Assembly: GCF_005876855.1 (NCBI RefSeq) | Contig: NZ_QLAE01000036.1 | Location: forward strand, 1-50,329 | Source: Stutzerimonas nosocomialis | GTDB taxonomy: Bacteria > Pseudomonadota > Gammaproteobacteria > Pseudomonadales > Pseudomonadaceae | Direction: 5' to 3' | DNA length: 50,329 nt | Shown here: piece after piece, positions 1 to 50,329 of the stretch | Layout: each line of letters opens with the position of its first letter | How positions within the stretch are numbered: the stretch's first letter is position 1 | Made by a program: the position numbers and the translations under genes | The notes under the pieces: generated by a model | The model's input: only the letters and a program-made list of their open reading frames with translations | Databases searched by the model: none | What the model was told of the DNA's origin: nothing

Positions 1-1
1 G

Positions 2-139
2 AAAAACTGCTTGCGAGATGCGGGGCACGAGCAGCCTGGCGCGTATGCAGTGGACGAAGACGGTCACGTTTTCATCGCAGAAGGCGGCAATGAGTACGAC
101 GGAGCCAAATGCTGGGTCGCTGTCGGCACCTCAAACTGA
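2..139 (+). CDS. C-terminal end of an unidentified protein (5' truncated)
   Basis: An open frame runs from the window edge to TGA at 137-139, giving the last 45 residues. The tail has two cysteines and ends in a Trp-Val-Ala-Val segment, which would suit a secreted or pilus-tip protein. Genes just upstream of PilL-like genes in PFGI-1 elements often encode type IV pilus parts, but I do not recognise this protein. It stops 87 bp before the next gene. Confidence 0.5.
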   Translation, partial: KNCLRDAGHEQPGAYAVDEDGHVFIAEGGNEYDGAKCWVAVGTSN

Positions 140-226
140 TCGAGGATAACGGCACCGCTCTAGCCCCGCATCGGCCTGGGCTGTAGGAGAGGAGCGATCT
201 CCACCTCACTGAATCGAGGACTTGGT

Positions 227-553
227 ATGCAGCACAAAGGCGATTTGATCGTCAACGATCAGCAAGAAACCACCGGCCAAATTACCGGGACAACCTATGT
301 CAAAGCTGGTGGGCTACTGATTGCCCGTGGCCAGCTTGCTGGCGGGCTGATTATTGAAGAGGGCGGTAAGGCGGTAGTCCATGGGCAGGTGTCTCGTAAT
401 GTCGTGAACCATGGAATGCTTGAACTGTTGGGGCAGGTTTCGGGGAAGGTCATTGGCAATGCTCCCGTTAACCAGCTGAAGCCGGAACAAATTGTCGGAG
501 CGGATCTACAGGTCCCATTCCGAGGACGAACAATCTCCTGGACCTCTACCTGA
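227..553 (+). CDS. Bactofilin-like / polymer-forming repeat protein
   Basis: This 108-residue protein is built mostly from short glycine-punctuated beta repeats: GQITGTTYVKAGG, ARGQLAGGLIIEEGG, VHGQVSRNVVNHG and LLGQVSGKVIGN. That periodicity resembles the right-handed beta-helix of bactofilins, which polymerise without nucleotide, although it is shorter than a typical bactofilin core. There is no signal peptide, so it is probably cytoplasmic. The ATG at 227 lies downstream of a GAGGA-like stretch. It sits in tandem with the SHOCT-like gene 43 bp downstream, so the two are probably co-transcribed. Role here unknown. Confidence 0.55.
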   Translation: MQHKGDLIVNDQQETTGQITGTTYVKAGGLLIARGQLAGGLIIEEGGKAVVHGQVSRNVVNHGMLELLGQVSGKVIGNAPVNQLKPEQIVGADLQVPFRGRTISWTST

Positions 554-596
554 TGAACAAGGAAAACTCCATGAAAGACCCTGAGGAGAGGTTTCT

Positions 597-863
597 ATGA
601 GCAATGCGGTAAGCGACGCCTTCGCCAGAATGCAGATTAAGATTGCCGGTTTTGCTGGTGGAAAAAAGGGAGTGGCAGCGGCGCGGTATCAACAGCTATG
701 CGGCGAAATCGCAGGCCTCCGGGATAGCGGGGAAATAACCGACCAACAATATCTAGATCTGCTGGCTGAACTCGAAAACGCCTACCAACAGGTAAACGCA
801 GCACCAGACGTTACAGAAACGCGTCGGCTGAATAAGGACTCAGGCAGTAGCTTCGAACCGTAG
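597..863 (+). CDS. Small SHOCT-like protein
   Basis: An 88-residue protein of unknown function. Residues about 30-60 (YQQLCGEIAGLRDSGEITDQQY) read like a SHOCT helical hairpin, with the pattern L..L.dsGeIT..qY..L. SHOCT segments usually mediate oligomerisation. There is no membrane segment. A GAGGAGAGG ribosome-binding site stands just before the ATG. It follows the bactofilin-like gene and converges on the minus-strand gene ending at 927. Confidence 0.45.
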   Translation: MSNAVSDAFARMQIKIAGFAGGKKGVAAARYQQLCGEIAGLRDSGEITDQQYLDLLAELENAYQQVNAAPDVTETRRLNKDSGSSFEP

Positions 864-892
864 GGTAGGTTTAGGCGCCTTGCTAGCACCAG

Positions 893-910
893 ACCGGGCT
901 ATGGCCCGGT
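893..910. terminator. Possible bidirectional terminator
   Basis: A 7-bp perfect stem ACCGGGC/GCCCGGT with a 4-nt loop lies between two convergent genes. The following T-tract is poor, so the call rests on the stem and its position. Confidence 0.35.
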
Positions 911-926
911 AATTACTAGCTCAAAT

Positions 927-1610
927 TCAAATGGTGGAGAGGGCTGGCACTAACCTCATCAAGTCCATGCGGCCCATCATCCGTCCGTAATCCTCGGACC
1001 ACTGGCAGTAGTTCTGGAAATCGCCGTCTATCAAGTCCGTCAGGGCTTTCTGATGGTAAACGAGGCCGGTCATCATCGGGATATGTCGGCGGACGACTGT
1101 ACCCGGCTTGCCGGTGTAGAAAACCGCATCTTCAAAGGAAAGCGGTTTGCCTGCGCCCGCCTTCTTACGGTGTTGCGATGCCAAGATCGTAGCGTCGATA
1201 ACCGAGCCGTTCTCCAGCGTGATCCATGCATGCGCATTGATTGGCTTGCCGGCGGGGCGACCCTCGACAGAATCGAGCTGATAGCCCTCCAGCACGTCCC
1301 GCAGCAGCTGCTCTGAGCTCACATTCACATATAGCCCGTCATTCAACTCAACATCGCCTACGGTAACGGTATGTCTGATCCTCAGATCAAACAGCACGTA
1401 GGACAGCTCTCGGGCCACACGGAAGCATTTCCCAGGCAGAACGTCAGTGTGAGGAAGGAACTCCGAAAAATCCTTCGCAATGGCTAACGCTACAGCCGGC
1501 AAGTCGATGAAGTGAGAGGGCTCTAGCTCTAGGGGGTAGTTCGATAAGCCACGCGAAACCGAGTTTGTCCGCTCCATTGCTTCGCGGAATAAACGGATGT
1601 ACTCCTCCAT
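927..1610 (-). CDS. Unknown protein with a Cys-His-Asp pattern (transglutaminase-like?)
   Basis: A 227-residue protein I cannot assign to a named family. The spacing of GKCFRVARE (Cys about residue 61), NAHAWITL (His about 127) and VIDATI (Asp about 138) matches the Cys-His-Asp triad order of transglutaminase/papain-fold proteins, where the His-Ala-Trp strand is a hallmark. No signal peptide or membrane segment is visible, so a cytoplasmic enzyme is likely. It points against the transfer operon and starts 150 bp from the divergent PilL-like gene. The triad is seen in the sequence; the enzymatic role is inference. Confidence 0.6.
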   Translation of the reverse strand: MEEYIRLFREAMERTNSVSRGLSNYPLELEPSHFIDLPAVALAIAKDFSEFLPHTDVLPGKCFRVARELSYVLFDLRIRHTVTVGDVELNDGLYVNVSSEQLLRDVLEGYQLDSVEGRPAGKPINAHAWITLENGSVIDATILASQHRKKAGAGKPLSFEDAVFYTGKPGTVVRRHIPMMTGLVYHQKALTDLIDGDFQNYCQWSEDYGRMMGRMDLMRLVPALSTI

Positions 1611-1760
1611 CGGGATGTCGCTCTACAACTGGTCATGGGGGAGCGAAGATACAGCGGGACCTTCTCCAAAAAAATAGGAAGCGGCCGGTTTCGCATTGTT
1701 TGCTGCGATAAGAAACCCGCAGAGTCATCGTGCAAGCCATCTCGGAATGAGGGCTTACAC

Positions 1761-2369
1761 ATGGTTGATCCCAGACATTCGGCCGCAGCTGCCCGGGGCT
1801 GCATCCAGGCCGGCGCTCTGCTATTTGCGATTGCCCTTGCGGGCTGCGCCCAATCGACACATAGGTCAGAGTCTGGAGCATCAGCAGGGACTGGCAACGC
1901 CAGCCGCGTCCCTGAGCAAGTGCGGCCTGATCTCTATCCCAATGGGGCTGCGCCGGTACCGGAGCCGGTAGTGCGGTATGGACGGTACACACTGGTCAGT
2001 ACCTCTCCCAGGGCTGAGCAGCGAGATCTGCTAAGTCAGATCATCGATGTCACCGTTCCGCAGTCGATGAACCCTAGCGTTCACGATGCAATGAGCTACG
2101 TGCTGCAACGCTCTGGATACCGTCTCTGCCCTGCGACTGATGAGATCAAGGTGCTTTACGGACTGCCCTTGCCGGCCTCGCAATATCAGCTTGGGCCTAT
2201 GACGCTGCGGAATACTGTTCAGGTCCTTGCTGGACCCGCATGGCAGGTCATTGTCGACGAGGTCTCGCGCAACATCTGCTTCGAGAAGCGTCCAGGATAT
2301 GAGCGTATCGCTACACCTACTCCGTTGGTGAATGCTTCTGCCACCCAAGTGGAAGGGGGTGCCCGATGA
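1761..2369 (+). CDS. PilL N-terminal-like ICE lipoprotein
   Basis: A 202-residue lipoprotein with hydrophobic signal and lipobox LAGC (Cys29), placing it in the outer or inner membrane. Residues 75-170 (GRYTLVS...QRDLLSQIIDVTVP...TMR..VQVLAGPAW) match the conserved N-terminal domain of PilL-type proteins at this position in PFGI-1 elements (TIGR03748). The domain resembles secretin-associated N-domains, and the family is linked to conjugative type IV pili. I chose ATG 1761 because it gives a proper lipoprotein signal; the longer frame upstream has none. The stop overlaps the next gene by 4 bp (ATGA). Confidence 0.8.
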   Translation: MVDPRHSAAAARGCIQAGALLFAIALAGCAQSTHRSESGASAGTGNASRVPEQVRPDLYPNGAAPVPEPVVRYGRYTLVSTSPRAEQRDLLSQIIDVTVPQSMNPSVHDAMSYVLQRSGYRLCPATDEIKVLYGLPLPASQYQLGPMTLRNTVQVLAGPAWQVIVDEVSRNICFEKRPGYERIATPTPLVNASATQVEGGAR

Positions 2370-3094
2370 CTCCCCCCATGGCGCCGGAGGAGCGCCGAGT
2401 AGCTGATCGTCGTGCTCAACCGAAGAAGTCGCCCGCTTTGCTAATCGCGATCGGGGCGGCGTTCGTTCTGCTAGCTGCTTGGGGTGGGGTTCAGCAATGG
2501 CAGATCGGGCGTTTATCCAGCGCGCAACAAGACAAGCGACTTGAGCTGCAGATCAAAGGAGTCAATGAGCACCTGGCCCTAGTGGACGAAGAGCTGACAG
2601 GCATTGTCGATCGCCAGAAACAGGTGCTGCAGCGGAGTGATTTCGAATCGGCACATGCCGCACTGACTCGGCAGTTCGAGACGCTCAAGAAGCAGGTCGA
2701 ATCGCTCCGCAGTGACGACAGTACTGCTCGCGATCTGCTTGCCCTCACAGCGCAGATTGAGACCTTGCAGACCGGCATGGATGCGTTGGGCAAACGCGTA
2801 GCTGCACTCTCAGTGCGCAAACCACCAGCTCAAACCCAGCCTGTCTCACGTCCAACCCAGAAGAAGCCGGCACCGAAGCCCGTAGTACTCACTCCCCCCT
2901 TCGACGTGGTGGGGATTGAGGTGCGCGGCGGTGAACGATTTCTCTCTATCGCTCCTGTCGGTAGCACCAGGCTTGACCAGATCTCGCTGATCCGCCCCGG
3001 GGACATCAGGCAGTCCTGGAGGCTGGAACGAATCGGCACTAAAACCGCTGAGTTTGATGTGCGCGGGACCGAACAAGTCGTCTTTCTTCGATAG
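2366..3094 (+). CDS. Bitopic coiled-coil protein of the transfer operon
   Basis: 242 residues. A basic cytoplasmic tail is followed by one membrane segment (about residues 24-43), a long coiled coil (about 45-150, many Q, E and L heptads), a Pro/Lys linker, and a compact beta-rich C-terminal domain (about 175-242, with GIEVRGGERF and LIRPGD). The layout resembles inner-membrane scaffold proteins of pilus and secretion machines. The gene overlaps the PilL-like gene by 4 bp and is followed 12 bp later by PFL_4693. A protein of this shape commonly sits here in G-type elements; I have no precise family name. Confidence 0.7.
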   Translation: MTPPMAPEERRVADRRAQPKKSPALLIAIGAAFVLLAAWGGVQQWQIGRLSSAQQDKRLELQIKGVNEHLALVDEELTGIVDRQKQVLQRSDFESAHAALTRQFETLKKQVESLRSDDSTARDLLALTAQIETLQTGMDALGKRVAALSVRKPPAQTQPVSRPTQKKPAPKPVVLTPPFDVVGIEVRGGERFLSIAPVGSTRLDQISLIRPGDIRQSWRLERIGTKTAEFDVRGTEQVVFLR

Positions 3095-3106
3095 GTAGGA
3101 GCTCAC

Positions 3107-3853
3107 ATGCGCTTCGTTCGTATCCTCCCCCTGCTGCTTGCGCTCACCTCAACGGTTCACGCTGATGGTTCGTCCTCGACGATGGTGGACAGTCAAATCC
3201 GTAACACCGAGCTCGCACGCACCGCAGAGGAGAAAGCTGCCGAGTGGGGCCTGACGGCCGAGGATTGGAAGCGATACCAAGAGTTGATGGACGGGCCGAG
3301 GGGAATCTATTCGCCAGGCCTCGATCCGGTATCCGTGCTAGGTATCGAAGCGCGCACTGACGAGGAGCGCATGCATTACGCGCGGATTCAGGCACAGATG
3401 GAGACGCAGCGGATGCAGAAGGAGCTTCTGTATCAACGTGCTTACGACGAAGCTGTAGGCGTCGTTGTGCAAGGGCAGCAGGTGGTAAACCTCAAGCCTG
3501 AAAAGCCTATGTTCAGTAGCTCGGAAGCAAGGCTTCCCGCCTCTGGTGGGAGTGGCCGGCTAGCTCTCTTCGTGGCCAGTGATTGTGCTCCATGCGTTCA
3601 GAAGGCTATCGCTCTGCAGCGGTCAAACACTCCCTTTGATATATACGTGGTAGGCAGCGAAGGTGACGACTCTAAGGTTCGCAGCTGGGCACGAAGTGCT
3701 GGGATCGAGCCGGAGAGGGTCCGTAGCCGGCAAATCACTCTTAACCACGACGAAGGGCGCTGGGCGGAACTACAAGAGAGTTCGGACGCAAAACTCGGTA
3801 CTGACTTGCCGTTGGCCCTCAGATTCGCCAACGGAAAGTGGGTGCTCCAATGA
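3107..3853 (+). CDS. Integrating conjugative element protein, PFL_4693 family (TIGR03759)
   Basis: A 248-residue exported protein with a signal peptide (about 1-19, cleavage after VHA). The N-terminal half has the family motifs EWGLTAEDWKRYQELM and GPRGIYSPGLDPVSVLGI. The C-terminal half looks thioredoxin-like, with a CxxC motif (Cys160-Ala-Pro-Cys163). It probably acts in the periplasm on disulfides or assembly of the mating apparatus. The stop overlaps the transglycosylase start (ATGA at 3850). Family call is firm; biochemical role is inference. Confidence 0.88.
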   Translation: MRFVRILPLLLALTSTVHADGSSSTMVDSQIRNTELARTAEEKAAEWGLTAEDWKRYQELMDGPRGIYSPGLDPVSVLGIEARTDEERMHYARIQAQMETQRMQKELLYQRAYDEAVGVVVQGQQVVNLKPEKPMFSSSEARLPASGGSGRLALFVASDCAPCVQKAIALQRSNTPFDIYVVGSEGDDSKVRSWARSAGIEPERVRSRQITLNHDEGRWAELQESSDAKLGTDLPLALRFANGKWVLQ

Positions 3854-4404
3854 GGACATTTGCGAGCCTCGCGCTTACGGGATTGCTGGCCCCGGCGATC
3901 TTTGCTGCGGAAACCCCTCCGCCTGCCTATCAGCTGGCCGCGCAGTCGGTTGGTGTGCCGTCACCAGTGTTGTTCTCCCTCGCCCTGCAGGAGTCAGGGA
4001 CGAGGCTTAACGGGCGATACATTCCTTGGCCGTGGACATTGAACATTGCTGGTGAGCCGTACCGGTTCGCCACTCGCAGTGCTGCCTGCACTGCTCTGCT
4101 CATCGGTATCCAGGAAGTCGGCGCCAAGCGAGTCGACGCAGGGATAGGCCAGGTGAACATCGGTTGGAACGGCCATCATTTCAAGACTCCGTGCGATGCA
4201 CTGGACCCTTATCAAAACCTACTGGTAAGCGCGCAAATCTTGCGGGGCTGGTACGACGAAACAGGTGACTGGACTGCCGCTGCTGGTAAATACCATCGTC
4301 CTGCAGGTGGCGAGGCCGCCGCGCGTTACCGCCTTGCGTTCGGTAAACAGCTTCAGCGCGTCGCAGGAGACAAGCTGACGACTCTAGTGGTGACGAACCC
4401 ATGA
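3850..4404 (+). CDS. Lytic transglycosylase of the conjugation system
   Basis: A 184-residue exported SLT-type muramidase. The signal peptide ends near residue 20. The catalytic Glu is in SLALQESG (Glu48), followed by the family motifs WPWTLNI and GIGQVNIGWN...FKTPCDALDPYQNL. It would open peptidoglycan for the secretion channel, like VirB1. ATG 3850 overlaps the previous stop; an in-frame GTG at 3838 is less likely. The 3' end overlaps PFL_4695 by 4 bp. Confidence 0.9.
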   Translation: MRTFASLALTGLLAPAIFAAETPPPAYQLAAQSVGVPSPVLFSLALQESGTRLNGRYIPWPWTLNIAGEPYRFATRSAACTALLIGIQEVGAKRVDAGIGQVNIGWNGHHFKTPCDALDPYQNLLVSAQILRGWYDETGDWTAAAGKYHRPAGGEAAARYRLAFGKQLQRVAGDKLTTLVVTNP

Positions 4405-4943
4405 AAACGGCGACTCATTCCAGGGGGGGCCTCCCTACGCGTCGTGCTCGCATGTCGTTATGCATTGGCGGAGCGCTGGCACTGGCCTGCGGGTTTGCTA
4501 CTGCGGATTTGAAGGTGATCGAGGACCGTGGAGGCGAGGATGCTTCCCGCTATTACGAAGCGCTAGGCGGCAAGCCCGCAGCCAGGGGGCAGGAGCAACC
4601 CCTGCGACAAATTTCCGAAGCGAACATGCTCCCAGTTCGCGCTCAGCGCGTCACCCCAGGTCGGGTCCAGAGGAGAGAGATAAATGCCCCGGGTCTGCGG
4701 CCCTTCTTCATGGTTGGCGATGATGACCTGTCGAGACAGTGGCTCGTTGAGCGAAGCGAGGCGTTGAGCGCCATGGGAGCCGTGGGCATGGTCGTGAATG
4801 TGGAAACAGCTGGGCGACTCGCTCAGTTGAGGGCGCTAGCTCCTGACTTGAGGATGGTGCCGGCCGCGGGAGATGACGTTGCCGAGCGTTTGGGGCTCGA
4901 CCATTACCCCGTCCTGATTACTGCCAAAAGCGTAGAGCAATAA
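4401..4943 (+). CDS. Integrating conjugative element protein, PFL_4695 family (TIGR03765)
   Basis: 180 residues with an N-terminal signal or anchor (about 17-35). The C-terminal half carries the family signature: RPFFMVGDDDLSRQWL, GAVGMVVNVETAGRLAQLR, LGLDHYPVLIT. In these operons the protein always precedes the TraD coupling protein, here 1 bp away. Probably periplasmic. Function not established for the family as far as I know. Confidence 0.88.
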   Translation: MKTATHSRGGLPTRRARMSLCIGGALALACGFATADLKVIEDRGGEDASRYYEALGGKPAARGQEQPLRQISEANMLPVRAQRVTPGRVQRREINAPGLRPFFMVGDDDLSRQWLVERSEALSAMGAVGMVVNVETAGRLAQLRALAPDLRMVPAAGDDVAERLGLDHYPVLITAKSVEQ

Positions 4944-4944
4944 C

Positions 4945-7113
4945 ATGCCAGTCAAACAACACGCGATAGAGGCGCTACTGAGGCCTCCCGTTGAGCTTTA
5001 TACGGTGTTCGTCTGTTTCTGCGGCGCCTTCCTGAGCATCTACTCACCATGGGCGCTCGCTTTGTCACCGGAGTTCGGTTACGTCACTGCGGTTTTCTTC
5101 CTTGCCTTTGGGGGCGTCCGACTGAGGCAAGGGCTGACTGTGCTCCGGTACCAACGCAACATACGTCGCCTCCCCCGCTACGTGATGACTAGTAAGCAGG
5201 TTCCGGTCAGTAACAAGCGTCTTTTCATTGGCCGTGGCTTTCGGTGGGAGCAGAAGCATACCCAACGGCTGATACAGACCTTCCGACCTGAGTACCGCAA
5301 CTACGTCGAGCCTCGCAGCTCATACCTCTTCGCAAGACGGCTGGAGGAAAAGCTTGAGCGGGCGCCTTTCCCCATAAGTCTGTTGCCGAAGCTGACGAGC
5401 TGGGATGTTTGGTGCAATCCCGTGCGCCCCCTCCCGCCTGTCGGAGGGAGCCCTCGCCTCCACGGCATAGAGCCAGACGAGGTTGAGGTTTCGCTTCCAC
5501 TTGGCGAGCGGGTTGGCCATACCTTGGTACTCGGCACGACTCGCGTCGGCAAGACCCGCCTTGCAGAGGTGTTCGTCACCCAGGATATACGTCGAGGCGA
5601 AGTGACGATCGTCTTTGATCCAAAAGGCGATGCGGATCTGCTCAAGCGAATGTACATCGAGGCCAAGCGTGCCGGCAGGCTCGGCGAATTCTACGTCTTT
5701 CACCTTGGGTGGCCTGACCACTCTGCCAGGTACAACGCTGTTGGCCGCTTCGGACGTATCTCCGAGGTGGCAAGCAGGATCGCCGGTCAGCTGCCGAGCG
5801 AAGGCAACAGCGCTGCGTTCAAGGAGTTCTCCTGGCGGTTCGTGAACATCATTGCGAGAGCTCTAAACGAGCTGGGTCAGCGGCCTGACTACACAAAGAT
5901 CCAGCGACACGTCATCAACATCGAGGGTTTGTTTCTGGAGTACAGCCAAAAGTACTTCGACAGCCGAGACCCGAAGGCCTGGGAAAAGATTGTGGCGATC
6001 GAGGGGAAGCTCAACGACAAGAACATCCCGTTCAACATGAAGGGCAAGCCGATTCGGGTTGTTGCGATCGATCAGTACCTGTCCCAGACGCGAGTCGAGG
6101 ATCCGGTAATGGATGGGTTGCGGAGCGCAGTGCGCTACGACAAGACCTATTTCGACAAGATCGTCGCTTCCCTGCTCCCCTTGTTGGAGAAGCTGACCAC
6201 TGGGCGGATGGCTGAGCTCATATCGCCGGACTACAACGATTTGAACGATCCGCGGCCGATCTTTGACTGGATGCAGATCGTCCGAAAGCGCGGAGTCGTG
6301 TACATCGGACTGGATGCGCTATCCGACCCTGAGGTAGCAGCGGCTGTTGGCAACTCCATGTTTTCGGATCTGGTTTCGGTTGCGGGCCACATCTACAAGT
6401 ACGGCGTCGATGATGGTTTGCCAGGGGCAGATGGGGGGTCTAAAACGCCGATCAACCTCCACGCGGACGAGTTCAACGAACTCATGGGCAATGAGTTCAT
6501 TCCCATGATCAACAAGGGTGGCGGTGCTGGAATCCAAGTCACCGCTTATACCCAGACCATGAGCGATATCGAGGCGAAGATCGGCAACAAAGCCAAAGCA
6601 GGCCAGGTGATCGGTAACTTCAACAACCTCTTCATGCTTCGCGTTCGCGAAACCGCCACCGCAGAGCTACTGACCAGCCAGTTAAGCAAGGTTGATGTCT
6701 ACACCACCACGCAGGTCAGTGGTGCCACCGATACCTCAGATCCCACTGGTAACACCGCGTTTACCTCTCAAACTCAGGACCGCGTGAGCACGGTCACGGT
6801 CCCGCTCATCGAGCCCTCAAACGTGGTGAGCCTGCCGAAAGGCCAAGCGTTTGCCTTGATCGAGGGGGGGAACCTTTGGAAGGTCCGTATGCCTCTCCCA
6901 GCGTCCGATCCGGATGAGGATATGCCGAAGGACTTACAGGCTTTGGCCGGGTATATGAGGAAAAACTACCTGGACGGTGGCGACTGGTGGAACGGGTCTG
7001 GATTCGCTTCACCGATCGCGAATGCGTTGCCTGATGACCTTGAATTGGACCAGGGAGATGTCGCGCAGTCAGTGGTGATGCCTGAGCAGACGCAGCAGGA
7101 GCCGAGCGCATGA
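4945..7113 (+). CDS. traD: Type IV coupling protein, TraD-like (TIGR03743)
   Basis: 722 residues. Two N-terminal membrane segments (about 18-38 and 45-60) anchor a cytoplasmic ATPase. Walker A is GTTRVGKT (197-204); the Walker B region is TIVFDPKGD, and the RecA-like core continues through HADEFNEL and AYTQTMSDIEAKIG. It couples the relaxase-DNA complex to the secretion channel. Length and order match SXT/PFGI-type TraD. The acidic Pro/Gln-rich tail may contact the relaxosome. The stop overlaps the next gene by 4 bp. Confidence 0.93.
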   Translation: MPVKQHAIEALLRPPVELYTVFVCFCGAFLSIYSPWALALSPEFGYVTAVFFLAFGGVRLRQGLTVLRYQRNIRRLPRYVMTSKQVPVSNKRLFIGRGFRWEQKHTQRLIQTFRPEYRNYVEPRSSYLFARRLEEKLERAPFPISLLPKLTSWDVWCNPVRPLPPVGGSPRLHGIEPDEVEVSLPLGERVGHTLVLGTTRVGKTRLAEVFVTQDIRRGEVTIVFDPKGDADLLKRMYIEAKRAGRLGEFYVFHLGWPDHSARYNAVGRFGRISEVASRIAGQLPSEGNSAAFKEFSWRFVNIIARALNELGQRPDYTKIQRHVINIEGLFLEYSQKYFDSRDPKAWEKIVAIEGKLNDKNIPFNMKGKPIRVVAIDQYLSQTRVEDPVMDGLRSAVRYDKTYFDKIVASLLPLLEKLTTGRMAELISPDYNDLNDPRPIFDWMQIVRKRGVVYIGLDALSDPEVAAAVGNSMFSDLVSVAGHIYKYGVDDGLPGADGGSKTPINLHADEFNELMGNEFIPMINKGGGAGIQVTAYTQTMSDIEAKIGNKAKAGQVIGNFNNLFMLRVRETATAELLTSQLSKVDVYTTTQVSGATDTSDPTGNTAFTSQTQDRVSTVTVPLIEPSNVVSLPKGQAFALIEGGNLWKVRMPLPASDPDEDMPKDLQALAGYMRKNYLDGGDWWNGSGFASPIANALPDDLELDQGDVAQSVVMPEQTQQEPSA

Positions 7114-7385
7114 TGATGCAACCCCAAACTCCTACCCGTTCTGAGATCCGACTCGTTGAACTTGCGGCCGAAGCGAATGCACCGTTGTCTTTCGCGCTGG
7201 TTCGACTCGTTGGTTTAGCGCGTCTGGGTTGGCTCGATGGGCAGACATTGTTCGATCAGCTGAATCGCCAGGGTTTGGCCCCGGAATGGGTTAGGCGAAA
7301 CCTCTCCCCGGCAATACGCGTGGTAGATCCCGTTGCCGGCCAAGTGGTTCTGCGCTGCGAAACGGCTGTCGTCACAATACATTAG
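7110..7385 (+). CDS. Small conserved protein between TraD and PFL_4697
   Basis: A 91-residue soluble protein that I do not recognise by family. It starts by 4-bp overlap with traD and ends 9 bp before the DUF4400-type gene, so it belongs to the operon. The sequence is helix-rich at the N terminus and ends in a short beta segment. No signal peptide, membrane segment or metal motif. Confidence 0.65.
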   Translation: MMMQPQTPTRSEIRLVELAAEANAPLSFALVRLVGLARLGWLDGQTLFDQLNRQGLAPEWVRRNLSPAIRVVDPVAGQVVLRCETAVVTIH

Positions 7386-7394
7386 GACCCCGCC

Positions 7395-8144
7395 ATGGCT
7401 GACCTGGCAAACACTGCACAGCAACAACAGATCAGAGAACAAGGTTGGTTAGGGAAGACGATCTCTCTCCCCTTCCGCTTCATCGGGGTGATGCTGCTAT
7501 CTCTGTTTCTCAGCGTCATTTTTGAATGGATCGGCCTCTACTTCTTCTGGGGTGATCAGGGGTGGCACCACGCCCGCGACATGATGTTCCTTGAGCTGGA
7601 CTGGATTTCGGAAGACTTCACAAACAGCCTCATCCTCGAGGAGCCAGGGCTGACAGCAAGCCAACTGATTGAGGCTGCATACAAGGCAGGCTTTGAAGAT
7701 ACCGGCATCGTGGAGTTCTTCCATGGCCAATCCGAGGCCTACCATCTAGAGAGCTTACGGGGCGACGGAAGCTTCGACCAAGCGATCGGCTCGGCCATGG
7801 TGCTAATCGAAGACTATGCCTTGGCTGCTGTGTTTTCCGTTCTCACATTTCTCGTTCGGCTGATTGTGCTAACCCTGACCACGCCATTGTTCCTGATGGC
7901 TATCGCGGTCGGCTTGGTAGACGGTCTGGTCCGAAGGGACATTCGCAGGTTCGGCGCAGGATTGGAGTCTGGTTTCGTCCATCACAGAGCCAGGGCGACC
8001 ATAAAACCCTTGGCGGTAGCGCCGTGGCTGATCTACCTCTCGATGCCAGTTAGCATCAGCCCCCTTCTGATTCTGTTGCCCTGCGCTGCCCTTCTTGCCC
8101 TCGCAGTGAGCGTTACGGTTGGCAGCTTCAAGAAGTACCTGTGA
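7395..8144 (+). CDS. ICE membrane protein, PFL_4697 family (TIGR03747, DUF4400)
   Basis: A 249-residue inner-membrane protein with about four hydrophobic segments: near residues 22-45, 138-160, 165-180 and 212-240. Family motifs include FFWGDQGWHHAR near the N terminus, and DGLVRRDIRRFGAGLESGFVHHRA before the last helices. It is a fixed neighbour of TraD in this element class. Probable role in coupling-protein or channel assembly; mechanism unknown. The 19-bp palindrome begins 4 bp after its stop. Confidence 0.88.
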   Translation: MADLANTAQQQQIREQGWLGKTISLPFRFIGVMLLSLFLSVIFEWIGLYFFWGDQGWHHARDMMFLELDWISEDFTNSLILEEPGLTASQLIEAAYKAGFEDTGIVEFFHGQSEAYHLESLRGDGSFDQAIGSAMVLIEDYALAAVFSVLTFLVRLIVLTLTTPLFLMAIAVGLVDGLVRRDIRRFGAGLESGFVHHRARATIKPLAVAPWLIYLSMPVSISPLLILLPCAALLALAVSVTVGSFKKYL

Positions 8145-8147
8145 TGG

Positions 8148-8166
8148 GTGTTGCGGGCCGCAACAT
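8148..8166. promoter_or_regulatory. 19-bp palindrome, copy 1 of 3
   Basis: GTGTTGCGG-G-CCGCAACAT, matching at 8 of 9 arm pairs. It lies between the PFL_4697 gene and the ATG at 8182. Identical or near-identical palindromes occur at 27792-27810 and 46544-46562. The position just upstream of a start codon suggests an operator. The binding protein is unknown. Confidence 0.6.
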
Positions 8167-8181
8167 GACGAGGAACAAACG

Positions 8182-8481
8182 ATGGCGCGCTATGAATACC
8201 GAACGCATTTCGAACCGCTGACCTATCAGCAGGAAACAATCGGGCGGCTGATGTTTAAGCAGTCCAGAGAAGACTTTGGCGCACCTCAGGGTGCTGCATT
8301 CGCACTCCGGAGTCAGGAGCAGATTTTATCCGCCTTTGGCGAGGACGGGTGGGAATTGGTTTCCACTGAGGCTGTATGGAGGGCGGTTGGGCTGGCTGGG
8401 AACAATCAATCAGATCAGCCGGGTAACGGGCACTGCGTCGTTGACGGCTATCTTTTCTTCTTCAAGAAACAGCTGCCCTAG
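8182..8481 (+). CDS. DUF4177-like small protein
   Basis: A 99-residue soluble protein. It opens with ARYEYRTHF and later has LSAFGEDGWELVSTEAVW, the YEY...GWELVS pattern of DUF4177-type proteins. ATG 8182 follows an ACGAGGA ribosome-binding site; the in-frame extension upstream would run through the palindrome and is rejected. It sits as an insert between PFL_4697 and RAQPRD, where core elements usually have no gene, so it may be element-specific. Function unknown. Confidence 0.6.
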   Translation: MARYEYRTHFEPLTYQQETIGRLMFKQSREDFGAPQGAAFALRSQEQILSAFGEDGWELVSTEAVWRAVGLAGNNQSDQPGNGHCVVDGYLFFFKKQLP

Positions 8482-8621
8482 TTCGGGCTTCAGCGCGTCA
8501 ACAAACCGGTCAACACTTTTCTTTCACGTCAATAAATAGGTGAACCGCGTAGATCGCATTTCCTGCGGATAAACCCGCAGAGGCTTGGCAACCTGACAAT
8601 CAATGTCACGCCAGGATTCAG

Positions 8622-8969
8622 ATGATGACGATCAATGAGGCCCCTCTCCGAAAGCTTACAGCGCCATTGCTCCTCGCCTCGGCACTTCTGCTTTCCCCTC
8701 TTTGCTCAGCCGCCGGGTCGGCAAATGAGCAGGCGAATCTGGAACTCATTCTTCGTCAGCTGAGCATGATCGAGAAGGTTGCGCAGAAAAGCGCAGAGCT
8801 GCCTGCCGCCGAGGGCGACCGTTATCACTTTGATTACGAGCGTCTGCTTGAGGACCTCGGCCAGGTGCGGTCCGGTATCCAAGGCTACCTCTCGCCTGCT
8901 CGCGCTCAGCCACGTGATCCCGGCCAGCTTTCTGGCCATTACACCCGTACTGGGTCTGACAAGCCGTGA
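8622..8969 (+). CDS. RAQPRD family ICE protein (TIGR01690)
   Basis: A 115-residue exported protein. A signal peptide (about 10-30) is followed by a helical domain and the diagnostic hexapeptide RAQPRD near residue 95, which names the family. Probably periplasmic, with unknown mechanism. Two adjacent ATGs (8622, 8625) could both start it. Its stop overlaps the GTG start of PFL_4701. The 140-bp gap upstream contains a CTGCGG/CCGCAG hairpin and may hold an internal promoter or terminator. Confidence 0.9.
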   Translation: MMTINEAPLRKLTAPLLLASALLLSPLCSAAGSANEQANLELILRQLSMIEKVAQKSAELPAAEGDRYHFDYERLLEDLGQVRSGIQGYLSPARAQPRDPGQLSGHYTRTGSDKP

Positions 8970-9208
8970 GCGCGATGACAACGGCGCAGAGCGCTGCCTT
9001 CAAGGCAACGGGCGGCTTTGCTGCTGACAAGCTTTCGGATCTGGTCGTTGGGATCGTCCTAGCTGTACTGCTGCTCTGGGGCGCATGGGCAGTCACGACT
9101 GCCTACAAGGGCTGGGCTAGGGGGCAGGTGGAAAAGTCCGCGCTGGCGTCCCTGGTGGCGCGGTTCGCGATGATCTACCTGCTCCTGCTCGCGCTACTGG
9201 TCTCTTAA
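8966..9208 (+). CDS. ICE protein, PFL_4701 family (TIGR03758, DUF3262)
   Basis: An 80-residue membrane protein with two hydrophobic segments (about 27-45 and 63-80) and the family start AAFKATGG. GTG 8966 overlaps the RAQPRD stop (GTGA). Small proteins of this size and topology resemble VirB2/VirB3-type pilin or channel components; the pilin assignment is inference from position and shape. Confidence 0.85.
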   Translation: MSAMTTAQSAAFKATGGFAADKLSDLVVGIVLAVLLLWGAWAVTTAYKGWARGQVEKSALASLVARFAMIYLLLLALLVS

Positions 9209-9255
9209 ACCGATTTTTAGCTGTGTCACCCAACCAATGCCCAAGGAGGCATCTC

Positions 9256-9642
9256 ATGAAAGCAACCGCGCGTATCTCACCAATGGCCCGTGTAAGCGAC
9301 TGGGTAGGCTCGAAGAAGAACCAGGGGCTGCTGCTTGCCTCGATCGGAATGGGTGCGATGACCTCCGCACGCGCCGATCTACCAGAGGTCGAGCAGCCAT
9401 CCCGTGGAGGCAGTGGAATCCTCGAGCTTTGGCAGAACTACGGCTATGACGTGATCCTGCTGCTGGCTCTTGCTGTTTGCAGCATCGCCTTCCTTGGCGT
9501 GGCCTATCACTCATTCAACGTGTATGGCGAAGTCCAGACGCGGAAGGCTACATGGGGTCAATTCGGGGCAACCGTCGGCGTCGGCGGCATCTTGCTCGTA
9601 CTGGTCATCTGGATGGTCACCAAAGCCTCCGAGATCCTTTGA
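9256..9642 (+). CDS. ICE membrane protein, PFL_4702 family (TIGR03745, DUF2976)
   Basis: A 128-residue protein with a signal-like segment (about 22-40, ending SARA), a Gly/Ser-rich stretch, and two membrane helices near residues 60-80 and 100-122. ATG 9256 is chosen because AAGGAGG stands 7 nt upstream. The architecture fits a VirB2/TraA-like pilin in G-type systems. Neighbours on both sides are in the standard order. Confidence 0.85.
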   Translation: MKATARISPMARVSDWVGSKKNQGLLLASIGMGAMTSARADLPEVEQPSRGGSGILELWQNYGYDVILLLALAVCSIAFLGVAYHSFNVYGEVQTRKATWGQFGATVGVGGILLVLVIWMVTKASEIL

Positions 9643-9672
9643 CGATAGCTCCTGCTCCCGAGGACAGATCCA

Positions 9673-10080
9673 ATGATGGACAGTCATGACCCGATCAGCT
9701 TCACATCAGAGGGCACGGTGAATTTTCTGCCGAACCGCCTCAACAGGCAGCCCATTGTTGTGCTGGGTTTGACGGCCAATGAGCTGTTCTTCGTAGGGCT
9801 GTCCTCGGCGATTGCAGGCCTGGTTCTCGGCGTTCCTTTCGCCATCGTTTTCTCTTCCATTGCCATGGTCCCGACAGTAGCGCTCGTAGCGGTGTTTCTG
9901 GGCATCGGCTTGGGCGGGCGAGTGCTGCGGAGGGTGAAACGAGGCCGGCCGGACGATTGGTTCTACCGCAATCTTCAGTGGCGGATCGCAAACCGCTTTC
10001 CTCTGCTGATGGCATGGACGGGTGGGCAGGATCTGATCAAGCGCTCAGGGGTCTGGTATCACCGGCGAGGGGAAAGATAG
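9673..10080 (+). CDS. Conjugative transfer region protein TIGR03750 (DUF3487), TraL-like
   Basis: A 135-residue inner-membrane protein. The family start is NFLPNRLNRQPIVVLGLTANEL. Two close membrane helices (about 37-80) are followed by a basic cytoplasmic tail (RRVKRGRPDDWFYRNLQWRIA). The layout equals TraL/VirB3 of other type IV systems. Starts at either 9673 or 9676 are possible. The TAG stop overlaps the GTG of the next gene. Confidence 0.88.
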   Translation: MMDSHDPISFTSEGTVNFLPNRLNRQPIVVLGLTANELFFVGLSSAIAGLVLGVPFAIVFSSIAMVPTVALVAVFLGIGLGGRVLRRVKRGRPDDWFYRNLQWRIANRFPLLMAWTGGQDLIKRSGVWYHRRGER

Positions 10081-10742
10081 TGAGCAGAGTCAGAAACGAG
10101 GTGCGCCGCCTCGAGGGGCACGTGACCTCACTGAGAATTGCGTTGCTCTTGGTAAGCATGCTTGCTGCCTATGGCATCTACGGTATGAAGACAGCGCCGG
10201 ACAGCCTGAATATTCACGTGCCGCCTGATCTCCGGTCAGGTAGCTCGCGTATGTGGTGGGACATTCCGCCGGAGAATATCTACGCGTTCACCAGCTACAT
10301 CTTCCAGCAGCTCAATAGCTGGCCGGCCGATGGAGCCAAAGACTACAAGCGAAATATCCACGCTTTACAGAATTACCTCACTCCAGCTTGCAAGGTGTTC
10401 CTTGAAGGTGACTACGAGTTTCGTAACAAAAACAATGAGTTGAAAGGTCGGGTCCGTGGTGTTTATGAGCTGCCTGGCCGGGGCTATGCCGATGACGAGG
10501 CTCTGCGAGTACAGCAGCAGTCGATTAACGACTGGATCGTCAATCTCGATCTGGCAACGGACGAGTACTACTCCTCCGAGCCGGTGAAGCGGACCTTCGT
10601 TCGCTATCCGATTCGAGTCGTTCGCCTGGACAAGGACGCGGAAAAGAACCCGTGGGGGTTGGCCCTGGACTGCTACTCAAGCGCGCCGATGCGTATCGCA
10701 ACTCCTGATGAACAAGCTGCAACATCCACGGAGGTCAAGTGA
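10080..10742 (+). CDS. ICE protein, PFL_4703 family (TIGR03746, DUF2895), TraE-like
   Basis: A 220-residue bitopic protein. It has a short cytoplasmic N terminus, one membrane helix (about 18-35), then a periplasmic domain with VPPDLRSGSSRMWWDIPPENIYAF split over residues 48-75. Shape and position correspond to TraE/VirB8 assembly factors. The GTG at 10080 is preferred because it overlaps the previous TAG; the longer frame would overlap 41 codons of TIGR03750. It overlaps PFL_4704 at 10739-10742. Confidence 0.88.
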   Translation: MSRVRNEVRRLEGHVTSLRIALLLVSMLAAYGIYGMKTAPDSLNIHVPPDLRSGSSRMWWDIPPENIYAFTSYIFQQLNSWPADGAKDYKRNIHALQNYLTPACKVFLEGDYEFRNKNNELKGRVRGVYELPGRGYADDEALRVQQQSINDWIVNLDLATDEYYSSEPVKRTFVRYPIRVVRLDKDAEKNPWGLALDCYSSAPMRIATPDEQAATSTEVK

Positions 10743-11647
10743 TGGCTCGGACACAATTGCGCTTGCGCACGAGGCGGCTGCTGGCCTGGCTGGTGGTGAT
10801 CGCCAGCGGCTCGGCTAATGCAGTAGAGATTATGCGGTGGGAGCGCTTGCCTCTGGCCGTACACCTTCAGGTTGGACAGGAGCGCATTATCTTTGTCGAT
10901 CAAAATGTGCGCGTCGGCATCCCATCTTCCATTCGCGATGATGTCCGTGTGCAGAGTGCTAGCGGTGCCATTTACCTGCTGGCCTCCAAGCCGATCGAAC
11001 CGACACGGATACAACTTCAGTCTGCAACCACTGGTGAACTGATCCTCGTCGACATTGCTGCCACTGCCGCGGAGGACGGAGCACCGGAGCTTGAGCCGGT
11101 GAAGATTGTGCGGGGGGATACCGCACCGGAGCGTTATGGCAGAGCTTCTGACAGCAGTGATGAAGTAGAAGAGGACGAAGCAGGGCCAGCGGAGCTTACT
11201 AAGCAGCCGCGAGAAACGCCGATTCCGGTAGTGCTTACCCGCTATGCAGCCCAGTCGTTGTACGCGCCTCTGCGGACGGTGGAGCCGGTCGAAGGCATTG
11301 CCCAGGTCAACATACATCCCCGTCTCGATCTATCAACGCTTGCGCCTTCATTGCCTGTTCGAGCACGAGCCCTGGCAGCGTGGCGGCTAAGTGATTACTG
11401 GGTCACTGCCGTGAAGCTCACCAACATGTCTGCGCACCCTGTCGATCTGGACCCGCGTGCTCTGCAGGGTGACCTGCAGACAGCTACCTTCCAGCATTCC
11501 TTTTTGGGGCGGCGAGGAAATCCAAGCGATACGACGGTGGTTTACCTGGTCACTAGAGGTCGCGACCTCGCCAAGTCAGTCCTGCCAACCCTGAGCCAGG
11601 TGGACTCGGCCAGCAATCTGGGAGGGGCCAACCATGGCGATAAATAA
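10739..11647 (+). CDS. ICE protein, PFL_4704 family (TIGR03749, DUF3438), TraK-like
   Basis: 302 residues with a signal peptide (about 1-27, ending SANA). The mature protein starts VEIMRWERLPLAVHLQVGQERIIF split into beta strands, then has an acidic linker (about 135-155) and a beta-rich C terminus. This is the TraK/VirB9-like secretin-type component. The C terminus overlaps the PFL_4705 start by 14 bp, consistent with translational coupling. Confidence 0.88.
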   Translation: MMARTQLRLRTRRLLAWLVVIASGSANAVEIMRWERLPLAVHLQVGQERIIFVDQNVRVGIPSSIRDDVRVQSASGAIYLLASKPIEPTRIQLQSATTGELILVDIAATAAEDGAPELEPVKIVRGDTAPERYGRASDSSDEVEEDEAGPAELTKQPRETPIPVVLTRYAAQSLYAPLRTVEPVEGIAQVNIHPRLDLSTLAPSLPVRARALAAWRLSDYWVTAVKLTNMSAHPVDLDPRALQGDLQTATFQHSFLGRRGNPSDTTVVYLVTRGRDLAKSVLPTLSQVDSASNLGGANHGDK

Positions 11648-13127
11648 ATCAACTGGACTCCTCAAGTGGCTCGCTGCAGGTGTTGCGGTGGTGTTGGTAT
11701 TGGCCATCGTGAAAGTCATCAACAACGGCAAAGTCGACAAGGCGAGCACAGACGTTGTCGAGGTTCCGGTGCTCTCTGAGGAAGAGATGGAAAACCTGGG
11801 CATCCAGGGCGACACGCCACAGGACACCGTGGCCACCCTGGTGGGCCAAGTCAAAGCCATGCGTACCGAGATGAAAACAGCTCAAGCGGCAAATGAAGAG
11901 TTGATGAAAGAGAACAAACGGCTCAGGGCTCGTGAGCGTGACATCGACTCCCGCATCGCAACTGGCCTGGCTGGGGAGCGCGCCAAGATTAAGGATGACC
12001 GTGAGGAGGTAGAAAGGGCAAAGAAAGAAGCTCGAAGCCTGCTCGATAAGTTCCGAAGCGCGTATGAGAACCGCCTGCCCGGCAGCAAGGACGAGAAAGA
12101 ACTACCTGTGGGCTTTGGGTTGAAGGAGGGAGAAGGATCGGAGTTCGCCAGCGACGGCGAGAGCATGGTTTGGATCGAGCCGTCGGACCAGCGCCAGGCA
12201 GACCCGAAGGCGGGCGGTTCTTCTAGGGCGAAGAGTGACAGCTACAGTTTCCCTACCAGCTTTGGCGAAGCCGTCGATAGCACTCAAGCGAAGCTGAACA
12301 CTGGAGTAGCGAAGACCCCCGGGGGGGCGAAGAAAAAGGAGGTCAAGCCGGTATACACCGTGCCTCAGAACTCCACGCTGATGGGTTCCACGGCCATGAC
12401 CGCTCTGATTGGTCGGGTACCGATCGATGGAACAGTGAATGACCCATATCCGTTCAAGGTCATCGTCGGCGCAGAAAACCTTACTGCCAATGGAATTGAT
12501 CTGCCTGAGGTTGCCGGCGCGGTCGTCAGTGGCACAGCGACCGGTGACTGGACTCTGTCGTGCGTACGAGGTCAGGTCCGCAGCATCACCTTTGTATTTA
12601 ACGATGGAACTGTACGCACCCTCCCTACCCCTGAGGATGCAGCTCAGGCTAAGAGCGGAACCAACCAGACTAATGGCCGGCAGCTGGATCAGATTCAGGG
12701 AGGACTGGGCTGGATCAGTGACCCATACGGCATTCCGTGTATCGCGGGAGAGCGTAAGAGCAACGCTAAACAATACATCGGCACGCAGAGCCTCGTGACT
12801 GCTGCAGGGGCCGGTGTCGCCACCCTTCTCGGAAACCAAGACGAAAGCAAAAGTGGAACAGCCGTCTTCGGGAGCACCGGTTCAGGCCAGTTCGCTTCAT
12901 CCACCGTAACCGGTAACCAGGCGATGCAGCAGATCCTCAGCAGCGGCGTGAGCGATATCTCGGACTGGGTTAACAAGCTCTATGGAGAAGCCTTCGCAGC
13001 CATCTACGTGCAGCCCAACGCCAAGGTCGCTATCCACATCGATCAAGAATTGCAGATCGATTATGAAATCAAGGGCCGCAAGGTCCGGTACGCAATGGGG
13101 GCTACTCATGCTTCGACGCTCGATTGA
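11634..13127 (+). CDS. ICE protein, PFL_4705 family (TIGR03752), TraB/VirB10-like
   Basis: 497 residues. One N-terminal membrane helix (about 10-28), a coiled coil (about 60-145), a linker, and a C-terminal beta-barrel-type domain (about 235-495, with STLMGSTAMTALIGRVP and GGLGWISDPYGIPCIAG). This matches VirB10/TraB proteins that span the envelope and sense the ATPases. It overlaps PFL_4704 upstream and the lipoprotein gene downstream by 20 bp. Confidence 0.9.
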   Translation: MAINKSTGLLKWLAAGVAVVLVLAIVKVINNGKVDKASTDVVEVPVLSEEEMENLGIQGDTPQDTVATLVGQVKAMRTEMKTAQAANEELMKENKRLRARERDIDSRIATGLAGERAKIKDDREEVERAKKEARSLLDKFRSAYENRLPGSKDEKELPVGFGLKEGEGSEFASDGESMVWIEPSDQRQADPKAGGSSRAKSDSYSFPTSFGEAVDSTQAKLNTGVAKTPGGAKKKEVKPVYTVPQNSTLMGSTAMTALIGRVPIDGTVNDPYPFKVIVGAENLTANGIDLPEVAGAVVSGTATGDWTLSCVRGQVRSITFVFNDGTVRTLPTPEDAAQAKSGTNQTNGRQLDQIQGGLGWISDPYGIPCIAGERKSNAKQYIGTQSLVTAAGAGVATLLGNQDESKSGTAVFGSTGSGQFASSTVTGNQAMQQILSSGVSDISDWVNKLYGEAFAAIYVQPNAKVAIHIDQELQIDYEIKGRKVRYAMGATHASTLD

Positions 13128-13536
13128 GATTGCAGCGGTGATCGCTGTGATAGCTGCTGCACTACAAGGCTGCACGACCACCAAGGACGAGATGCTGCCT
13201 CATGGGGACGAGACGATGATGGACGTCTGGATGCACAGCACTGGAGGAGGTGCAGGGGGCATAGGCGAGCGAAAGCTGCTGGACGCGAGACAGGATCTTC
13301 GCCGGGCGATATCGACATCCGATTCGGTTCAGGAGGAAAACGCCAGATATACGCGAACGGCTCAGAATGAGATTTATAGCCAGTTCAAGCGCCTGCCCAA
13401 CCCTGACCTGGTTATGTATGTGTATCCGCACCTTGCTGGGACCGATCCGGCTCCGATCCCAGGTTACAGCACGGTGTTCCCGTTGTATCAGCGGGTTCAA
13501 TACGCAATGCCAGGTGAGCGGACCGAGGACTACTGA
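13108..13536 (+). CDS. Conjugative transfer lipoprotein TIGR03751, TraV/VirB7-like
   Basis: A 142-residue lipoprotein with lipobox LQGC (Cys about 22) and family motifs YTRTAQNEIYSQFKRLPNPDLVMYVYPHL and IPGYSTVFPLYQ split across residues 75-130. It would anchor the core complex in the outer membrane. ATG 13108 gives a proper lipoprotein signal and overlaps the end of PFL_4705; the longer frame to 12982 is mostly shadow coding. The ATPase gene follows 2 bp later. Confidence 0.87.
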   Translation: MLRRSIEIAAVIAVIAAALQGCTTTKDEMLPHGDETMMDVWMHSTGGGAGGIGERKLLDARQDLRRAISTSDSVQEENARYTRTAQNEIYSQFKRLPNPDLVMYVYPHLAGTDPAPIPGYSTVFPLYQRVQYAMPGERTEDY

Positions 13537-13538
13537 CC

Positions 13539-16451
13539 ATGACGAGCCAAGCAAAATTTTCGCTGGGTAAGCTGTTTGCACTGGGGCAGGGGCGCGCTCA
13601 ACGGGGAGCTGCGCGCCCGGATGCTTGGGAGGAACATCTCGCGAAGCTACGTGAGCGTGGCATCCCTGAGCCAGGCGAAGCAGTTGAAGGCGATCGGAGC
13701 GCTGTGTCGGAGGCGGACTATCGCCGAGCATACGACGTGCCACCTTCGTTTGTCCGTATGCTGCCGTGGGCTGAGTACTTGCCCGATAGCGAGTGCATGC
13801 TTCTCGAAGATGCAGTCTCGGTAGCAGCGTTCTTTGAACTCTCTGCAGTCGGCACTGAAGGACGGGAGCCCGATTGGCTCCGCGCAGTGCGGGATGGGCT
13901 CGAGAATGCCCTGCAGGACAGCTTTGACGAACACGATGATCAGAATTGGGTGTGCCAGTTCTATGCACGAGAGGATACGAACTGGGACCCCTTCACTGAG
14001 CGTCTAGCGAACTACATCCAACCACGTGCGAAGGGTACGAAATTCACCGAAAGCTACTTACGTGACTTCGCTCACCACCTCAAGGGCGTCTCTCGACCGG
14101 GTGGATTGTTCGAAGATACGGCCGTCTCCCGATTACCGTGGCGTGGGCAGATGCGCCAAGTGCGGATGGTGATTTACCGGCGAGCCAACGGTAGTACAGC
14201 TCGACGTGGCCAGGCTCCAGAAGATGAGCTGAACACCATTTGTGATCGACTAGTGGGCGGGCTGGCCAACTCGAATGTACGCGCCACACGCATGAACGAA
14301 GCGAAAATTCATGATTGGCTGCTGCGCTGGTTCAACCCTAACCCCAAGCTGCTGGATGATAAGGACGAGTTTTATCGTCTAACCGCTTACCCTGAAACCA
14401 CCGAACCAGGAGAGCTTGAGCTAGCTACCGGCAGGGACTTTTCCGATCGCCTTTTCTTCAACCAGCCCATCTCCGACGTCCAGAACGGGGTTTGGTATTT
14501 CGACGACATGCCTCACCGCGTCGTGATGGTCGATAGGTTGCGCAATGCCCCAAAAATCGGCCATCTCACAGGGGAGACCAAGAAAGGGGGGGACGCGATC
14601 AATGCCCTGTTCGATCAGATGCCTGAGGACACGACCTTGTGCATCACGATGGTTGTTACCCCGCAAGACATCCTTGAGGACAAGCTCAATTACCTAGGGA
14701 AAAAGTCCGTTGGCGACACCCTGGCTTCTTCTCAGGCACGCGAAGACATCGATCGAGCCCGAACGATTCTCGGCAGCTCCCATAAGCTTTACCAATGCAG
14801 CATAGGCTTCTACATTCGCGGCAATGACTTCCAGCAGCTGGACGACCGCACGCTACAGCTGCATAACGTGCTGCTGAACAACGGCCTACTGCCGGTACGA
14901 GAGCATGATGAAGTAGCACCGCTTAACAGCTATTTACGGTGGCTCCCAGCCTGCTTTGACCCATCGGTGAAAAACGCTGAATGGTACACGCGCCTCATGT
15001 TCGTCCAGCACGTCGCCAATCTGTGTCCCGTTTGGGGACGGAGTGAGGGCACAGGGCATCCTGGCTTTACAGTGTTCAATCGTGGCGGCGGACCGGTCAC
15101 GTTCGATCCGCTCAACCCGCTCGATCGACAGATGAACGCTCACCTGTTCCTGTTCGGTCCGACGGGCGCGGGCAAATCAGCAACGCTAAACTCGCTGATC
15201 CATCAGGTGCTGGCTATCTATCGCCCTCGGATTTTCATCGTAGAAGCCGGAAACTCCTTTGGGCTGACTGGGGACTATGCGGCCCGGATGGGGCTTACCG
15301 TAAACCGAGTCAAGCTTGCTCCAGGCACCGGGGTCAGCTTGGCTCCCTTTGCAGACGCCACGAAGCTGCTTACGCCCGAACAGCAAAACCGGCTGAACGT
15401 CGAAGAAGAGGATCTCGAGGACGATCTCCAAAGTCGTGGTAAGAACACCCCCGCTCAAAGCTCTGATGACGATGACGAGCGAGACATCCTAGGAGAGCTG
15501 GAAATTACAGCTCGGCTCATGATCACAGGGGGCGAAGCCAAAGAAGACGCTCGCATGTCCCGGGCTGATCGAAGCGCGATCCGCCAGTGCATATTGAAAG
15601 CGGCAGAACGCTGCCAGCGCGAAGGTCGAACCGTGCTGACACAGGACGTGAGGGATGCCCTTCATGCGGCGGGACGTGACGAGTCGATGCCAGAGTCCCG
15701 ACGGCACCGTATGCTTGAGATGGGCGACGCAATGGATATGTTCTGCCAGGGCGCTGATGGCTCCATGTTCAATCGTGAAGGCACTCCTTGGCCCGAGGCT
15801 GACATCACTATTGTCGACCTTGCCACGTATGCCCGGGAGGGCTACGGAGCACAGCTCTCCATCGCATATATCTCGCTCATCAACACGGTGAACAACATCG
15901 CAGAGCGCGATCAATACCTCGGGCGTCCGATCATCAACGTGACGGACGAGGGACATATCATCACCAAGAACCCCCTGCTCTCGCCCTACGTGGTGAAGAT
16001 CACCAAGATGTGGCGGAAGTTGGGGGCTTGGTTCTGGCTGGCTACTCAGAACGTCGACGACTTGCCCCCTGAAGCCGCGCCGATGTTGAACATGATCGAG
16101 TGGTGGATCTGCCTGAGCATGCCGCCAGATGAGGTCGGCAAGATCGCACGTTTCCGTGAGCTGAACGAATCGCAGAAAGCCTTGATGCTCTCGGCCCGCA
16201 AGGAGAAGCACAAATATGCCGAAGGTGTTGTTCTCAGCAAGTCCATGGAGCTGTTATTCCGTACCGTGCCGCCGAGCCTGTACCTGGCTCTCGCAATGAC
16301 GGAGCCGGACGAAAAGAACGAGCGTTATCGGATCATGAACGAACATGGTTGCGAGGAAGTGGATGCGGCGATCCTCATGGCGGAACGCATAGATAAAGCG
16401 CGCGGCCTTGAGATCATCAAGCGGGACAATGCGGGGGGACAGTATGAGTAG
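13539..16451 (+). CDS. Conjugative transfer ATPase, TraC/VirB4-like (TIGR03744, PFL_4706)
   Basis: 970 residues. The N-terminal family domain includes WAEYLPDSECMLLEDAVSVAAFFEL (split about 75-100). Walker A is FGPTGAGKSA near residue 545; the downstream nucleotide-binding core includes NVTDEGHIITKNPL and LATQNVDDLP. An acidic insert (about residues 625-650, many D and E) is seen between core motifs. It energises pilus assembly and substrate transfer at the inner membrane. Length agrees with the family. Confidence 0.93.
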   Translation: MTSQAKFSLGKLFALGQGRAQRGAARPDAWEEHLAKLRERGIPEPGEAVEGDRSAVSEADYRRAYDVPPSFVRMLPWAEYLPDSECMLLEDAVSVAAFFELSAVGTEGREPDWLRAVRDGLENALQDSFDEHDDQNWVCQFYAREDTNWDPFTERLANYIQPRAKGTKFTESYLRDFAHHLKGVSRPGGLFEDTAVSRLPWRGQMRQVRMVIYRRANGSTARRGQAPEDELNTICDRLVGGLANSNVRATRMNEAKIHDWLLRWFNPNPKLLDDKDEFYRLTAYPETTEPGELELATGRDFSDRLFFNQPISDVQNGVWYFDDMPHRVVMVDRLRNAPKIGHLTGETKKGGDAINALFDQMPEDTTLCITMVVTPQDILEDKLNYLGKKSVGDTLASSQAREDIDRARTILGSSHKLYQCSIGFYIRGNDFQQLDDRTLQLHNVLLNNGLLPVREHDEVAPLNSYLRWLPACFDPSVKNAEWYTRLMFVQHVANLCPVWGRSEGTGHPGFTVFNRGGGPVTFDPLNPLDRQMNAHLFLFGPTGAGKSATLNSLIHQVLAIYRPRIFIVEAGNSFGLTGDYAARMGLTVNRVKLAPGTGVSLAPFADATKLLTPEQQNRLNVEEEDLEDDLQSRGKNTPAQSSDDDDERDILGELEITARLMITGGEAKEDARMSRADRSAIRQCILKAAERCQREGRTVLTQDVRDALHAAGRDESMPESRRHRMLEMGDAMDMFCQGADGSMFNREGTPWPEADITIVDLATYAREGYGAQLSIAYISLINTVNNIAERDQYLGRPIINVTDEGHIITKNPLLSPYVVKITKMWRKLGAWFWLATQNVDDLPPEAAPMLNMIEWWICLSMPPDEVGKIARFRELNESQKALMLSARKEKHKYAEGVVLSKSMELLFRTVPPSLYLALAMTEPDEKNERYRIMNEHGCEEVDAAILMAERIDKARGLEIIKRDNAGGQYE

Positions 16452-16764
16452 TCGAGCTATGGACACTGTAACCCAGGAGCTGATCGACACTTTGACTGAT
16501 CTGCTTCGTGAGCATCCGGCTGCAGCTTTGCAATCGCTGCAAGTCGGGGCTCCCGCGCTGATTGACTCGTTACAGGTTGTACGAAGTTTTGCTGTCGATC
16601 GTCGTGAAATAAGCGCCTCTCTTGTCGAGAACCTCAAGGAGTGGCTCGCTCGACACCCTCAACCGGATGACGCCTCAGAGGAGCTACTTCAAATCAGAGC
16701 CACTCTGGACCTCCCCGAAATCCGCCTGCCGGCATGTACTGCCAATTTGCCGGTTTGCCGGTAA
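16444..16764 (+). CDS. Small protein of unknown function after the VirB4-like ATPase
   Basis: A 106-residue soluble, helix-rich protein. It starts by overlap with the ATPase gene (ATGAGTAG at 16444) and is the last gene before a terminator, closing the first transfer transcription unit. No motif recognised. Confidence 0.6.
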   Translation: MSSRAMDTVTQELIDTLTDLLREHPAAALQSLQVGAPALIDSLQVVRSFAVDRREISASLVENLKEWLARHPQPDDASEELLQIRATLDLPEIRLPACTANLPVCR

Positions 16765-16780
16765 ACCGGCACTGATCGAA

Positions 16781-16800
16781 GGGGCCGCAGGCCCCTTTTC
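16781..16800 (+). terminator. Rho-independent terminator of the first transfer operon
   Basis: Stem GGGGCC/GGCCCC with loop GCA, followed by TTTTC. A second perfect repeat, GCCGGTTT/AAACCGGC (16749-16770), lies at the stop codon just before it. Confidence 0.8.
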
Positions 16801-16911
16801 TCATCGCAACGCCCCCCAAGAAAATAGTGATTCGCGAGATTCGCATTGTTTGCGGAAAGGCTAACGGGATTGCGTTTGACTGTCCTCAAATGAACCGCGA
16901 GGTGCAGTCCA

Positions 16912-17337
16912 GTGGACCCTTTCCGAATCGCCCGATCGCTTCCAGCCAGCGTTGGACCCGTACTTTGCCTACTGGCCGGCTCGTGCCTAGCCGAGACGAT
17001 TGTCGTTACGGACAGCCACCATCCTGTCACCAATGCCGGCGATGCCAGGGTTATTGAACTAGACCGAGCGGAGCAACTCACGAAAGCCCTGTCCGCGGGC
17101 CTGCCGACGAACCCGCAGCTAGCGACTATTTCAGCCAAGAAGAGGCTGTCCAGCGAAGAAGGACGCCGAATAACGGCAGAGCTTAGGCGGGCCTACCAGG
17201 ACGTTGCAGACGCCAGAGGCCTGAGGGTCCAGAAAATACCCGCTGTGGTCGTTGACCGTTCCTTTGTCGTCTACGGGCTGGCGGATGTAGCTGCAGCCAC
17301 GGAGCTAATCGACGCTTATCAAAAGGGGGCGAACTAG
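16912..17337 (+). CDS. ICE protein, PFL_4709 family (TIGR03757, DUF1525)
   Basis: A 141-residue exported protein with a signal peptide (about 1-25). The family pattern is complete: DSHHPVTNAGDARVIELDRA, AYQDVADARGL, KIPAVVVDRSFVVYGLADV. The fold is thioredoxin-like without CxxC. GTG 16912 is the only start giving the signal peptide. It opens the second transfer unit with PFL_4710 two bp downstream. The 147-bp gap upstream should hold its promoter. Confidence 0.88.
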   Translation: MDPFRIARSLPASVGPVLCLLAGSCLAETIVVTDSHHPVTNAGDARVIELDRAEQLTKALSAGLPTNPQLATISAKKRLSSEEGRRITAELRRAYQDVADARGLRVQKIPAVVVDRSFVVYGLADVAAATELIDAYQKGAN

Positions 17338-17339
17338 CT

Positions 17340-18329
17340 ATGGCCCTCCTGAAGCTGAACAGGATTCGCCGTTCCGTGATGATCGGCGCCCTGGTGATTT
17401 CCTCACCGGTCCTGGCGATTGAAACATCCACCCTCGTGCAGTCTGCGCTGAGCGAGGATTGCATCGAATATCAAGTGGTCGGCATTTGCTTTTGGTTGCG
17501 ATGCACCAACTTCGGCTGTGACGTCGAAACGTCGGTCAAGGTGCGGCACTTCATTCCTGAAACGGTCGTGTCCAGCTACTCAGTAACCGGTCAAAACCCA
17601 TGGACTGAGGTTGCCTCGTACAGTGGTCCGACCGGGACGGCACAGGACGGCGGCAACAGCACGACCAACCATAAGCGCGAAAATGAGATGAGCATCTTCA
17701 AAAACGTCGATGTCATCGGTCACCCCGGCACTCTGCTCAACGAGTTCGCGCAGTCAACTGGGTACATCTGCGATAGCGCAACAATCCCCTACGTTCCCTA
17801 TTTCTTGAGTGTTCTGGATACCACTGCATGGCGATTCGGCATTCCCGAGATGGCCTATCCCCAAGCTCTCACACCAGGTGTGCGGGAAGTTGGCGGGATA
17901 TTCGAAGGCAACACGTGGGGCAACGTCTATCCGCGCGAAGGTTTCCTTCACCAGGTTGACGATCACAAGGCATCAGCAGTCATGGCTCAGCGTGCAGGCG
18001 ATATCGTCACCCGCACCTGGCAACCGCATGTGTACCTACCAATCACTGCAGACGAGAAAGATGGGTATTGGCCTCCCGAGCCGATCGTGGAAGGCGACAT
18101 TACCAACCACAAGTGGCAGGAGCTCGTACCGACATTGAGGGATACCTGTGCAGTCTTTCCTCACGACATGAAGCGCGAACAGGCCGTAGATGGTGGTTAT
18201 GCATGGGCTCTCTGGCGGCCATATAGCTGCTGTGAGCGTAAAGGGCAGATCTTTCTCGGCAGCGTCGATTTTGCCCAGTCGGGCTCTGGTGGAACTGGGT
18301 CAGACAGTGATTCTGGCGAATCCGAATGA
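17340..18329 (+). CDS. ICE protein, PFL_4710 family (TIGR03756), TraU-like
   Basis: 329 residues, signal peptide about 1-28. It is cysteine-rich, as TraU-type proteins are (ICFWLRCTNFGCDVETS, CCERKGQIFLG), and has PREGFLHQVDDHKASAVMAQRAGD split around residue 205. It acts in the periplasm in pilus or mating-pair formation. It sits in the fixed order PFL_4709-4710-4711. Confidence 0.9.
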   Translation: MALLKLNRIRRSVMIGALVISSPVLAIETSTLVQSALSEDCIEYQVVGICFWLRCTNFGCDVETSVKVRHFIPETVVSSYSVTGQNPWTEVASYSGPTGTAQDGGNSTTNHKRENEMSIFKNVDVIGHPGTLLNEFAQSTGYICDSATIPYVPYFLSVLDTTAWRFGIPEMAYPQALTPGVREVGGIFEGNTWGNVYPREGFLHQVDDHKASAVMAQRAGDIVTRTWQPHVYLPITADEKDGYWPPEPIVEGDITNHKWQELVPTLRDTCAVFPHDMKREQAVDGGYAWALWRPYSCCERKGQIFLGSVDFAQSGSGGTGSDSDSGESE

Positions 18330-18375
18330 CGATATTGAATCTCCGACAACGGACTTTGGAACAGTGAGGTTATCG

Positions 18376-19752
18376 ATGAAAGGTGCCGGCACCCCTCCCC
18401 TTCGCTCCTCTCTGCTGGTTGCTTCGCTGGCGGTCGCAATTCTGACGATGGGAACAAAACCAGTATCCGCGGCCGAGTATGGGTACGAAGCCTCAGGCAA
18501 TGTGATAGCTGATGATGTGCTGTATAGCGTCGGTGGTGGTAGCGCGGTCGGGATGGGGCGAGCGGGCAGCATGCGTAGTCTCGGTGTAGGCGTCGGCTGG
18601 AATAGCAGCTTGGTCTGCGGAAACATGAGTCTAAGCACTACCCTTCAGAACCAGTTGAACGGTGCTACACAGGGTTTCCAGAACATCATGAGTAGCGTCA
18701 TTCAGAACGCTACCAGCGCAGTCGCATCGCTACCGGCTCTTATCATTCAGCGCGCAAACCCCGCGCTCTATAACCTCCTCACCAACGGCATTCTCCAGGC
18801 TCGGGTTGACTTCGATCGCAGCAAAATGACGTGTCGGGCAATGGCCGAGCGGATGGCCGACGCAGCCGGTCAGCAAATGGGCTGGGGCCAGATCGCGGAA
18901 GGGCAAGCGATGAGAGAAGCCATTCTTTCCTCTGATCAGGACGCGGTTTCTTCCGTGACCGAGGCAGAGGAGAGTCGCGGCCGTTACGGTGTTCCTTGGG
19001 TCGGTGGCCAGAACGCGGGAGGTGATGGCCAGGAGCCGATCCGGATAGTCAGTGACATCGCCAAAGCCGGATACAACCTCCTCAACGAAAGAGCTGTCAT
19101 GGAAACCTCCTCGATCAGTGAAGAGGATTGTAACGACGGGCTAGTTTGTGATGCCTGGGAGAGTCCTGAGGCTGCAGCGGCATTTGCCGTTCGGGTACTT
19201 GGTGAAGAAGAGCAACAGACCTGCGAGGGCTGCACCAAGACATCGACCATTCCCGGGGTAGGGCTTACCCCGCTGATTCAAGAAGAGTACGAGCGAAAGC
19301 TGACGGCGCTGGAGAATCTGGTCTCAGGAAACACGGGAACAACATTGGAAAACCTGAAGGAAGCAAGCACTGCTTCCGTCCCTGTCACCCGACGTCTGAT
19401 TGAGGCTTTACGCCAGGAAGAGGACCAGGATTTGCTGACGCGCCGGCTGGCTTCCGAGATCGCGCTGTCAAGCGTTGTTGAGAAAGCTCTCTTGCTGGTT
19501 CGTATTTTGTTCGCCGGTACCCGCGAACCAAATGTAGCCTCCAATGACCTCGCGCTAGCGGCGGTTGATAAGCAGAACCGCAGCCTGCAGCAGGATCTGG
19601 ATAACCTCAAAACTGAGTTAGACCTGCGGCGTTCGCTCAGTGGAAACGCAGCGAAGACGATCATCGACCGCAACCTGGAGAAGCGTGAGAACTCTCGTGG
19701 CGTGTTCCAAGGTGACCCCGTGCCTGATCGTCTGCAGCAGATCGATCGATAG
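18376..19752 (+). CDS. ICE protein, PFL_4711 family (TIGR03755)
   Basis: A 458-residue exported protein. ATG 18376 gives a basic start and hydrophobic signal ending near VSAAE; GAGG lies 8 nt upstream. The longer open frame to 18190 overlaps the TraU-like gene and lacks a signal. Body motifs: SLVCGNMSLSTTLQNQLNGATQGFQNIM (split about 60-90), FDRSKMTCRAMAERMAD, SDIAKAGYNLLNERAV. Periplasmic component of mating-pair formation. Confidence 0.88.
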   Translation: MKGAGTPPLRSSLLVASLAVAILTMGTKPVSAAEYGYEASGNVIADDVLYSVGGGSAVGMGRAGSMRSLGVGVGWNSSLVCGNMSLSTTLQNQLNGATQGFQNIMSSVIQNATSAVASLPALIIQRANPALYNLLTNGILQARVDFDRSKMTCRAMAERMADAAGQQMGWGQIAEGQAMREAILSSDQDAVSSVTEAEESRGRYGVPWVGGQNAGGDGQEPIRIVSDIAKAGYNLLNERAVMETSSISEEDCNDGLVCDAWESPEAAAAFAVRVLGEEEQQTCEGCTKTSTIPGVGLTPLIQEEYERKLTALENLVSGNTGTTLENLKEASTASVPVTRRLIEALRQEEDQDLLTRRLASEIALSSVVEKALLLVRILFAGTREPNVASNDLALAAVDKQNRSLQQDLDNLKTELDLRRSLSGNAAKTIIDRNLEKRENSRGVFQGDPVPDRLQQIDR

Positions 19753-19765
19753 GGAGGCGACATAG

Positions 19766-20101
19766 ATGGCCATCATGAAAATTCTGCGCTCTAGAGGCCT
19801 TTGGTTAGGTGTCGCCTCGATCATGGCCCTGTTTGTCGTCAGCCTGGTCGCCATGTCTTGGGGCGTGTCCGTGGTCGGCGGCGTAGGCGAGTGGCAGCGG
19901 ATGCTCGAGGAAGCTGCGCCTCTCCTGTTTGTTTGGCGCTGCCTTGTCTATGCAGCAATGGTTTGGTGTTGGCTTTGGTTCAAACGCAAGCTTATTGAGC
20001 GCGACTCATCCGCAGAGGCACGTAAGCGGTTGCGCCGAGTAGAGATCGCGGTTGGCCTAACGGTAGTTTTGTTCGAGCTGGTTAAAGCCGGCTTCATCTA
20101 G
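19766..20101 (+). CDS. Small membrane protein between PFL_4711 and TraG
   Basis: A 111-residue protein with three hydrophobic segments (about 13-35, 50-70, 92-110). A GGGAGGCGACAT ribosome-binding site precedes the ATG. A small membrane protein usually fills this slot in the element class; I cannot give a family name. TraG follows 10 bp later. Confidence 0.7.
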   Translation: MAIMKILRSRGLWLGVASIMALFVVSLVAMSWGVSVVGGVGEWQRMLEEAAPLLFVWRCLVYAAMVWCWLWFKRKLIERDSSAEARKRLRRVEIAVGLTVVLFELVKAGFI

Positions 20102-20111
20102 GTACGAACCA

Positions 20112-21638
20112 ATGACTCTCTACACGACGGATTACCTTGAGTACTTTCTAACGCTTGTGTCTTGGATCGTCAGCAATGGCATATGGGGGACGCTTGCGGA
20201 CACGGGGCTTTTCGCTGTCCCCTTCTTCGTTATTGTCGTGCAGGAGTGGCTCCGCGCTCGTGCCGAAGGTGCCGATGAGGGCAACAAGGGCATGCTGTCC
20301 GCGTACAGGATCGAGACGCGGATCTGGGTTGCCGTTGTGGTTCTGATCTTTGCAGTCCTGCCACTCGTCACCGTCGACTTCTCCACGATCGAGTTCAATA
20401 CCGAGCGAAGCAAACAATGTCAGGCATTCGTACCCACAGGCGAAGCGACGAAGAACCCTGAAGACACCGCCTATGGCGCGTCATTCTCTACTCTCAATGG
20501 GCAGAGCGCTAAGGTCCCGGTGTGGTGGTTCATGATGCACGCTGTGTCCCGTGCTGTGACCAGTTCCAGCATTGCCGCCATACCATGCGGCTTCGACTTG
20601 CGGCAGATGCGTATGGAGGTCGATACCACGCGCGTCAAGGATCCCCTTCTTGCGCAAGAAGTCGCTGACTTCACTCGAGACTGCTATGCGCCATCGCGTG
20701 CGAAGATGTTTCAGGATCGCCCGGAGCTCTCTGAGGAGCAGCTCTATGATGTCTCGTGGCCGGGGTCTAAAACATTTCTGGAGAGTGGGGACTACTACGG
20801 TACATTCAATTCCACCAAGCCCAGAGCTGACTGGCCTTATAGTGAGTCACGAGACGAGGGCCTTGCTCGTGTCGGCAGTGGTGGCGGCTACCCGACCTGC
20901 AGAGAATGGTGGGCTGATGAGAACATCGGGCTTCGTAGCCGTTTGCTCGGCGAGATCGAGCCGACCCTCCTTGAGCGCTTTAGCAACTGGCTTGCCGACC
21001 GAAGCCAGGAAGAGATCAACGACTCGCTTATTCGGGCTGTAGTCGCGCCCGCCCAGCAATCGATGACTTTGGGCCAGGTCTACGCTGATTACGGTGGGCA
21101 GGTCGGACACACATTGCCTAACGCAACAGCGCGGGTGGCCAGCGACATCGGCGCAGCTGCAGGAGCGTTGGCCTACTTTCCAGCGATGGATAAAGTCCGC
21201 CAGGCTCTACCGATGGTGCTTTCGTTCATCAAGCTGGCCATGGTCGTCTGCATTCCGTTTGTCCTGGTCATGGGGACGTACAGCCTGAAGACCCTTACTA
21301 CCGTATCGATGATTTACTTCGGGATCTTCTTCGTTGAATTCTGGCTTCAGCTGGCTAGATGGCTGGATTCGACGATCATCGACACGATGTACGGCAGCGG
21401 CGCCCCGCACTCCACGCTCAACCCCCTGATGGGGTTGAACAACGCGACGGGGGACATGGTGCTGAACTATGTAATGGCCGCGGTCTTCATTTTCCTGCCC
21501 CTGTTCTGGATCGGCGCCTTGAGCTGGGCCGGCTTCGCCGCTGGGGGCGCACTGCAAGGGCTTCAGATGGGGACAAGCGGCGTGAAGGATGCTGGTGGCA
21601 AAGGGGGTGGCATGCTGATGAAAGGCGCTAAAGGTTAA
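20112..21638 (+). CDS. TraG N-terminal family mating protein
   Basis: A 508-residue inner-membrane protein with several helices near both ends (about 35-55, 75-95, 360-400, 440-480) and a periplasmic middle with CREWW and EQLYDVSWPGSKTFL. It corresponds to the N-terminal domain of F TraG, needed for mating-pair stabilisation, without the long entry-exclusion C-terminal part. The gene ends the transfer block. Confidence 0.88.
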   Translation: MTLYTTDYLEYFLTLVSWIVSNGIWGTLADTGLFAVPFFVIVVQEWLRARAEGADEGNKGMLSAYRIETRIWVAVVVLIFAVLPLVTVDFSTIEFNTERSKQCQAFVPTGEATKNPEDTAYGASFSTLNGQSAKVPVWWFMMHAVSRAVTSSSIAAIPCGFDLRQMRMEVDTTRVKDPLLAQEVADFTRDCYAPSRAKMFQDRPELSEEQLYDVSWPGSKTFLESGDYYGTFNSTKPRADWPYSESRDEGLARVGSGGGYPTCREWWADENIGLRSRLLGEIEPTLLERFSNWLADRSQEEINDSLIRAVVAPAQQSMTLGQVYADYGGQVGHTLPNATARVASDIGAAAGALAYFPAMDKVRQALPMVLSFIKLAMVVCIPFVLVMGTYSLKTLTTVSMIYFGIFFVEFWLQLARWLDSTIIDTMYGSGAPHSTLNPLMGLNNATGDMVLNYVMAAVFIFLPLFWIGALSWAGFAAGGALQGLQMGTSGVKDAGGKGGGMLMKGAKG

Positions 21639-21654
21639 CCCTGGGTTTCCCCCC

Positions 21655-21688
21655 AAAAAAAACCCGCCTCGACCGGGGCCGAGGCGGG
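21655..21688 (-). terminator. Strong rho-independent terminator reading leftward
   Basis: Stem CCCGCCTCG/CGAGGCGGG (21663-21671 with 21680-21688). On the minus strand it is followed by eight T residues (A-run 21655-21662). The plus-strand side has no T-tract, so it serves a minus-strand transcript ending here rather than traG. Confidence 0.8.
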
Positions 21689-21712
21689 CCTGTTGCTGTG
21701 CTAAAACGATTC

Positions 21713-21951
21713 TTACATGAAGAAATCGTCAAAGCTGTCACGCATCAGGTCGTACAGGCTATACAGCCTCCACACCTTCAGCAGACCGCTCATAGTACGT
21801 CGCAAAAGCTTCATACTTGGCCCCTTGTAGCTGAGGCCAAACCTCCGGCAGCCCGTACCGGACAAAGACTGCCTTTGGATTCGCTACGTGAATAGACGCA
21901 TCCGGTGAGGCGACCAGGTTGTGATCCCCTCTATGTCCGGGCCCAGTTTCT
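21713..21951 (-). pseudogene. Possible eroded minus-strand gene or small-peptide gene
   Basis: Two minus-strand frames overlap. One is open from 21951 to a TAG at 21759-21761 without an ATG and reads like protein (NPKAVFVRYGLPEVWPQLQG). The other runs from ATG 21814 to TAA 21713 (33 residues, ending LYDLMRDSFDDFFM), with AAGGGG about 7 nt before its ATG. Joined by a frameshift near 21765 they read as one continuous C-terminal region. A strong minus-strand terminator follows. Either a degraded gene or a real small peptide; I cannot decide. Confidence 0.35.
21887..21908 (+). repeat. 22-bp direct repeat, copy A
   Basis: Begins ACGTGAATAGACGCATC and matches 21 of 22 bases of the copy at 22201-22222, in the same orientation, 314 bp apart. 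Both lie in the non-coding stretch (21639-22397) next to the tyrosine recombinase. Confidence 0.75.
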
Positions 21952-22200
21952 CAGGCTGAGCTTGAGGGGGCGAAGAATCCTGTCGACTTCTGGCTCCCCC
22001 ATCCGGGGTCTAAGCTCGTAGTGAGCGACACTGATGATACCCGTTTTCGAATTATGGCAAATTGCTTTTTTTGCAGGGTCAATCGGCATGGTGGTCATGG
22101 TGGTGGTGGTGATGGATGGACTCGCTTCCGTACACCTGGTGACCACCACCATGGCGGTTAAGGGGTTGATCGGAGTTGCACCATGATCTAGGATGAGCCC

Positions 22201-22222
22201 ACGTGAATAGACGCATCTGGTG
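22201..22222 (+). repeat. 22-bp direct repeat, copy B
   Basis: Second copy of the repeat at 21887. It ends 11 bp before the 11-8-11 inverted repeat, so it may be an accessory site for the same recombinase. Confidence 0.75.
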
Positions 22223-22233
22223 TAACGGATGTG

Positions 22234-22263
22234 CAAGCGTTACGCCTCTCAACGTAACGCTTG
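22234..22263. repeat. 11-8-11 inverted repeat, candidate recombinase crossover site
   Basis: Perfect arms CAAGCGTTACG and CGTAACGCTTG separated by the 8-nt CCTCTCAA. Arm and spacer lengths equal those of Xer-type and other tyrosine-recombinase core sites. No T-tract follows directly, so it is not a typical terminator. It lies 135 bp past the 3' end of the tyrosine recombinase gene. Confidence 0.55.
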
Positions 22264-22265
22264 GG

Positions 22266-22293
22266 AAAAACCGCCCTCTCAGGCGGTTTTTTT
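22266..22293. terminator. Bidirectional rho-independent terminator
   Basis: Stem AAAAACCGCC/GGCGGTTTTT with a 6-nt loop, A-run on the left and seven Ts on the right. It can stop leftward transcription from the recombinase operon. Confidence 0.8.
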
Positions 22294-22368
22294 ATGCCTG
22301 CACAAAAGCCGCACCACCAGCATGGTGGCCGTGACATGCTCGCCTCTGTGCCAATGGATTATCGGCGT

Positions 22369-22404
22369 GGTGATCAGCATGGTGATCAGCATGGTGATCA
22401 GTAT
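22369..22404 (+). repeat. Three tandem 12-bp repeats
   Basis: GGTGATCAGCAT twice, then GGTGATCAGTAT. Each unit contains the palindrome TGATCA. The third copy overlaps the recombinase stop codon. Might be protein-binding sites or a simple expansion. Confidence 0.7.
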
Positions 22405-23375
22405 TTGACTCGGAATGTAGGCGAGTCCTCAGGCCTCATCTGACGGCGATCGTAGATGCGCGTCGTGCTGATATTGGCGTGCCCCAGCCATTGTTGAACC
22501 TTGGCGATGTCGGCCTCGTGTTCAAGCGCGTTGGTCGCGGCCGTGGCTCGCAGCCCATGCACTCCGAGCCCCGCCACTTCGATTCCGGCCGCCCGGGCAT
22601 ACTCCCCCACCAATGTGTAAATGCCATTGGCCGACACGCCGGAGCCGGTGCTGCGACCGCGTAGCGGCATAAACAAGGGCGCTTTCTCCTGCTCCAGGTG
22701 ATGACCTGACGCCTCGAGGTAGGCATAGATCCGCTCGGCTGCAACCGGGTGTAAAGGTAGGTACCGCAGCTTGCCGCCTTTACCGTGAACACATAAATGC
22801 TTGATGCCCCGACGTTCCTGCAGATCAGGGACGGTAAGTCGTGCTGCTTCCTCGCGACGAAGGCCGTGATACAGCAACACCGCGAGAATCGCCCGATCGC
22901 GCATGCCCTTGATTGTCGACGGATCAGGTGCATCGAGCAGTGCCTTCGCCTGGAAATCGCCTAGCGCCGGTGTTTTGCCTTCGTTACTTTCGATCTTCGG
23001 ACGCTTCACCCCATGCACCGGGTTCCCGCCGGTGACGGCATTGCATTCAAGCAGGTGATCGAACAGGCTGGCCAGCGCCGCCAGCTTGCGCCGGATCGTC
23101 GCCCCGGCCAGGCCGCGCTGTTCGAGCTGACGGCGCCAGGCGAGGACATGCGCCCGGGTTACAGCTCGGAACTGGTCCGGGCTGCTGATACCAATGAAAC
23201 TGTTGAAGTCCTCAATATCGCCCTGGTAGGCACGGCGCGTGCGCGGGTTGTCCAGGTTCGCAAACCACTCGGCCGCGGCTGGCACTTCGGCCAAGCCCTG
23301 GAACTCGGCTGCCGTGAGGCGGCGCTCACTTGCGACCTGCAGGACACCGGCTGGTTTCGCGATCAGATCATTCAT
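22398..23375 (-). CDS. Tyrosine site-specific recombinase (XerC/D-like)
   Basis: 325 residues. An N-terminal SAM-like core-binding domain (about 25-115) is followed by the catalytic domain. Catalytic residues visible: Arg in GLRREEAARL, Lys in GKGGKLRYLP, His-x-x-Arg in VHGLRATAATNAL, His in WLGHANISTTRIY and Tyr in TRIYDRR. The start at 23375 is chosen because it overlaps the end of the zinc-ribbon gene (GAATGA); a longer frame to 23408 overlaps it more. The overlap suggests translational coupling. The compact size and nearby inverted repeat fit a plasmid multimer or cassette resolution enzyme. Alternative: the integrase of an inserted cassette. Confidence 0.85.
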   Translation of the reverse strand: MNDLIAKPAGVLQVASERRLTAAEFQGLAEVPAAAEWFANLDNPRTRRAYQGDIEDFNSFIGISSPDQFRAVTRAHVLAWRRQLEQRGLAGATIRRKLAALASLFDHLLECNAVTGGNPVHGVKRPKIESNEGKTPALGDFQAKALLDAPDPSTIKGMRDRAILAVLLYHGLRREEAARLTVPDLQERRGIKHLCVHGKGGKLRYLPLHPVAAERIYAYLEASGHHLEQEKAPLFMPLRGRSTGSGVSANGIYTLVGEYARAAGIEVAGLGVHGLRATAATNALEHEADIAKVQQWLGHANISTTRIYDRRQMRPEDSPTFRVKY

Positions 23376-23526
23376 TCTCGTTCTCGGCCATGCAGGCGCA
23401 CAGCTCATCGTCGTCCTGGAAGATCATCAGGTCAGTGAAGTCGTCACCGATTCCGGATAGATCCTCGATCCATTTCACAGCCTGATAGGGAAGGCCACAC
23501 AGCGGGCAAGTGTTGTCGTCGAACAT
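23368..23526 (-). CDS. Small zinc-ribbon-like protein
   Basis: A 52-residue acidic protein. CPLC near residue 7 and CAC near residue 45 could ligate one zinc. AGAGGA precedes ATG 23526, so that start is preferred over the upstream in-frame ATG at 23580. The last codons overlap the recombinase start, so the two form an operon. Function unknown. Confidence 0.55.
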   Translation of the reverse strand: MFDDNTCPLCGLPYQAVKWIEDLSGIGDDFTDLMIFQDDDELCACMAENENE

Positions 23527-23616
23527 GGGGAACGTCCTCTTGATGGGTTCCCCTCCCCATTGGCTATCACGACATGGCATAGCGCAATACCGTCGGCTCT
23601 GGGCGTCGTAAAAACT

Positions 23617-23638
23617 AACGATAACGTATTTTATCGTT
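23617..23638. promoter_or_regulatory. Inverted repeat between divergent genes
   Basis: AACGATAA-CGTATT-TTATCGTT, perfect 8-bp arms in AT-rich DNA, midway between the minus-strand zinc-ribbon/recombinase operon and the plus-strand DUF3742-like gene. Likely operator and promoter region. Confidence 0.5.
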
Positions 23639-23713
23639 ATTTAATTGCTAGTGTGTGCCAAGAGCGCTACTCTGAAACTAACAGAGGAAAAAGCTTGACG
23701 TGAGGTTGCAGTT

Positions 23714-24052
23714 ATGGCCGGTAAACAGCAGTCAGCGGCGATGCGAATCGGTGGGTTTGTTGGTCGCGCCTATCAGGGGTATGTCTCTGCCGAGGGACAG
23801 CTCCTAGGTCTCCTGCCAAGATCGATCGCGTTCACGATTCGAGTCGTCCTTCGAGCAGCAGTTGTTGCGACGCTGCTCTACTTCCTGTTTGTTCCAACCT
23901 TGCTCGTTCTGTGTGCAATTGGAGTGATCTCCAAGATCAGGGCCGGTGAGACGGTCGGGGATCTGGTGTCACAGCCAAGTTACTCGGAAGCAGAGCTGTT
24001 TGAAGGCAATGAGGGGTTCGGTCTCTACAAGGATGGCGCCCGAATCGGCTAA
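23714..24052 (+). CDS. DUF3742-like membrane protein
   Basis: 112 residues. An amphipathic N terminus (RIGGFVGRAYQGYVSAEGQL) is followed by one long hydrophobic region (about 42-75) and a C-terminal NEGFGLYKDGARIG. The GYGLY-type ending is typical of DUF3742 proteins that follow TraG in these elements. A terminator lies 25 bp downstream. Role unknown. Confidence 0.6.
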   Translation: MAGKQQSAAMRIGGFVGRAYQGYVSAEGQLLGLLPRSIAFTIRVVLRAAVVATLLYFLFVPTLLVLCAIGVISKIRAGETVGDLVSQPSYSEAELFEGNEGFGLYKDGARIG

Positions 24053-24076
24053 GCAGCACTGAACATCCCATCGGAG

Positions 24077-24100
24077 AAGCCCGCACGACGCGGGCTTTTT
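24077..24100 (+). terminator. Rho-independent terminator after the DUF3742-like gene
   Basis: Stem AAGCCCGC/GCGGGCTT with loop ACGAC, ending in a T5 tract. Confidence 0.85.
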
Positions 24101-24415
24101 CGTATGGGCCGTTTTTAGGTGCTCATAAATAGGGTGGTCGGCCAGATCATCTTTTCCGTTGATCGACTGTGCGAAAAGGTAAAAGGTTGGAACAGCGGAA
24201 AGGGTAAGGGGTTAATGGAATAGGGCTTCAAAGGTAAAAGCCCTACCCTGAAAGGGTTACAACGACCCCCCTGGTAATCGCCTCAGAGGACAGATAACTC
24301 GTGAAAAGGCCAAAGGGCAAAGTGCAAAGGGGCGGCAGCGTGCCTTCGGCAGTGCCGTGTATGAAGTATCAGCCTGGACAGCGATATCTGCTGGAGTGCA
24401 GATATGCGTAGCCGA
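24101..24415. other. Purine-rich non-coding region before the relaxase; possible oriT
   Basis: No gene seen in these 315 bp. It has many AAAGG-type runs, an inverted repeat TAGGGCTT/AAGCCCTA (24221-24228 with 24238-24245) followed by CCCTGAAAGGG, and a second inverted repeat ATATCTGC/GCAGATAT (24384-24405) at the relaxase start. Inverted repeats next to a relaxase gene are typical of oriT, but I cannot name a nic site. Confidence 0.35.
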
Positions 24416-26281
24416 ATGTTGGCGTGGATCCCATTCATTCGCGCGGCGCCGGCTGACAATGCGCAAAGAAACGCTGATGGTTTCGTTCCGTACATGTCTG
24501 CGGACGAGCTGCTTGCCACGCCGCGTCGGCAGTTGTTGCTCGAAAACATCTGGCACCGCACGTCGGTGAACCGGGATCAATTCAACAAACTCTACCTCGC
24601 CCCTATCAAGCGGTACGCGGAAATAGTCCAGCAGTTACCAGCATCCGAAAATCATCATCATGCCTACTTGGGCGGCATGATCGACCATGGCCTGGAAATC
24701 ATCGCGTATGCCCTAAAACTGCGTCAGTCCTTCGTCTTGCCGGTCGGCAGCACACCAGAAGTTCAGTCGGCCCAGTCCGAGGCTTGGTCCGCGGCGGTTG
24801 TGTTCGCAGCGCTCCTGCACGACATAGGCAAGGTAGCAGTCGATGTCAAAGTACAGCTCCGCAGCGGTGATATCTGGCGTGCATGGGACGGCCCGATGAA
24901 GGAGGACTACCGATTCCAGTATGTGAAAGGCCGCCAGTACAAACTGCATGGGGCTGCTGCAGGACTGTTGTATACGCAGGTGATTCCTTCCGAGGTGATG
25001 AACTGGTTGTCGCAGTATCCAGAGCTCTGGGGTGCTTTGCTGTACGTCCTCGCTGGCCAGTTTGAACACTCCGGGGTTCTTGGGGACATCGTTGTAAGGT
25101 CTGACCAAGCGTCGGTCGCCCATGAGCTTGGCGGCAATCCAGACCGAGCTGTGGCAGCACCGCGTAACACGCTCCAGCGTCAGCTTCTCGATGGGCTGCG
25201 CTACCTGATGAAGAACGAGCTCAAGTTGAATCAACCAGAGGCTTCCGATGGCTGGATCACGGCCGATGCGATCTGGCTGGTTAGCAAGACCGTTTCGGAT
25301 CGGCTGCGTGCTCACCTTCTCAGCCAGGGGATTGAGGGTGTTCCGGACCGCAACTCAACGCTCTTCAATGTCTTTCAGGATAACGGCCTGATAGTGGCGA
25401 ATCCCGCTGGGAAGGCCATCTGGGATGCCGAAATCCTAAGCCCTACGGGGTGGAAGAACACATTCACATTCTTGAGGGTTTCGCCTTCACTCATATGGTC
25501 AGCTGGAGAGGATCGTCCAGAACCCTTCGGTGGATCGGTTCAAGTTCTAAATGAAGAACCTGCCGAATCAGAAAGTCCGAACCTAGCACCCCTCGCCCAT
25601 GCGGCTGAGGATCTGGCCGAAAAGCCCAGCTGCAACGTTCAGCAAGGGGATGTAGTTGCGGTAGAGCCGCCAGTAACGAAACCTGCAGCAGCCGATGACC
25701 ATGGCGCGCATGCCACTGAGATGGATGATACGGACTACCTTCTGGACCTGATGGATATGCGTGAAGCACCGATGACCTCGGTTCCTGCCCCGGCTATGCC
25801 GGGTAGATCCGAGGTCCAACCTGCGGAGCCGGAGGATCAGCCTGTAACTGCCCCGGCGACAACAATTGCCGGGCCGGCCGGTGGCACGCTGGGGCACCAG
25901 TTCATGCACTGGCTGAAGGTCGGTGTGGGCACCCACAAGATCATTATCAATGATGCAAAAGCCAAGGTTCACACTGTTAACGGCACGGCTTTTCTGGTGA
26001 CTCCTGAAATATTCAGAAGGTATGCCCAAGAGCATCCGACGCTCTTCTCCGCGAAGGCTGGCGAAGGACAGCCCTGGCTGCAGGTCCAAAAGTCGTTCGA
26101 AAAGCTGAAGCTTCACGTTAAGAAGAACAACGGACATAACATCTGGACGTGCGAAGTCTTTGGGCCTCGGAAAACGAAAACACTGAAGGGTTATATGCTA
26201 AAAAAACCAGGCGACGTATTCACAACTGAGATGCTGGATAACCCCAACCTAAAACTTTGTGAGAGTCAGGACGAGCATTAG
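24416..26281 (+). CDS. MobH-family relaxase, TraI_2 (TIGR03760)
   Basis: 621 residues. The N-terminal relaxase domain has the MobH histidines SENHHHAYLGGMIDHGLE (His80-82, His91) and the HD motif LLHDIGK (His135-Asp136), with LHGAAAGLLYTQ and VLAGQFEHSGVLGDIV further on. An acidic Pro/Glu linker (about 375-475) precedes a C-terminal winged-helix TraI_2_C domain (about 485-615). It nicks oriT and pilots the strand through TraD. ATG 24416 fits the family start MLxW; an in-frame ATG at 24404 is possible. Confidence 0.92.
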   Translation: MLAWIPFIRAAPADNAQRNADGFVPYMSADELLATPRRQLLLENIWHRTSVNRDQFNKLYLAPIKRYAEIVQQLPASENHHHAYLGGMIDHGLEIIAYALKLRQSFVLPVGSTPEVQSAQSEAWSAAVVFAALLHDIGKVAVDVKVQLRSGDIWRAWDGPMKEDYRFQYVKGRQYKLHGAAAGLLYTQVIPSEVMNWLSQYPELWGALLYVLAGQFEHSGVLGDIVVRSDQASVAHELGGNPDRAVAAPRNTLQRQLLDGLRYLMKNELKLNQPEASDGWITADAIWLVSKTVSDRLRAHLLSQGIEGVPDRNSTLFNVFQDNGLIVANPAGKAIWDAEILSPTGWKNTFTFLRVSPSLIWSAGEDRPEPFGGSVQVLNEEPAESESPNLAPLAHAAEDLAEKPSCNVQQGDVVAVEPPVTKPAAADDHGAHATEMDDTDYLLDLMDMREAPMTSVPAPAMPGRSEVQPAEPEDQPVTAPATTIAGPAGGTLGHQFMHWLKVGVGTHKIIINDAKAKVHTVNGTAFLVTPEIFRRYAQEHPTLFSAKAGEGQPWLQVQKSFEKLKLHVKKNNGHNIWTCEVFGPRKTKTLKGYMLKKPGDVFTTEMLDNPNLKLCESQDEH

Positions 26282-26361
26282 AGACATCGGATAGACCTTT
26301 GCCTGCGCTCTGACGTGGACTAGCGCCACGCGGGCAATAACTTGAGTCTGAGGAGACCTAT

Positions 26362-26577
26362 ATGCTGTGGAAAAAACACCTACCCCACTCTCGCCGCTAT
26401 CAATATTTGGCGGTCCTAGAGGCTGAGGAAGTAGACAACGAAGGTATGCTTTATGGCCAAAGAGAGTTTCGTCTAAAGTTGGCCGATGGTTCGACTGTGA
26501 ACCATACGTTCGAAGCGGACGAATATCAGCAATGGTGGTCCTCATTTCTGAAGGGCGGCCAAGTTGTTAACCCATAG
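26362..26577 (+). CDS. Small protein of unknown function
   Basis: A 71-residue soluble protein with GAGGAG upstream of the ATG. The composition is mixed beta/alpha, with WW near the C terminus. It sits 80 bp after the relaxase and 15 bp before another small gene. Not recognised. Confidence 0.6.
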   Translation: MLWKKHLPHSRRYQYLAVLEAEEVDNEGMLYGQREFRLKLADGSTVNHTFEADEYQQWWSSFLKGGQVVNP

Positions 26578-26592
26578 GACAACGATAAGCCC

Positions 26593-26748
26593 ATGAGTTA
26601 TCGAAGAAGGCTTGAAAGGCTCTCAGCACTACCTTTGTCTGAGGCAGACGGCGACGCCTGGAAGCGCCGGATTGCACGGGACTGGGAGAAGCTGCCGCTG
26701 ACTATGCGCATGTTCTTTCTCGCCTCTACCCTCATGAAGGAGGACTGA
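26593..26748 (+). CDS. Very small basic protein of unknown function
   Basis: A 51-residue frame beginning MSYRRRLERLSALPLS and ending FFLASTLMKED. Highly basic N terminus. It follows the 71-residue gene by 15 bp in the same direction, and its last 17 bp overlap the convergent minus-strand gene. Supported by frame and position only. Confidence 0.45.
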   Translation: MSYRRRLERLSALPLSEADGDAWKRRIARDWEKLPLTMRMFFLASTLMKED

Positions 26749-27691
26749 CTTTGTTGATGAGTGTTTGTGATCGGGCGGCTAGGCCAGCCAAGTAAGCGCC
26801 TAGGTCTTGAAAATTGTTTTCCTTGAGGATTTTTGCAATCAGTGCAGAGCGCTTCTCCTTGAGCGGCAGGAAAATTGCGCAACGCTGGTGGTTATGTGGG
26901 CGAGGCAACGTCTTCCAATAGTACGTTGCCTTGAAGCGAGCCATAGCCCCCATAAACCCCAACCAGGCATCTGGCTCGTGCGACAACACGAATATGCCAT
27001 ATTCGCGTCTGAGCTCTGTTATTGCCTGCTCACTTAACCCATAGATTTTATAGGTTCCGGTCAGCTCAACCGGCTGTTCAAGCCGCGCCGCGATGTATTT
27101 GGCGGCCGCGAAGTGATGCGAACCGCCGGAGTTCATCAGAAAGACACGTCCGTCCCAAGCCCAAGTGGCGAAATAATCGTGATCGACGTGGCCGATGATT
27201 CGAATTTCAGGCCAAGCTAGATTCTTCGCCAACTTCTCCGGAGATATTTCGTCGATCAACTCGGTTGAGTTCCTTTCCACCATGTCATCCATAGTGGCGA
27301 ACTCCTTGAGTTCGGATTTCGACGCGGCGAAGCCATCTACCTGTTGGATGTCGCAGCGCCACCGTTCGATCTGCATCTCGCTGCCGATGCGTAATAGGGG
27401 GCCGCATTCGATGCTAGTCGAGCCATACCGACCATAGGTGCGGCAGTGGGTCCATCCATTCAGCTTATCGCGATATATCCCACGCTCATAAATAAGAGAT
27501 CCGAACTCGTGCCACCTAACAACAGCTCCTGCACCAATACCTTTTGCTGTTTCCTGGATGGGCGAGTTAAGTTCGACTGAGCTCTTAATCAACTTTATGA
27601 GCGTTGCAGGATACCCACAGTCCTCACGCACTGAGTCCCATAGAAATGTTCCTGCTCTGCGCCAGAATGGGAGGGACTGATCTATCGTCAT
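26732..27691 (-). CDS. DUF6685-like protein of unknown function
   Basis: A 319-residue soluble protein. Motifs in order: QQVDGFAASKS (about 118), SPEKLAKNLAWPEIRIIG (about 150), FATWAWDGRVFLMNSGGSHHFAAAKYIA (split 172-200), then a Cys-free C terminus. The NSGGSHH motif recalls proteins of DUF6685, found in proteobacterial mobile DNA; that match is from memory. No signal peptide. Lone minus-strand gene next to the relaxase. Function unknown. Confidence 0.6.
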   Translation of the reverse strand: MTIDQSLPFWRRAGTFLWDSVREDCGYPATLIKLIKSSVELNSPIQETAKGIGAGAVVRWHEFGSLIYERGIYRDKLNGWTHCRTYGRYGSTSIECGPLLRIGSEMQIERWRCDIQQVDGFAASKSELKEFATMDDMVERNSTELIDEISPEKLAKNLAWPEIRIIGHVDHDYFATWAWDGRVFLMNSGGSHHFAAAKYIAARLEQPVELTGTYKIYGLSEQAITELRREYGIFVLSHEPDAWLGFMGAMARFKATYYWKTLPRPHNHQRCAIFLPLKEKRSALIAKILKENNFQDLGAYLAGLAARSQTLINKVSPPS

Positions 27692-27791
27692 GCATTCACC
27701 ATGGTCGGAGGCTGGCGTTCAGTATAAGGATGTACCGCGTAAGCGGGGTGCCGCGAGAGATTGTCCTAACCCATAGATCCCAATCGCGAGG

Positions 27792-27810
27792 GTGTTGCGG
27801 GCCGCAACAC
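27792..27810. promoter_or_regulatory. 19-bp palindrome, copy 2 of 3
   Basis: GTGTTGCGG-G-CCGCAACAC, perfect arms. It lies 32 bp upstream of the SRAP gene start and 100 bp from the divergent DUF6685-like gene. Same motif as at 8148 and 46544. Confidence 0.65.
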
Positions 27811-27842
27811 CGAGCAGCACAGTGACGTTTAAGAGGTGTGTT

Positions 27843-28484
27843 ATGTGCAGTCGTTACGAAGCCCCTACCCCAGGGCGACTCCGTGAAGAGTTTGGTGTCG
27901 AGTTCGATGCTCAGGGAAAGCTCGAATTGTGGCCAGGTTATGCCGGGCCGTTCCTGCGCAAGCCCCGCAATGTCGATCCGTACGATGACGCCGTGCTGCC
28001 ATTTGAAGCTGAGGTGGGCGTGTTTGGGCTCTTGCCATTCTGGGCCGACAAGAAGCTGGCACGGTCTACTTACAACGCCCGTTCTGAGACAGCCTCAGTC
28101 AAGCGGTCATTCAAGGAGGCATGGAAGAAGGCTCAGCACTGCATCATTCCTGCGGTGGCGATCTATGAGCCCGACTGGCGAACAGGAAAGGCTATTCCTA
28201 CCCGCATCTCCCGTACCGATGGCCGGCTGCTAGGGATAGCGGGCCTATGGGAGGAAAGGAAAACTGCTACAGGTGATAGAGAACTGTCCTTCTCCATGCT
28301 GACGGTGAATGCCGATGACCATGCGCTGATGCGCAACTTCCATCGCCCAGGGCATGAGAAGCGCATGGTGGTGGTGCTTCCTCAAGGGCTATATCAGGAT
28401 TGGCTGACAGCTCCCGCTGAGATCAGCAGTGAATTCATGACCCAGTATCCAGCCGATAGGCTCGTTGCCGATCCCCAGCCTTGA
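27843..28484 (+). CDS. SRAP-domain abasic-site processing protein (HMCES/YedK-like)
   Basis: 213 residues. The protein must start at ATG 27843 so that Cys2 follows the initiator Met; in this family Cys2 forms a covalent link with abasic sites in single-stranded DNA. Other active-site residues are present: Asn78 in STYNARSET, Glu109 in AIYEPDW, His171 in RPGHEKRM. Length is usual for bacterial members. It could protect single-stranded DNA during conjugation or SOS. The 19-bp palindrome upstream suggests control by an element-encoded regulator. Confidence 0.9.
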   Translation: MCSRYEAPTPGRLREEFGVEFDAQGKLELWPGYAGPFLRKPRNVDPYDDAVLPFEAEVGVFGLLPFWADKKLARSTYNARSETASVKRSFKEAWKKAQHCIIPAVAIYEPDWRTGKAIPTRISRTDGRLLGIAGLWEERKTATGDRELSFSMLTVNADDHALMRNFHRPGHEKRMVVVLPQGLYQDWLTAPAEISSEFMTQYPADRLVADPQP

Positions 28485-28495
28485 GTTAACGGCAT

Positions 28496-28520
28496 GGTGT
28501 CCACCTATCTGGTAGACACC
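28496..28520. terminator. Possible terminator between convergent genes
   Basis: Inverted repeat GGTGTC/GACACC with a 13-nt loop and a short T-run (GTTT). Lies between the SRAP gene and the end of the restriction enzyme gene. Confidence 0.3.
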
Positions 28521-28594
28521 GTTTCCGGTCGTGTTTGCACACTTTGTCCCGGTGCCGCTCGGACATCCTGTCCTTCCTCCGCTGAGCCGCCCTG

Positions 28595-31500
28595 CTAATA
28601 ATCCAGAGCTGGCAGATTATTAACAATTTTTTGGGTTTCGAGGCTCACGGTGACCACGCGCTGGAACAGCTCCAGTGGGTACTTGGGGTTACCCATGGTT
28701 TCGACGGCCCAGTCGTTGGCGTCGTTGACGATGCCGCTGGCCTTGTCGGTGCGCACGGCCTGGCGCTCCATCACCCAGTCGAGTGCGGCTTTGCCGTTGA
28801 CCACGTAGTCCCAGGCCGCCTCGGGGATGCCTTTGAGGGTGATGCGGTGGTTGTAGACGACGGTCGTCTTGTCGCCCTTCTTGGCGAACTTCATCTTCTC
28901 CACGCGATAGTCGGCGTCGGTGAGCGTGCCCTTGGCCTCGATGGTCAGCGGGTACGGTTCGACGGTTTCGTAGTTCAGGTGAAGGTCAGCCAGGGCGCGG
29001 CCTGCTGTGCTGAAGGCCCAGAAATCGACGACTTTCTTCACTGCCGGAATGCGCGGAAGTTCCTTGCTCAGGTTATCAGCAAAGCGTTCGCGGTAATCAG
29101 GCGAATGAAGGATTCCGTAGACGTAGTAGAACAGGTCTTCCTTGGTGATCTGCTCGCCAGGGTAGGCTGCCTGGAAGTGAGCTAGACCGGCATCTGTGAT
29201 GGCATCCCGACGGCGCAGGCCGCCTTCAACCGGCTCGGCAAAAAGGTCGTCTTTGGACGCTTGGGCGGCTTCGTCGTAAAGGTACAGAGGGAAGCATTGA
29301 GCACCGCCATCAGGCTGGTCGCTAGTTGGAGAATTTGAGATGAAGGCAAAGTGGCCTTCACCCCTCCAATTTCCTTTGACGCAAATAGCCACATTTGGGG
29401 CACTAGCATCAGGGAAGATGCGCGGCATCTGAAGCACCATCTCGTTAAAGGTGCGGCTGAAATAAAGCCATTGCTGGGTGAATGGCCGGTAAAACGAAGC
29501 CACCAACGATGCCGGGTCAAATGCGAAGCGCCTTCCCTTAACCAGTTCCTGCTTGAGTGCTCGCGTCCAGCTGATACTGGTTAGATCAGTGTTGATGAAG
29601 CTATCTACAACCTCCGCTCGCTGCTTTCTGTCTAGCCCCGCGTTGGCCACATCGAAACGCTCAGCCTCAGCATTGTAGAAGCTGATCATGCGGCTCATGT
29701 TGCTTGCCAGATCGGTACGGTTGGAGTTGTAAGCCCAGGCATCACGACCAGTCTGTAATCCTCGCGAATAGCTGTAGAACAGCGTCGCATCTGATGAAGC
29801 TCCTTTGTCACCCATAGCGATGAATTGTCCGAAGCTATCATCGCGTTGCTTGAGCCAATCCCCGTGCTCATCCGGTGTGATCTGCTGCCATGCCTCGATA
29901 CCAGCCACACTGGCAAAGCCTGCAATCTTCTCAAGCTTTTCCTCACGACTCAGGTAATCGCCAATGTCATGGAAATAGACCTGGCCGTGTGCCTGTGCGC
30001 TGGGATTCTTGACTAGCAGCGAGATGGCAATAGGGGCGCGACTGCCACTGCCAAATATCTTTCCCCCTTCCTTGCGCGAGGTTTCGCCACTGGTACGTTG
30101 GTTACCTCGAAGATGGAACACATAAAGGCTGGAGAACTCATCGGCAAGACACTTGCGCAGGCCGTCTGCGGTATTGGCTTCCACAAAGCCCGCGTTGGTG
30201 ACGAACCCGATTATGCCGGCATCGCCAATGCGATCACTTGCCCAGCGAATTGCACGGATATAGCTGTCATAAAGGGCGTTTTTGAGCGTGGCTTTCGAGC
30301 CTGCCGCATAGGTAGCGCGAATGCGCTCATCTAGCGCTGGGTACTGGACATTAGCGTTGTTGTCGTTGGCGCTCGTCTGCCCAGCCGAGTAGGGCGGATT
30401 ACCAACGATCACCCGAATATCCAGCGCTTTCTGCCGCTTACGCCGGGCACTGTTGTCCTCCAGCAGCGCATCCACCAGGTCATCCTTCTCATACATCTGG
30501 AAGGTGTCAGTCAGGCAGATCCCTTCAAACGGGGTGTACTCGTCGATCACTTCGCCATGGTAGACCGCTTCGATATTGATGGCAGCGATGTAGTAGGCCA
30601 GGAGTACCAGCTCGTTGGCGTGAATTTCGTGCTTGTACTTGTGTGGAAGCTCCTCTGGCTTGATCAGGCCGGACTGGATCAGCCGGGTAATGAAGGTGCC
30701 GGTGCCGGTGAACGGGTCGATGATGTGGACGCCCTTACTACCCAGGGTCTGACCGAACTCCTTTTGCAGCAGGTGGTTGACGCTGTGGAGGATGAAGTCC
30801 ACCACCTCGACCGGCGTGTAAACGATGCCCAGGCGCTCGGTCATCTTGGGGAAGGCGTTGCGGAAGAACTTGTCGTACAGCTCGACAATAATCTTCTGCT
30901 TGCCCTGGGCATTGTTGATGCCGGCAGCACGCTGGCGGACGCTGGCGTAGAACTTCTCCAGGGTGTCGGCTTCTTTGCCCAAATGATGCTCGTGAAGCGC
31001 ATCCAGCACGCCTTGCATGGCCTTGGACATGGGGTTGTGGCTGGCGAAGCTGTATTCCTCGAAGAGCGCATCGAACACTGGCTTGGTTACCAAGTGCTGG
31101 GCGAGCATTTCGACAATCTCGCCATCGCTGATGCTGTCGTTGAGGTCGTCGCGCAGCTCGGCGGCAAAGGTGTTGAAAGCGGCCTGTTCCTGGGTGTTGG
31201 CCGGGTTCTCCAGAATGCCCTGAATGCGGTCGATGTGGGTGCGGGCGATCTTGGCAATGTCGTTGGCCCAGTCTTCCCAATGATGGCGGTTGCCGCACTT
31301 CTCGACGATCTTGGCGTAGATGGCCTTCTCGATTTCGCCGACCTCGTAGGTCAGCTCGGCCTGCTGAGTCATCTGGCCGGGAGCATCATGGTTCTTGCTA
31401 CCGATCCCGTACTGGCCTTTACCGGCCTTGCCGTTGTTGGTGCCGGTGGCTTTCTTTGCCTTCTTCTCGGCCTTGTCGGTGATGGCGATGACTTCCATCT

Positions 31501-33472
31501 TGCGCGGGTCGGAGCCGATCAGGTCGAGCTTGTTGACCATTGCGTCGAAGCTGTCATCGTGGGAGCGCAGCGCTTGGAGCACTTGCCAGACCACCTTGTA
31601 GGTCTGGTTGTCGTTGAGTGCTTCATGAGGCTCCATGCCCGCAGGGATGACTACCGGCAGCACGACATAGCCGCGCTTCTTGCCGGGCGCATTACGCATC
31701 ACCCGGCCCACCGATTGCACCACGTCTACCTGTGAGTTGCGTGGGGTGAGGAACAGCACGGCATCCAGCGCCGGTACGTCCACGCCTTCGGACAGGCAGC
31801 GCACGTTACTGAGGATGCGACAGGTGTTGGCCGGGGATTCTGCTTTGAGCCAGCTGAGCTTAGCTTCCTTCTGGCTGGCATTCATGCCGCCATCGACGTG
31901 CTCGGCCTCGCATATGATGCGCGCGGCTTCGTCGATTTTTTCGGACTCTTGGTAAGCCTCCACCACCGACTGGAACATGCTGGCGATGTTGATGGAGCTG
32001 ACCTTGTGCTTGGTGCCCTTGTAGTTGGGCGAGATCACCTGGCAGAAGGCAACGGCGCGCTTCATCGGCTCAGCGTCACCGATGAGCTGTTCGTGTAGAC
32101 CTTGCTTGGCCAGCGCCTTCCAGCAGCCGACGATCTTGGCGGCGTCGTCCACCTTGAGCTGGTTGTCTTCGTCCTTCAGCAGCTCCTGAAGGCGGCGGCT
32201 GATGGCGCTCTCTTCAACCGTGAGTACCAGCACCTTGTAGTCGGTGAGCAGGCCGCGCTGGACGGCCTCGGAGAAGTTGATGACGAATAGCTCTTTACCA
32301 TACAGCGCTTCGTCATCCATCGAGCAGAGCGTAACCTCGCCGCTCTCTGCCTTGATCTTCGCGTTGTCGCCGTAGATGCGCGGCGTGGCGGTCATGTACA
32401 GGCGTTTCGCGGCACGGATGTAATCCGCATCATGGATACGTACAAAATTGCTTTCGTCATCGTCGCCAAAGGTGGCACCCGTGGTGCGGTGCGCCTCGTC
32501 GCATATCACGAGGTCGAAGGCATCCAGGCCGTGATCATGTTGGGCGCGGCTGATCACGTCGATGGAGTGGTAGGTGGAGAACACCACACTCATGTGCTCG
32601 GCGTCGTGGCGCTTGGGCATCTCCGCTGCGAGCCGATCAGCCTTAGTGGTGGCCGGGTAGCGCAGCTCGTGGGTGAACACCTGTACAGCGTCATCTTCCA
32701 CCTTGCGCTTCTTCCCAACGTCGCTGTCGGAGCACACGGCGAAGCTGTGAAGCGGGGTTTCGCTTTCCTGCGTCCATTCGGTGAGGGTCTGCGACAGCAA
32801 CGACAGGCTGGGCACCAGGAACAGTACGCGCTTACCCTTGCCGGCGAGGCGCTCAGCAATCTTTAGGCTGGTGAACGTCTTGCCGGTGCCGCAGGCCATG
32901 ATCAGCTTGCCGCGTTCCGCGTCTTTTAGACCGGCCGCTACAGCGTTCAGCGCGGTCTGCTGGTGCTCACGCAGTTGTTTCTTGGCCTTGAGCGCAACAG
33001 CCTGGTTGGGCTGGTACTTCGCCCAGTCGATCTGGCTGTCTTCGAGGGCTTGCAGGTCGATCTTACTGACCGGGGGCTGCTGGCCCTGCAAGGCATCCTC
33101 GGCGTGCTCGCTCCAGTTATTGGTGGTGGTAACAATGACGCGGTGCGAGAACGGCGCCTTGCCCGAGGCGGTGAAAAAGCTGTCGATGTCCTTCTTCTGA
33201 ACTTTGTAGTCCTCGGCGTACAGCTTGCACTGAATGGCGTGATACTCGCCGGTGCCCTGGGTGCGCGCCACCAAGTCGATGCCCGCGTCCTTACCGCTGA
33301 TGCCCTGCTCTTTGGCCCATTCGGCATATGTCCACACCTTGTCGTACAGATCACGGTAGGTGGCTTCGTTGCGCAGATACGTACAGATCAGCTCTTCGAA
33401 GTAGGTGCCTTTTTCTCGTTCGGTGACAGAGGCGGCGCGGTAGGTGTCGAGCAGAGTAGAGAGGGCGGACAT
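28595..33472 (-). CDS. Type ISP single-chain restriction-modification enzyme (LlaGI/LlaBIII-like)
   Basis: 1625 residues, close to the roughly 1580 of known type ISP enzymes. Domains in order: Mrr-like nuclease (Asp66 in DAGIDLV, Gln81-Cys-Lys83); superfamily 2 helicase/translocase (Walker A MACGTGKTF at 192-200, DEAH box ICDEAHRTTG near 325, motif VI QSVGRVMRN); coupler; gamma N6-adenine methyltransferase (motif I DPFTGTGTF near 920, motif IV NPPY near 1025); C-terminal target-recognition domain (about 1250-1625). One chain recognises, methylates and cuts after translocation, so no partner gene is needed. AAAGGGA precedes the ATG. Likely anti-phage cargo. Confidence 0.93.
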   Translation of the reverse strand: MSALSTLLDTYRAASVTEREKGTYFEELICTYLRNEATYRDLYDKVWTYAEWAKEQGISGKDAGIDLVARTQGTGEYHAIQCKLYAEDYKVQKKDIDSFFTASGKAPFSHRVIVTTTNNWSEHAEDALQGQQPPVSKIDLQALEDSQIDWAKYQPNQAVALKAKKQLREHQQTALNAVAAGLKDAERGKLIMACGTGKTFTSLKIAERLAGKGKRVLFLVPSLSLLSQTLTEWTQESETPLHSFAVCSDSDVGKKRKVEDDAVQVFTHELRYPATTKADRLAAEMPKRHDAEHMSVVFSTYHSIDVISRAQHDHGLDAFDLVICDEAHRTTGATFGDDDESNFVRIHDADYIRAAKRLYMTATPRIYGDNAKIKAESGEVTLCSMDDEALYGKELFVINFSEAVQRGLLTDYKVLVLTVEESAISRRLQELLKDEDNQLKVDDAAKIVGCWKALAKQGLHEQLIGDAEPMKRAVAFCQVISPNYKGTKHKVSSINIASMFQSVVEAYQESEKIDEAARIICEAEHVDGGMNASQKEAKLSWLKAESPANTCRILSNVRCLSEGVDVPALDAVLFLTPRNSQVDVVQSVGRVMRNAPGKKRGYVVLPVVIPAGMEPHEALNDNQTYKVVWQVLQALRSHDDSFDAMVNKLDLIGSDPRKMEVIAITDKAEKKAKKATGTNNGKAGKGQYGIGSKNHDAPGQMTQQAELTYEVGEIEKAIYAKIVEKCGNRHHWEDWANDIAKIARTHIDRIQGILENPANTQEQAAFNTFAAELRDDLNDSISDGEIVEMLAQHLVTKPVFDALFEEYSFASHNPMSKAMQGVLDALHEHHLGKEADTLEKFYASVRQRAAGINNAQGKQKIIVELYDKFFRNAFPKMTERLGIVYTPVEVVDFILHSVNHLLQKEFGQTLGSKGVHIIDPFTGTGTFITRLIQSGLIKPEELPHKYKHEIHANELVLLAYYIAAINIEAVYHGEVIDEYTPFEGICLTDTFQMYEKDDLVDALLEDNSARRKRQKALDIRVIVGNPPYSAGQTSANDNNANVQYPALDERIRATYAAGSKATLKNALYDSYIRAIRWASDRIGDAGIIGFVTNAGFVEANTADGLRKCLADEFSSLYVFHLRGNQRTSGETSRKEGGKIFGSGSRAPIAISLLVKNPSAQAHGQVYFHDIGDYLSREEKLEKIAGFASVAGIEAWQQITPDEHGDWLKQRDDSFGQFIAMGDKGASSDATLFYSYSRGLQTGRDAWAYNSNRTDLASNMSRMISFYNAEAERFDVANAGLDRKQRAEVVDSFINTDLTSISWTRALKQELVKGRRFAFDPASLVASFYRPFTQQWLYFSRTFNEMVLQMPRIFPDASAPNVAICVKGNWRGEGHFAFISNSPTSDQPDGGAQCFPLYLYDEAAQASKDDLFAEPVEGGLRRRDAITDAGLAHFQAAYPGEQITKEDLFYYVYGILHSPDYRERFADNLSKELPRIPAVKKVVDFWAFSTAGRALADLHLNYETVEPYPLTIEAKGTLTDADYRVEKMKFAKKGDKTTVVYNHRITLKGIPEAAWDYVVNGKAALDWVMERQAVRTDKASGIVNDANDWAVETMGNPKYPLELFQRVVTVSLETQKIVNNLPALDY

Positions 33473-33617
33473 TCGGAATTCCCTTTGGGATACGGCTGGC
33501 GCGATGCTTGCGCCAAATGGCGCGAGTTTATCACCGGGCCAACTCGAATAAGGGTTCTAGCCCGCCAGCCATGCGTAATAGCGGTTAACAAAAAGGTGTG
33601 TTAACAGCTCATGCTAC

Positions 33618-33800
33618 GTAACCTCGGCAGCCTTCGCTGCCCTGCTTCTCTCGATATCTGGATTGGCTGTCCTTTGTGACTTCCCCCGTGGAGCATATGA
33701 GGCTGCTGGCTGGCAGTTTGGAAGCCTCATCCTTTGCGCTGGGTTGGTCCTGCAGCTCCTAATCAAGGTTCGCCAGGACAATCCATGGCGACGACCTTAA
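33618..33800 (+). pseudogene. Remnant of a small two-helix membrane protein
   Basis: A frame with no usable start codon reads SAAFAALLLSISGLAVL, then GWQFGSLILCAGLVLQLL and a basic end before TAA at 33798-33800. The sequence has clear two-helix membrane-protein character. An ATG at 33611 lies in another frame, so a small frameshift may have broken the start. Its 3' end overlaps the next gene by 16 bp. It is the only coding signal in the 312-bp gap between the restriction gene and ATG 33785. Confidence 0.35.
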
Positions 33801-33985
33801 TCGAGGAGCTGGCCATGTGGGAGCTTGAGCAGCTGACCTCCGCCGGCGACATGGCGTTTCGTTATGGCGCGCTCCGCGCTCATCTCGACACCCTCTATCG
33901 GGCTGATCTCATTGACTCGCGGAGCGCCGGGAAAGACAGGAACTGGCGGACGCCGCTTATGCTCATGCAATTGACGCCGCGCTGA
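33785..33985 (+). CDS. Small protein of unknown function upstream of umuD
   Basis: A 66-residue soluble protein with an acidic, helical N-terminal half and basic C terminus. It overlaps the membrane-protein remnant and ends 53 bp before the SOS box. No family recognised. Confidence 0.5.
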   Translation: MATTLIEELAMWELEQLTSAGDMAFRYGALRAHLDTLYRADLIDSRSAGKDRNWRTPLMLMQLTPR

Positions 33986-34037
33986 GTCGCGAATCGGGAG
34001 ACCGAATGCTCTAGAAATATGAGTGCGGAGCGTGGTA

Positions 34038-34053
34038 CTGTATATGCATACAG
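34038..34053. promoter_or_regulatory. LexA-binding SOS box
   Basis: CTGTATATGCATACAG fits the CTGT-N8-ACAG consensus exactly. It ends 18 bp before the umuD start, in the right place to repress the umuDC operon until DNA damage. Confidence 0.92.
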
Positions 34054-34071
34054 TTTGGCGAAGTGCCGTAT

Positions 34072-34506
34072 ATGCGTCTCCGTAGATGTACCGACGTCGA
34101 AACAAACATTCTGGTAAGTGTTCTCTCCGGAACGGTCCAGGGAGGCTTTCCAAGCCCTGCCGCGGACTACTACGAACCACCAATATCGCTCGACGTACTA
34201 CTGAACCTCAGAGCCCCTCATATCTGGTTGGCCGAAACCGAAGGCGACAGCATGTCCGGTATTGGCATCTACCACGGCACATTGCTCGTGATCGACCGGT
34301 CACTCGACGCAGAGGTGGGCGACATTGTCGTCGTTTATGTGAACAACCAGCCGATCGTGAAGCGTTTGGATCTGGTCAACGGCTGCAAGGTCTTGTCGTC
34401 AGAGAATCCGCTGTATCCCCCGATCACTGTCGGTGAGTTCGAAGAAGTCGACACCTTCGGCATCGTCATCTGGAGTTTCAACCGCCATGGGCGACGTAGC
34501 CGATAA
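34072..34506 (+). CDS. umuD: UmuD-like / RulA SOS mutagenesis protein
   Basis: 144 residues, S24 peptidase fold. ATG 34072 puts the catalytic dyad at Ser60 (GDSM) and Lys97 (IVKRL), the same numbers as E. coli UmuD, and the self-cleavage site at Gly24-Gly25 before FPSPAADY. RecA-stimulated cleavage yields UmuD', the polymerase V partner. Controlled by the SOS box just upstream. Overlaps umuC by 20 bp. The gene is intact although its partner is disrupted. Confidence 0.93.
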   Translation: MRLRRCTDVETNILVSVLSGTVQGGFPSPAADYYEPPISLDVLLNLRAPHIWLAETEGDSMSGIGIYHGTLLVIDRSLDAEVGDIVVVYVNNQPIVKRLDLVNGCKVLSSENPLYPPITVGEFEEVDTFGIVIWSFNRHGRRSR

Positions 34507-34668
34507 ACCCCGCCCCTCCTTCGCGCTAATCGATTGTAATAACTGCTTTGCATCGGTGGAGGTGCTTTTCCGGCCTGAGCTCCGGGGACGGCCTGTGGTC
34601 GTTTTGTCCAATAACGATGGCTGCATCATCGCCAGATCTCAGGAAGCCAAAGCGCTCGGCCTCAAGAT
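34487..34668 (+). pseudogene. umuC: umuC (rulB), 5' part, split by Tn5393
   Basis: Starts at ATG 34487, overlapping umuD. It encodes the first 60 residues of a Y-family polymerase, including FALIDCNNCFASVEV with the first catalytic Asp, and PVVVLSNNDGCIIARS. The transposon enters after AAGAT at 34664-34668; the frame then runs 11 more codons plus a partial one into the inverted repeat to a stop at 34703-34705. Removing the transposon and one AAGAT joins this to 40144-41254 and restores 430 codons. Confidence 0.95.
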
Positions 34669-34749
34669 GGGGTCGTTTGCGGGAGGGGGCGGAATCCTGC
34701 GCTAAGGCTTTGGCCAACGATATTCTCCGGTGAGATTGATGTGTTCCCA
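34669..34749 (+). repeat. Left 81-bp terminal inverted repeat of Tn5393
   Basis: Matches the reverse complement of 40058-40138 at 78 of 81 positions. The stop codon of tnpA (34702-34704 on the minus strand) lies inside it. Confidence 0.95.
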
Positions 34750-37590
34750 TCCAAGCGGCGAGACATGGGCCAGCATATCGGGCGATAGCAGCTTTCCGTC
34801 TCGTTTCTGGCTGGCGACGACTTCGCCGAGCTTCATGGTGTTCCAGAAGATAATGATCGCGGCCAGCAGGTTCATGCCGGCGATCCGGTAGTGCTGTCCT
34901 TCGGCGGACCGGTCGCGGATTTCTCCCCGGCGATGGAAGCTGATGGCCCGTTTCAGCGCATGATGCGCTTCACCCTTGTTGAGACCGATCTGGGTCCGGT
35001 GTTGGAGTTCGGCATCCAGAATCCAGTCGATCATGAACAGGGTTCGCTCGACGCGGCCGACTTCCCGCAGGGCCGTCGCGAGTTCGTTCTGCCGCGGATA
35101 GGAGGCGAGTTTCCGCAGGATCTGGCTCGGCGCGACGCTCCCGGCCGCGATGGTGGCGGCGATGCGCAGGATGTCGGGCCAGTTGCGCTCGATCATGGCC
35201 TGGTTGATCTTTCCGCCGATCAAGGCCCTCAAGTGCGCCGGCGCGGACGAAGGATTGAACGCGTAGAGGCGCTTGGACGGCAGATCCCGGATACGAGGGG
35301 CGAACCGATAGCCGAGAATGGCGCACGCGGCAAAGACGTGATCGGTGAAGCCGCCCGTGTCGGCGAACTGCTCGCGGATATGGCGGCCGGCATCGTTCAT
35401 AAGCAGTCCGTCGAGAATATAGGGTGCTTCGCTCGCCGTCGCGGGAATCACCTGGGTCGCGAACGGCGCATATTGATCCGAGACGTGGCTATAAGCCTTC
35501 AAGCCCGGTGTATTGCCATATTTCGCATTGACCAGGTTCATGGCCTCGCCTTGCTCGGTCGCCGCGAAGAATTGTCCATCGCTTGATGCGGAGATACCCG
35601 CGCCCCAGAATTGAGCCATAGGTAGTGCCGCCTGCGCCTCAACCACCATGGCCAGCGCCCGGTCGTAGGCTTCGCCCTCGACATGCCACCGTCCAATGCG
35701 GATCAACTCCCAGAAGGTGTGGGTATTGGTGGCGTCCGCCATCTTGCGCAAGCCGAGATTGATCCCTTCCGCAAGGATGACGTTCATTAGCCCGATCCGG
35801 TCCGCGCAGGGCGCTCCCGTGCGCAGGTGGGTGAATGCTTCACAAAAGCCGGTCGCGGCATCCACTTCCAATAAGAGATCGGTGATACGTGTCGGCGGAA
35901 TCGCCTTGTAGAGATCGAGAACCATATCTTCGGCGCCGGGCGGCGCGGCAGCTTCGAGCTTCTCGATATGCAGGATCCCGTTTTCGATGGACCCGCCAGG
36001 GATCGTGCCGGCGCGAGCAGCGCGGCCAAGCTCGCGCAACCTGATATCAAGGCGAGCTTGCCTGTCTGCCAGCCATTCCTCCGGCCGCAATGGCACGGCG
36101 AGGCGGCCGCTTTCCGCCACGGCCTGAGCAGGTACGAGTGCGTGCTTCAGATCACCGTAGCGCCGGGACCTCGCCAGCCAGACATCTCCGGAGCGGAACG
36201 CATCGCGCAGATGGAACAACACCGCGATCTCCCAGAGGCGGGTATCGCCGGCCGCCTGACCACGAAGATGACGATGCCATTTCGAGCTCGGCCGCAGAAA
36301 GGCGGTATGCGGAGCATTGTTCAAACCGGTGCGCAGGGCTGTCACCGCTTCCAGAAGCTGCTGCGCGACAGGGGCAGCCCGAAGATCGAGCAGGCGCAAC
36401 ATGCGAGGAGCATACCGGCGGAAACGGTGATAGCCATCGAGTACATGATTGAGCGGATCGTCCGCCATGGTGGCCGTCAGTCTGGTTGCTATCGCGACAA
36501 GGGTTTTGAAGCCGTCCCAGCCTGATCCGCTCGCGATAACGTCGCCCAATGGCTGGCCATCATCCTGGGCATCGACCAAGGCTCCGCCGATTTCAGCGAA
36601 GGATTTCAGGGTGTCGCGCACCGCGTTCGCTTCGTTGGTGATCTTGGCCTGGCAAATCCTTTCCGACGCCCGGTAGAGCCTGCCCACGATCCGGTCGTGG
36701 GTTTCGACCATGGCATCGGCAAGCATCGCCTGCCACTCCGATGCGCAGACGGCCAGAATTGCAAGCCGCCTGTCCTCCGGGAGATCGCGCATACCATCGG
36801 CATAATACCGCTCGCCCTGCCTGCGCAGACGTGTCACCCTATGGGCAGGAACACCGGCCAGCAGATCCTCGGGAAGATCGACACGTTGCAGATATTCCAA
36901 CCTGTCGAGCAGCCGGTTGGCCGACGAAGAGTTCGAGCCTGGCTCGAACTGACGCAGCCACACGAAGCGGGTCACCCGATCGTCGGCCGTTTCCTCAAGC
37001 AATGCCAGTAACTGTTCCCGGATCGGTATGGGCAAGCGACCGGCAATCCGCGTCTCGATTTGCCGCTCGGCATCGACCAGAGCCGTGGCGCAAAGCCGCT
37101 CGATCGTGGATGTCGCGGGAAGAACCGTGCGGGTGCGTCGGCACTCGGTCACGAAGCTACGGGCAATGTCCTCGTTCGACACCGCCAGTTCGGCTTCCCG
37201 GAACAGCCAGTCCTTCAGCTCGCGTGCTCCACGTCCGGAGAAGGTGCGGAACCCATAGAGCGCCCGCAACTCGGCAAGATGCTCGTGCCGCGTCTCCTCG
37301 CGGGAGGCATAATCAACGAGATCATCGGCGCCAAGGCCGAGTTGCGCTCCGATGAACTCGACCACCTCGGCCGGGATCAGTTCGCCCGGAGCCAGCACCC
37401 GGCCGGGATAGCGCAGGACGCATAATTGCAGGGCGAAGCCGAACCTGTTGTGAGCGCGCCGACGTTGCCTGATGTGGCCGAGATCTTCATCGCTCAGCGT
37501 ATAATGCTTCAGCAAATCCGCCTGCGAGGTCGGCAGGCGCAACAGCGCGTCCTTCTGCCGATCGGTTAGAGTGACGCGACGCGGCATCAA
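34702..37590 (-). CDS. tnpA: Tn3-family transposase TnpA
   Basis: 962 residues, usual length for the family. N-terminal DUF4158-type region (DRQKDALLRLPTSQADLLKHY split over the first 35 residues), and the DDE catalytic domain in the C-terminal third (SDGQFFAATEQGE, GGFTDHVFAACAILGYRFAPRIRDL). It makes cointegrates between the transposon ends. Divergent from tnpR across the res region, and its stop lies within the terminal repeat. Confidence 0.95.
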   Translation of the reverse strand: MMPRRVTLTDRQKDALLRLPTSQADLLKHYTLSDEDLGHIRQRRRAHNRFGFALQLCVLRYPGRVLAPGELIPAEVVEFIGAQLGLGADDLVDYASREETRHEHLAELRALYGFRTFSGRGARELKDWLFREAELAVSNEDIARSFVTECRRTRTVLPATSTIERLCATALVDAERQIETRIAGRLPIPIREQLLALLEETADDRVTRFVWLRQFEPGSNSSSANRLLDRLEYLQRVDLPEDLLAGVPAHRVTRLRRQGERYYADGMRDLPEDRRLAILAVCASEWQAMLADAMVETHDRIVGRLYRASERICQAKITNEANAVRDTLKSFAEIGGALVDAQDDGQPLGDVIASGSGWDGFKTLVAIATRLTATMADDPLNHVLDGYHRFRRYAPRMLRLLDLRAAPVAQQLLEAVTALRTGLNNAPHTAFLRPSSKWHRHLRGQAAGDTRLWEIAVLFHLRDAFRSGDVWLARSRRYGDLKHALVPAQAVAESGRLAVPLRPEEWLADRQARLDIRLRELGRAARAGTIPGGSIENGILHIEKLEAAAPPGAEDMVLDLYKAIPPTRITDLLLEVDAATGFCEAFTHLRTGAPCADRIGLMNVILAEGINLGLRKMADATNTHTFWELIRIGRWHVEGEAYDRALAMVVEAQAALPMAQFWGAGISASSDGQFFAATEQGEAMNLVNAKYGNTPGLKAYSHVSDQYAPFATQVIPATASEAPYILDGLLMNDAGRHIREQFADTGGFTDHVFAACAILGYRFAPRIRDLPSKRLYAFNPSSAPAHLRALIGGKINQAMIERNWPDILRIAATIAAGSVAPSQILRKLASYPRQNELATALREVGRVERTLFMIDWILDAELQHRTQIGLNKGEAHHALKRAISFHRRGEIRDRSAEGQHYRIAGMNLLAAIIIFWNTMKLGEVVASQKRDGKLLSPDMLAHVSPLGWEHINLTGEYRWPKP

Positions 37591-37712
37591 TGTTCCTTTT
37601 TCAAAATCCGATGGTGTTCAAGACGCTTTGTTTATGAAGCTGGTTGAGATACATTTCCAGCGAACAAATCATTCGTGGCCAACGCGCCGCCTCAAACCAA
37701 CGTTTGTGATAC
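37591..37712. other. res site and divergent promoters of the transposon
   Basis: The 122-bp AT-richer gap between divergent tnpA and tnpR. By homology of layout this holds the resolvase binding sites and both promoters, which TnpR represses. I did not map subsites. Confidence 0.7.
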
Positions 37713-38327
37713 ATGCTGATCGGATATGCCCGCGTCTCCAAAGCCGATGGCTCGCAGTCTCTCGACCTGCAGCACGACGCCTTGCGCGCCGCAGGTGTCG
37801 AACGGGACAATATCTATGATGATCTTGCTTCCGGCGGTCGTGATGATCGCCCTGGTTTGACCGCTTGCCTCAAGTCATTGCGTGACGGCGATGTGCTGGT
37901 GGTCTGGAAGCTCGATCGCCTCGGACGATCGCTTGCCCATCTGGTCAACACGGTGAAGGAGCTGTCAGACCGCAAGATCGGCCTGCGGGTTCTGACTGAA
38001 AAGGGCGCTCAGATCGACACCACGACTGCGTCCGGTCGCATGGTGTTCGGAATCTTCGCCACCTTGGCTGAGTTCGAGCGGGATCTGATCCGAGAGCGCA
38101 CCATGGCGGGTCTCGCCTCCGCGAGAGCGCGCGGTCGCAAGGGCGGACGAAAATTCGCGCTCACCAAAGCTCAGGTGCGTCTCGCGCAAGCCGCCATGGC
38201 CCAGCGCGATACTTCAGTTTCCGATCTCTGCAAGGAACTTGGCATCGAGCGCGTCACTCTCTACCGGTACGTCGGCCCCAAAGGCGAGCTCAGAGACCAT
38301 GGAAAGCATGTTCTTGGCCTTGCATAG
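37713..38327 (+). CDS. tnpR: Serine resolvase TnpR
   Basis: 204 residues. The N-terminal catalytic domain begins MLIGYARVSKADGSQSLDLQ with the nucleophile Ser near residue 9, and has KLDRLGRSL and FATLAEFERDLIRERT. The C-terminal helix-turn-helix is in SVSDLCKELGIERVTLYRYV. It resolves cointegrates at res and represses both transposon genes. Confidence 0.96.
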   Translation: MLIGYARVSKADGSQSLDLQHDALRAAGVERDNIYDDLASGGRDDRPGLTACLKSLRDGDVLVVWKLDRLGRSLAHLVNTVKELSDRKIGLRVLTEKGAQIDTTTASGRMVFGIFATLAEFERDLIRERTMAGLASARARGRKGGRKFALTKAQVRLAQAAMAQRDTSVSDLCKELGIERVTLYRYVGPKGELRDHGKHVLGLA

Positions 38328-38392
38328 CAACTCTTTTCTTTTCGCAGGTTGAGCCACCTCCGCGCCTCATCAGCAAACTGAAGGAACCTCCA

Positions 38393-39196
38393 TTGAATCG
38401 GACTTATATTTTTTTGGGTGAATCGCATTCTGACTGGTTGCCTGTCAGAGGCGGAGAATCCGGTGATTTTGTTTTTCGACGTGGTGACGGGCATGCCTTC
38501 GCGAAAATCGCACCTGCTTCCCGTCGCGGTGAGCTCGCTGGAGAGCGTGACCGCCTCATTTGGCTCAAAGGTCGAGGTGTGGCTTGCCCCGAGGTAATCA
38601 ACTGGCAGGAGGAACAGGAGGGCGCATGCCTAGTGATAACGGCAATTCCGGGAGTACCGGCGGCGGATCTGTCTGGAGCAGATTTGCTCAAAGCGTGGCC
38701 GTCAATGGGGCAGCAACTTGGGGCTGTTCACAGCCTATCGGTTGATCAATGTCCGTTTGAGCGCAGGCTGTCGCGAATGATCGGACGCGCCGTTGATGTG
38801 GTGTCCCGCAATGCCGTCAATCCCGACTTCTTACCTGACGAGGACAAGAGTACGCCGCAGCTCGATCTTTTGGCTCGTGTCGAACGAGAGCTACCGGTGC
38901 GGCTCGACCAAGAGCGCACCGATATGGTTGTTTGCCATGGTGATCCCTGCATGCCGAACTTCATGGTAGACCCTAGAACTCTTCAATGTACGGGTCTGAT
39001 CGACCTTGGGCGGCTCGGAACAGCAGATCGCTATGCCGATTTGGCACTCATGATTGCTAACGCCGAAGCGAACTGGGCAGCGCCAGATGAAGCAGAGCGC
39101 GCCTTCGCTGTCCTATTCAATGTATTGGGGATCGAAGCCCCCGACCGCGAACGCCTTGCCTTCTATCTGCGATTGGACCCTCTTACTTGGGGTTGA
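38393..39196 (+). CDS. strA: Streptomycin 3''-phosphotransferase APH(3'')-Ib
   Basis: 267 residues, identical in length to StrA, starting at TTG 38393 with AAGGA upstream. Kinase motifs: VVCHGDPCMPNFMVDP (catalytic loop, His-Gly-Asp) and GLIDLGRLGTADRYADLAL (Mg-binding Asp). It inactivates streptomycin by phosphorylating the 3'' hydroxyl in the cytoplasm. The stop overlaps the strB start (TGATG). Confidence 0.97.
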   Translation: MNRTYIFLGESHSDWLPVRGGESGDFVFRRGDGHAFAKIAPASRRGELAGERDRLIWLKGRGVACPEVINWQEEQEGACLVITAIPGVPAADLSGADLLKAWPSMGQQLGAVHSLSVDQCPFERRLSRMIGRAVDVVSRNAVNPDFLPDEDKSTPQLDLLARVERELPVRLDQERTDMVVCHGDPCMPNFMVDPRTLQCTGLIDLGRLGTADRYADLALMIANAEANWAAPDEAERAFAVLFNVLGIEAPDRERLAFYLRLDPLTWG

Positions 39197-40032
39197 TGTT
39201 CATGCCGCCTGTTTTTCCTGCTCATTGGCACGTTTCCCAACCTGTTCTCATTGCGGACACCTTTTCCAGCCTCGTTTGGAAAGTTTTTTTGCCAGACGGG
39301 ACTCCTGCAATCGTCAAAGGATTGAAACCTATAGAAGACATTGCTGATGAACTGCGCGGGGCCGACTATCTGGTATGGCGCAGTGGGAGGGGAGCAGTCC
39401 GGTTGCTCGGTCGTGAGAACAATCTGATGTTGCTCGAATATGCCGGGGAGCGAATGCTCTCTCACATCGTTGCCGAGCACGGCGACTACCAGGCGACCGA
39501 AATTGCAGCGGAACTGATGGCGAAGCTGTATGCCGCATCTGAGGAACCCCTGCCTTCTGCTCTTCTCCCGATCCGGGAGCGCTTTGCAGCTTTGTTTCAG
39601 CGGGCGCGTGACGATCAAAACGCAGGTCGTCAAACTGACTACGTCCACGCGGCGATTATAGCCGATCAAATGATGAGCAATGCCTCGGAACTGCGTGGGC
39701 TACATGGCGATCTGCATCATGAAAATATCATGTTCTCCAGTCGCGGCTGGCTGGTGATAGATCCAGTCGGTCTGGTCGGTGAAGTGGGCTTTGGCGCCGC
39801 CAATATGTTCTACGATCCGGCTGACAGAGACGACCTTTGTCTCGATCCTAGACGCATTGCACAGATGGCGGACGCATTCTCTCGTGCGCTGGACGTCGAT
39901 CCGCGTCGGCTGCTCGACCAGGCGTACGCTTACGGGTGTCTTTCCGCGGCTTGGAACGCGGATGGAGAAGAGGAGCAACGCGATCTAGCTATCGCGGCCG
40001 CAATCAAGCACGTGCGACAGACGTCATACTAG
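39196..40032 (+). CDS. strB: Streptomycin 6-phosphotransferase APH(6)-Id
   Basis: 278 residues, beginning MFMPPVFPAHWHV. Catalytic loop LHGDLHHENIMF and Mg-binding VIDPVGLVGE. It phosphorylates streptomycin at the 6-hydroxyl; strA and strB together give high resistance. Translationally coupled to strA. An in-frame TTG at 39187 is not the start. Confidence 0.97.
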   Translation: MFMPPVFPAHWHVSQPVLIADTFSSLVWKVFLPDGTPAIVKGLKPIEDIADELRGADYLVWRSGRGAVRLLGRENNLMLLEYAGERMLSHIVAEHGDYQATEIAAELMAKLYAASEEPLPSALLPIRERFAALFQRARDDQNAGRQTDYVHAAIIADQMMSNASELRGLHGDLHHENIMFSSRGWLVIDPVGLVGEVGFGAANMFYDPADRDDLCLDPRRIAQMADAFSRALDVDPRRLLDQAYAYGCLSAAWNADGEEEQRDLAIAAAIKHVRQTSY

Positions 40033-40057
40033 ATATCAAGCGACTTCTCCTATCCCC

Positions 40058-40138
40058 TGGGAACACATCAATCTTACCGGAGAATATCGTTGGCCAAAGC
40101 CTTAGCGTAGGATTTCGCCCCCTCCCGCAAACGACCCC
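40058..40138 (-). repeat. Right 81-bp terminal inverted repeat of Tn5393
   Basis: Ends ...CGACCCC at 40138, directly followed by the AAGAT duplication (40139-40143). Pairs with 34669-34749. Confidence 0.95.
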
Positions 40139-41254
40139 AAGATGGGTGATCCCTACTTTAAGGTGCGTGCCCTCCTCGAGGAACACGGGGTTGTCTCGTT
40201 CTCCAGTAACTACACGCTTTATGGCGAAGTTACGGCACGCGTCCAGGACACCATTGCCGGCATGGTTCCTTCGGTAGAGAAGTACAGTATCGACGAGTCC
40301 TTCGCTGACCTAACCGGCCTACCAGAACCGCTGGCTGAGCATTGCCGTTGCATTCAGTCGCGAGTCCTCAAATGGACTGGCATGAGGGTCGGTATAGGCA
40401 TAGGGCACACGAAAACACTGGCCAAAGCCGCGCAACACGCCAGTAAGGTGTGGCGTGAAAAGACCGGAGGTGTGGTGGATTTGCGGTCGCCGCAGGCAGT
40501 CGAGTGGCTGCTGAAGCGCATGCCTGTTGATGAGGTTTGGGGCGTCGGTCGGCGGATCAAGACGCGGCTTGAAGCCGAGGGGGTTGATAACGCTTGGCAA
40601 CTGTCCCAGCTAGATCCAGCTGGGGTTAAACGTCGGTATAGCGTTGTGCTTGAGCGCACCGTGCGAGAGTTGCGTGGCGAAAGCTGTTTGGACCTCGAAG
40701 AAACTGAGCCAGACAAGCAATCCATTTGCTGCAGCAGGATGTTTGGAGAGCGAATCACGACACTTGCGGCCCTCAAAACTGCGGTGGCCACCTATGTCGA
40801 TCGGGCTGCCGGCAAGCTGAGAAAGCAGTCCTCGTTGGCAGGCTATATCCAGGTAGGAATCCAAACAAGCTTTCACGGGGAAGGGGCTAAATATGCCCGC
40901 TCGATCGTCTGCGCCCTGCCCTACCCTACCGACGACGTGAGGGTCCTCACCACATCTGCTCTGCGGGGCCTGGAGCAGATTTTCCGGGTGGGCTTCAAGT
41001 ACAGCAAGGCGGAGGTCCTGCTTATGGATCTGCGAAAGCGCGGAGAATTTACGGCTGATCTGTTTAGCCCAGCGCAACCGCCGGCTGCAGATTCAGTCAT
41101 GGTTGTGCTGGACCAGATCAATGCAAGATGGGGACGAGGCACGCTGAGGTCTGCGGCAGTAGCTGCTGACCCTCGGTGGGCGATGCGGCGCAATTTGCTC
41201 AGCCCGAGCTACCTGACGGACATCGATCAGCTGTGGAAGGTAAAAGCGATTTGA
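40139..41254 (+). pseudogene. umuC: umuC (rulB), 3' part after the Tn5393 insertion
   Basis: Continues umuC at GDPYFKV directly after the duplicated AAGAT. It contains the second catalytic motif KYSIDESFADLTG, the HhH region VWGVGRRIKTRLEAEGV, the little-finger domain, and a C-terminal DUF4113-type segment ending LSPSYLTDIDQLWKVKAI. An ATG recreated at 40142 could give a 370-residue fragment, but it lacks the first catalytic Asp and most of the fingers, so polymerase activity should be lost. Confidence 0.94.
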
Positions 41255-41270
41255 CGGCAGGGGAAACTAA

Positions 41271-41288
41271 GGTTAACTTTGGTTAACC
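41271..41288. promoter_or_regulatory. Paired GGTTAAC repeats, candidate operator
   Basis: GGTTAAC-TTT-GGTTAACC lies 21 bp before the ribbon-helix-helix gene. GTTAAC is itself palindromic, so the pair is both a direct and an inverted repeat, as in many operators of such proteins. A weak TTGACG -35 (41251-41256) would place the -10 within it. Confidence 0.5.
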
Positions 41289-41309
41289 ATATACACCCAA
41301 GGAGTGACC

Positions 41310-41504
41310 ATGGGTAGTGATGAGCCCTTGCGGACCATTGGGGTGAAGCTCCCCCAGTCAAAGAAGGAACGTTTCGAGGAAATCCTGCAGAAGCGTGGGA
41401 CAAACTCGTCCGTTTTCCTGCGGCAGGCCATCTATGACTTCTTGGACCGAGTAGACAACAACGAAGAGGATCAGCTATCGCTGCATCTCGACGGAAAAAA
41501 ATAG
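41310..41504 (+). CDS. Ribbon-helix-helix protein upstream of repA, possible copy-control repressor
   Basis: 64 residues. LRTIGVKLPQSKKERFEEILQKRGTNSSVFLRQAIYDFL (split 8-47) shows the beta strand and two helices of a CopG/MetJ-type DNA-binding dimer. AAGGAG sits 5 nt before ATG 41310. The stop is 107 bp before the leader peptide of repA. Small repressors of this kind just upstream of rep genes often limit rep transcription; that role is inference. May autoregulate through the GGTTAAC repeats. Confidence 0.7.
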   Translation: MGSDEPLRTIGVKLPQSKKERFEEILQKRGTNSSVFLRQAIYDFLDRVDNNEEDQLSLHLDGKK

Positions 41505-41513
41505 AATCCTGAA

Positions 41514-41604
41514 AACCAAGAAGCCCCGGTCTGCAAACCGGGGCTTCTTGGAGGAAAAGTGAAGGGTCAGTTCTTGGCGGAGCGGAACCCTTCAACCACT
41601 TGGT
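41514..41604 (-). ncRNA. Putative antisense (countertranscript) RNA controlling repA
   Basis: Minus-strand promoter: -10 CATAAT (plus-strand 41611-41616) and -35-like TTGCAC 17 bp further upstream. The RNA would start near 41604 and end after the perfect 15-bp stem CCAAGAAGCCCCGGT (41516-41530 with 41537-41551), followed by TTTTC. At about 90 nt it matches CopA/RNAI RNAs of IncFII/IncI replicons. It is complementary to the repA leader hairpin whose loop contains TTGGCGG, the conserved kissing motif. Predicted from sequence only. Confidence 0.6.
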
Positions 41605-41686
41605 GAGCAGATTATGGCTTTCACTGTGAGTTCGTGCAACCTAAAAAATGCACGTTCATCGCAAGCTCACCGCCTCCGTGGCGGTG
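41561..41686 (+). promoter_or_regulatory. repA leader hairpins with potential activator pseudoknot
   Basis: Hairpin 1: GAAGGGT/ACCCTTC (41561-41567 with 41587-41593), loop containing TTGGCGG. Hairpin 2: CACCGCC/GGCGGTG (41668-41674 with 41680-41686), 4 bp before the repA ATG, sequestering its GGTGGG ribosome-binding site. Loop GGCGG (41577-41581) can pair with CCGCC (41670-41674), the pseudoknot that activates rep translation in IncI/IncB-type plasmids. Confidence 0.55.
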
Positions 41687-41700
41687 GGTTATGCATGTAG
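41614..41700 (+). CDS. repA leader peptide (RepY/Tap-like)
   Basis: 28 codons starting MAFTVSSCNLKNARSS, with GGTGAG 6 nt before the ATG. It ends at TAG 41698-41700, five bases past the repA ATG at 41691-41693. In IncFII and IncI plasmids a leader peptide ending over the rep start opens the inhibitory hairpin and couples translation. The predicted antisense RNA begins just before its start codon and would cover its ribosome-binding site. Confidence 0.55.
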   Translation: MAFTVSSCNLKNARSSQAHRLRGGGLCM

Positions 41701-42509
41701 CACGCACCTACGTACCTCGGGTCAATACCGGCGGTAATTTCTGTGGGCATTCCCCCGACTCCCCTCGATTGGAGCTGCCGGTAGCTTCGACCTTGAAGGC
41801 TCGTCCCCGTGTGCTCGCCCGACTGCAAGAAGAGATCCGGCAGTACTACCGATCACCTTCTCGACTGCCCTCCCTCAATGCTGCGAACAAGAGCAAGCGG
41901 CAGCAGCGCAGTGAGCGCCGAGAGGCATGCTTGCTCGCGCTATCGGCCATTCTTGAATTCACGGACCTGAGTTCTCTGCGATGCGGGATACCGACGCGAG
42001 AAGGTTTCGTCTCACTCACGATCGATTTCCTGGTCAAGTTCACAGGCATGGGGTTGAGGCGGATGGAGCGCGCTTTGGCGGACCTGAAGCAGGCCAACAT
42101 CCTCACAATTTCCCAGCCGCGTCAGTTGAACGAAGACGGCTCGTGGCGGGGGCTCGCTGCGGTCAAAGCAGTAAGCCGCCACCTATTCACTGCCTTCGGC
42201 CTTGCGCGCTGGCTCAAGCATGAGAGAGATCGAGCCGCTGCCAGGCTTCACAAGAAGACGAAGAAACAGGGTGGGACACTGACCCAGTGGGCTCGAAACC
42301 ACTTAGTTGTGGGTGGCGTCGTTAAGAGTGCCGGCAGACGGCACGACCTGGCCAATCGCTCGCCGGTGAGTGCAGGCGTTGACCGCGAGGCCTACAGCAG
42401 AGCTAGGAATGATTTGCTCATGGCTCTTTATCAGGAGCGTCCTGGCTGGAAGGCAGAGGAACTAAATGCGGAAGTGGATAGATTACTAGGGGTTCGATTT
42501 AAAGCCTAA
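41691..42509 (+). CDS. repA: Plasmid replication initiator RepA (IncFII_repA family)
   Basis: 272 residues from ATG 41691. Family features: RQYYRSPSRLP, RSERREACLLALSAILEFTDL, CGIPTREGFVSLTIDFLVKFTGMGLRRMERALADL, EDGSWRGLAAVKAVSRHLFTAFGL (each split across residues 65-185), then a basic C terminus. It binds the downstream origin to start replication, often in cis. The start is chosen from the leader-peptide overlap; an in-frame GTG at 41634 would run through the control hairpins. A terminator follows. Confidence 0.88.
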   Translation: MHVARTYVPRVNTGGNFCGHSPDSPRLELPVASTLKARPRVLARLQEEIRQYYRSPSRLPSLNAANKSKRQQRSERREACLLALSAILEFTDLSSLRCGIPTREGFVSLTIDFLVKFTGMGLRRMERALADLKQANILTISQPRQLNEDGSWRGLAAVKAVSRHLFTAFGLARWLKHERDRAAARLHKKTKKQGGTLTQWARNHLVVGGVVKSAGRRHDLANRSPVSAGVDREAYSRARNDLLMALYQERPGWKAEELNAEVDRLLGVRFKA

Positions 42510-42525
42510 CGGGATTAATCCGTCC

Positions 42526-42553
42526 AAAGAGCGCCATGCGCTCTTTTTTTTTT
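42526..42553 (+). terminator. Rho-independent terminator of repA
   Basis: Stem AAAGAGCGC/GCGCTCTTT, loop CAT, followed by a run of Ts to 42553. Confidence 0.9.
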
Positions 42554-42599
42554 GCTCTGAGCCCCTCTTCTATTCACTAGCTGGGAAGCCCCCTCTCTT

Positions 42600-42710
42600 T
42601 TTGTAGCCATTCTGGCCAATTTGCTTAGCCGCGCGGCTCGAACTTAGAGGAGCTGTGGATAAATAAAACTTAAGTGTCGGGATGGTATGACTTTAAGTGT
42701 CGCTCCTTAA
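42600..42710. other. Candidate origin of vegetative replication (oriV)
   Basis: Ninety bases after repA there is a perfect DnaA box in reverse (TGTGGATAA, 42654-42662), then AT-rich DNA and two near-identical repeats ACTTAAGTGTCG (42668-42679) and ACTTTAAGTGTCG (42690-42702), spaced 22 bp, about two helical turns. Position just downstream of repA is that of IncFII-type origins. Confidence 0.55.
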
Positions 42711-42734
42711 TCAGTCCGCTTTTCTTATTCAGTT

Positions 42735-43175
42735 CACTCGGCACTGCGTGCCTTAGTAATGCTCAGTGCACTTCGTGCCTACGGCACGGCACTGAACCTG
42801 GGGCTACTCGCCCCAGACCCTCGGCATGGAGCTGCGCTCCCTGCACCCGCAGATGCGCGCTTAACCACCGAGAAAAACAAAGCGTAAATGGGGCGCGCAG
42901 TGCGATTTTCGCGGGGGCGAGCCTCTTGGTCCCGCGAAGAAAAACCGCGCTGCCTTCAAGCCCGCGGTGCCGAGGTAGGTCGACAGCCCGGCCGCTGCGC
43001 GGGTATCGCCGCACAAACTCTGTTGTCCACTGAGGGTATTTGTGGCGGCTATCATGCCCTTCGGGCATCATGCAGCGCGGCCCGCAGCGGCGTCATTCGC
43101 TCGGACTAGGTGGCCTCTGGAAGCCGCATTCTTGAGGCTTCCGCCGCTCCGCTTGGATTAGGTGATGAACGGCAG
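42735..43175. other. Hairpin-rich non-coding region
   Basis: No gene supported between oriV and parA (42710-43428). The stretch holds a row of short GC hairpins with 3-5 nt loops: GGCAC-TGC-GTGCC (42740), a nested CAGTGC...GCACTG (42764-42794), GGGGC-TACTC-GCCCC (42800), GGAGC-TGC-GCTCC (42828), ATGCCC-TTC-GGGCAT (43054). Open frames here are by-products of high GC. Could be a lagging-strand initiation region or structured RNA. Confidence 0.5.
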
Positions 43176-43316
43176 CTATTAATCCAGGCGTCGTGTTGAC
43201 ATCAGAATCATTCTTTACTAATTTCAATCGTGACGGCTGGGTGTCTGCATAGATATCTTTTTTACAAGTATTCTGGAGAAACGAGACAATTCGCTTGGGT
43301 TTATCAGCCCTGAATT

Positions 43317-43420
43317 ACGTGATATGACGGCTATCACGTGGATAATCTGATCCTGTCGGATCAGTTCCATCTTGCTTATCTGTTACTTGTAGTTCCCAGC
43401 CCTCTAAACTTATTTAGAGG
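43317..43420. promoter_or_regulatory. Three inverted repeats upstream of parA (operator / parS candidates)
   Basis: ACGTGATA/TATCACGT (43317-43339), CTGATCC-TGTC-GGATCAG (43347-43364) and CCTCTAAA-CTTA-TTTAGAGG (43401-43420), all perfect. The last holds the AGAGG ribosome-binding site of parA in its right arm, so folding would block translation. A TTGACA -35 occurs at 43196-43201. Likely partition operon autoregulation. Confidence 0.6.
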
Positions 43421-43428
43421 CGAGTATC

Positions 43429-44283
43429 ATGAAAGTAACGACCATCATTGCCACCAAAGGCGGCATTGGGAAGACGACGACTGGTGCCAACCTGGGAGCA
43501 ATCAGTGCCGATGCAGGCCTGCGGACACTCCTGATCGATGCGGATCCACAACCCTCGGTTTCATCGTTCTTCCAGCTCGAATACGAGGCACCTTGCGGCT
43601 TCTACGAGCTAATCGCCCAGAACGAGACCAACCCTGAGCGAATCATTTCTCGAACCGTTATTCCCAACCTTTCGGTCATCACCAACAACGATCCGCATTC
43701 CCAGCTCGTAAACATGATGCTGCAGGCTCCGGACGGACGTATCCGTCTGAAAAATCTGATCAGCAGCTTCTCTGACTTCGATCTGGTGATCATCGACACT
43801 CAGGGCACTCGCACTGTCATTCAAGAAATGGCCGTGCTCGCCTCAGAACTAGCGATCTCCCCAATTCAGCCTCACATGCTTGCCGCGCGGGAATTCCACC
43901 GCGGTACCGGTCAGCTTTTTAGCGACCTGGAGGGATTCAAGGCACTCGGCTTGACGATCCCCCCCTGCAAAATCGTTATCAACATGCTCGATCAGACGGC
44001 GGATGCTCGGATGATCGCTGATCTGATCCGGACGAACTTCAACCAAGGCCTTTTCGAGGTAGTCGAGACGGCCATTCCTCAGGCTGTTTCATTCCGTGGC
44101 GCGGCAACGCAGGGTATTCCCACTCATCGCCTGGAATATCGCGCGCCATCAGACCGTAAATCCCCCGCTGCCCTAGATATTTTGCGTTCACTCGCGATCG
44201 AGCTTTTTCCCGAATGGCGCGAGCGTTACGAAGCTCTAACTGCCGATGTGGTTGAAGACATTGTGAGGGGGGCTAACTCATGA
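43429..44283 (+). CDS. parA: ParA/Soj partition ATPase
   Basis: 284 residues. Deviant Walker A KGGIGKTT (10-17), then LLIDADPQPSVSSFF and DFDLVIIDTQGTRT with the Walker B region. It positions plasmid copies on the nucleoid with ParB. First gene of the maintenance operon, the usual place in PFGI-1-class elements. Overlaps the next gene by 4 bp. Confidence 0.93.
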   Translation: MKVTTIIATKGGIGKTTTGANLGAISADAGLRTLLIDADPQPSVSSFFQLEYEAPCGFYELIAQNETNPERIISRTVIPNLSVITNNDPHSQLVNMMLQAPDGRIRLKNLISSFSDFDLVIIDTQGTRTVIQEMAVLASELAISPIQPHMLAAREFHRGTGQLFSDLEGFKALGLTIPPCKIVINMLDQTADARMIADLIRTNFNQGLFEVVETAIPQAVSFRGAATQGIPTHRLEYRAPSDRKSPAALDILRSLAIELFPEWRERYEALTADVVEDIVRGANS

Positions 44284-44651
44284 GCCGCCCTTTTGATTTC
44301 GAAGTCACGCTCCTGCAGGTAACTTCGTGCGGTGATCTCGTGTTCAGCCATCATGGCTCCGAACAGAAGCTCATTGCAGCGCAAGGCTCGATCGGAGGCA
44401 CTCCTACTGTGCCCGCAAGCGCGACCGCCTGGGCTGCACTCGTTGGCCGCACTGGCAAGCTGACGATCGCTTGGTATCCAAGCACGGAGCACCCTGCCCT
44501 GTTTTCGTTCATGCCGTATGCCAACCCTACGTTGCGACGGGCCACTGTGCTAGACGATGCAGGAAGCAACCCAGCTCTGATCGGCTGGCGGGACATTAAT
44601 CAGCCCTACGGCTTCCTAGCTCCCGTATACCAAGATGGAAGGGGAGCATGA
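44280..44651 (+). CDS. Unknown protein between ParA and the DnaB-like helicase
   Basis: A 123-residue soluble protein, mostly beta by pattern (FEVTLLQVTSCGDLVFSHHG, LTIAWYP, FSFMPYANP). Coupled to parA by a 4-bp overlap and 3 bp before the helicase gene, so likely a working part of replication or partition. No family recognised. Confidence 0.6.
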   Translation: MSRPFDFEVTLLQVTSCGDLVFSHHGSEQKLIAAQGSIGGTPTVPASATAWAALVGRTGKLTIAWYPSTEHPALFSFMPYANPTLRRATVLDDAGSNPALIGWRDINQPYGFLAPVYQDGRGA

Positions 44652-44654
44652 ATT

Positions 44655-45998
44655 ATGTCCCCCATCGATCTCACTCCGCCTCATTCGGTTGAAGCGGAAC
44701 AGGGGGTGCTGGGCGGACTCATGCTGGATAACTCCACATGGGATGACATCGCTGACACCCTGGCCGCTGATGATTTCTACATTCGCGAGCACCGGCTGAT
44801 CTTCAAAGCTATCGCGGACTTGGCGAAGGAAGGTACACCCTTCGATGTTGTGACCCTTTCAGAGAAATCTGTGGACGTCCAACAGGAAGTAGGACTGGCT
44901 TACCTTGGTGAGCTGGCTATGAACACGCCTTCAGTCGCGAATATTCTGGCTTACGCGAAGATCGTTCGCGAAAGATCTCATTTGAGGAATCTGGTAACGC
45001 TCGGCTACGAATGCAGCCGCCAGTCGTCCGCGCCGGGAGCGGTTGCCACAGATGTTCAAGAGTCAGTCGAGCGGCAGCTGTTTGCTCTCGGACAGAATCG
45101 CCTCACTGCCTTCACTGATATTGGGCAGATGCTGAGTGCAGTGGTCGACAAAATCGATCACCGATTCAACTCGGGTGAGGACATTACTGGCGTTACAACC
45201 GATCTCTCCGATCTGGACGAGCTTCTGGGAGGCTTGCAGCCCAAGGATCTTGTGATCGTTGCGGCCAGGCCTTCCATGGGCAAAACAGCCTTTGCGCTGA
45301 AACTGGTTAACGCTGCATTGGCTCGTACCAGCAAATCTGCACAGGTCTTCAGCCTGGAGATGCCGGCCGAGCAGCTTGTGTTCCGATTCCTTGCCTTCCT
45401 GGGCCGTATCGACCTGTCATTGTTGACTCGCGGTCGATTGCAGGATGACGACTGGCCAAAGCTTACTGCTGCTGTGGCAGCGCTACATAGCTATGGTGAT
45501 CGCCTTGTCATAGATGACACGCCTCAGCTCACTCCAACTGAGCTTCGGGCACGTTCACGCCGTGCGGCTCGTAAGTTTGGCGACCCCGCACTGATCATGG
45601 TCGATTACCTGCAGTTGATGCAGAGCTCGGGTAAAGAGAACCGCAACCTAGAAATAGCTGACATCTCAGCCTCGCTTAAAGCGTTGGCCAAGGAGATGGA
45701 TTGCCCCGTGGTTGCACTGTCGCAGTTGAATCGAAGCCTTGAGCAACGCGCTAACAAGCGCCCCCTGAACGCGGATCTCCGGGAATCCGGGGCTCTGGAA
45801 CAGGACGCTGACGTGATCATGTTCATTTACCGGGACGAGGTTTATCACCCTGACTCTGAGGACGCTGGTATCGCCGAGATCATCATCGGTAAGCAGCGAA
45901 ACGGTCCTCTTGGCACTGTACGCACTGCGTTTCTTGCTGCCGAGACTCGATTCGAAAACCTCGACGCGAGCTATCGCTCGCTGGGAGTTTCGCGATGA
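44655..45998 (+). CDS. Replicative DNA helicase, DnaB family
   Basis: 447 residues, full-length DnaB. N-terminal domain (HSVEAEQGVLGGLMLDN...), RecA core with Walker A ARPSMGKTAF (near 207), Walker B ALIMVDYLQLM (near 315), and the loop ALSQLNRSLEQRANKRP. It unwinds DNA at the fork. An element-encoded DnaB is standard in PAPI-1/PFGI-1-type elements. Overlaps the next gene by 4 bp. Confidence 0.93.
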   Translation: MSPIDLTPPHSVEAEQGVLGGLMLDNSTWDDIADTLAADDFYIREHRLIFKAIADLAKEGTPFDVVTLSEKSVDVQQEVGLAYLGELAMNTPSVANILAYAKIVRERSHLRNLVTLGYECSRQSSAPGAVATDVQESVERQLFALGQNRLTAFTDIGQMLSAVVDKIDHRFNSGEDITGVTTDLSDLDELLGGLQPKDLVIVAARPSMGKTAFALKLVNAALARTSKSAQVFSLEMPAEQLVFRFLAFLGRIDLSLLTRGRLQDDDWPKLTAAVAALHSYGDRLVIDDTPQLTPTELRARSRRAARKFGDPALIMVDYLQLMQSSGKENRNLEIADISASLKALAKEMDCPVVALSQLNRSLEQRANKRPLNADLRESGALEQDADVIMFIYRDEVYHPDSEDAGIAEIIIGKQRNGPLGTVRTAFLAAETRFENLDASYRSLGVSR

Positions 45999-46522
45999 AC
46001 AGCGCTCTTTCCGACGTCAGGGCTCACCAGCTGCCGAATGTTTCCTACGAAGAAGTAGCAGCAACTGCTCGTACTGATATACAGCTCTTCGAGTTGAACC
46101 AGCTGATGACCAAGCTCTATCACAGCGACCAGGCTGAGCCGGTTTGCGGCGCCCTGGCAAAGATACTCAAGCCTCTGGATCAGTTGGGCTTGGTACGCCT
46201 CAGCTCTACCTCTCCGGTCCTTGGGCAGCCAGTTACGGTGACTCGAATTTGCCCGCCCAGCGTGCTTCTCCACTTCTTCTGGGGTGACTGGCTCCCTGCT
46301 TATTACAAAACGCTCGGGCGTCAGCCGAGCGTCAGCCACTCTGCGACCCCAGCGCTCTGCACAGTTGTGCTTGAGCTGCCAGAGAGCCAGCCAAGCCTCG
46401 CGGACGTGCTATTCGAGTTGAGCTTGCGGCTGGAGGTTGCCGGTGTGGCCGAGGTCGTTCACATCGAAAGCGGCGATGTCGCTTCTCATAGCACTCATCT
46501 GGATACGGAGGTGAAGCCGTGA
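45995..46522 (+). CDS. Unknown protein between the helicase and Arc-like genes
   Basis: 175 residues, soluble. An N-terminal helical part (TDIQLFELNQLMTKLYHSD) is followed by a mixed region with CPPSVLLHFFWGDWLPAYY near residue 90 and an acidic end. Overlaps by 4 bp at both ends, so it is locked in the maintenance operon. No family recognised. Confidence 0.6.
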   Translation: MNSALSDVRAHQLPNVSYEEVAATARTDIQLFELNQLMTKLYHSDQAEPVCGALAKILKPLDQLGLVRLSSTSPVLGQPVTVTRICPPSVLLHFFWGDWLPAYYKTLGRQPSVSHSATPALCTVVLELPESQPSLADVLFELSLRLEVAGVAEVVHIESGDVASHSTHLDTEVKP

Positions 46523-46773
46523 GCCTCCCCTCTCAAGAGCAGAGTGTTGCGGACCGCAACACTGACCGTTTCACACTCCGCCTACCTGCTAACGGCATGC
46601 ACGAACGGATCGCCGAACAAGCGCGACTCAACCACAGAACGATGAACGCCGAAATTATTGCTCAGCTACAGAGCGCCGACTTCTTGCGGCAGGAGCTTGA
46701 TCGGTTGCGTCGTCTAGTAGACGCGCTGTTCGGTTCGAATGCATTTCCGGAGATGAATAATGGCCAAGAATAA
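46519..46773 (+). CDS. Arc-family ribbon-helix-helix DNA-binding protein
   Basis: 84 residues. TDRFTLRLPANGMHERIAEQARLNHRTMNAEIIAQL (split 15-52) is an Arc/Mnt-type ribbon-helix-helix fold, with a helical tail for dimerisation. GTG 46519 overlaps the previous gene (GTGA) and the 3' end overlaps parB by 14 bp. Its own codons 9-15 carry the 19-bp palindrome, so it is one candidate for the protein that binds that motif. Confidence 0.8.
   Translation: MSLPSQEQSVADRNTDRFTLRLPANGMHERIAEQARLNHRTMNAEIIAQLQSADFLRQELDRLRRLVDALFGSNAFPEMNNGQE
46544..46562. promoter_or_regulatory. 19-bp palindrome, copy 3 of 3
   Basis: GTGTTGCGG-A-CCGCAACAC, perfect arms, only the centre base differs from copies at 8148 and 27792. 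It lies inside the start of the Arc-like gene and 198 bp before parB. Confidence 0.65.
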
Positions 46774-48394
46774 AAAACTCGACATCCAGCAGATCGGCAA
46801 CAAGCTGCTGTCGCCGGGTTTCGCTGGGCGAAATGCTCCGCATGAAAACGTTGCCCCCTCGGACCCGGTCGCAGATACCCCTATGGTCCTGACACTGGAT
46901 CAGCTGCGTCCGTATGACAAGAATCCCCGGATCAACAAGAACCCCAAGTATGACGAGATCAAGGAGTCGATTCGGGCTCGAGGGCTTGATCAAATACCTG
47001 GCATCACGCGCCGGCCAGGAGAAGAGTTCTACATCATCAGAGATGGGGGGAATACTCGCCTATCGATCCTCAACGAGTTGTGGCTAGAAACTCGAGATGA
47101 TCGATTTTTCCGCCTTAATGTGCTGTACCGACCCTGGCAGGGCGAGATCCGCGCGCTGACCGGGCATCTGGCGGAAAACGATGTTCGAGGAGGGCTCTCC
47201 CTAATTGAACGCGCGCTTGGCGTTGAGGCGGCGCGAGCCGAGTACGAACAGGCCGAGGGCGGTCCGATATCTCAGCGAGAGCTTTCTCGCAGGCTGAAGG
47301 CCGATGGGTATCCGATTTCTAACTCGCACATCAGCCGGATGCAGGACGTAATCCGCTACCTTCTTCCGGCAATTCCGCAGGTTCTGTATGCAGGGCTAGG
47401 TATCGACCCGGCGGTGAAGCTCATAGGTTTGCGTAAAGCCGCTGAAGCAGCTTGGGCAAAGCACAAGCCGGCCTCCGAGAACGAGTTCGACGAGGTGTTC
47501 ATCGAGGCACTGAGCGCCTTCAATGAGAACGAGGACACCCTCAACTATCAGCGCGTGCTCGATGAGCTTACCGGACAAATGAGTGACGCCCTGGGTGTGG
47601 ATTACAACCTAATTTCTCTCGATATTCAGGAGGAATCCAGCAAGTCTCGCCGCCCAGAACCAACAGTTGTTCCGCCAACTGCAGCAGAGTCTGCTGCGCC
47701 CGATTCGCAAGTCGCTGGTAGCGGTGAATCGGAAATCGCGCCCGGGCAAGAAGAAACGAGTGCTCAGCCTGGCAACCACTCCGGCCTCAAGCAAGAAGAG
47801 CAGGAATCGATTCCTCAAAAGACAGCTGCCGCTGTCACTAAAAATGGAAACCTCAGGAAGAAAGACCCCGCGGCGACAGAGGTATCTTCTTCTTCAGGAT
47901 CTGCAGGCGAGACCTCGACTGGCACAACCCATTTGGATATCTGGCACATCGGCCAATCGCTTGATGAGCCGAGCGAGCTTCGCGAGGAGATCGTGGAGCT
48001 CGTTCGCGGCATAGCTGCAGAGGTCGGCCTGCCAGACAACTTCCAACCGATAGATGGCGGCATCGGGTTTCACTATGCACGCCCTTGGAGCGAACAACCC
48101 GAAGAGCTCAGCAACACCGCGCTGTCGACACTGATGCTGTTCGAGTCACTCAGTGGAGTTTATGCCGTAGTGCAGGAGTCGCTGGAGGCCGGAACCGCGC
48201 AGGCGGAAGGCCTTATGGAGTTTCAGTTTTCGGCCCACCTGGGCCAGCTTTTGATGGGCCACCCCGCTGAAGTGAGTGAGGGCACGCCCTCCTCTAGTGG
48301 CAGGTTAAGCGATGCTGCCGTGATCAAGTTGTTCCGCGTAATCCGCTTGGCAAGACGCCTCATCGATCTAGATAGCGACCTTCGTCAGGAGTAG
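46760..48394 (+). CDS. parB: ParB-family partition protein, PFGI-1 class (TIGR03764)
   Basis: 544 residues. The N-terminal ParB/Srx domain has LTLDQLRPYDKNPRINKNPKYDEIKESI (split 50-80), RRPGEEFYIIRDGGNTRLSIL and LYRPWQGEIRALTGHLAEN. A helix-turn-helix region (ISQRELSRRLKADGYPISNSHISRM) follows, then a long low-complexity linker (about 290-390, rich in S, E, P) and a helical C-terminal domain. It binds centromere sites and stimulates ParA. Longer than chromosomal ParB, as usual for this class. Confidence 0.92.
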   Translation: MAKNKKLDIQQIGNKLLSPGFAGRNAPHENVAPSDPVADTPMVLTLDQLRPYDKNPRINKNPKYDEIKESIRARGLDQIPGITRRPGEEFYIIRDGGNTRLSILNELWLETRDDRFFRLNVLYRPWQGEIRALTGHLAENDVRGGLSLIERALGVEAARAEYEQAEGGPISQRELSRRLKADGYPISNSHISRMQDVIRYLLPAIPQVLYAGLGIDPAVKLIGLRKAAEAAWAKHKPASENEFDEVFIEALSAFNENEDTLNYQRVLDELTGQMSDALGVDYNLISLDIQEESSKSRRPEPTVVPPTAAESAAPDSQVAGSGESEIAPGQEETSAQPGNHSGLKQEEQESIPQKTAAAVTKNGNLRKKDPAATEVSSSSGSAGETSTGTTHLDIWHIGQSLDEPSELREEIVELVRGIAAEVGLPDNFQPIDGGIGFHYARPWSEQPEELSNTALSTLMLFESLSGVYAVVQESLEAGTAQAEGLMEFQFSAHLGQLLMGHPAEVSEGTPSSSGRLSDAAVIKLFRVIRLARRLIDLDSDLRQE

Positions 48395-48399
48395 GAGCC

Positions 48400-48999
48400 A
48401 TGCCGAATTCTTCGTCGGTTCAACAACCGCTAAACCAAGCGATCGTGCATCAAGTTCTGCACAATCTTCGCACTGGGCAGCTTCGCAAGTGCAAAGCTAT
48501 GGGGTTCGGTGACGCTGAACTAAAGGCGTTCCAATCACCGAAATACTTGTCGGTTTTGATGAATTCTGCGGTGACCTGGTGTGAAGTCAAGGTGAACTCA
48601 GAGGTCGTGCAGCGCTTGATTGTTCAAGCCGATCGCACGGAAGAGCAGAATCGGCTCATTGACCGAGCCCTTCGCCTAGGGGCAAGCACAGCTTTGATCT
48701 CCCAGCTGTTCGGCTTAACGAACCAGGAGATCAAACATCGGCGGGTGGTTCTTGATGTCCCGCAGCGCCGCGGACGTTGGCCCATTTTGGACGCTGACAC
48801 AGAGCGCAGCCTCTGGCATCGATGGGACTACCTGTCCAAAGAGAACAGCGTTGACATAGACGATCCAATGGCACTTCTGGACGTCGTGATTCTCCTCGCT
48901 GAAGAGTTTGCGAACCTACCCTTGGCTGACGGTTCGGTAGTTAGCCTCTCTCAGATTTGGAGCACGATCACCGGCTGGGCGGATCAAGGTCTGCTCTGA
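48400..48999 (+). CDS. DUF2857 protein
   Basis: 199 residues. Family pattern: AIVHQVLHNLRTGQLRKCKAMGFGDAEL, SAVTWCEVKV, LIDRALRLGASTALISQLFGLTNQEIKHRR (split across 15-130). The last resembles a helix-turn-helix, so it may bind DNA. It always lies between ParB and the STY4528 gene in this class. Its stop overlaps the next ATG (TGATG). Confidence 0.88.
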   Translation: MPNSSSVQQPLNQAIVHQVLHNLRTGQLRKCKAMGFGDAELKAFQSPKYLSVLMNSAVTWCEVKVNSEVVQRLIVQADRTEEQNRLIDRALRLGASTALISQLFGLTNQEIKHRRVVLDVPQRRGRWPILDADTERSLWHRWDYLSKENSVDIDDPMALLDVVILLAEEFANLPLADGSVVSLSQIWSTITGWADQGLL

Positions 49000-50329
49000 T
49001 GAGCACTTTGACCCCGCCAGTTCGACGGGGGTTGCCGCCTAGGCTCCCCCTCTCGCAGCTGATTGCCTCTGCTTCCGAGCAGATCAAACGTGATTTGATT
49101 GAGCGGAAGGCATCTTCGGAAAGAACCCCCGTCAGAGAGGGAAAGCCCGCATGTCAGCCAGGCGAGGGACTCTTGTTCACCGGAAACCCGCACGAGGCAG
49201 TGCCTCGGCGGCTACTGCTTGACCCTAGGTTGAGCCCCTTGGAGCGCAATGCCTGGCAGATCTTCAGGATGCTCATTCGCGACGATGGTCTTACAGCCTT
49301 TCCTAGCTATGACCACCTGCAGCAGTTTCTGTCAGCCCAACCCTTCAAACGCGCGTCCCGCGAATCTGTAGCTAAGTGCCTGACTGTCCTCCGACTAACC
49401 AGGTGGCTGACACTTTGCTCCCGACTACGCGATGAAGCTACAGGTCAAAATCAGGGCAATGTCTACATGCTTCATGACGAGCCTATTTCATGCTCGGAAG
49501 CAGCAGAGCTTGACCCCGGATACCTTGAGCTCATCAGTACCAGCTTCAGCCACGCAAACAAGACAGTGCAAGTTCTGGCCGAGCACGAGCTTGCGGAGGT
49601 GCTGAGAGATCAGAATCTTGATCACGATGCCCTTCCGTCCCGACTGGGTGTCTTTGCCGAGCGGCTGTCGCGCCAGGCATGGGTAGCTCAGCAAGAGGAT
49701 ATCGGGGCTCAGTTCGGTTTCCGAACTAGGCCGAGTTCGCAAGCTGACCGGCCCAGTTCCGAATCCGAACTAGGCCGAACTGGGCCGAGTTCGGATGATG
49801 AGAAGTCGGTTCAAGCCAGAGAATTCAACAGGGTTCGGAAACCGAACTCAAACAGTACGGTTAATACAGATACTTCTGTTTGTAAAAACACAGTACTGGG
49901 GCAAGCCGAACCGGGCCTAAGTCCTTCGTTGGCCGCTTTGCCAGAGGACCAGAGAAAAAAAGCTCTGGATGCGCTGCGGCTCCTTGAACCCGAACTAGGC
50001 CAAGCGGTGCTTGAAGAATGGGCTGCGCGTTGTTCAACCAAAGCCATACGCAAGCCGCTCGGGTATCTGCTTGGACTGATTCAGAGGGCTATCAGAGGGG
50101 AATTCGTGGTTTGGGCAGCGCAGCAAAAGGGCTTTCCACACAGCGCAACTCGAAGTGCCAATACACGTTCACTTCGGCATGCCTCGCCCTCCTCGGCCTC
50201 GGTGCCTACTTGGGACCGCCAGGTCTCAGAGAGAGGCTCCCTTGAGGAGGGACGCTTGGGACTTGCTGACATACGCAACATGCTCAAACCCTGGATGAAC
50301 GATTCCAAGCGAAACGGGATCGATGAATA
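48999..50329 (+). CDS. STY4528-family pathogenicity-island replication protein (3' truncated by window)
   Basis: At least 443 residues, running off the window end. Motifs: LFTGNPHEAVPRRLLLDPRLSPLERNAWQIFR near 65-95, AFPSYDHLQQFL, SRESVAKCLTVLRLTRWLTL (winged-helix region), and GNVYMLHDEP. A linker (about 238-285) with repeated RPSS/SSESELGR units follows, then the C-terminal LGYLLGLIQRAIRGEF. DNA in the linker has iteron-like repeats (49711-49847). Likely element replication initiator or accessory factor, which would give the element two replication systems. Confidence 0.85.
   Translation, partial: MSTLTPPVRRGLPPRLPLSQLIASASEQIKRDLIERKASSERTPVREGKPACQPGEGLLFTGNPHEAVPRRLLLDPRLSPLERNAWQIFRMLIRDDGLTAFPSYDHLQQFLSAQPFKRASRESVAKCLTVLRLTRWLTLCSRLRDEATGQNQGNVYMLHDEPISCSEAAELDPGYLELISTSFSHANKTVQVLAEHELAEVLRDQNLDHDALPSRLGVFAERLSRQAWVAQQEDIGAQFGFRTRPSSQADRPSSESELGRTGPSSDDEKSVQAREFNRVRKPNSNSTVNTDTSVCKNTVLGQAEPGLSPSLAALPEDQRKKALDALRLLEPELGQAVLEEWAARCSTKAIRKPLGYLLGLIQRAIRGEFVVWAAQQKGFPHSATRSANTRSLRHASPSSASVPTWDRQVSERGSLEEGRLGLADIRNMLKPWMNDSKRNGIDE
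49711..50001. repeat. Iteron-like repeats inside the STY4528 gene
   Basis: Palindromes AGTTCGG-TTT-CCGAACT (49711-49727) and GTTCGG-AAA-CCGAAC (49833-49847), with the 12-mer CCGAACTAGGCC three times (49721, 49765, 49990). The density is far above neighbouring coding DNA. Confidence 0.6.

Follow-up and report, generated by a model that had tools for sequence, protein, structure and literature searches.

Which process reads a palindrome that recurs, almost letter for letter, at distant places of one mobile element? The window analysed here is a stretch of 50,329 nucleotides that constitutes the whole of one contig (C36) of a Stutzerimonas nosocomialis genome (4,755,882 bases in 86 contigs). A preliminary description of the window had reported a 19-bp palindrome at three loci, held that such repetition cannot be chance and proposed an element-wide operator comparable to the KorB or KorA sites of IncP plasmids.

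Distribution of the palindrome in the element and its host

The sequence GTGTTGCGG-N-CCGCAACAC was present at positions 8148, 27792 and 46544, as described (Table 1). When the window was scanned with the 19-bp pattern allowing up to three mismatches, four matches were obtained: 8148 (one mismatch), 27792 and 46544 (none) and 25338 (two). Dinucleotide shuffling gave an expectation of 0.03 matches and none of 100 shuffles reached four, which upholds the argument against chance. The match at 25338 was discarded, as it lies inside the mobH relaxase gene and is a poor palindrome. The exact 15-bp core, GTTGCGGNCCGCAAC, occurred at six places in the genome, three in the window and three on contig C53 (19-mers at 12584, 17865 and 20628 in C53 coordinates), and nowhere else in the 4.76 Mb scanned. 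Cores with one mismatch stayed at background level, with three further places (two of them outside the element) compared with four for a control pattern. A similar density in host chromosomes, named beforehand as one result that would speak against the operator, was therefore not found, the exact core being confined to the element contigs.

Table 1. Features of the window that bear on the palindrome
Feature	Position	Strand	Evidence or context
Palindrome copy GTGTTGCGGGCCGCAACAT	8148..8166		3 nt past the stop (8142-8144) of a TIGR03747-type gene, 15 nt ahead of the DUF4177-like ATG (8182); same place in three complete plasmids
DUF4177-like protein	8182..8481	+	Match under the Pfam cut-off
MobH relaxase, PFGI-1 class	24404..26281	+	NF041494, TIGR03760
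Palindrome copy GTGTTGCGGGCCGCAACAC	27792..27810		32 nt ahead of the SRAP ATG (27843); homologous place in complete plasmids
SRAP protein	27843..28484	+	PF02586, E 4.7e-29
DnaB-type replicative helicase	44655..45998	+	Profile match
Arc-like protein, distant TprA relative, candidate binder	46519..46773	+	PF03869, E 9.6e-12; NF052309, E 6.4e-10, under its cut-off
Palindrome copy GTGTTGCGGACCGCAACAC	46544..46562		Within the 5' coding part of the Arc-like ORF; homologous place in complete plasmids
ParB-like protein TIGR03764, BisD-like by gene order, candidate binder	46760..48394	+	E 1.4e-111
DUF2857 protein, BisC-like	48400..48999	+	E 1.8e-45
STY4528-family replication protein gene, truncated by the contig end, immediately ahead of the origin pair	48999..50329	+	NF040582, E 4e-104
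Second origin-type palindrome GTTCGGTTTCCGAAC, inside the STY4528 gene	49712..49726		Resembles the A+T-rich half of the PFGI-1 oriV
Second origin-type palindrome GTTCGGAAACCGAAC, inside the STY4528 gene	49833..49847		TTCGG...CCGAA type
Contig right end	50310..50329		1 base short of the first of two palindromes (56 bp apart) held by relatives between STY4528 and PFL_4669 (alignments)

C36 and C53 are parts of one element, a Stutzerimonas plasmid backbone that belongs to the PFGI-1/MobH class. Its window end carries a ParA-DnaB-Arc-ParB-DUF2857-STY4528 block, and C53 encodes the partner genes of this block (PFL_4669/TIGR03761, DUF3158, SSB, SNF2 helicase, topoisomerase III and STY4534). In the plasmid collection, the element's nearest relatives were three complete circular Stutzerimonas plasmids, NZ_CP063359.1 (pZDHY95-VIM-2, 88 kb), NZ_CP091175.1 (95.5 kb) and NZ_CP076684.1 (117 kb), with TIGR03761 identities of 99.6, 98.2 and 98.2%, respectively. 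They contained 8, 8 and 9 exact cores at eight homologous places: after ssb, after the SNF2 gene and before topB, after the STY4534 block, before the DUF4177 gene, before the SRAP gene, in the 5' coding part of the Arc-family gene and, as a pair spaced by 56-57 bp, between STY4528 and PFL_4669. Since C36 stops one base before the first palindrome of this pair and reversed C53 begins one base after the second, both fall into the gap between the contigs and our assembly lacks them. The ninth core of NZ_CP076684.1 belongs to a second SRAP copy. Segments 1-10700 and 106586-117255 of that record share their genes and gene order (SRAP, DUF6685, IS5 and others) at an offset of about 106,585, the two ends being 57% identical in an ungapped comparison at offset 106586; judging from these repeats, the additional core probably reflects an untrimmed circular record end. 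PLSDB types all three plasmids as non-mobilizable, yet their annotation includes a MobH relaxase, TraD and a transfer region of the PFGI-1 class.

Further genes were noted in the window. A large type ISP restriction-modification enzyme (28595-33472; PADLOC REase_MTase_IIG, E 0) adjoins the SRAP and DUF6685 genes. Positions 34702-40032 hold a Tn3-family transposase, a resolvase and two phosphotransferase genes (APH and APH_6_hur families), a unit that we take to resemble the Tn5393-type strAB unit, and a Y-family DNA polymerase-like protein (impB/mucB/samB family, 40142-41254) lies between this resistance unit and the ParA gene.

The position of the first two window copies ahead of start codons, as originally described, stood; the third lies within coding sequence and is not intergenic. 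Placement around the whole circle was calculated on NZ_CP063359.1 using its listed genes, leaving out the cargo at 55075-77600 and allowing a gene overlap of up to 3 nt; because the PLSDB gene table is incomplete, the figures are approximate. Seven of the eight sites fell in the 15.2% of the backbone that counts as lying outside genes (P 1.3e-5), five were 0-15 nt past a stop codon (P 6e-8, for an interval chosen after seeing the sites) and two were within 60 nt ahead of a start (P 0.08). The core itself was invariant: in a comparison of one plasmid from each of two lineages, its 14 specified positions showed 0 differences out of 112, compared with 103 out of 911 (11.3%) in the 60-bp flanks (P 1.5e-6), while the outer bases and the centre of the palindrome differed at 4 out of 40.

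The putative origin and element-specific spelling

The interval that holds the pair is also that of the putative oriV of related elements. In pKLC102, 16 palindromic units follow each other in exact 57-bp steps (14474-15329) between STY4528 and PFL_4669; all nine pairs are intact in 14 units and one pair is mismatched in the other two, and the last unit is the exact 19-mer of the window. The 57-bp repeats of pKLC102 have reportedly been published. No member of this palindrome family was found outside the array in the parts covered (1-50000 and 53533-103532). For PFGI-1, the sections of the source available to us (Mavrodi et al. 2009, PMC2647930) locate a putative oriV on the upstream side of PFL_4669; AGTGTTGTGGGCCACACCACT forms part of its four 46-bp repeats, and its A+T-rich half contains palindromes. 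Palindromes of this second, TTCGG...CCGAA type adjoin the origin in the window as well, at 49712 and 49833. The three complete relatives carry the oriV palindrome family in the expected interval, each with just two copies and no tandem array of many units at fixed spacing.

The exact 19-mer was found in 22 stretches among 84,980 species genomes, 18 from Pseudomonas or Stutzerimonas and four from unrelated taxa; about four would be expected by chance according to our own arithmetic. At least three family members (up to three mismatches) were present in 14 of these stretches, many as arrays, and 16 also held at least part of the STY4528 or TIGR03761 gene. Within the genus, two out of 56 genomes had the 19-mer, our own included, and the other (G017) shares 2,168 bp at 97.9% identity with C53 around 12584.

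To survey the class, we used 73 of 81 TIGR03761 places from 298 genomes of the family, leaving out our own element and seven that were truncated, at an edge or weak, together with 20 of 26 loci from other families (our own and five left out; two are near-identical and come from one genome). A perfect 17-bp odd-centred palindrome lay within 500 bp upstream of TIGR03761 in 55 of the 73 loci and at +1500 to +2000 in 35, compared with 0-4 of about 70 in bins beyond -2500 and 0-7 of 73 in bins beyond +3000; these counts include the TTCGG type and, like the listings of arms and of other families, cover perfect palindromes and miss imperfect sites. With TTCGGA palindromes and four arms judged by eye to be unrelated set aside, here as in the arm comparisons and the Mantel analysis below, 68 of the 73 loci had a site between -1800 and +3200 and five had none. 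A copy with the same arm was located downstream of the TIGR03761 gene start in 42 loci, and five had copies further off within 20 kb. Among the other families, reading of the list gave 12 out of 20 loci with an upstream palindrome; several of the eight without it are short contigs. The TTCGG-type palindrome was seen upstream of TIGR03761 in 22 of the 73 loci and some other-family loci showed TTCAAA...TTTGAA versions, so that this second palindrome may drift among elements too.

The spelling of the site varied from element to element (CTATCCCC, CTATACCC, TGATGCCA, TGATTCCC, TGTTAACA, TGTTGCGG and others). The 80 loci with a site, 68 from the family and 12 from other families, had 26 distinct dominant arms, and CTATCCCC accounted for 32 of them. 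Dispersal was observed with other spellings too. All 17 copies of TGTTAACANTGTTAACA in genome G067, at 14 separate places and mostly between ORFs, were within 42 kb of one element, and 17 copies lay within 42 kb of G094. The six copies of CTATCCCCNGGGGATAG in G193, presumably P. knackmussii B13 given in part its two copies of ICEclc, were distributed three to each ICEclc copy: two upstream of ORF95213 (inrR) and one between ssb and topB. In G111, G253 and G265, where 80-120 kb were read, all copies found were within about 6 kb of TIGR03761. Mixed spellings within the arrays of one element also occurred (L098 and L015); the Pseudomonas array L015 (4543-5580) listed 31 slots, several of them fillers, with strongly divergent sequences of mostly perfect symmetry.

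Within arrays, the two arms mostly changed together. We analysed 28 arrays at 27 loci (263 slots; 12 with fewer than six pairs were dropped and one with an N had been removed earlier) and counted changes per locus. Relative to the commonest unit of each locus, 157 pair changes were both-sided and complementary, 64 one-sided and six both-sided and non-complementary. In the 110 pair columns that varied, 539 of 607 cells were paired, compared with 360 +/- 9 in 1000 shuffles (maximum 387). As the arrays share ancestry, include near-duplicate loci and were selected through perfect palindromes, and template-switch repair could yield the same pattern, the result speaks for the keeping of symmetry and not for its cause.

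Candidate functions of the site

We tentatively propose, with a confidence somewhat short of even, that the replication-origin module of PFGI-1/ICEclc-class elements is recognized through this palindrome, an iteron-like site. In the Stutzerimonas plasmids, the two copies between the STY4528 gene and the PFL_4669-DUF3158-ssb operon would be the origin itself; the six singles lie around the circle, mostly at gene borders. A dimeric DNA-binding protein encoded by the element, most likely the neighbouring STY4528, would bind the palindrome and start replication; by titrating or pairing this protein, the dispersed copies would keep copy number low. Out-of-origin iterons hold down copy number on other plasmids. 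The proposal builds on the identity with an oriV unit of pKLC102, the restriction to the element within its host, the conserved places, the constrained core and the element-specific spelling in most class members examined. Mantel and partial Mantel tests of site against ParB, DUF2857, STY4528, TIGR03761, DUF3158 and SSB at 46 dereplicated loci gave partial correlations of -0.09 to 0.21 and no clear winner; the largest, still small, was that of STY4528 (0.21). The AlphaFold model of STY4528 (pLDDT 46) was too poor to use, and no solved relatives of the AcaB-like, STY4528 or ParB proteins were found by sequence, nor of STY4528 by profile.

Several observations weigh against an origin site. Iterons are usually direct repeats, the single copies just past stop codons (five of eight) are left unexplained, one copy is within coding sequence, and five family loci and eight other class loci showed no palindrome. 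The oriV function is itself putative for PFGI-1 (PMC2647930) and, in the accessible part of a review, postulated for pKLC102 (PMC7685784). ICEclc keeps three palindromes, yet its replication after excision is reported, in the portions of the literature seen, to involve TraI and oriT1.

A further reading, which we consider doubtful, is that the palindrome serves as a class-wide self-recognition site whose letters are rewritten between elements while its two-fold symmetry is kept, in some elements with all dispersed copies changing in concert. It would then be a fast-evolving incompatibility code, with a protein of the element as a reader that senses symmetry over sequence and dispersed copies linking replication or copy control to gene junctions throughout the plasmid.

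The readings considered here are not strictly mutually exclusive. The operator of the preliminary description, a global transcriptional site by which a ParB-like, Arc-like or AcaB-like PFL_4669 regulator would coordinate transfer, repair and replication operons as KorA or KorB do, appears unlikely to us. Its element-wide part stood, as one site is dispersed over the element, absent from the rest of the host and constrained at eight places, and copies precede the DUF4177, SRAP, topB and PFL_4669 genes. The single spelling of all exact copies in dispersed elements points to a trans-acting reader, and the scatter of TGTTAACANTGTTAACA over G067 is consistent with an operator. A candidate regulator exists as well: the PFL_4669/TIGR03761 protein (C53:21611-22330, L006:1611-2330) matches the Pfam AcaB transcriptional regulators (E 2.7e-75), and a weak model of a homologue (pLDDT 62) gave E. 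coli AcaB 6n8a as its first Foldseek match (probability 0.99, E 0.27); a profile search of solved structures returned one weak coiled-coil match (2yo3, E 0.043). The transcriptional part was not supported. Sites lean towards the 3' ends of genes, convergent ORFs enclose one of the G067 places, and the up to 16 units upstream of one gene in pKLC102 exceed what an operator needs. Eight promoter regions of ICEclc are reported, in the part of the source seen, to share a 27-bp transfer-competence motif (PMC9286271), and the palindromes are at one of these eight, that of inrR.

A hairpin or cruciform, whose self-complementarity would be used in single-stranded DNA during transfer or replication (as a priming site or single-strand promoter) or in RNA past stop codons, seems improbable. 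The predominance of symmetric over other changes in the arrays would suit it, and so would the copies right past stop codons and near ssb; all ten 17- and 19-mers tested folded as 7-8-bp DNA hairpins at -4.5 to -7.8 kcal/mol (two with one outer base supplied by hand). Dispersed copies of one element, however, keep the spelling of the core beyond the needs of pairing, A+T-rich versions make weaker hairpins, and the symmetry comes from related arrays picked via perfect palindromes, in which repair could have symmetrized the arms without selection. Array mismatches included 20 A-C and 12 G-T pairs and, as part of the loci were not oriented, establish no strand preference.

Binding of the ParB-like protein to the palindromes as parS-like centromere sites is more improbable still. 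ParB proteins are known both from arrays and from dispersed sites, and the ParA and ParB genes are near the origin region. Nevertheless, the closely related elements L116 and L119, whose ParB proteins are 99% identical (DUF2857, 100%), differ in the arms of their main arrays (TGATTCCC vs TGATGCCA), which weakly suggests that the altered positions may not be read by ParB. ParB and the site had a partial correlation of -0.04, and in ICEclc, according to the excerpts of the report available (PMC7423338), the ParB homologue activates transcription together with BisC.

That the palindromes are, or belong to, the oriT of the MobH relaxase is very improbable. The presence of two oriTs and two palindrome clusters in ICEclc prompted this reading, and our low estimate was raised slightly because four oriT-type repeats in the DUF3158/inrR gene (at 3374366), the second-densest such cluster of ICEclc, are about 1 kb away from palindromes. 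The oriT of ICEnahCSV86, described in the part of the source seen as similar to that of ICEclc, has CCCTTT/GCCTTT repeats rather than this palindrome (PMC9298801). The densest clusters of such repeats were located away from the palindromes: in ICEclc (seven) at the 5' end of the putative traI, and in the three plasmids (five each) and the window (five, beginning at 24199) at that of mobH. A neutral or REP-like dispersed repeat of no use to the element, resembling REP sequences in being palindromic, mostly intergenic and just past stop codons, is equally hard to credit for a site that is confined to the element in its host, holds the same eight places with an unchanged core in two lineages and has one place conserved across the class.

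Significance and comparison with known systems

In Pseudomonas and related bacteria, adaptive and resistance genes are carried by elements of the PFGI-1/ICEclc class, whose replication and self-limitation are poorly known. The palindrome is simple to compute, has an element-specific spelling and flags the putative origin in most of the class members that were examined. It gives access to the typing of origins, to incompatibility and to copy control, and opens the postulated oriV to direct tests. The putative origin repeats of PFGI-1 are already in print, in the sections seen (PMC2647930). The parts of the open-access literature searched, a scope that excludes the original pKLC102 and ICEclc oriT papers and supports no claim of absence from print, made no reference to dispersed copies, to the class-wide pattern or to symmetric drift.

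Four known systems invite comparison. Like the 27-bp transfer-competence motif of ICEclc, as far as its source was accessible, the palindrome is shared over one element, and both occur in the region upstream of ORF95213/inrR; the two were compared by location and not by letters. They differ in that the palindrome has three exact ICEclc copies, none of them at the other seven transfer-competence promoters, and a general role as a BisDC operator was rejected on these grounds. The KorB and KorA operators of IncP plasmids are likewise palindromes dispersed over a conjugative plasmid. Their sequence is another, however, and here copies past stop codons outnumber those before starts, relatives have origin arrays and the reader is a candidate. 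Iterons and out-of-origin iterons resemble our site in being element-specific repeats beside a replication gene with copies elsewhere, but here they are palindromes instead of plain direct repeats, and the Rep-type function of STY4528 is putative. The closest likeness is to the oriV of pKLC102 and PFGI-1, which shares the interval from STY4528 to PFL_4669 and the palindrome family, one pKLC102 unit being identical to the 19-mer of the window; pKLC102 keeps its units within the array in the parts covered, whereas the Stutzerimonas plasmids combine two origin copies with six dispersed ones.
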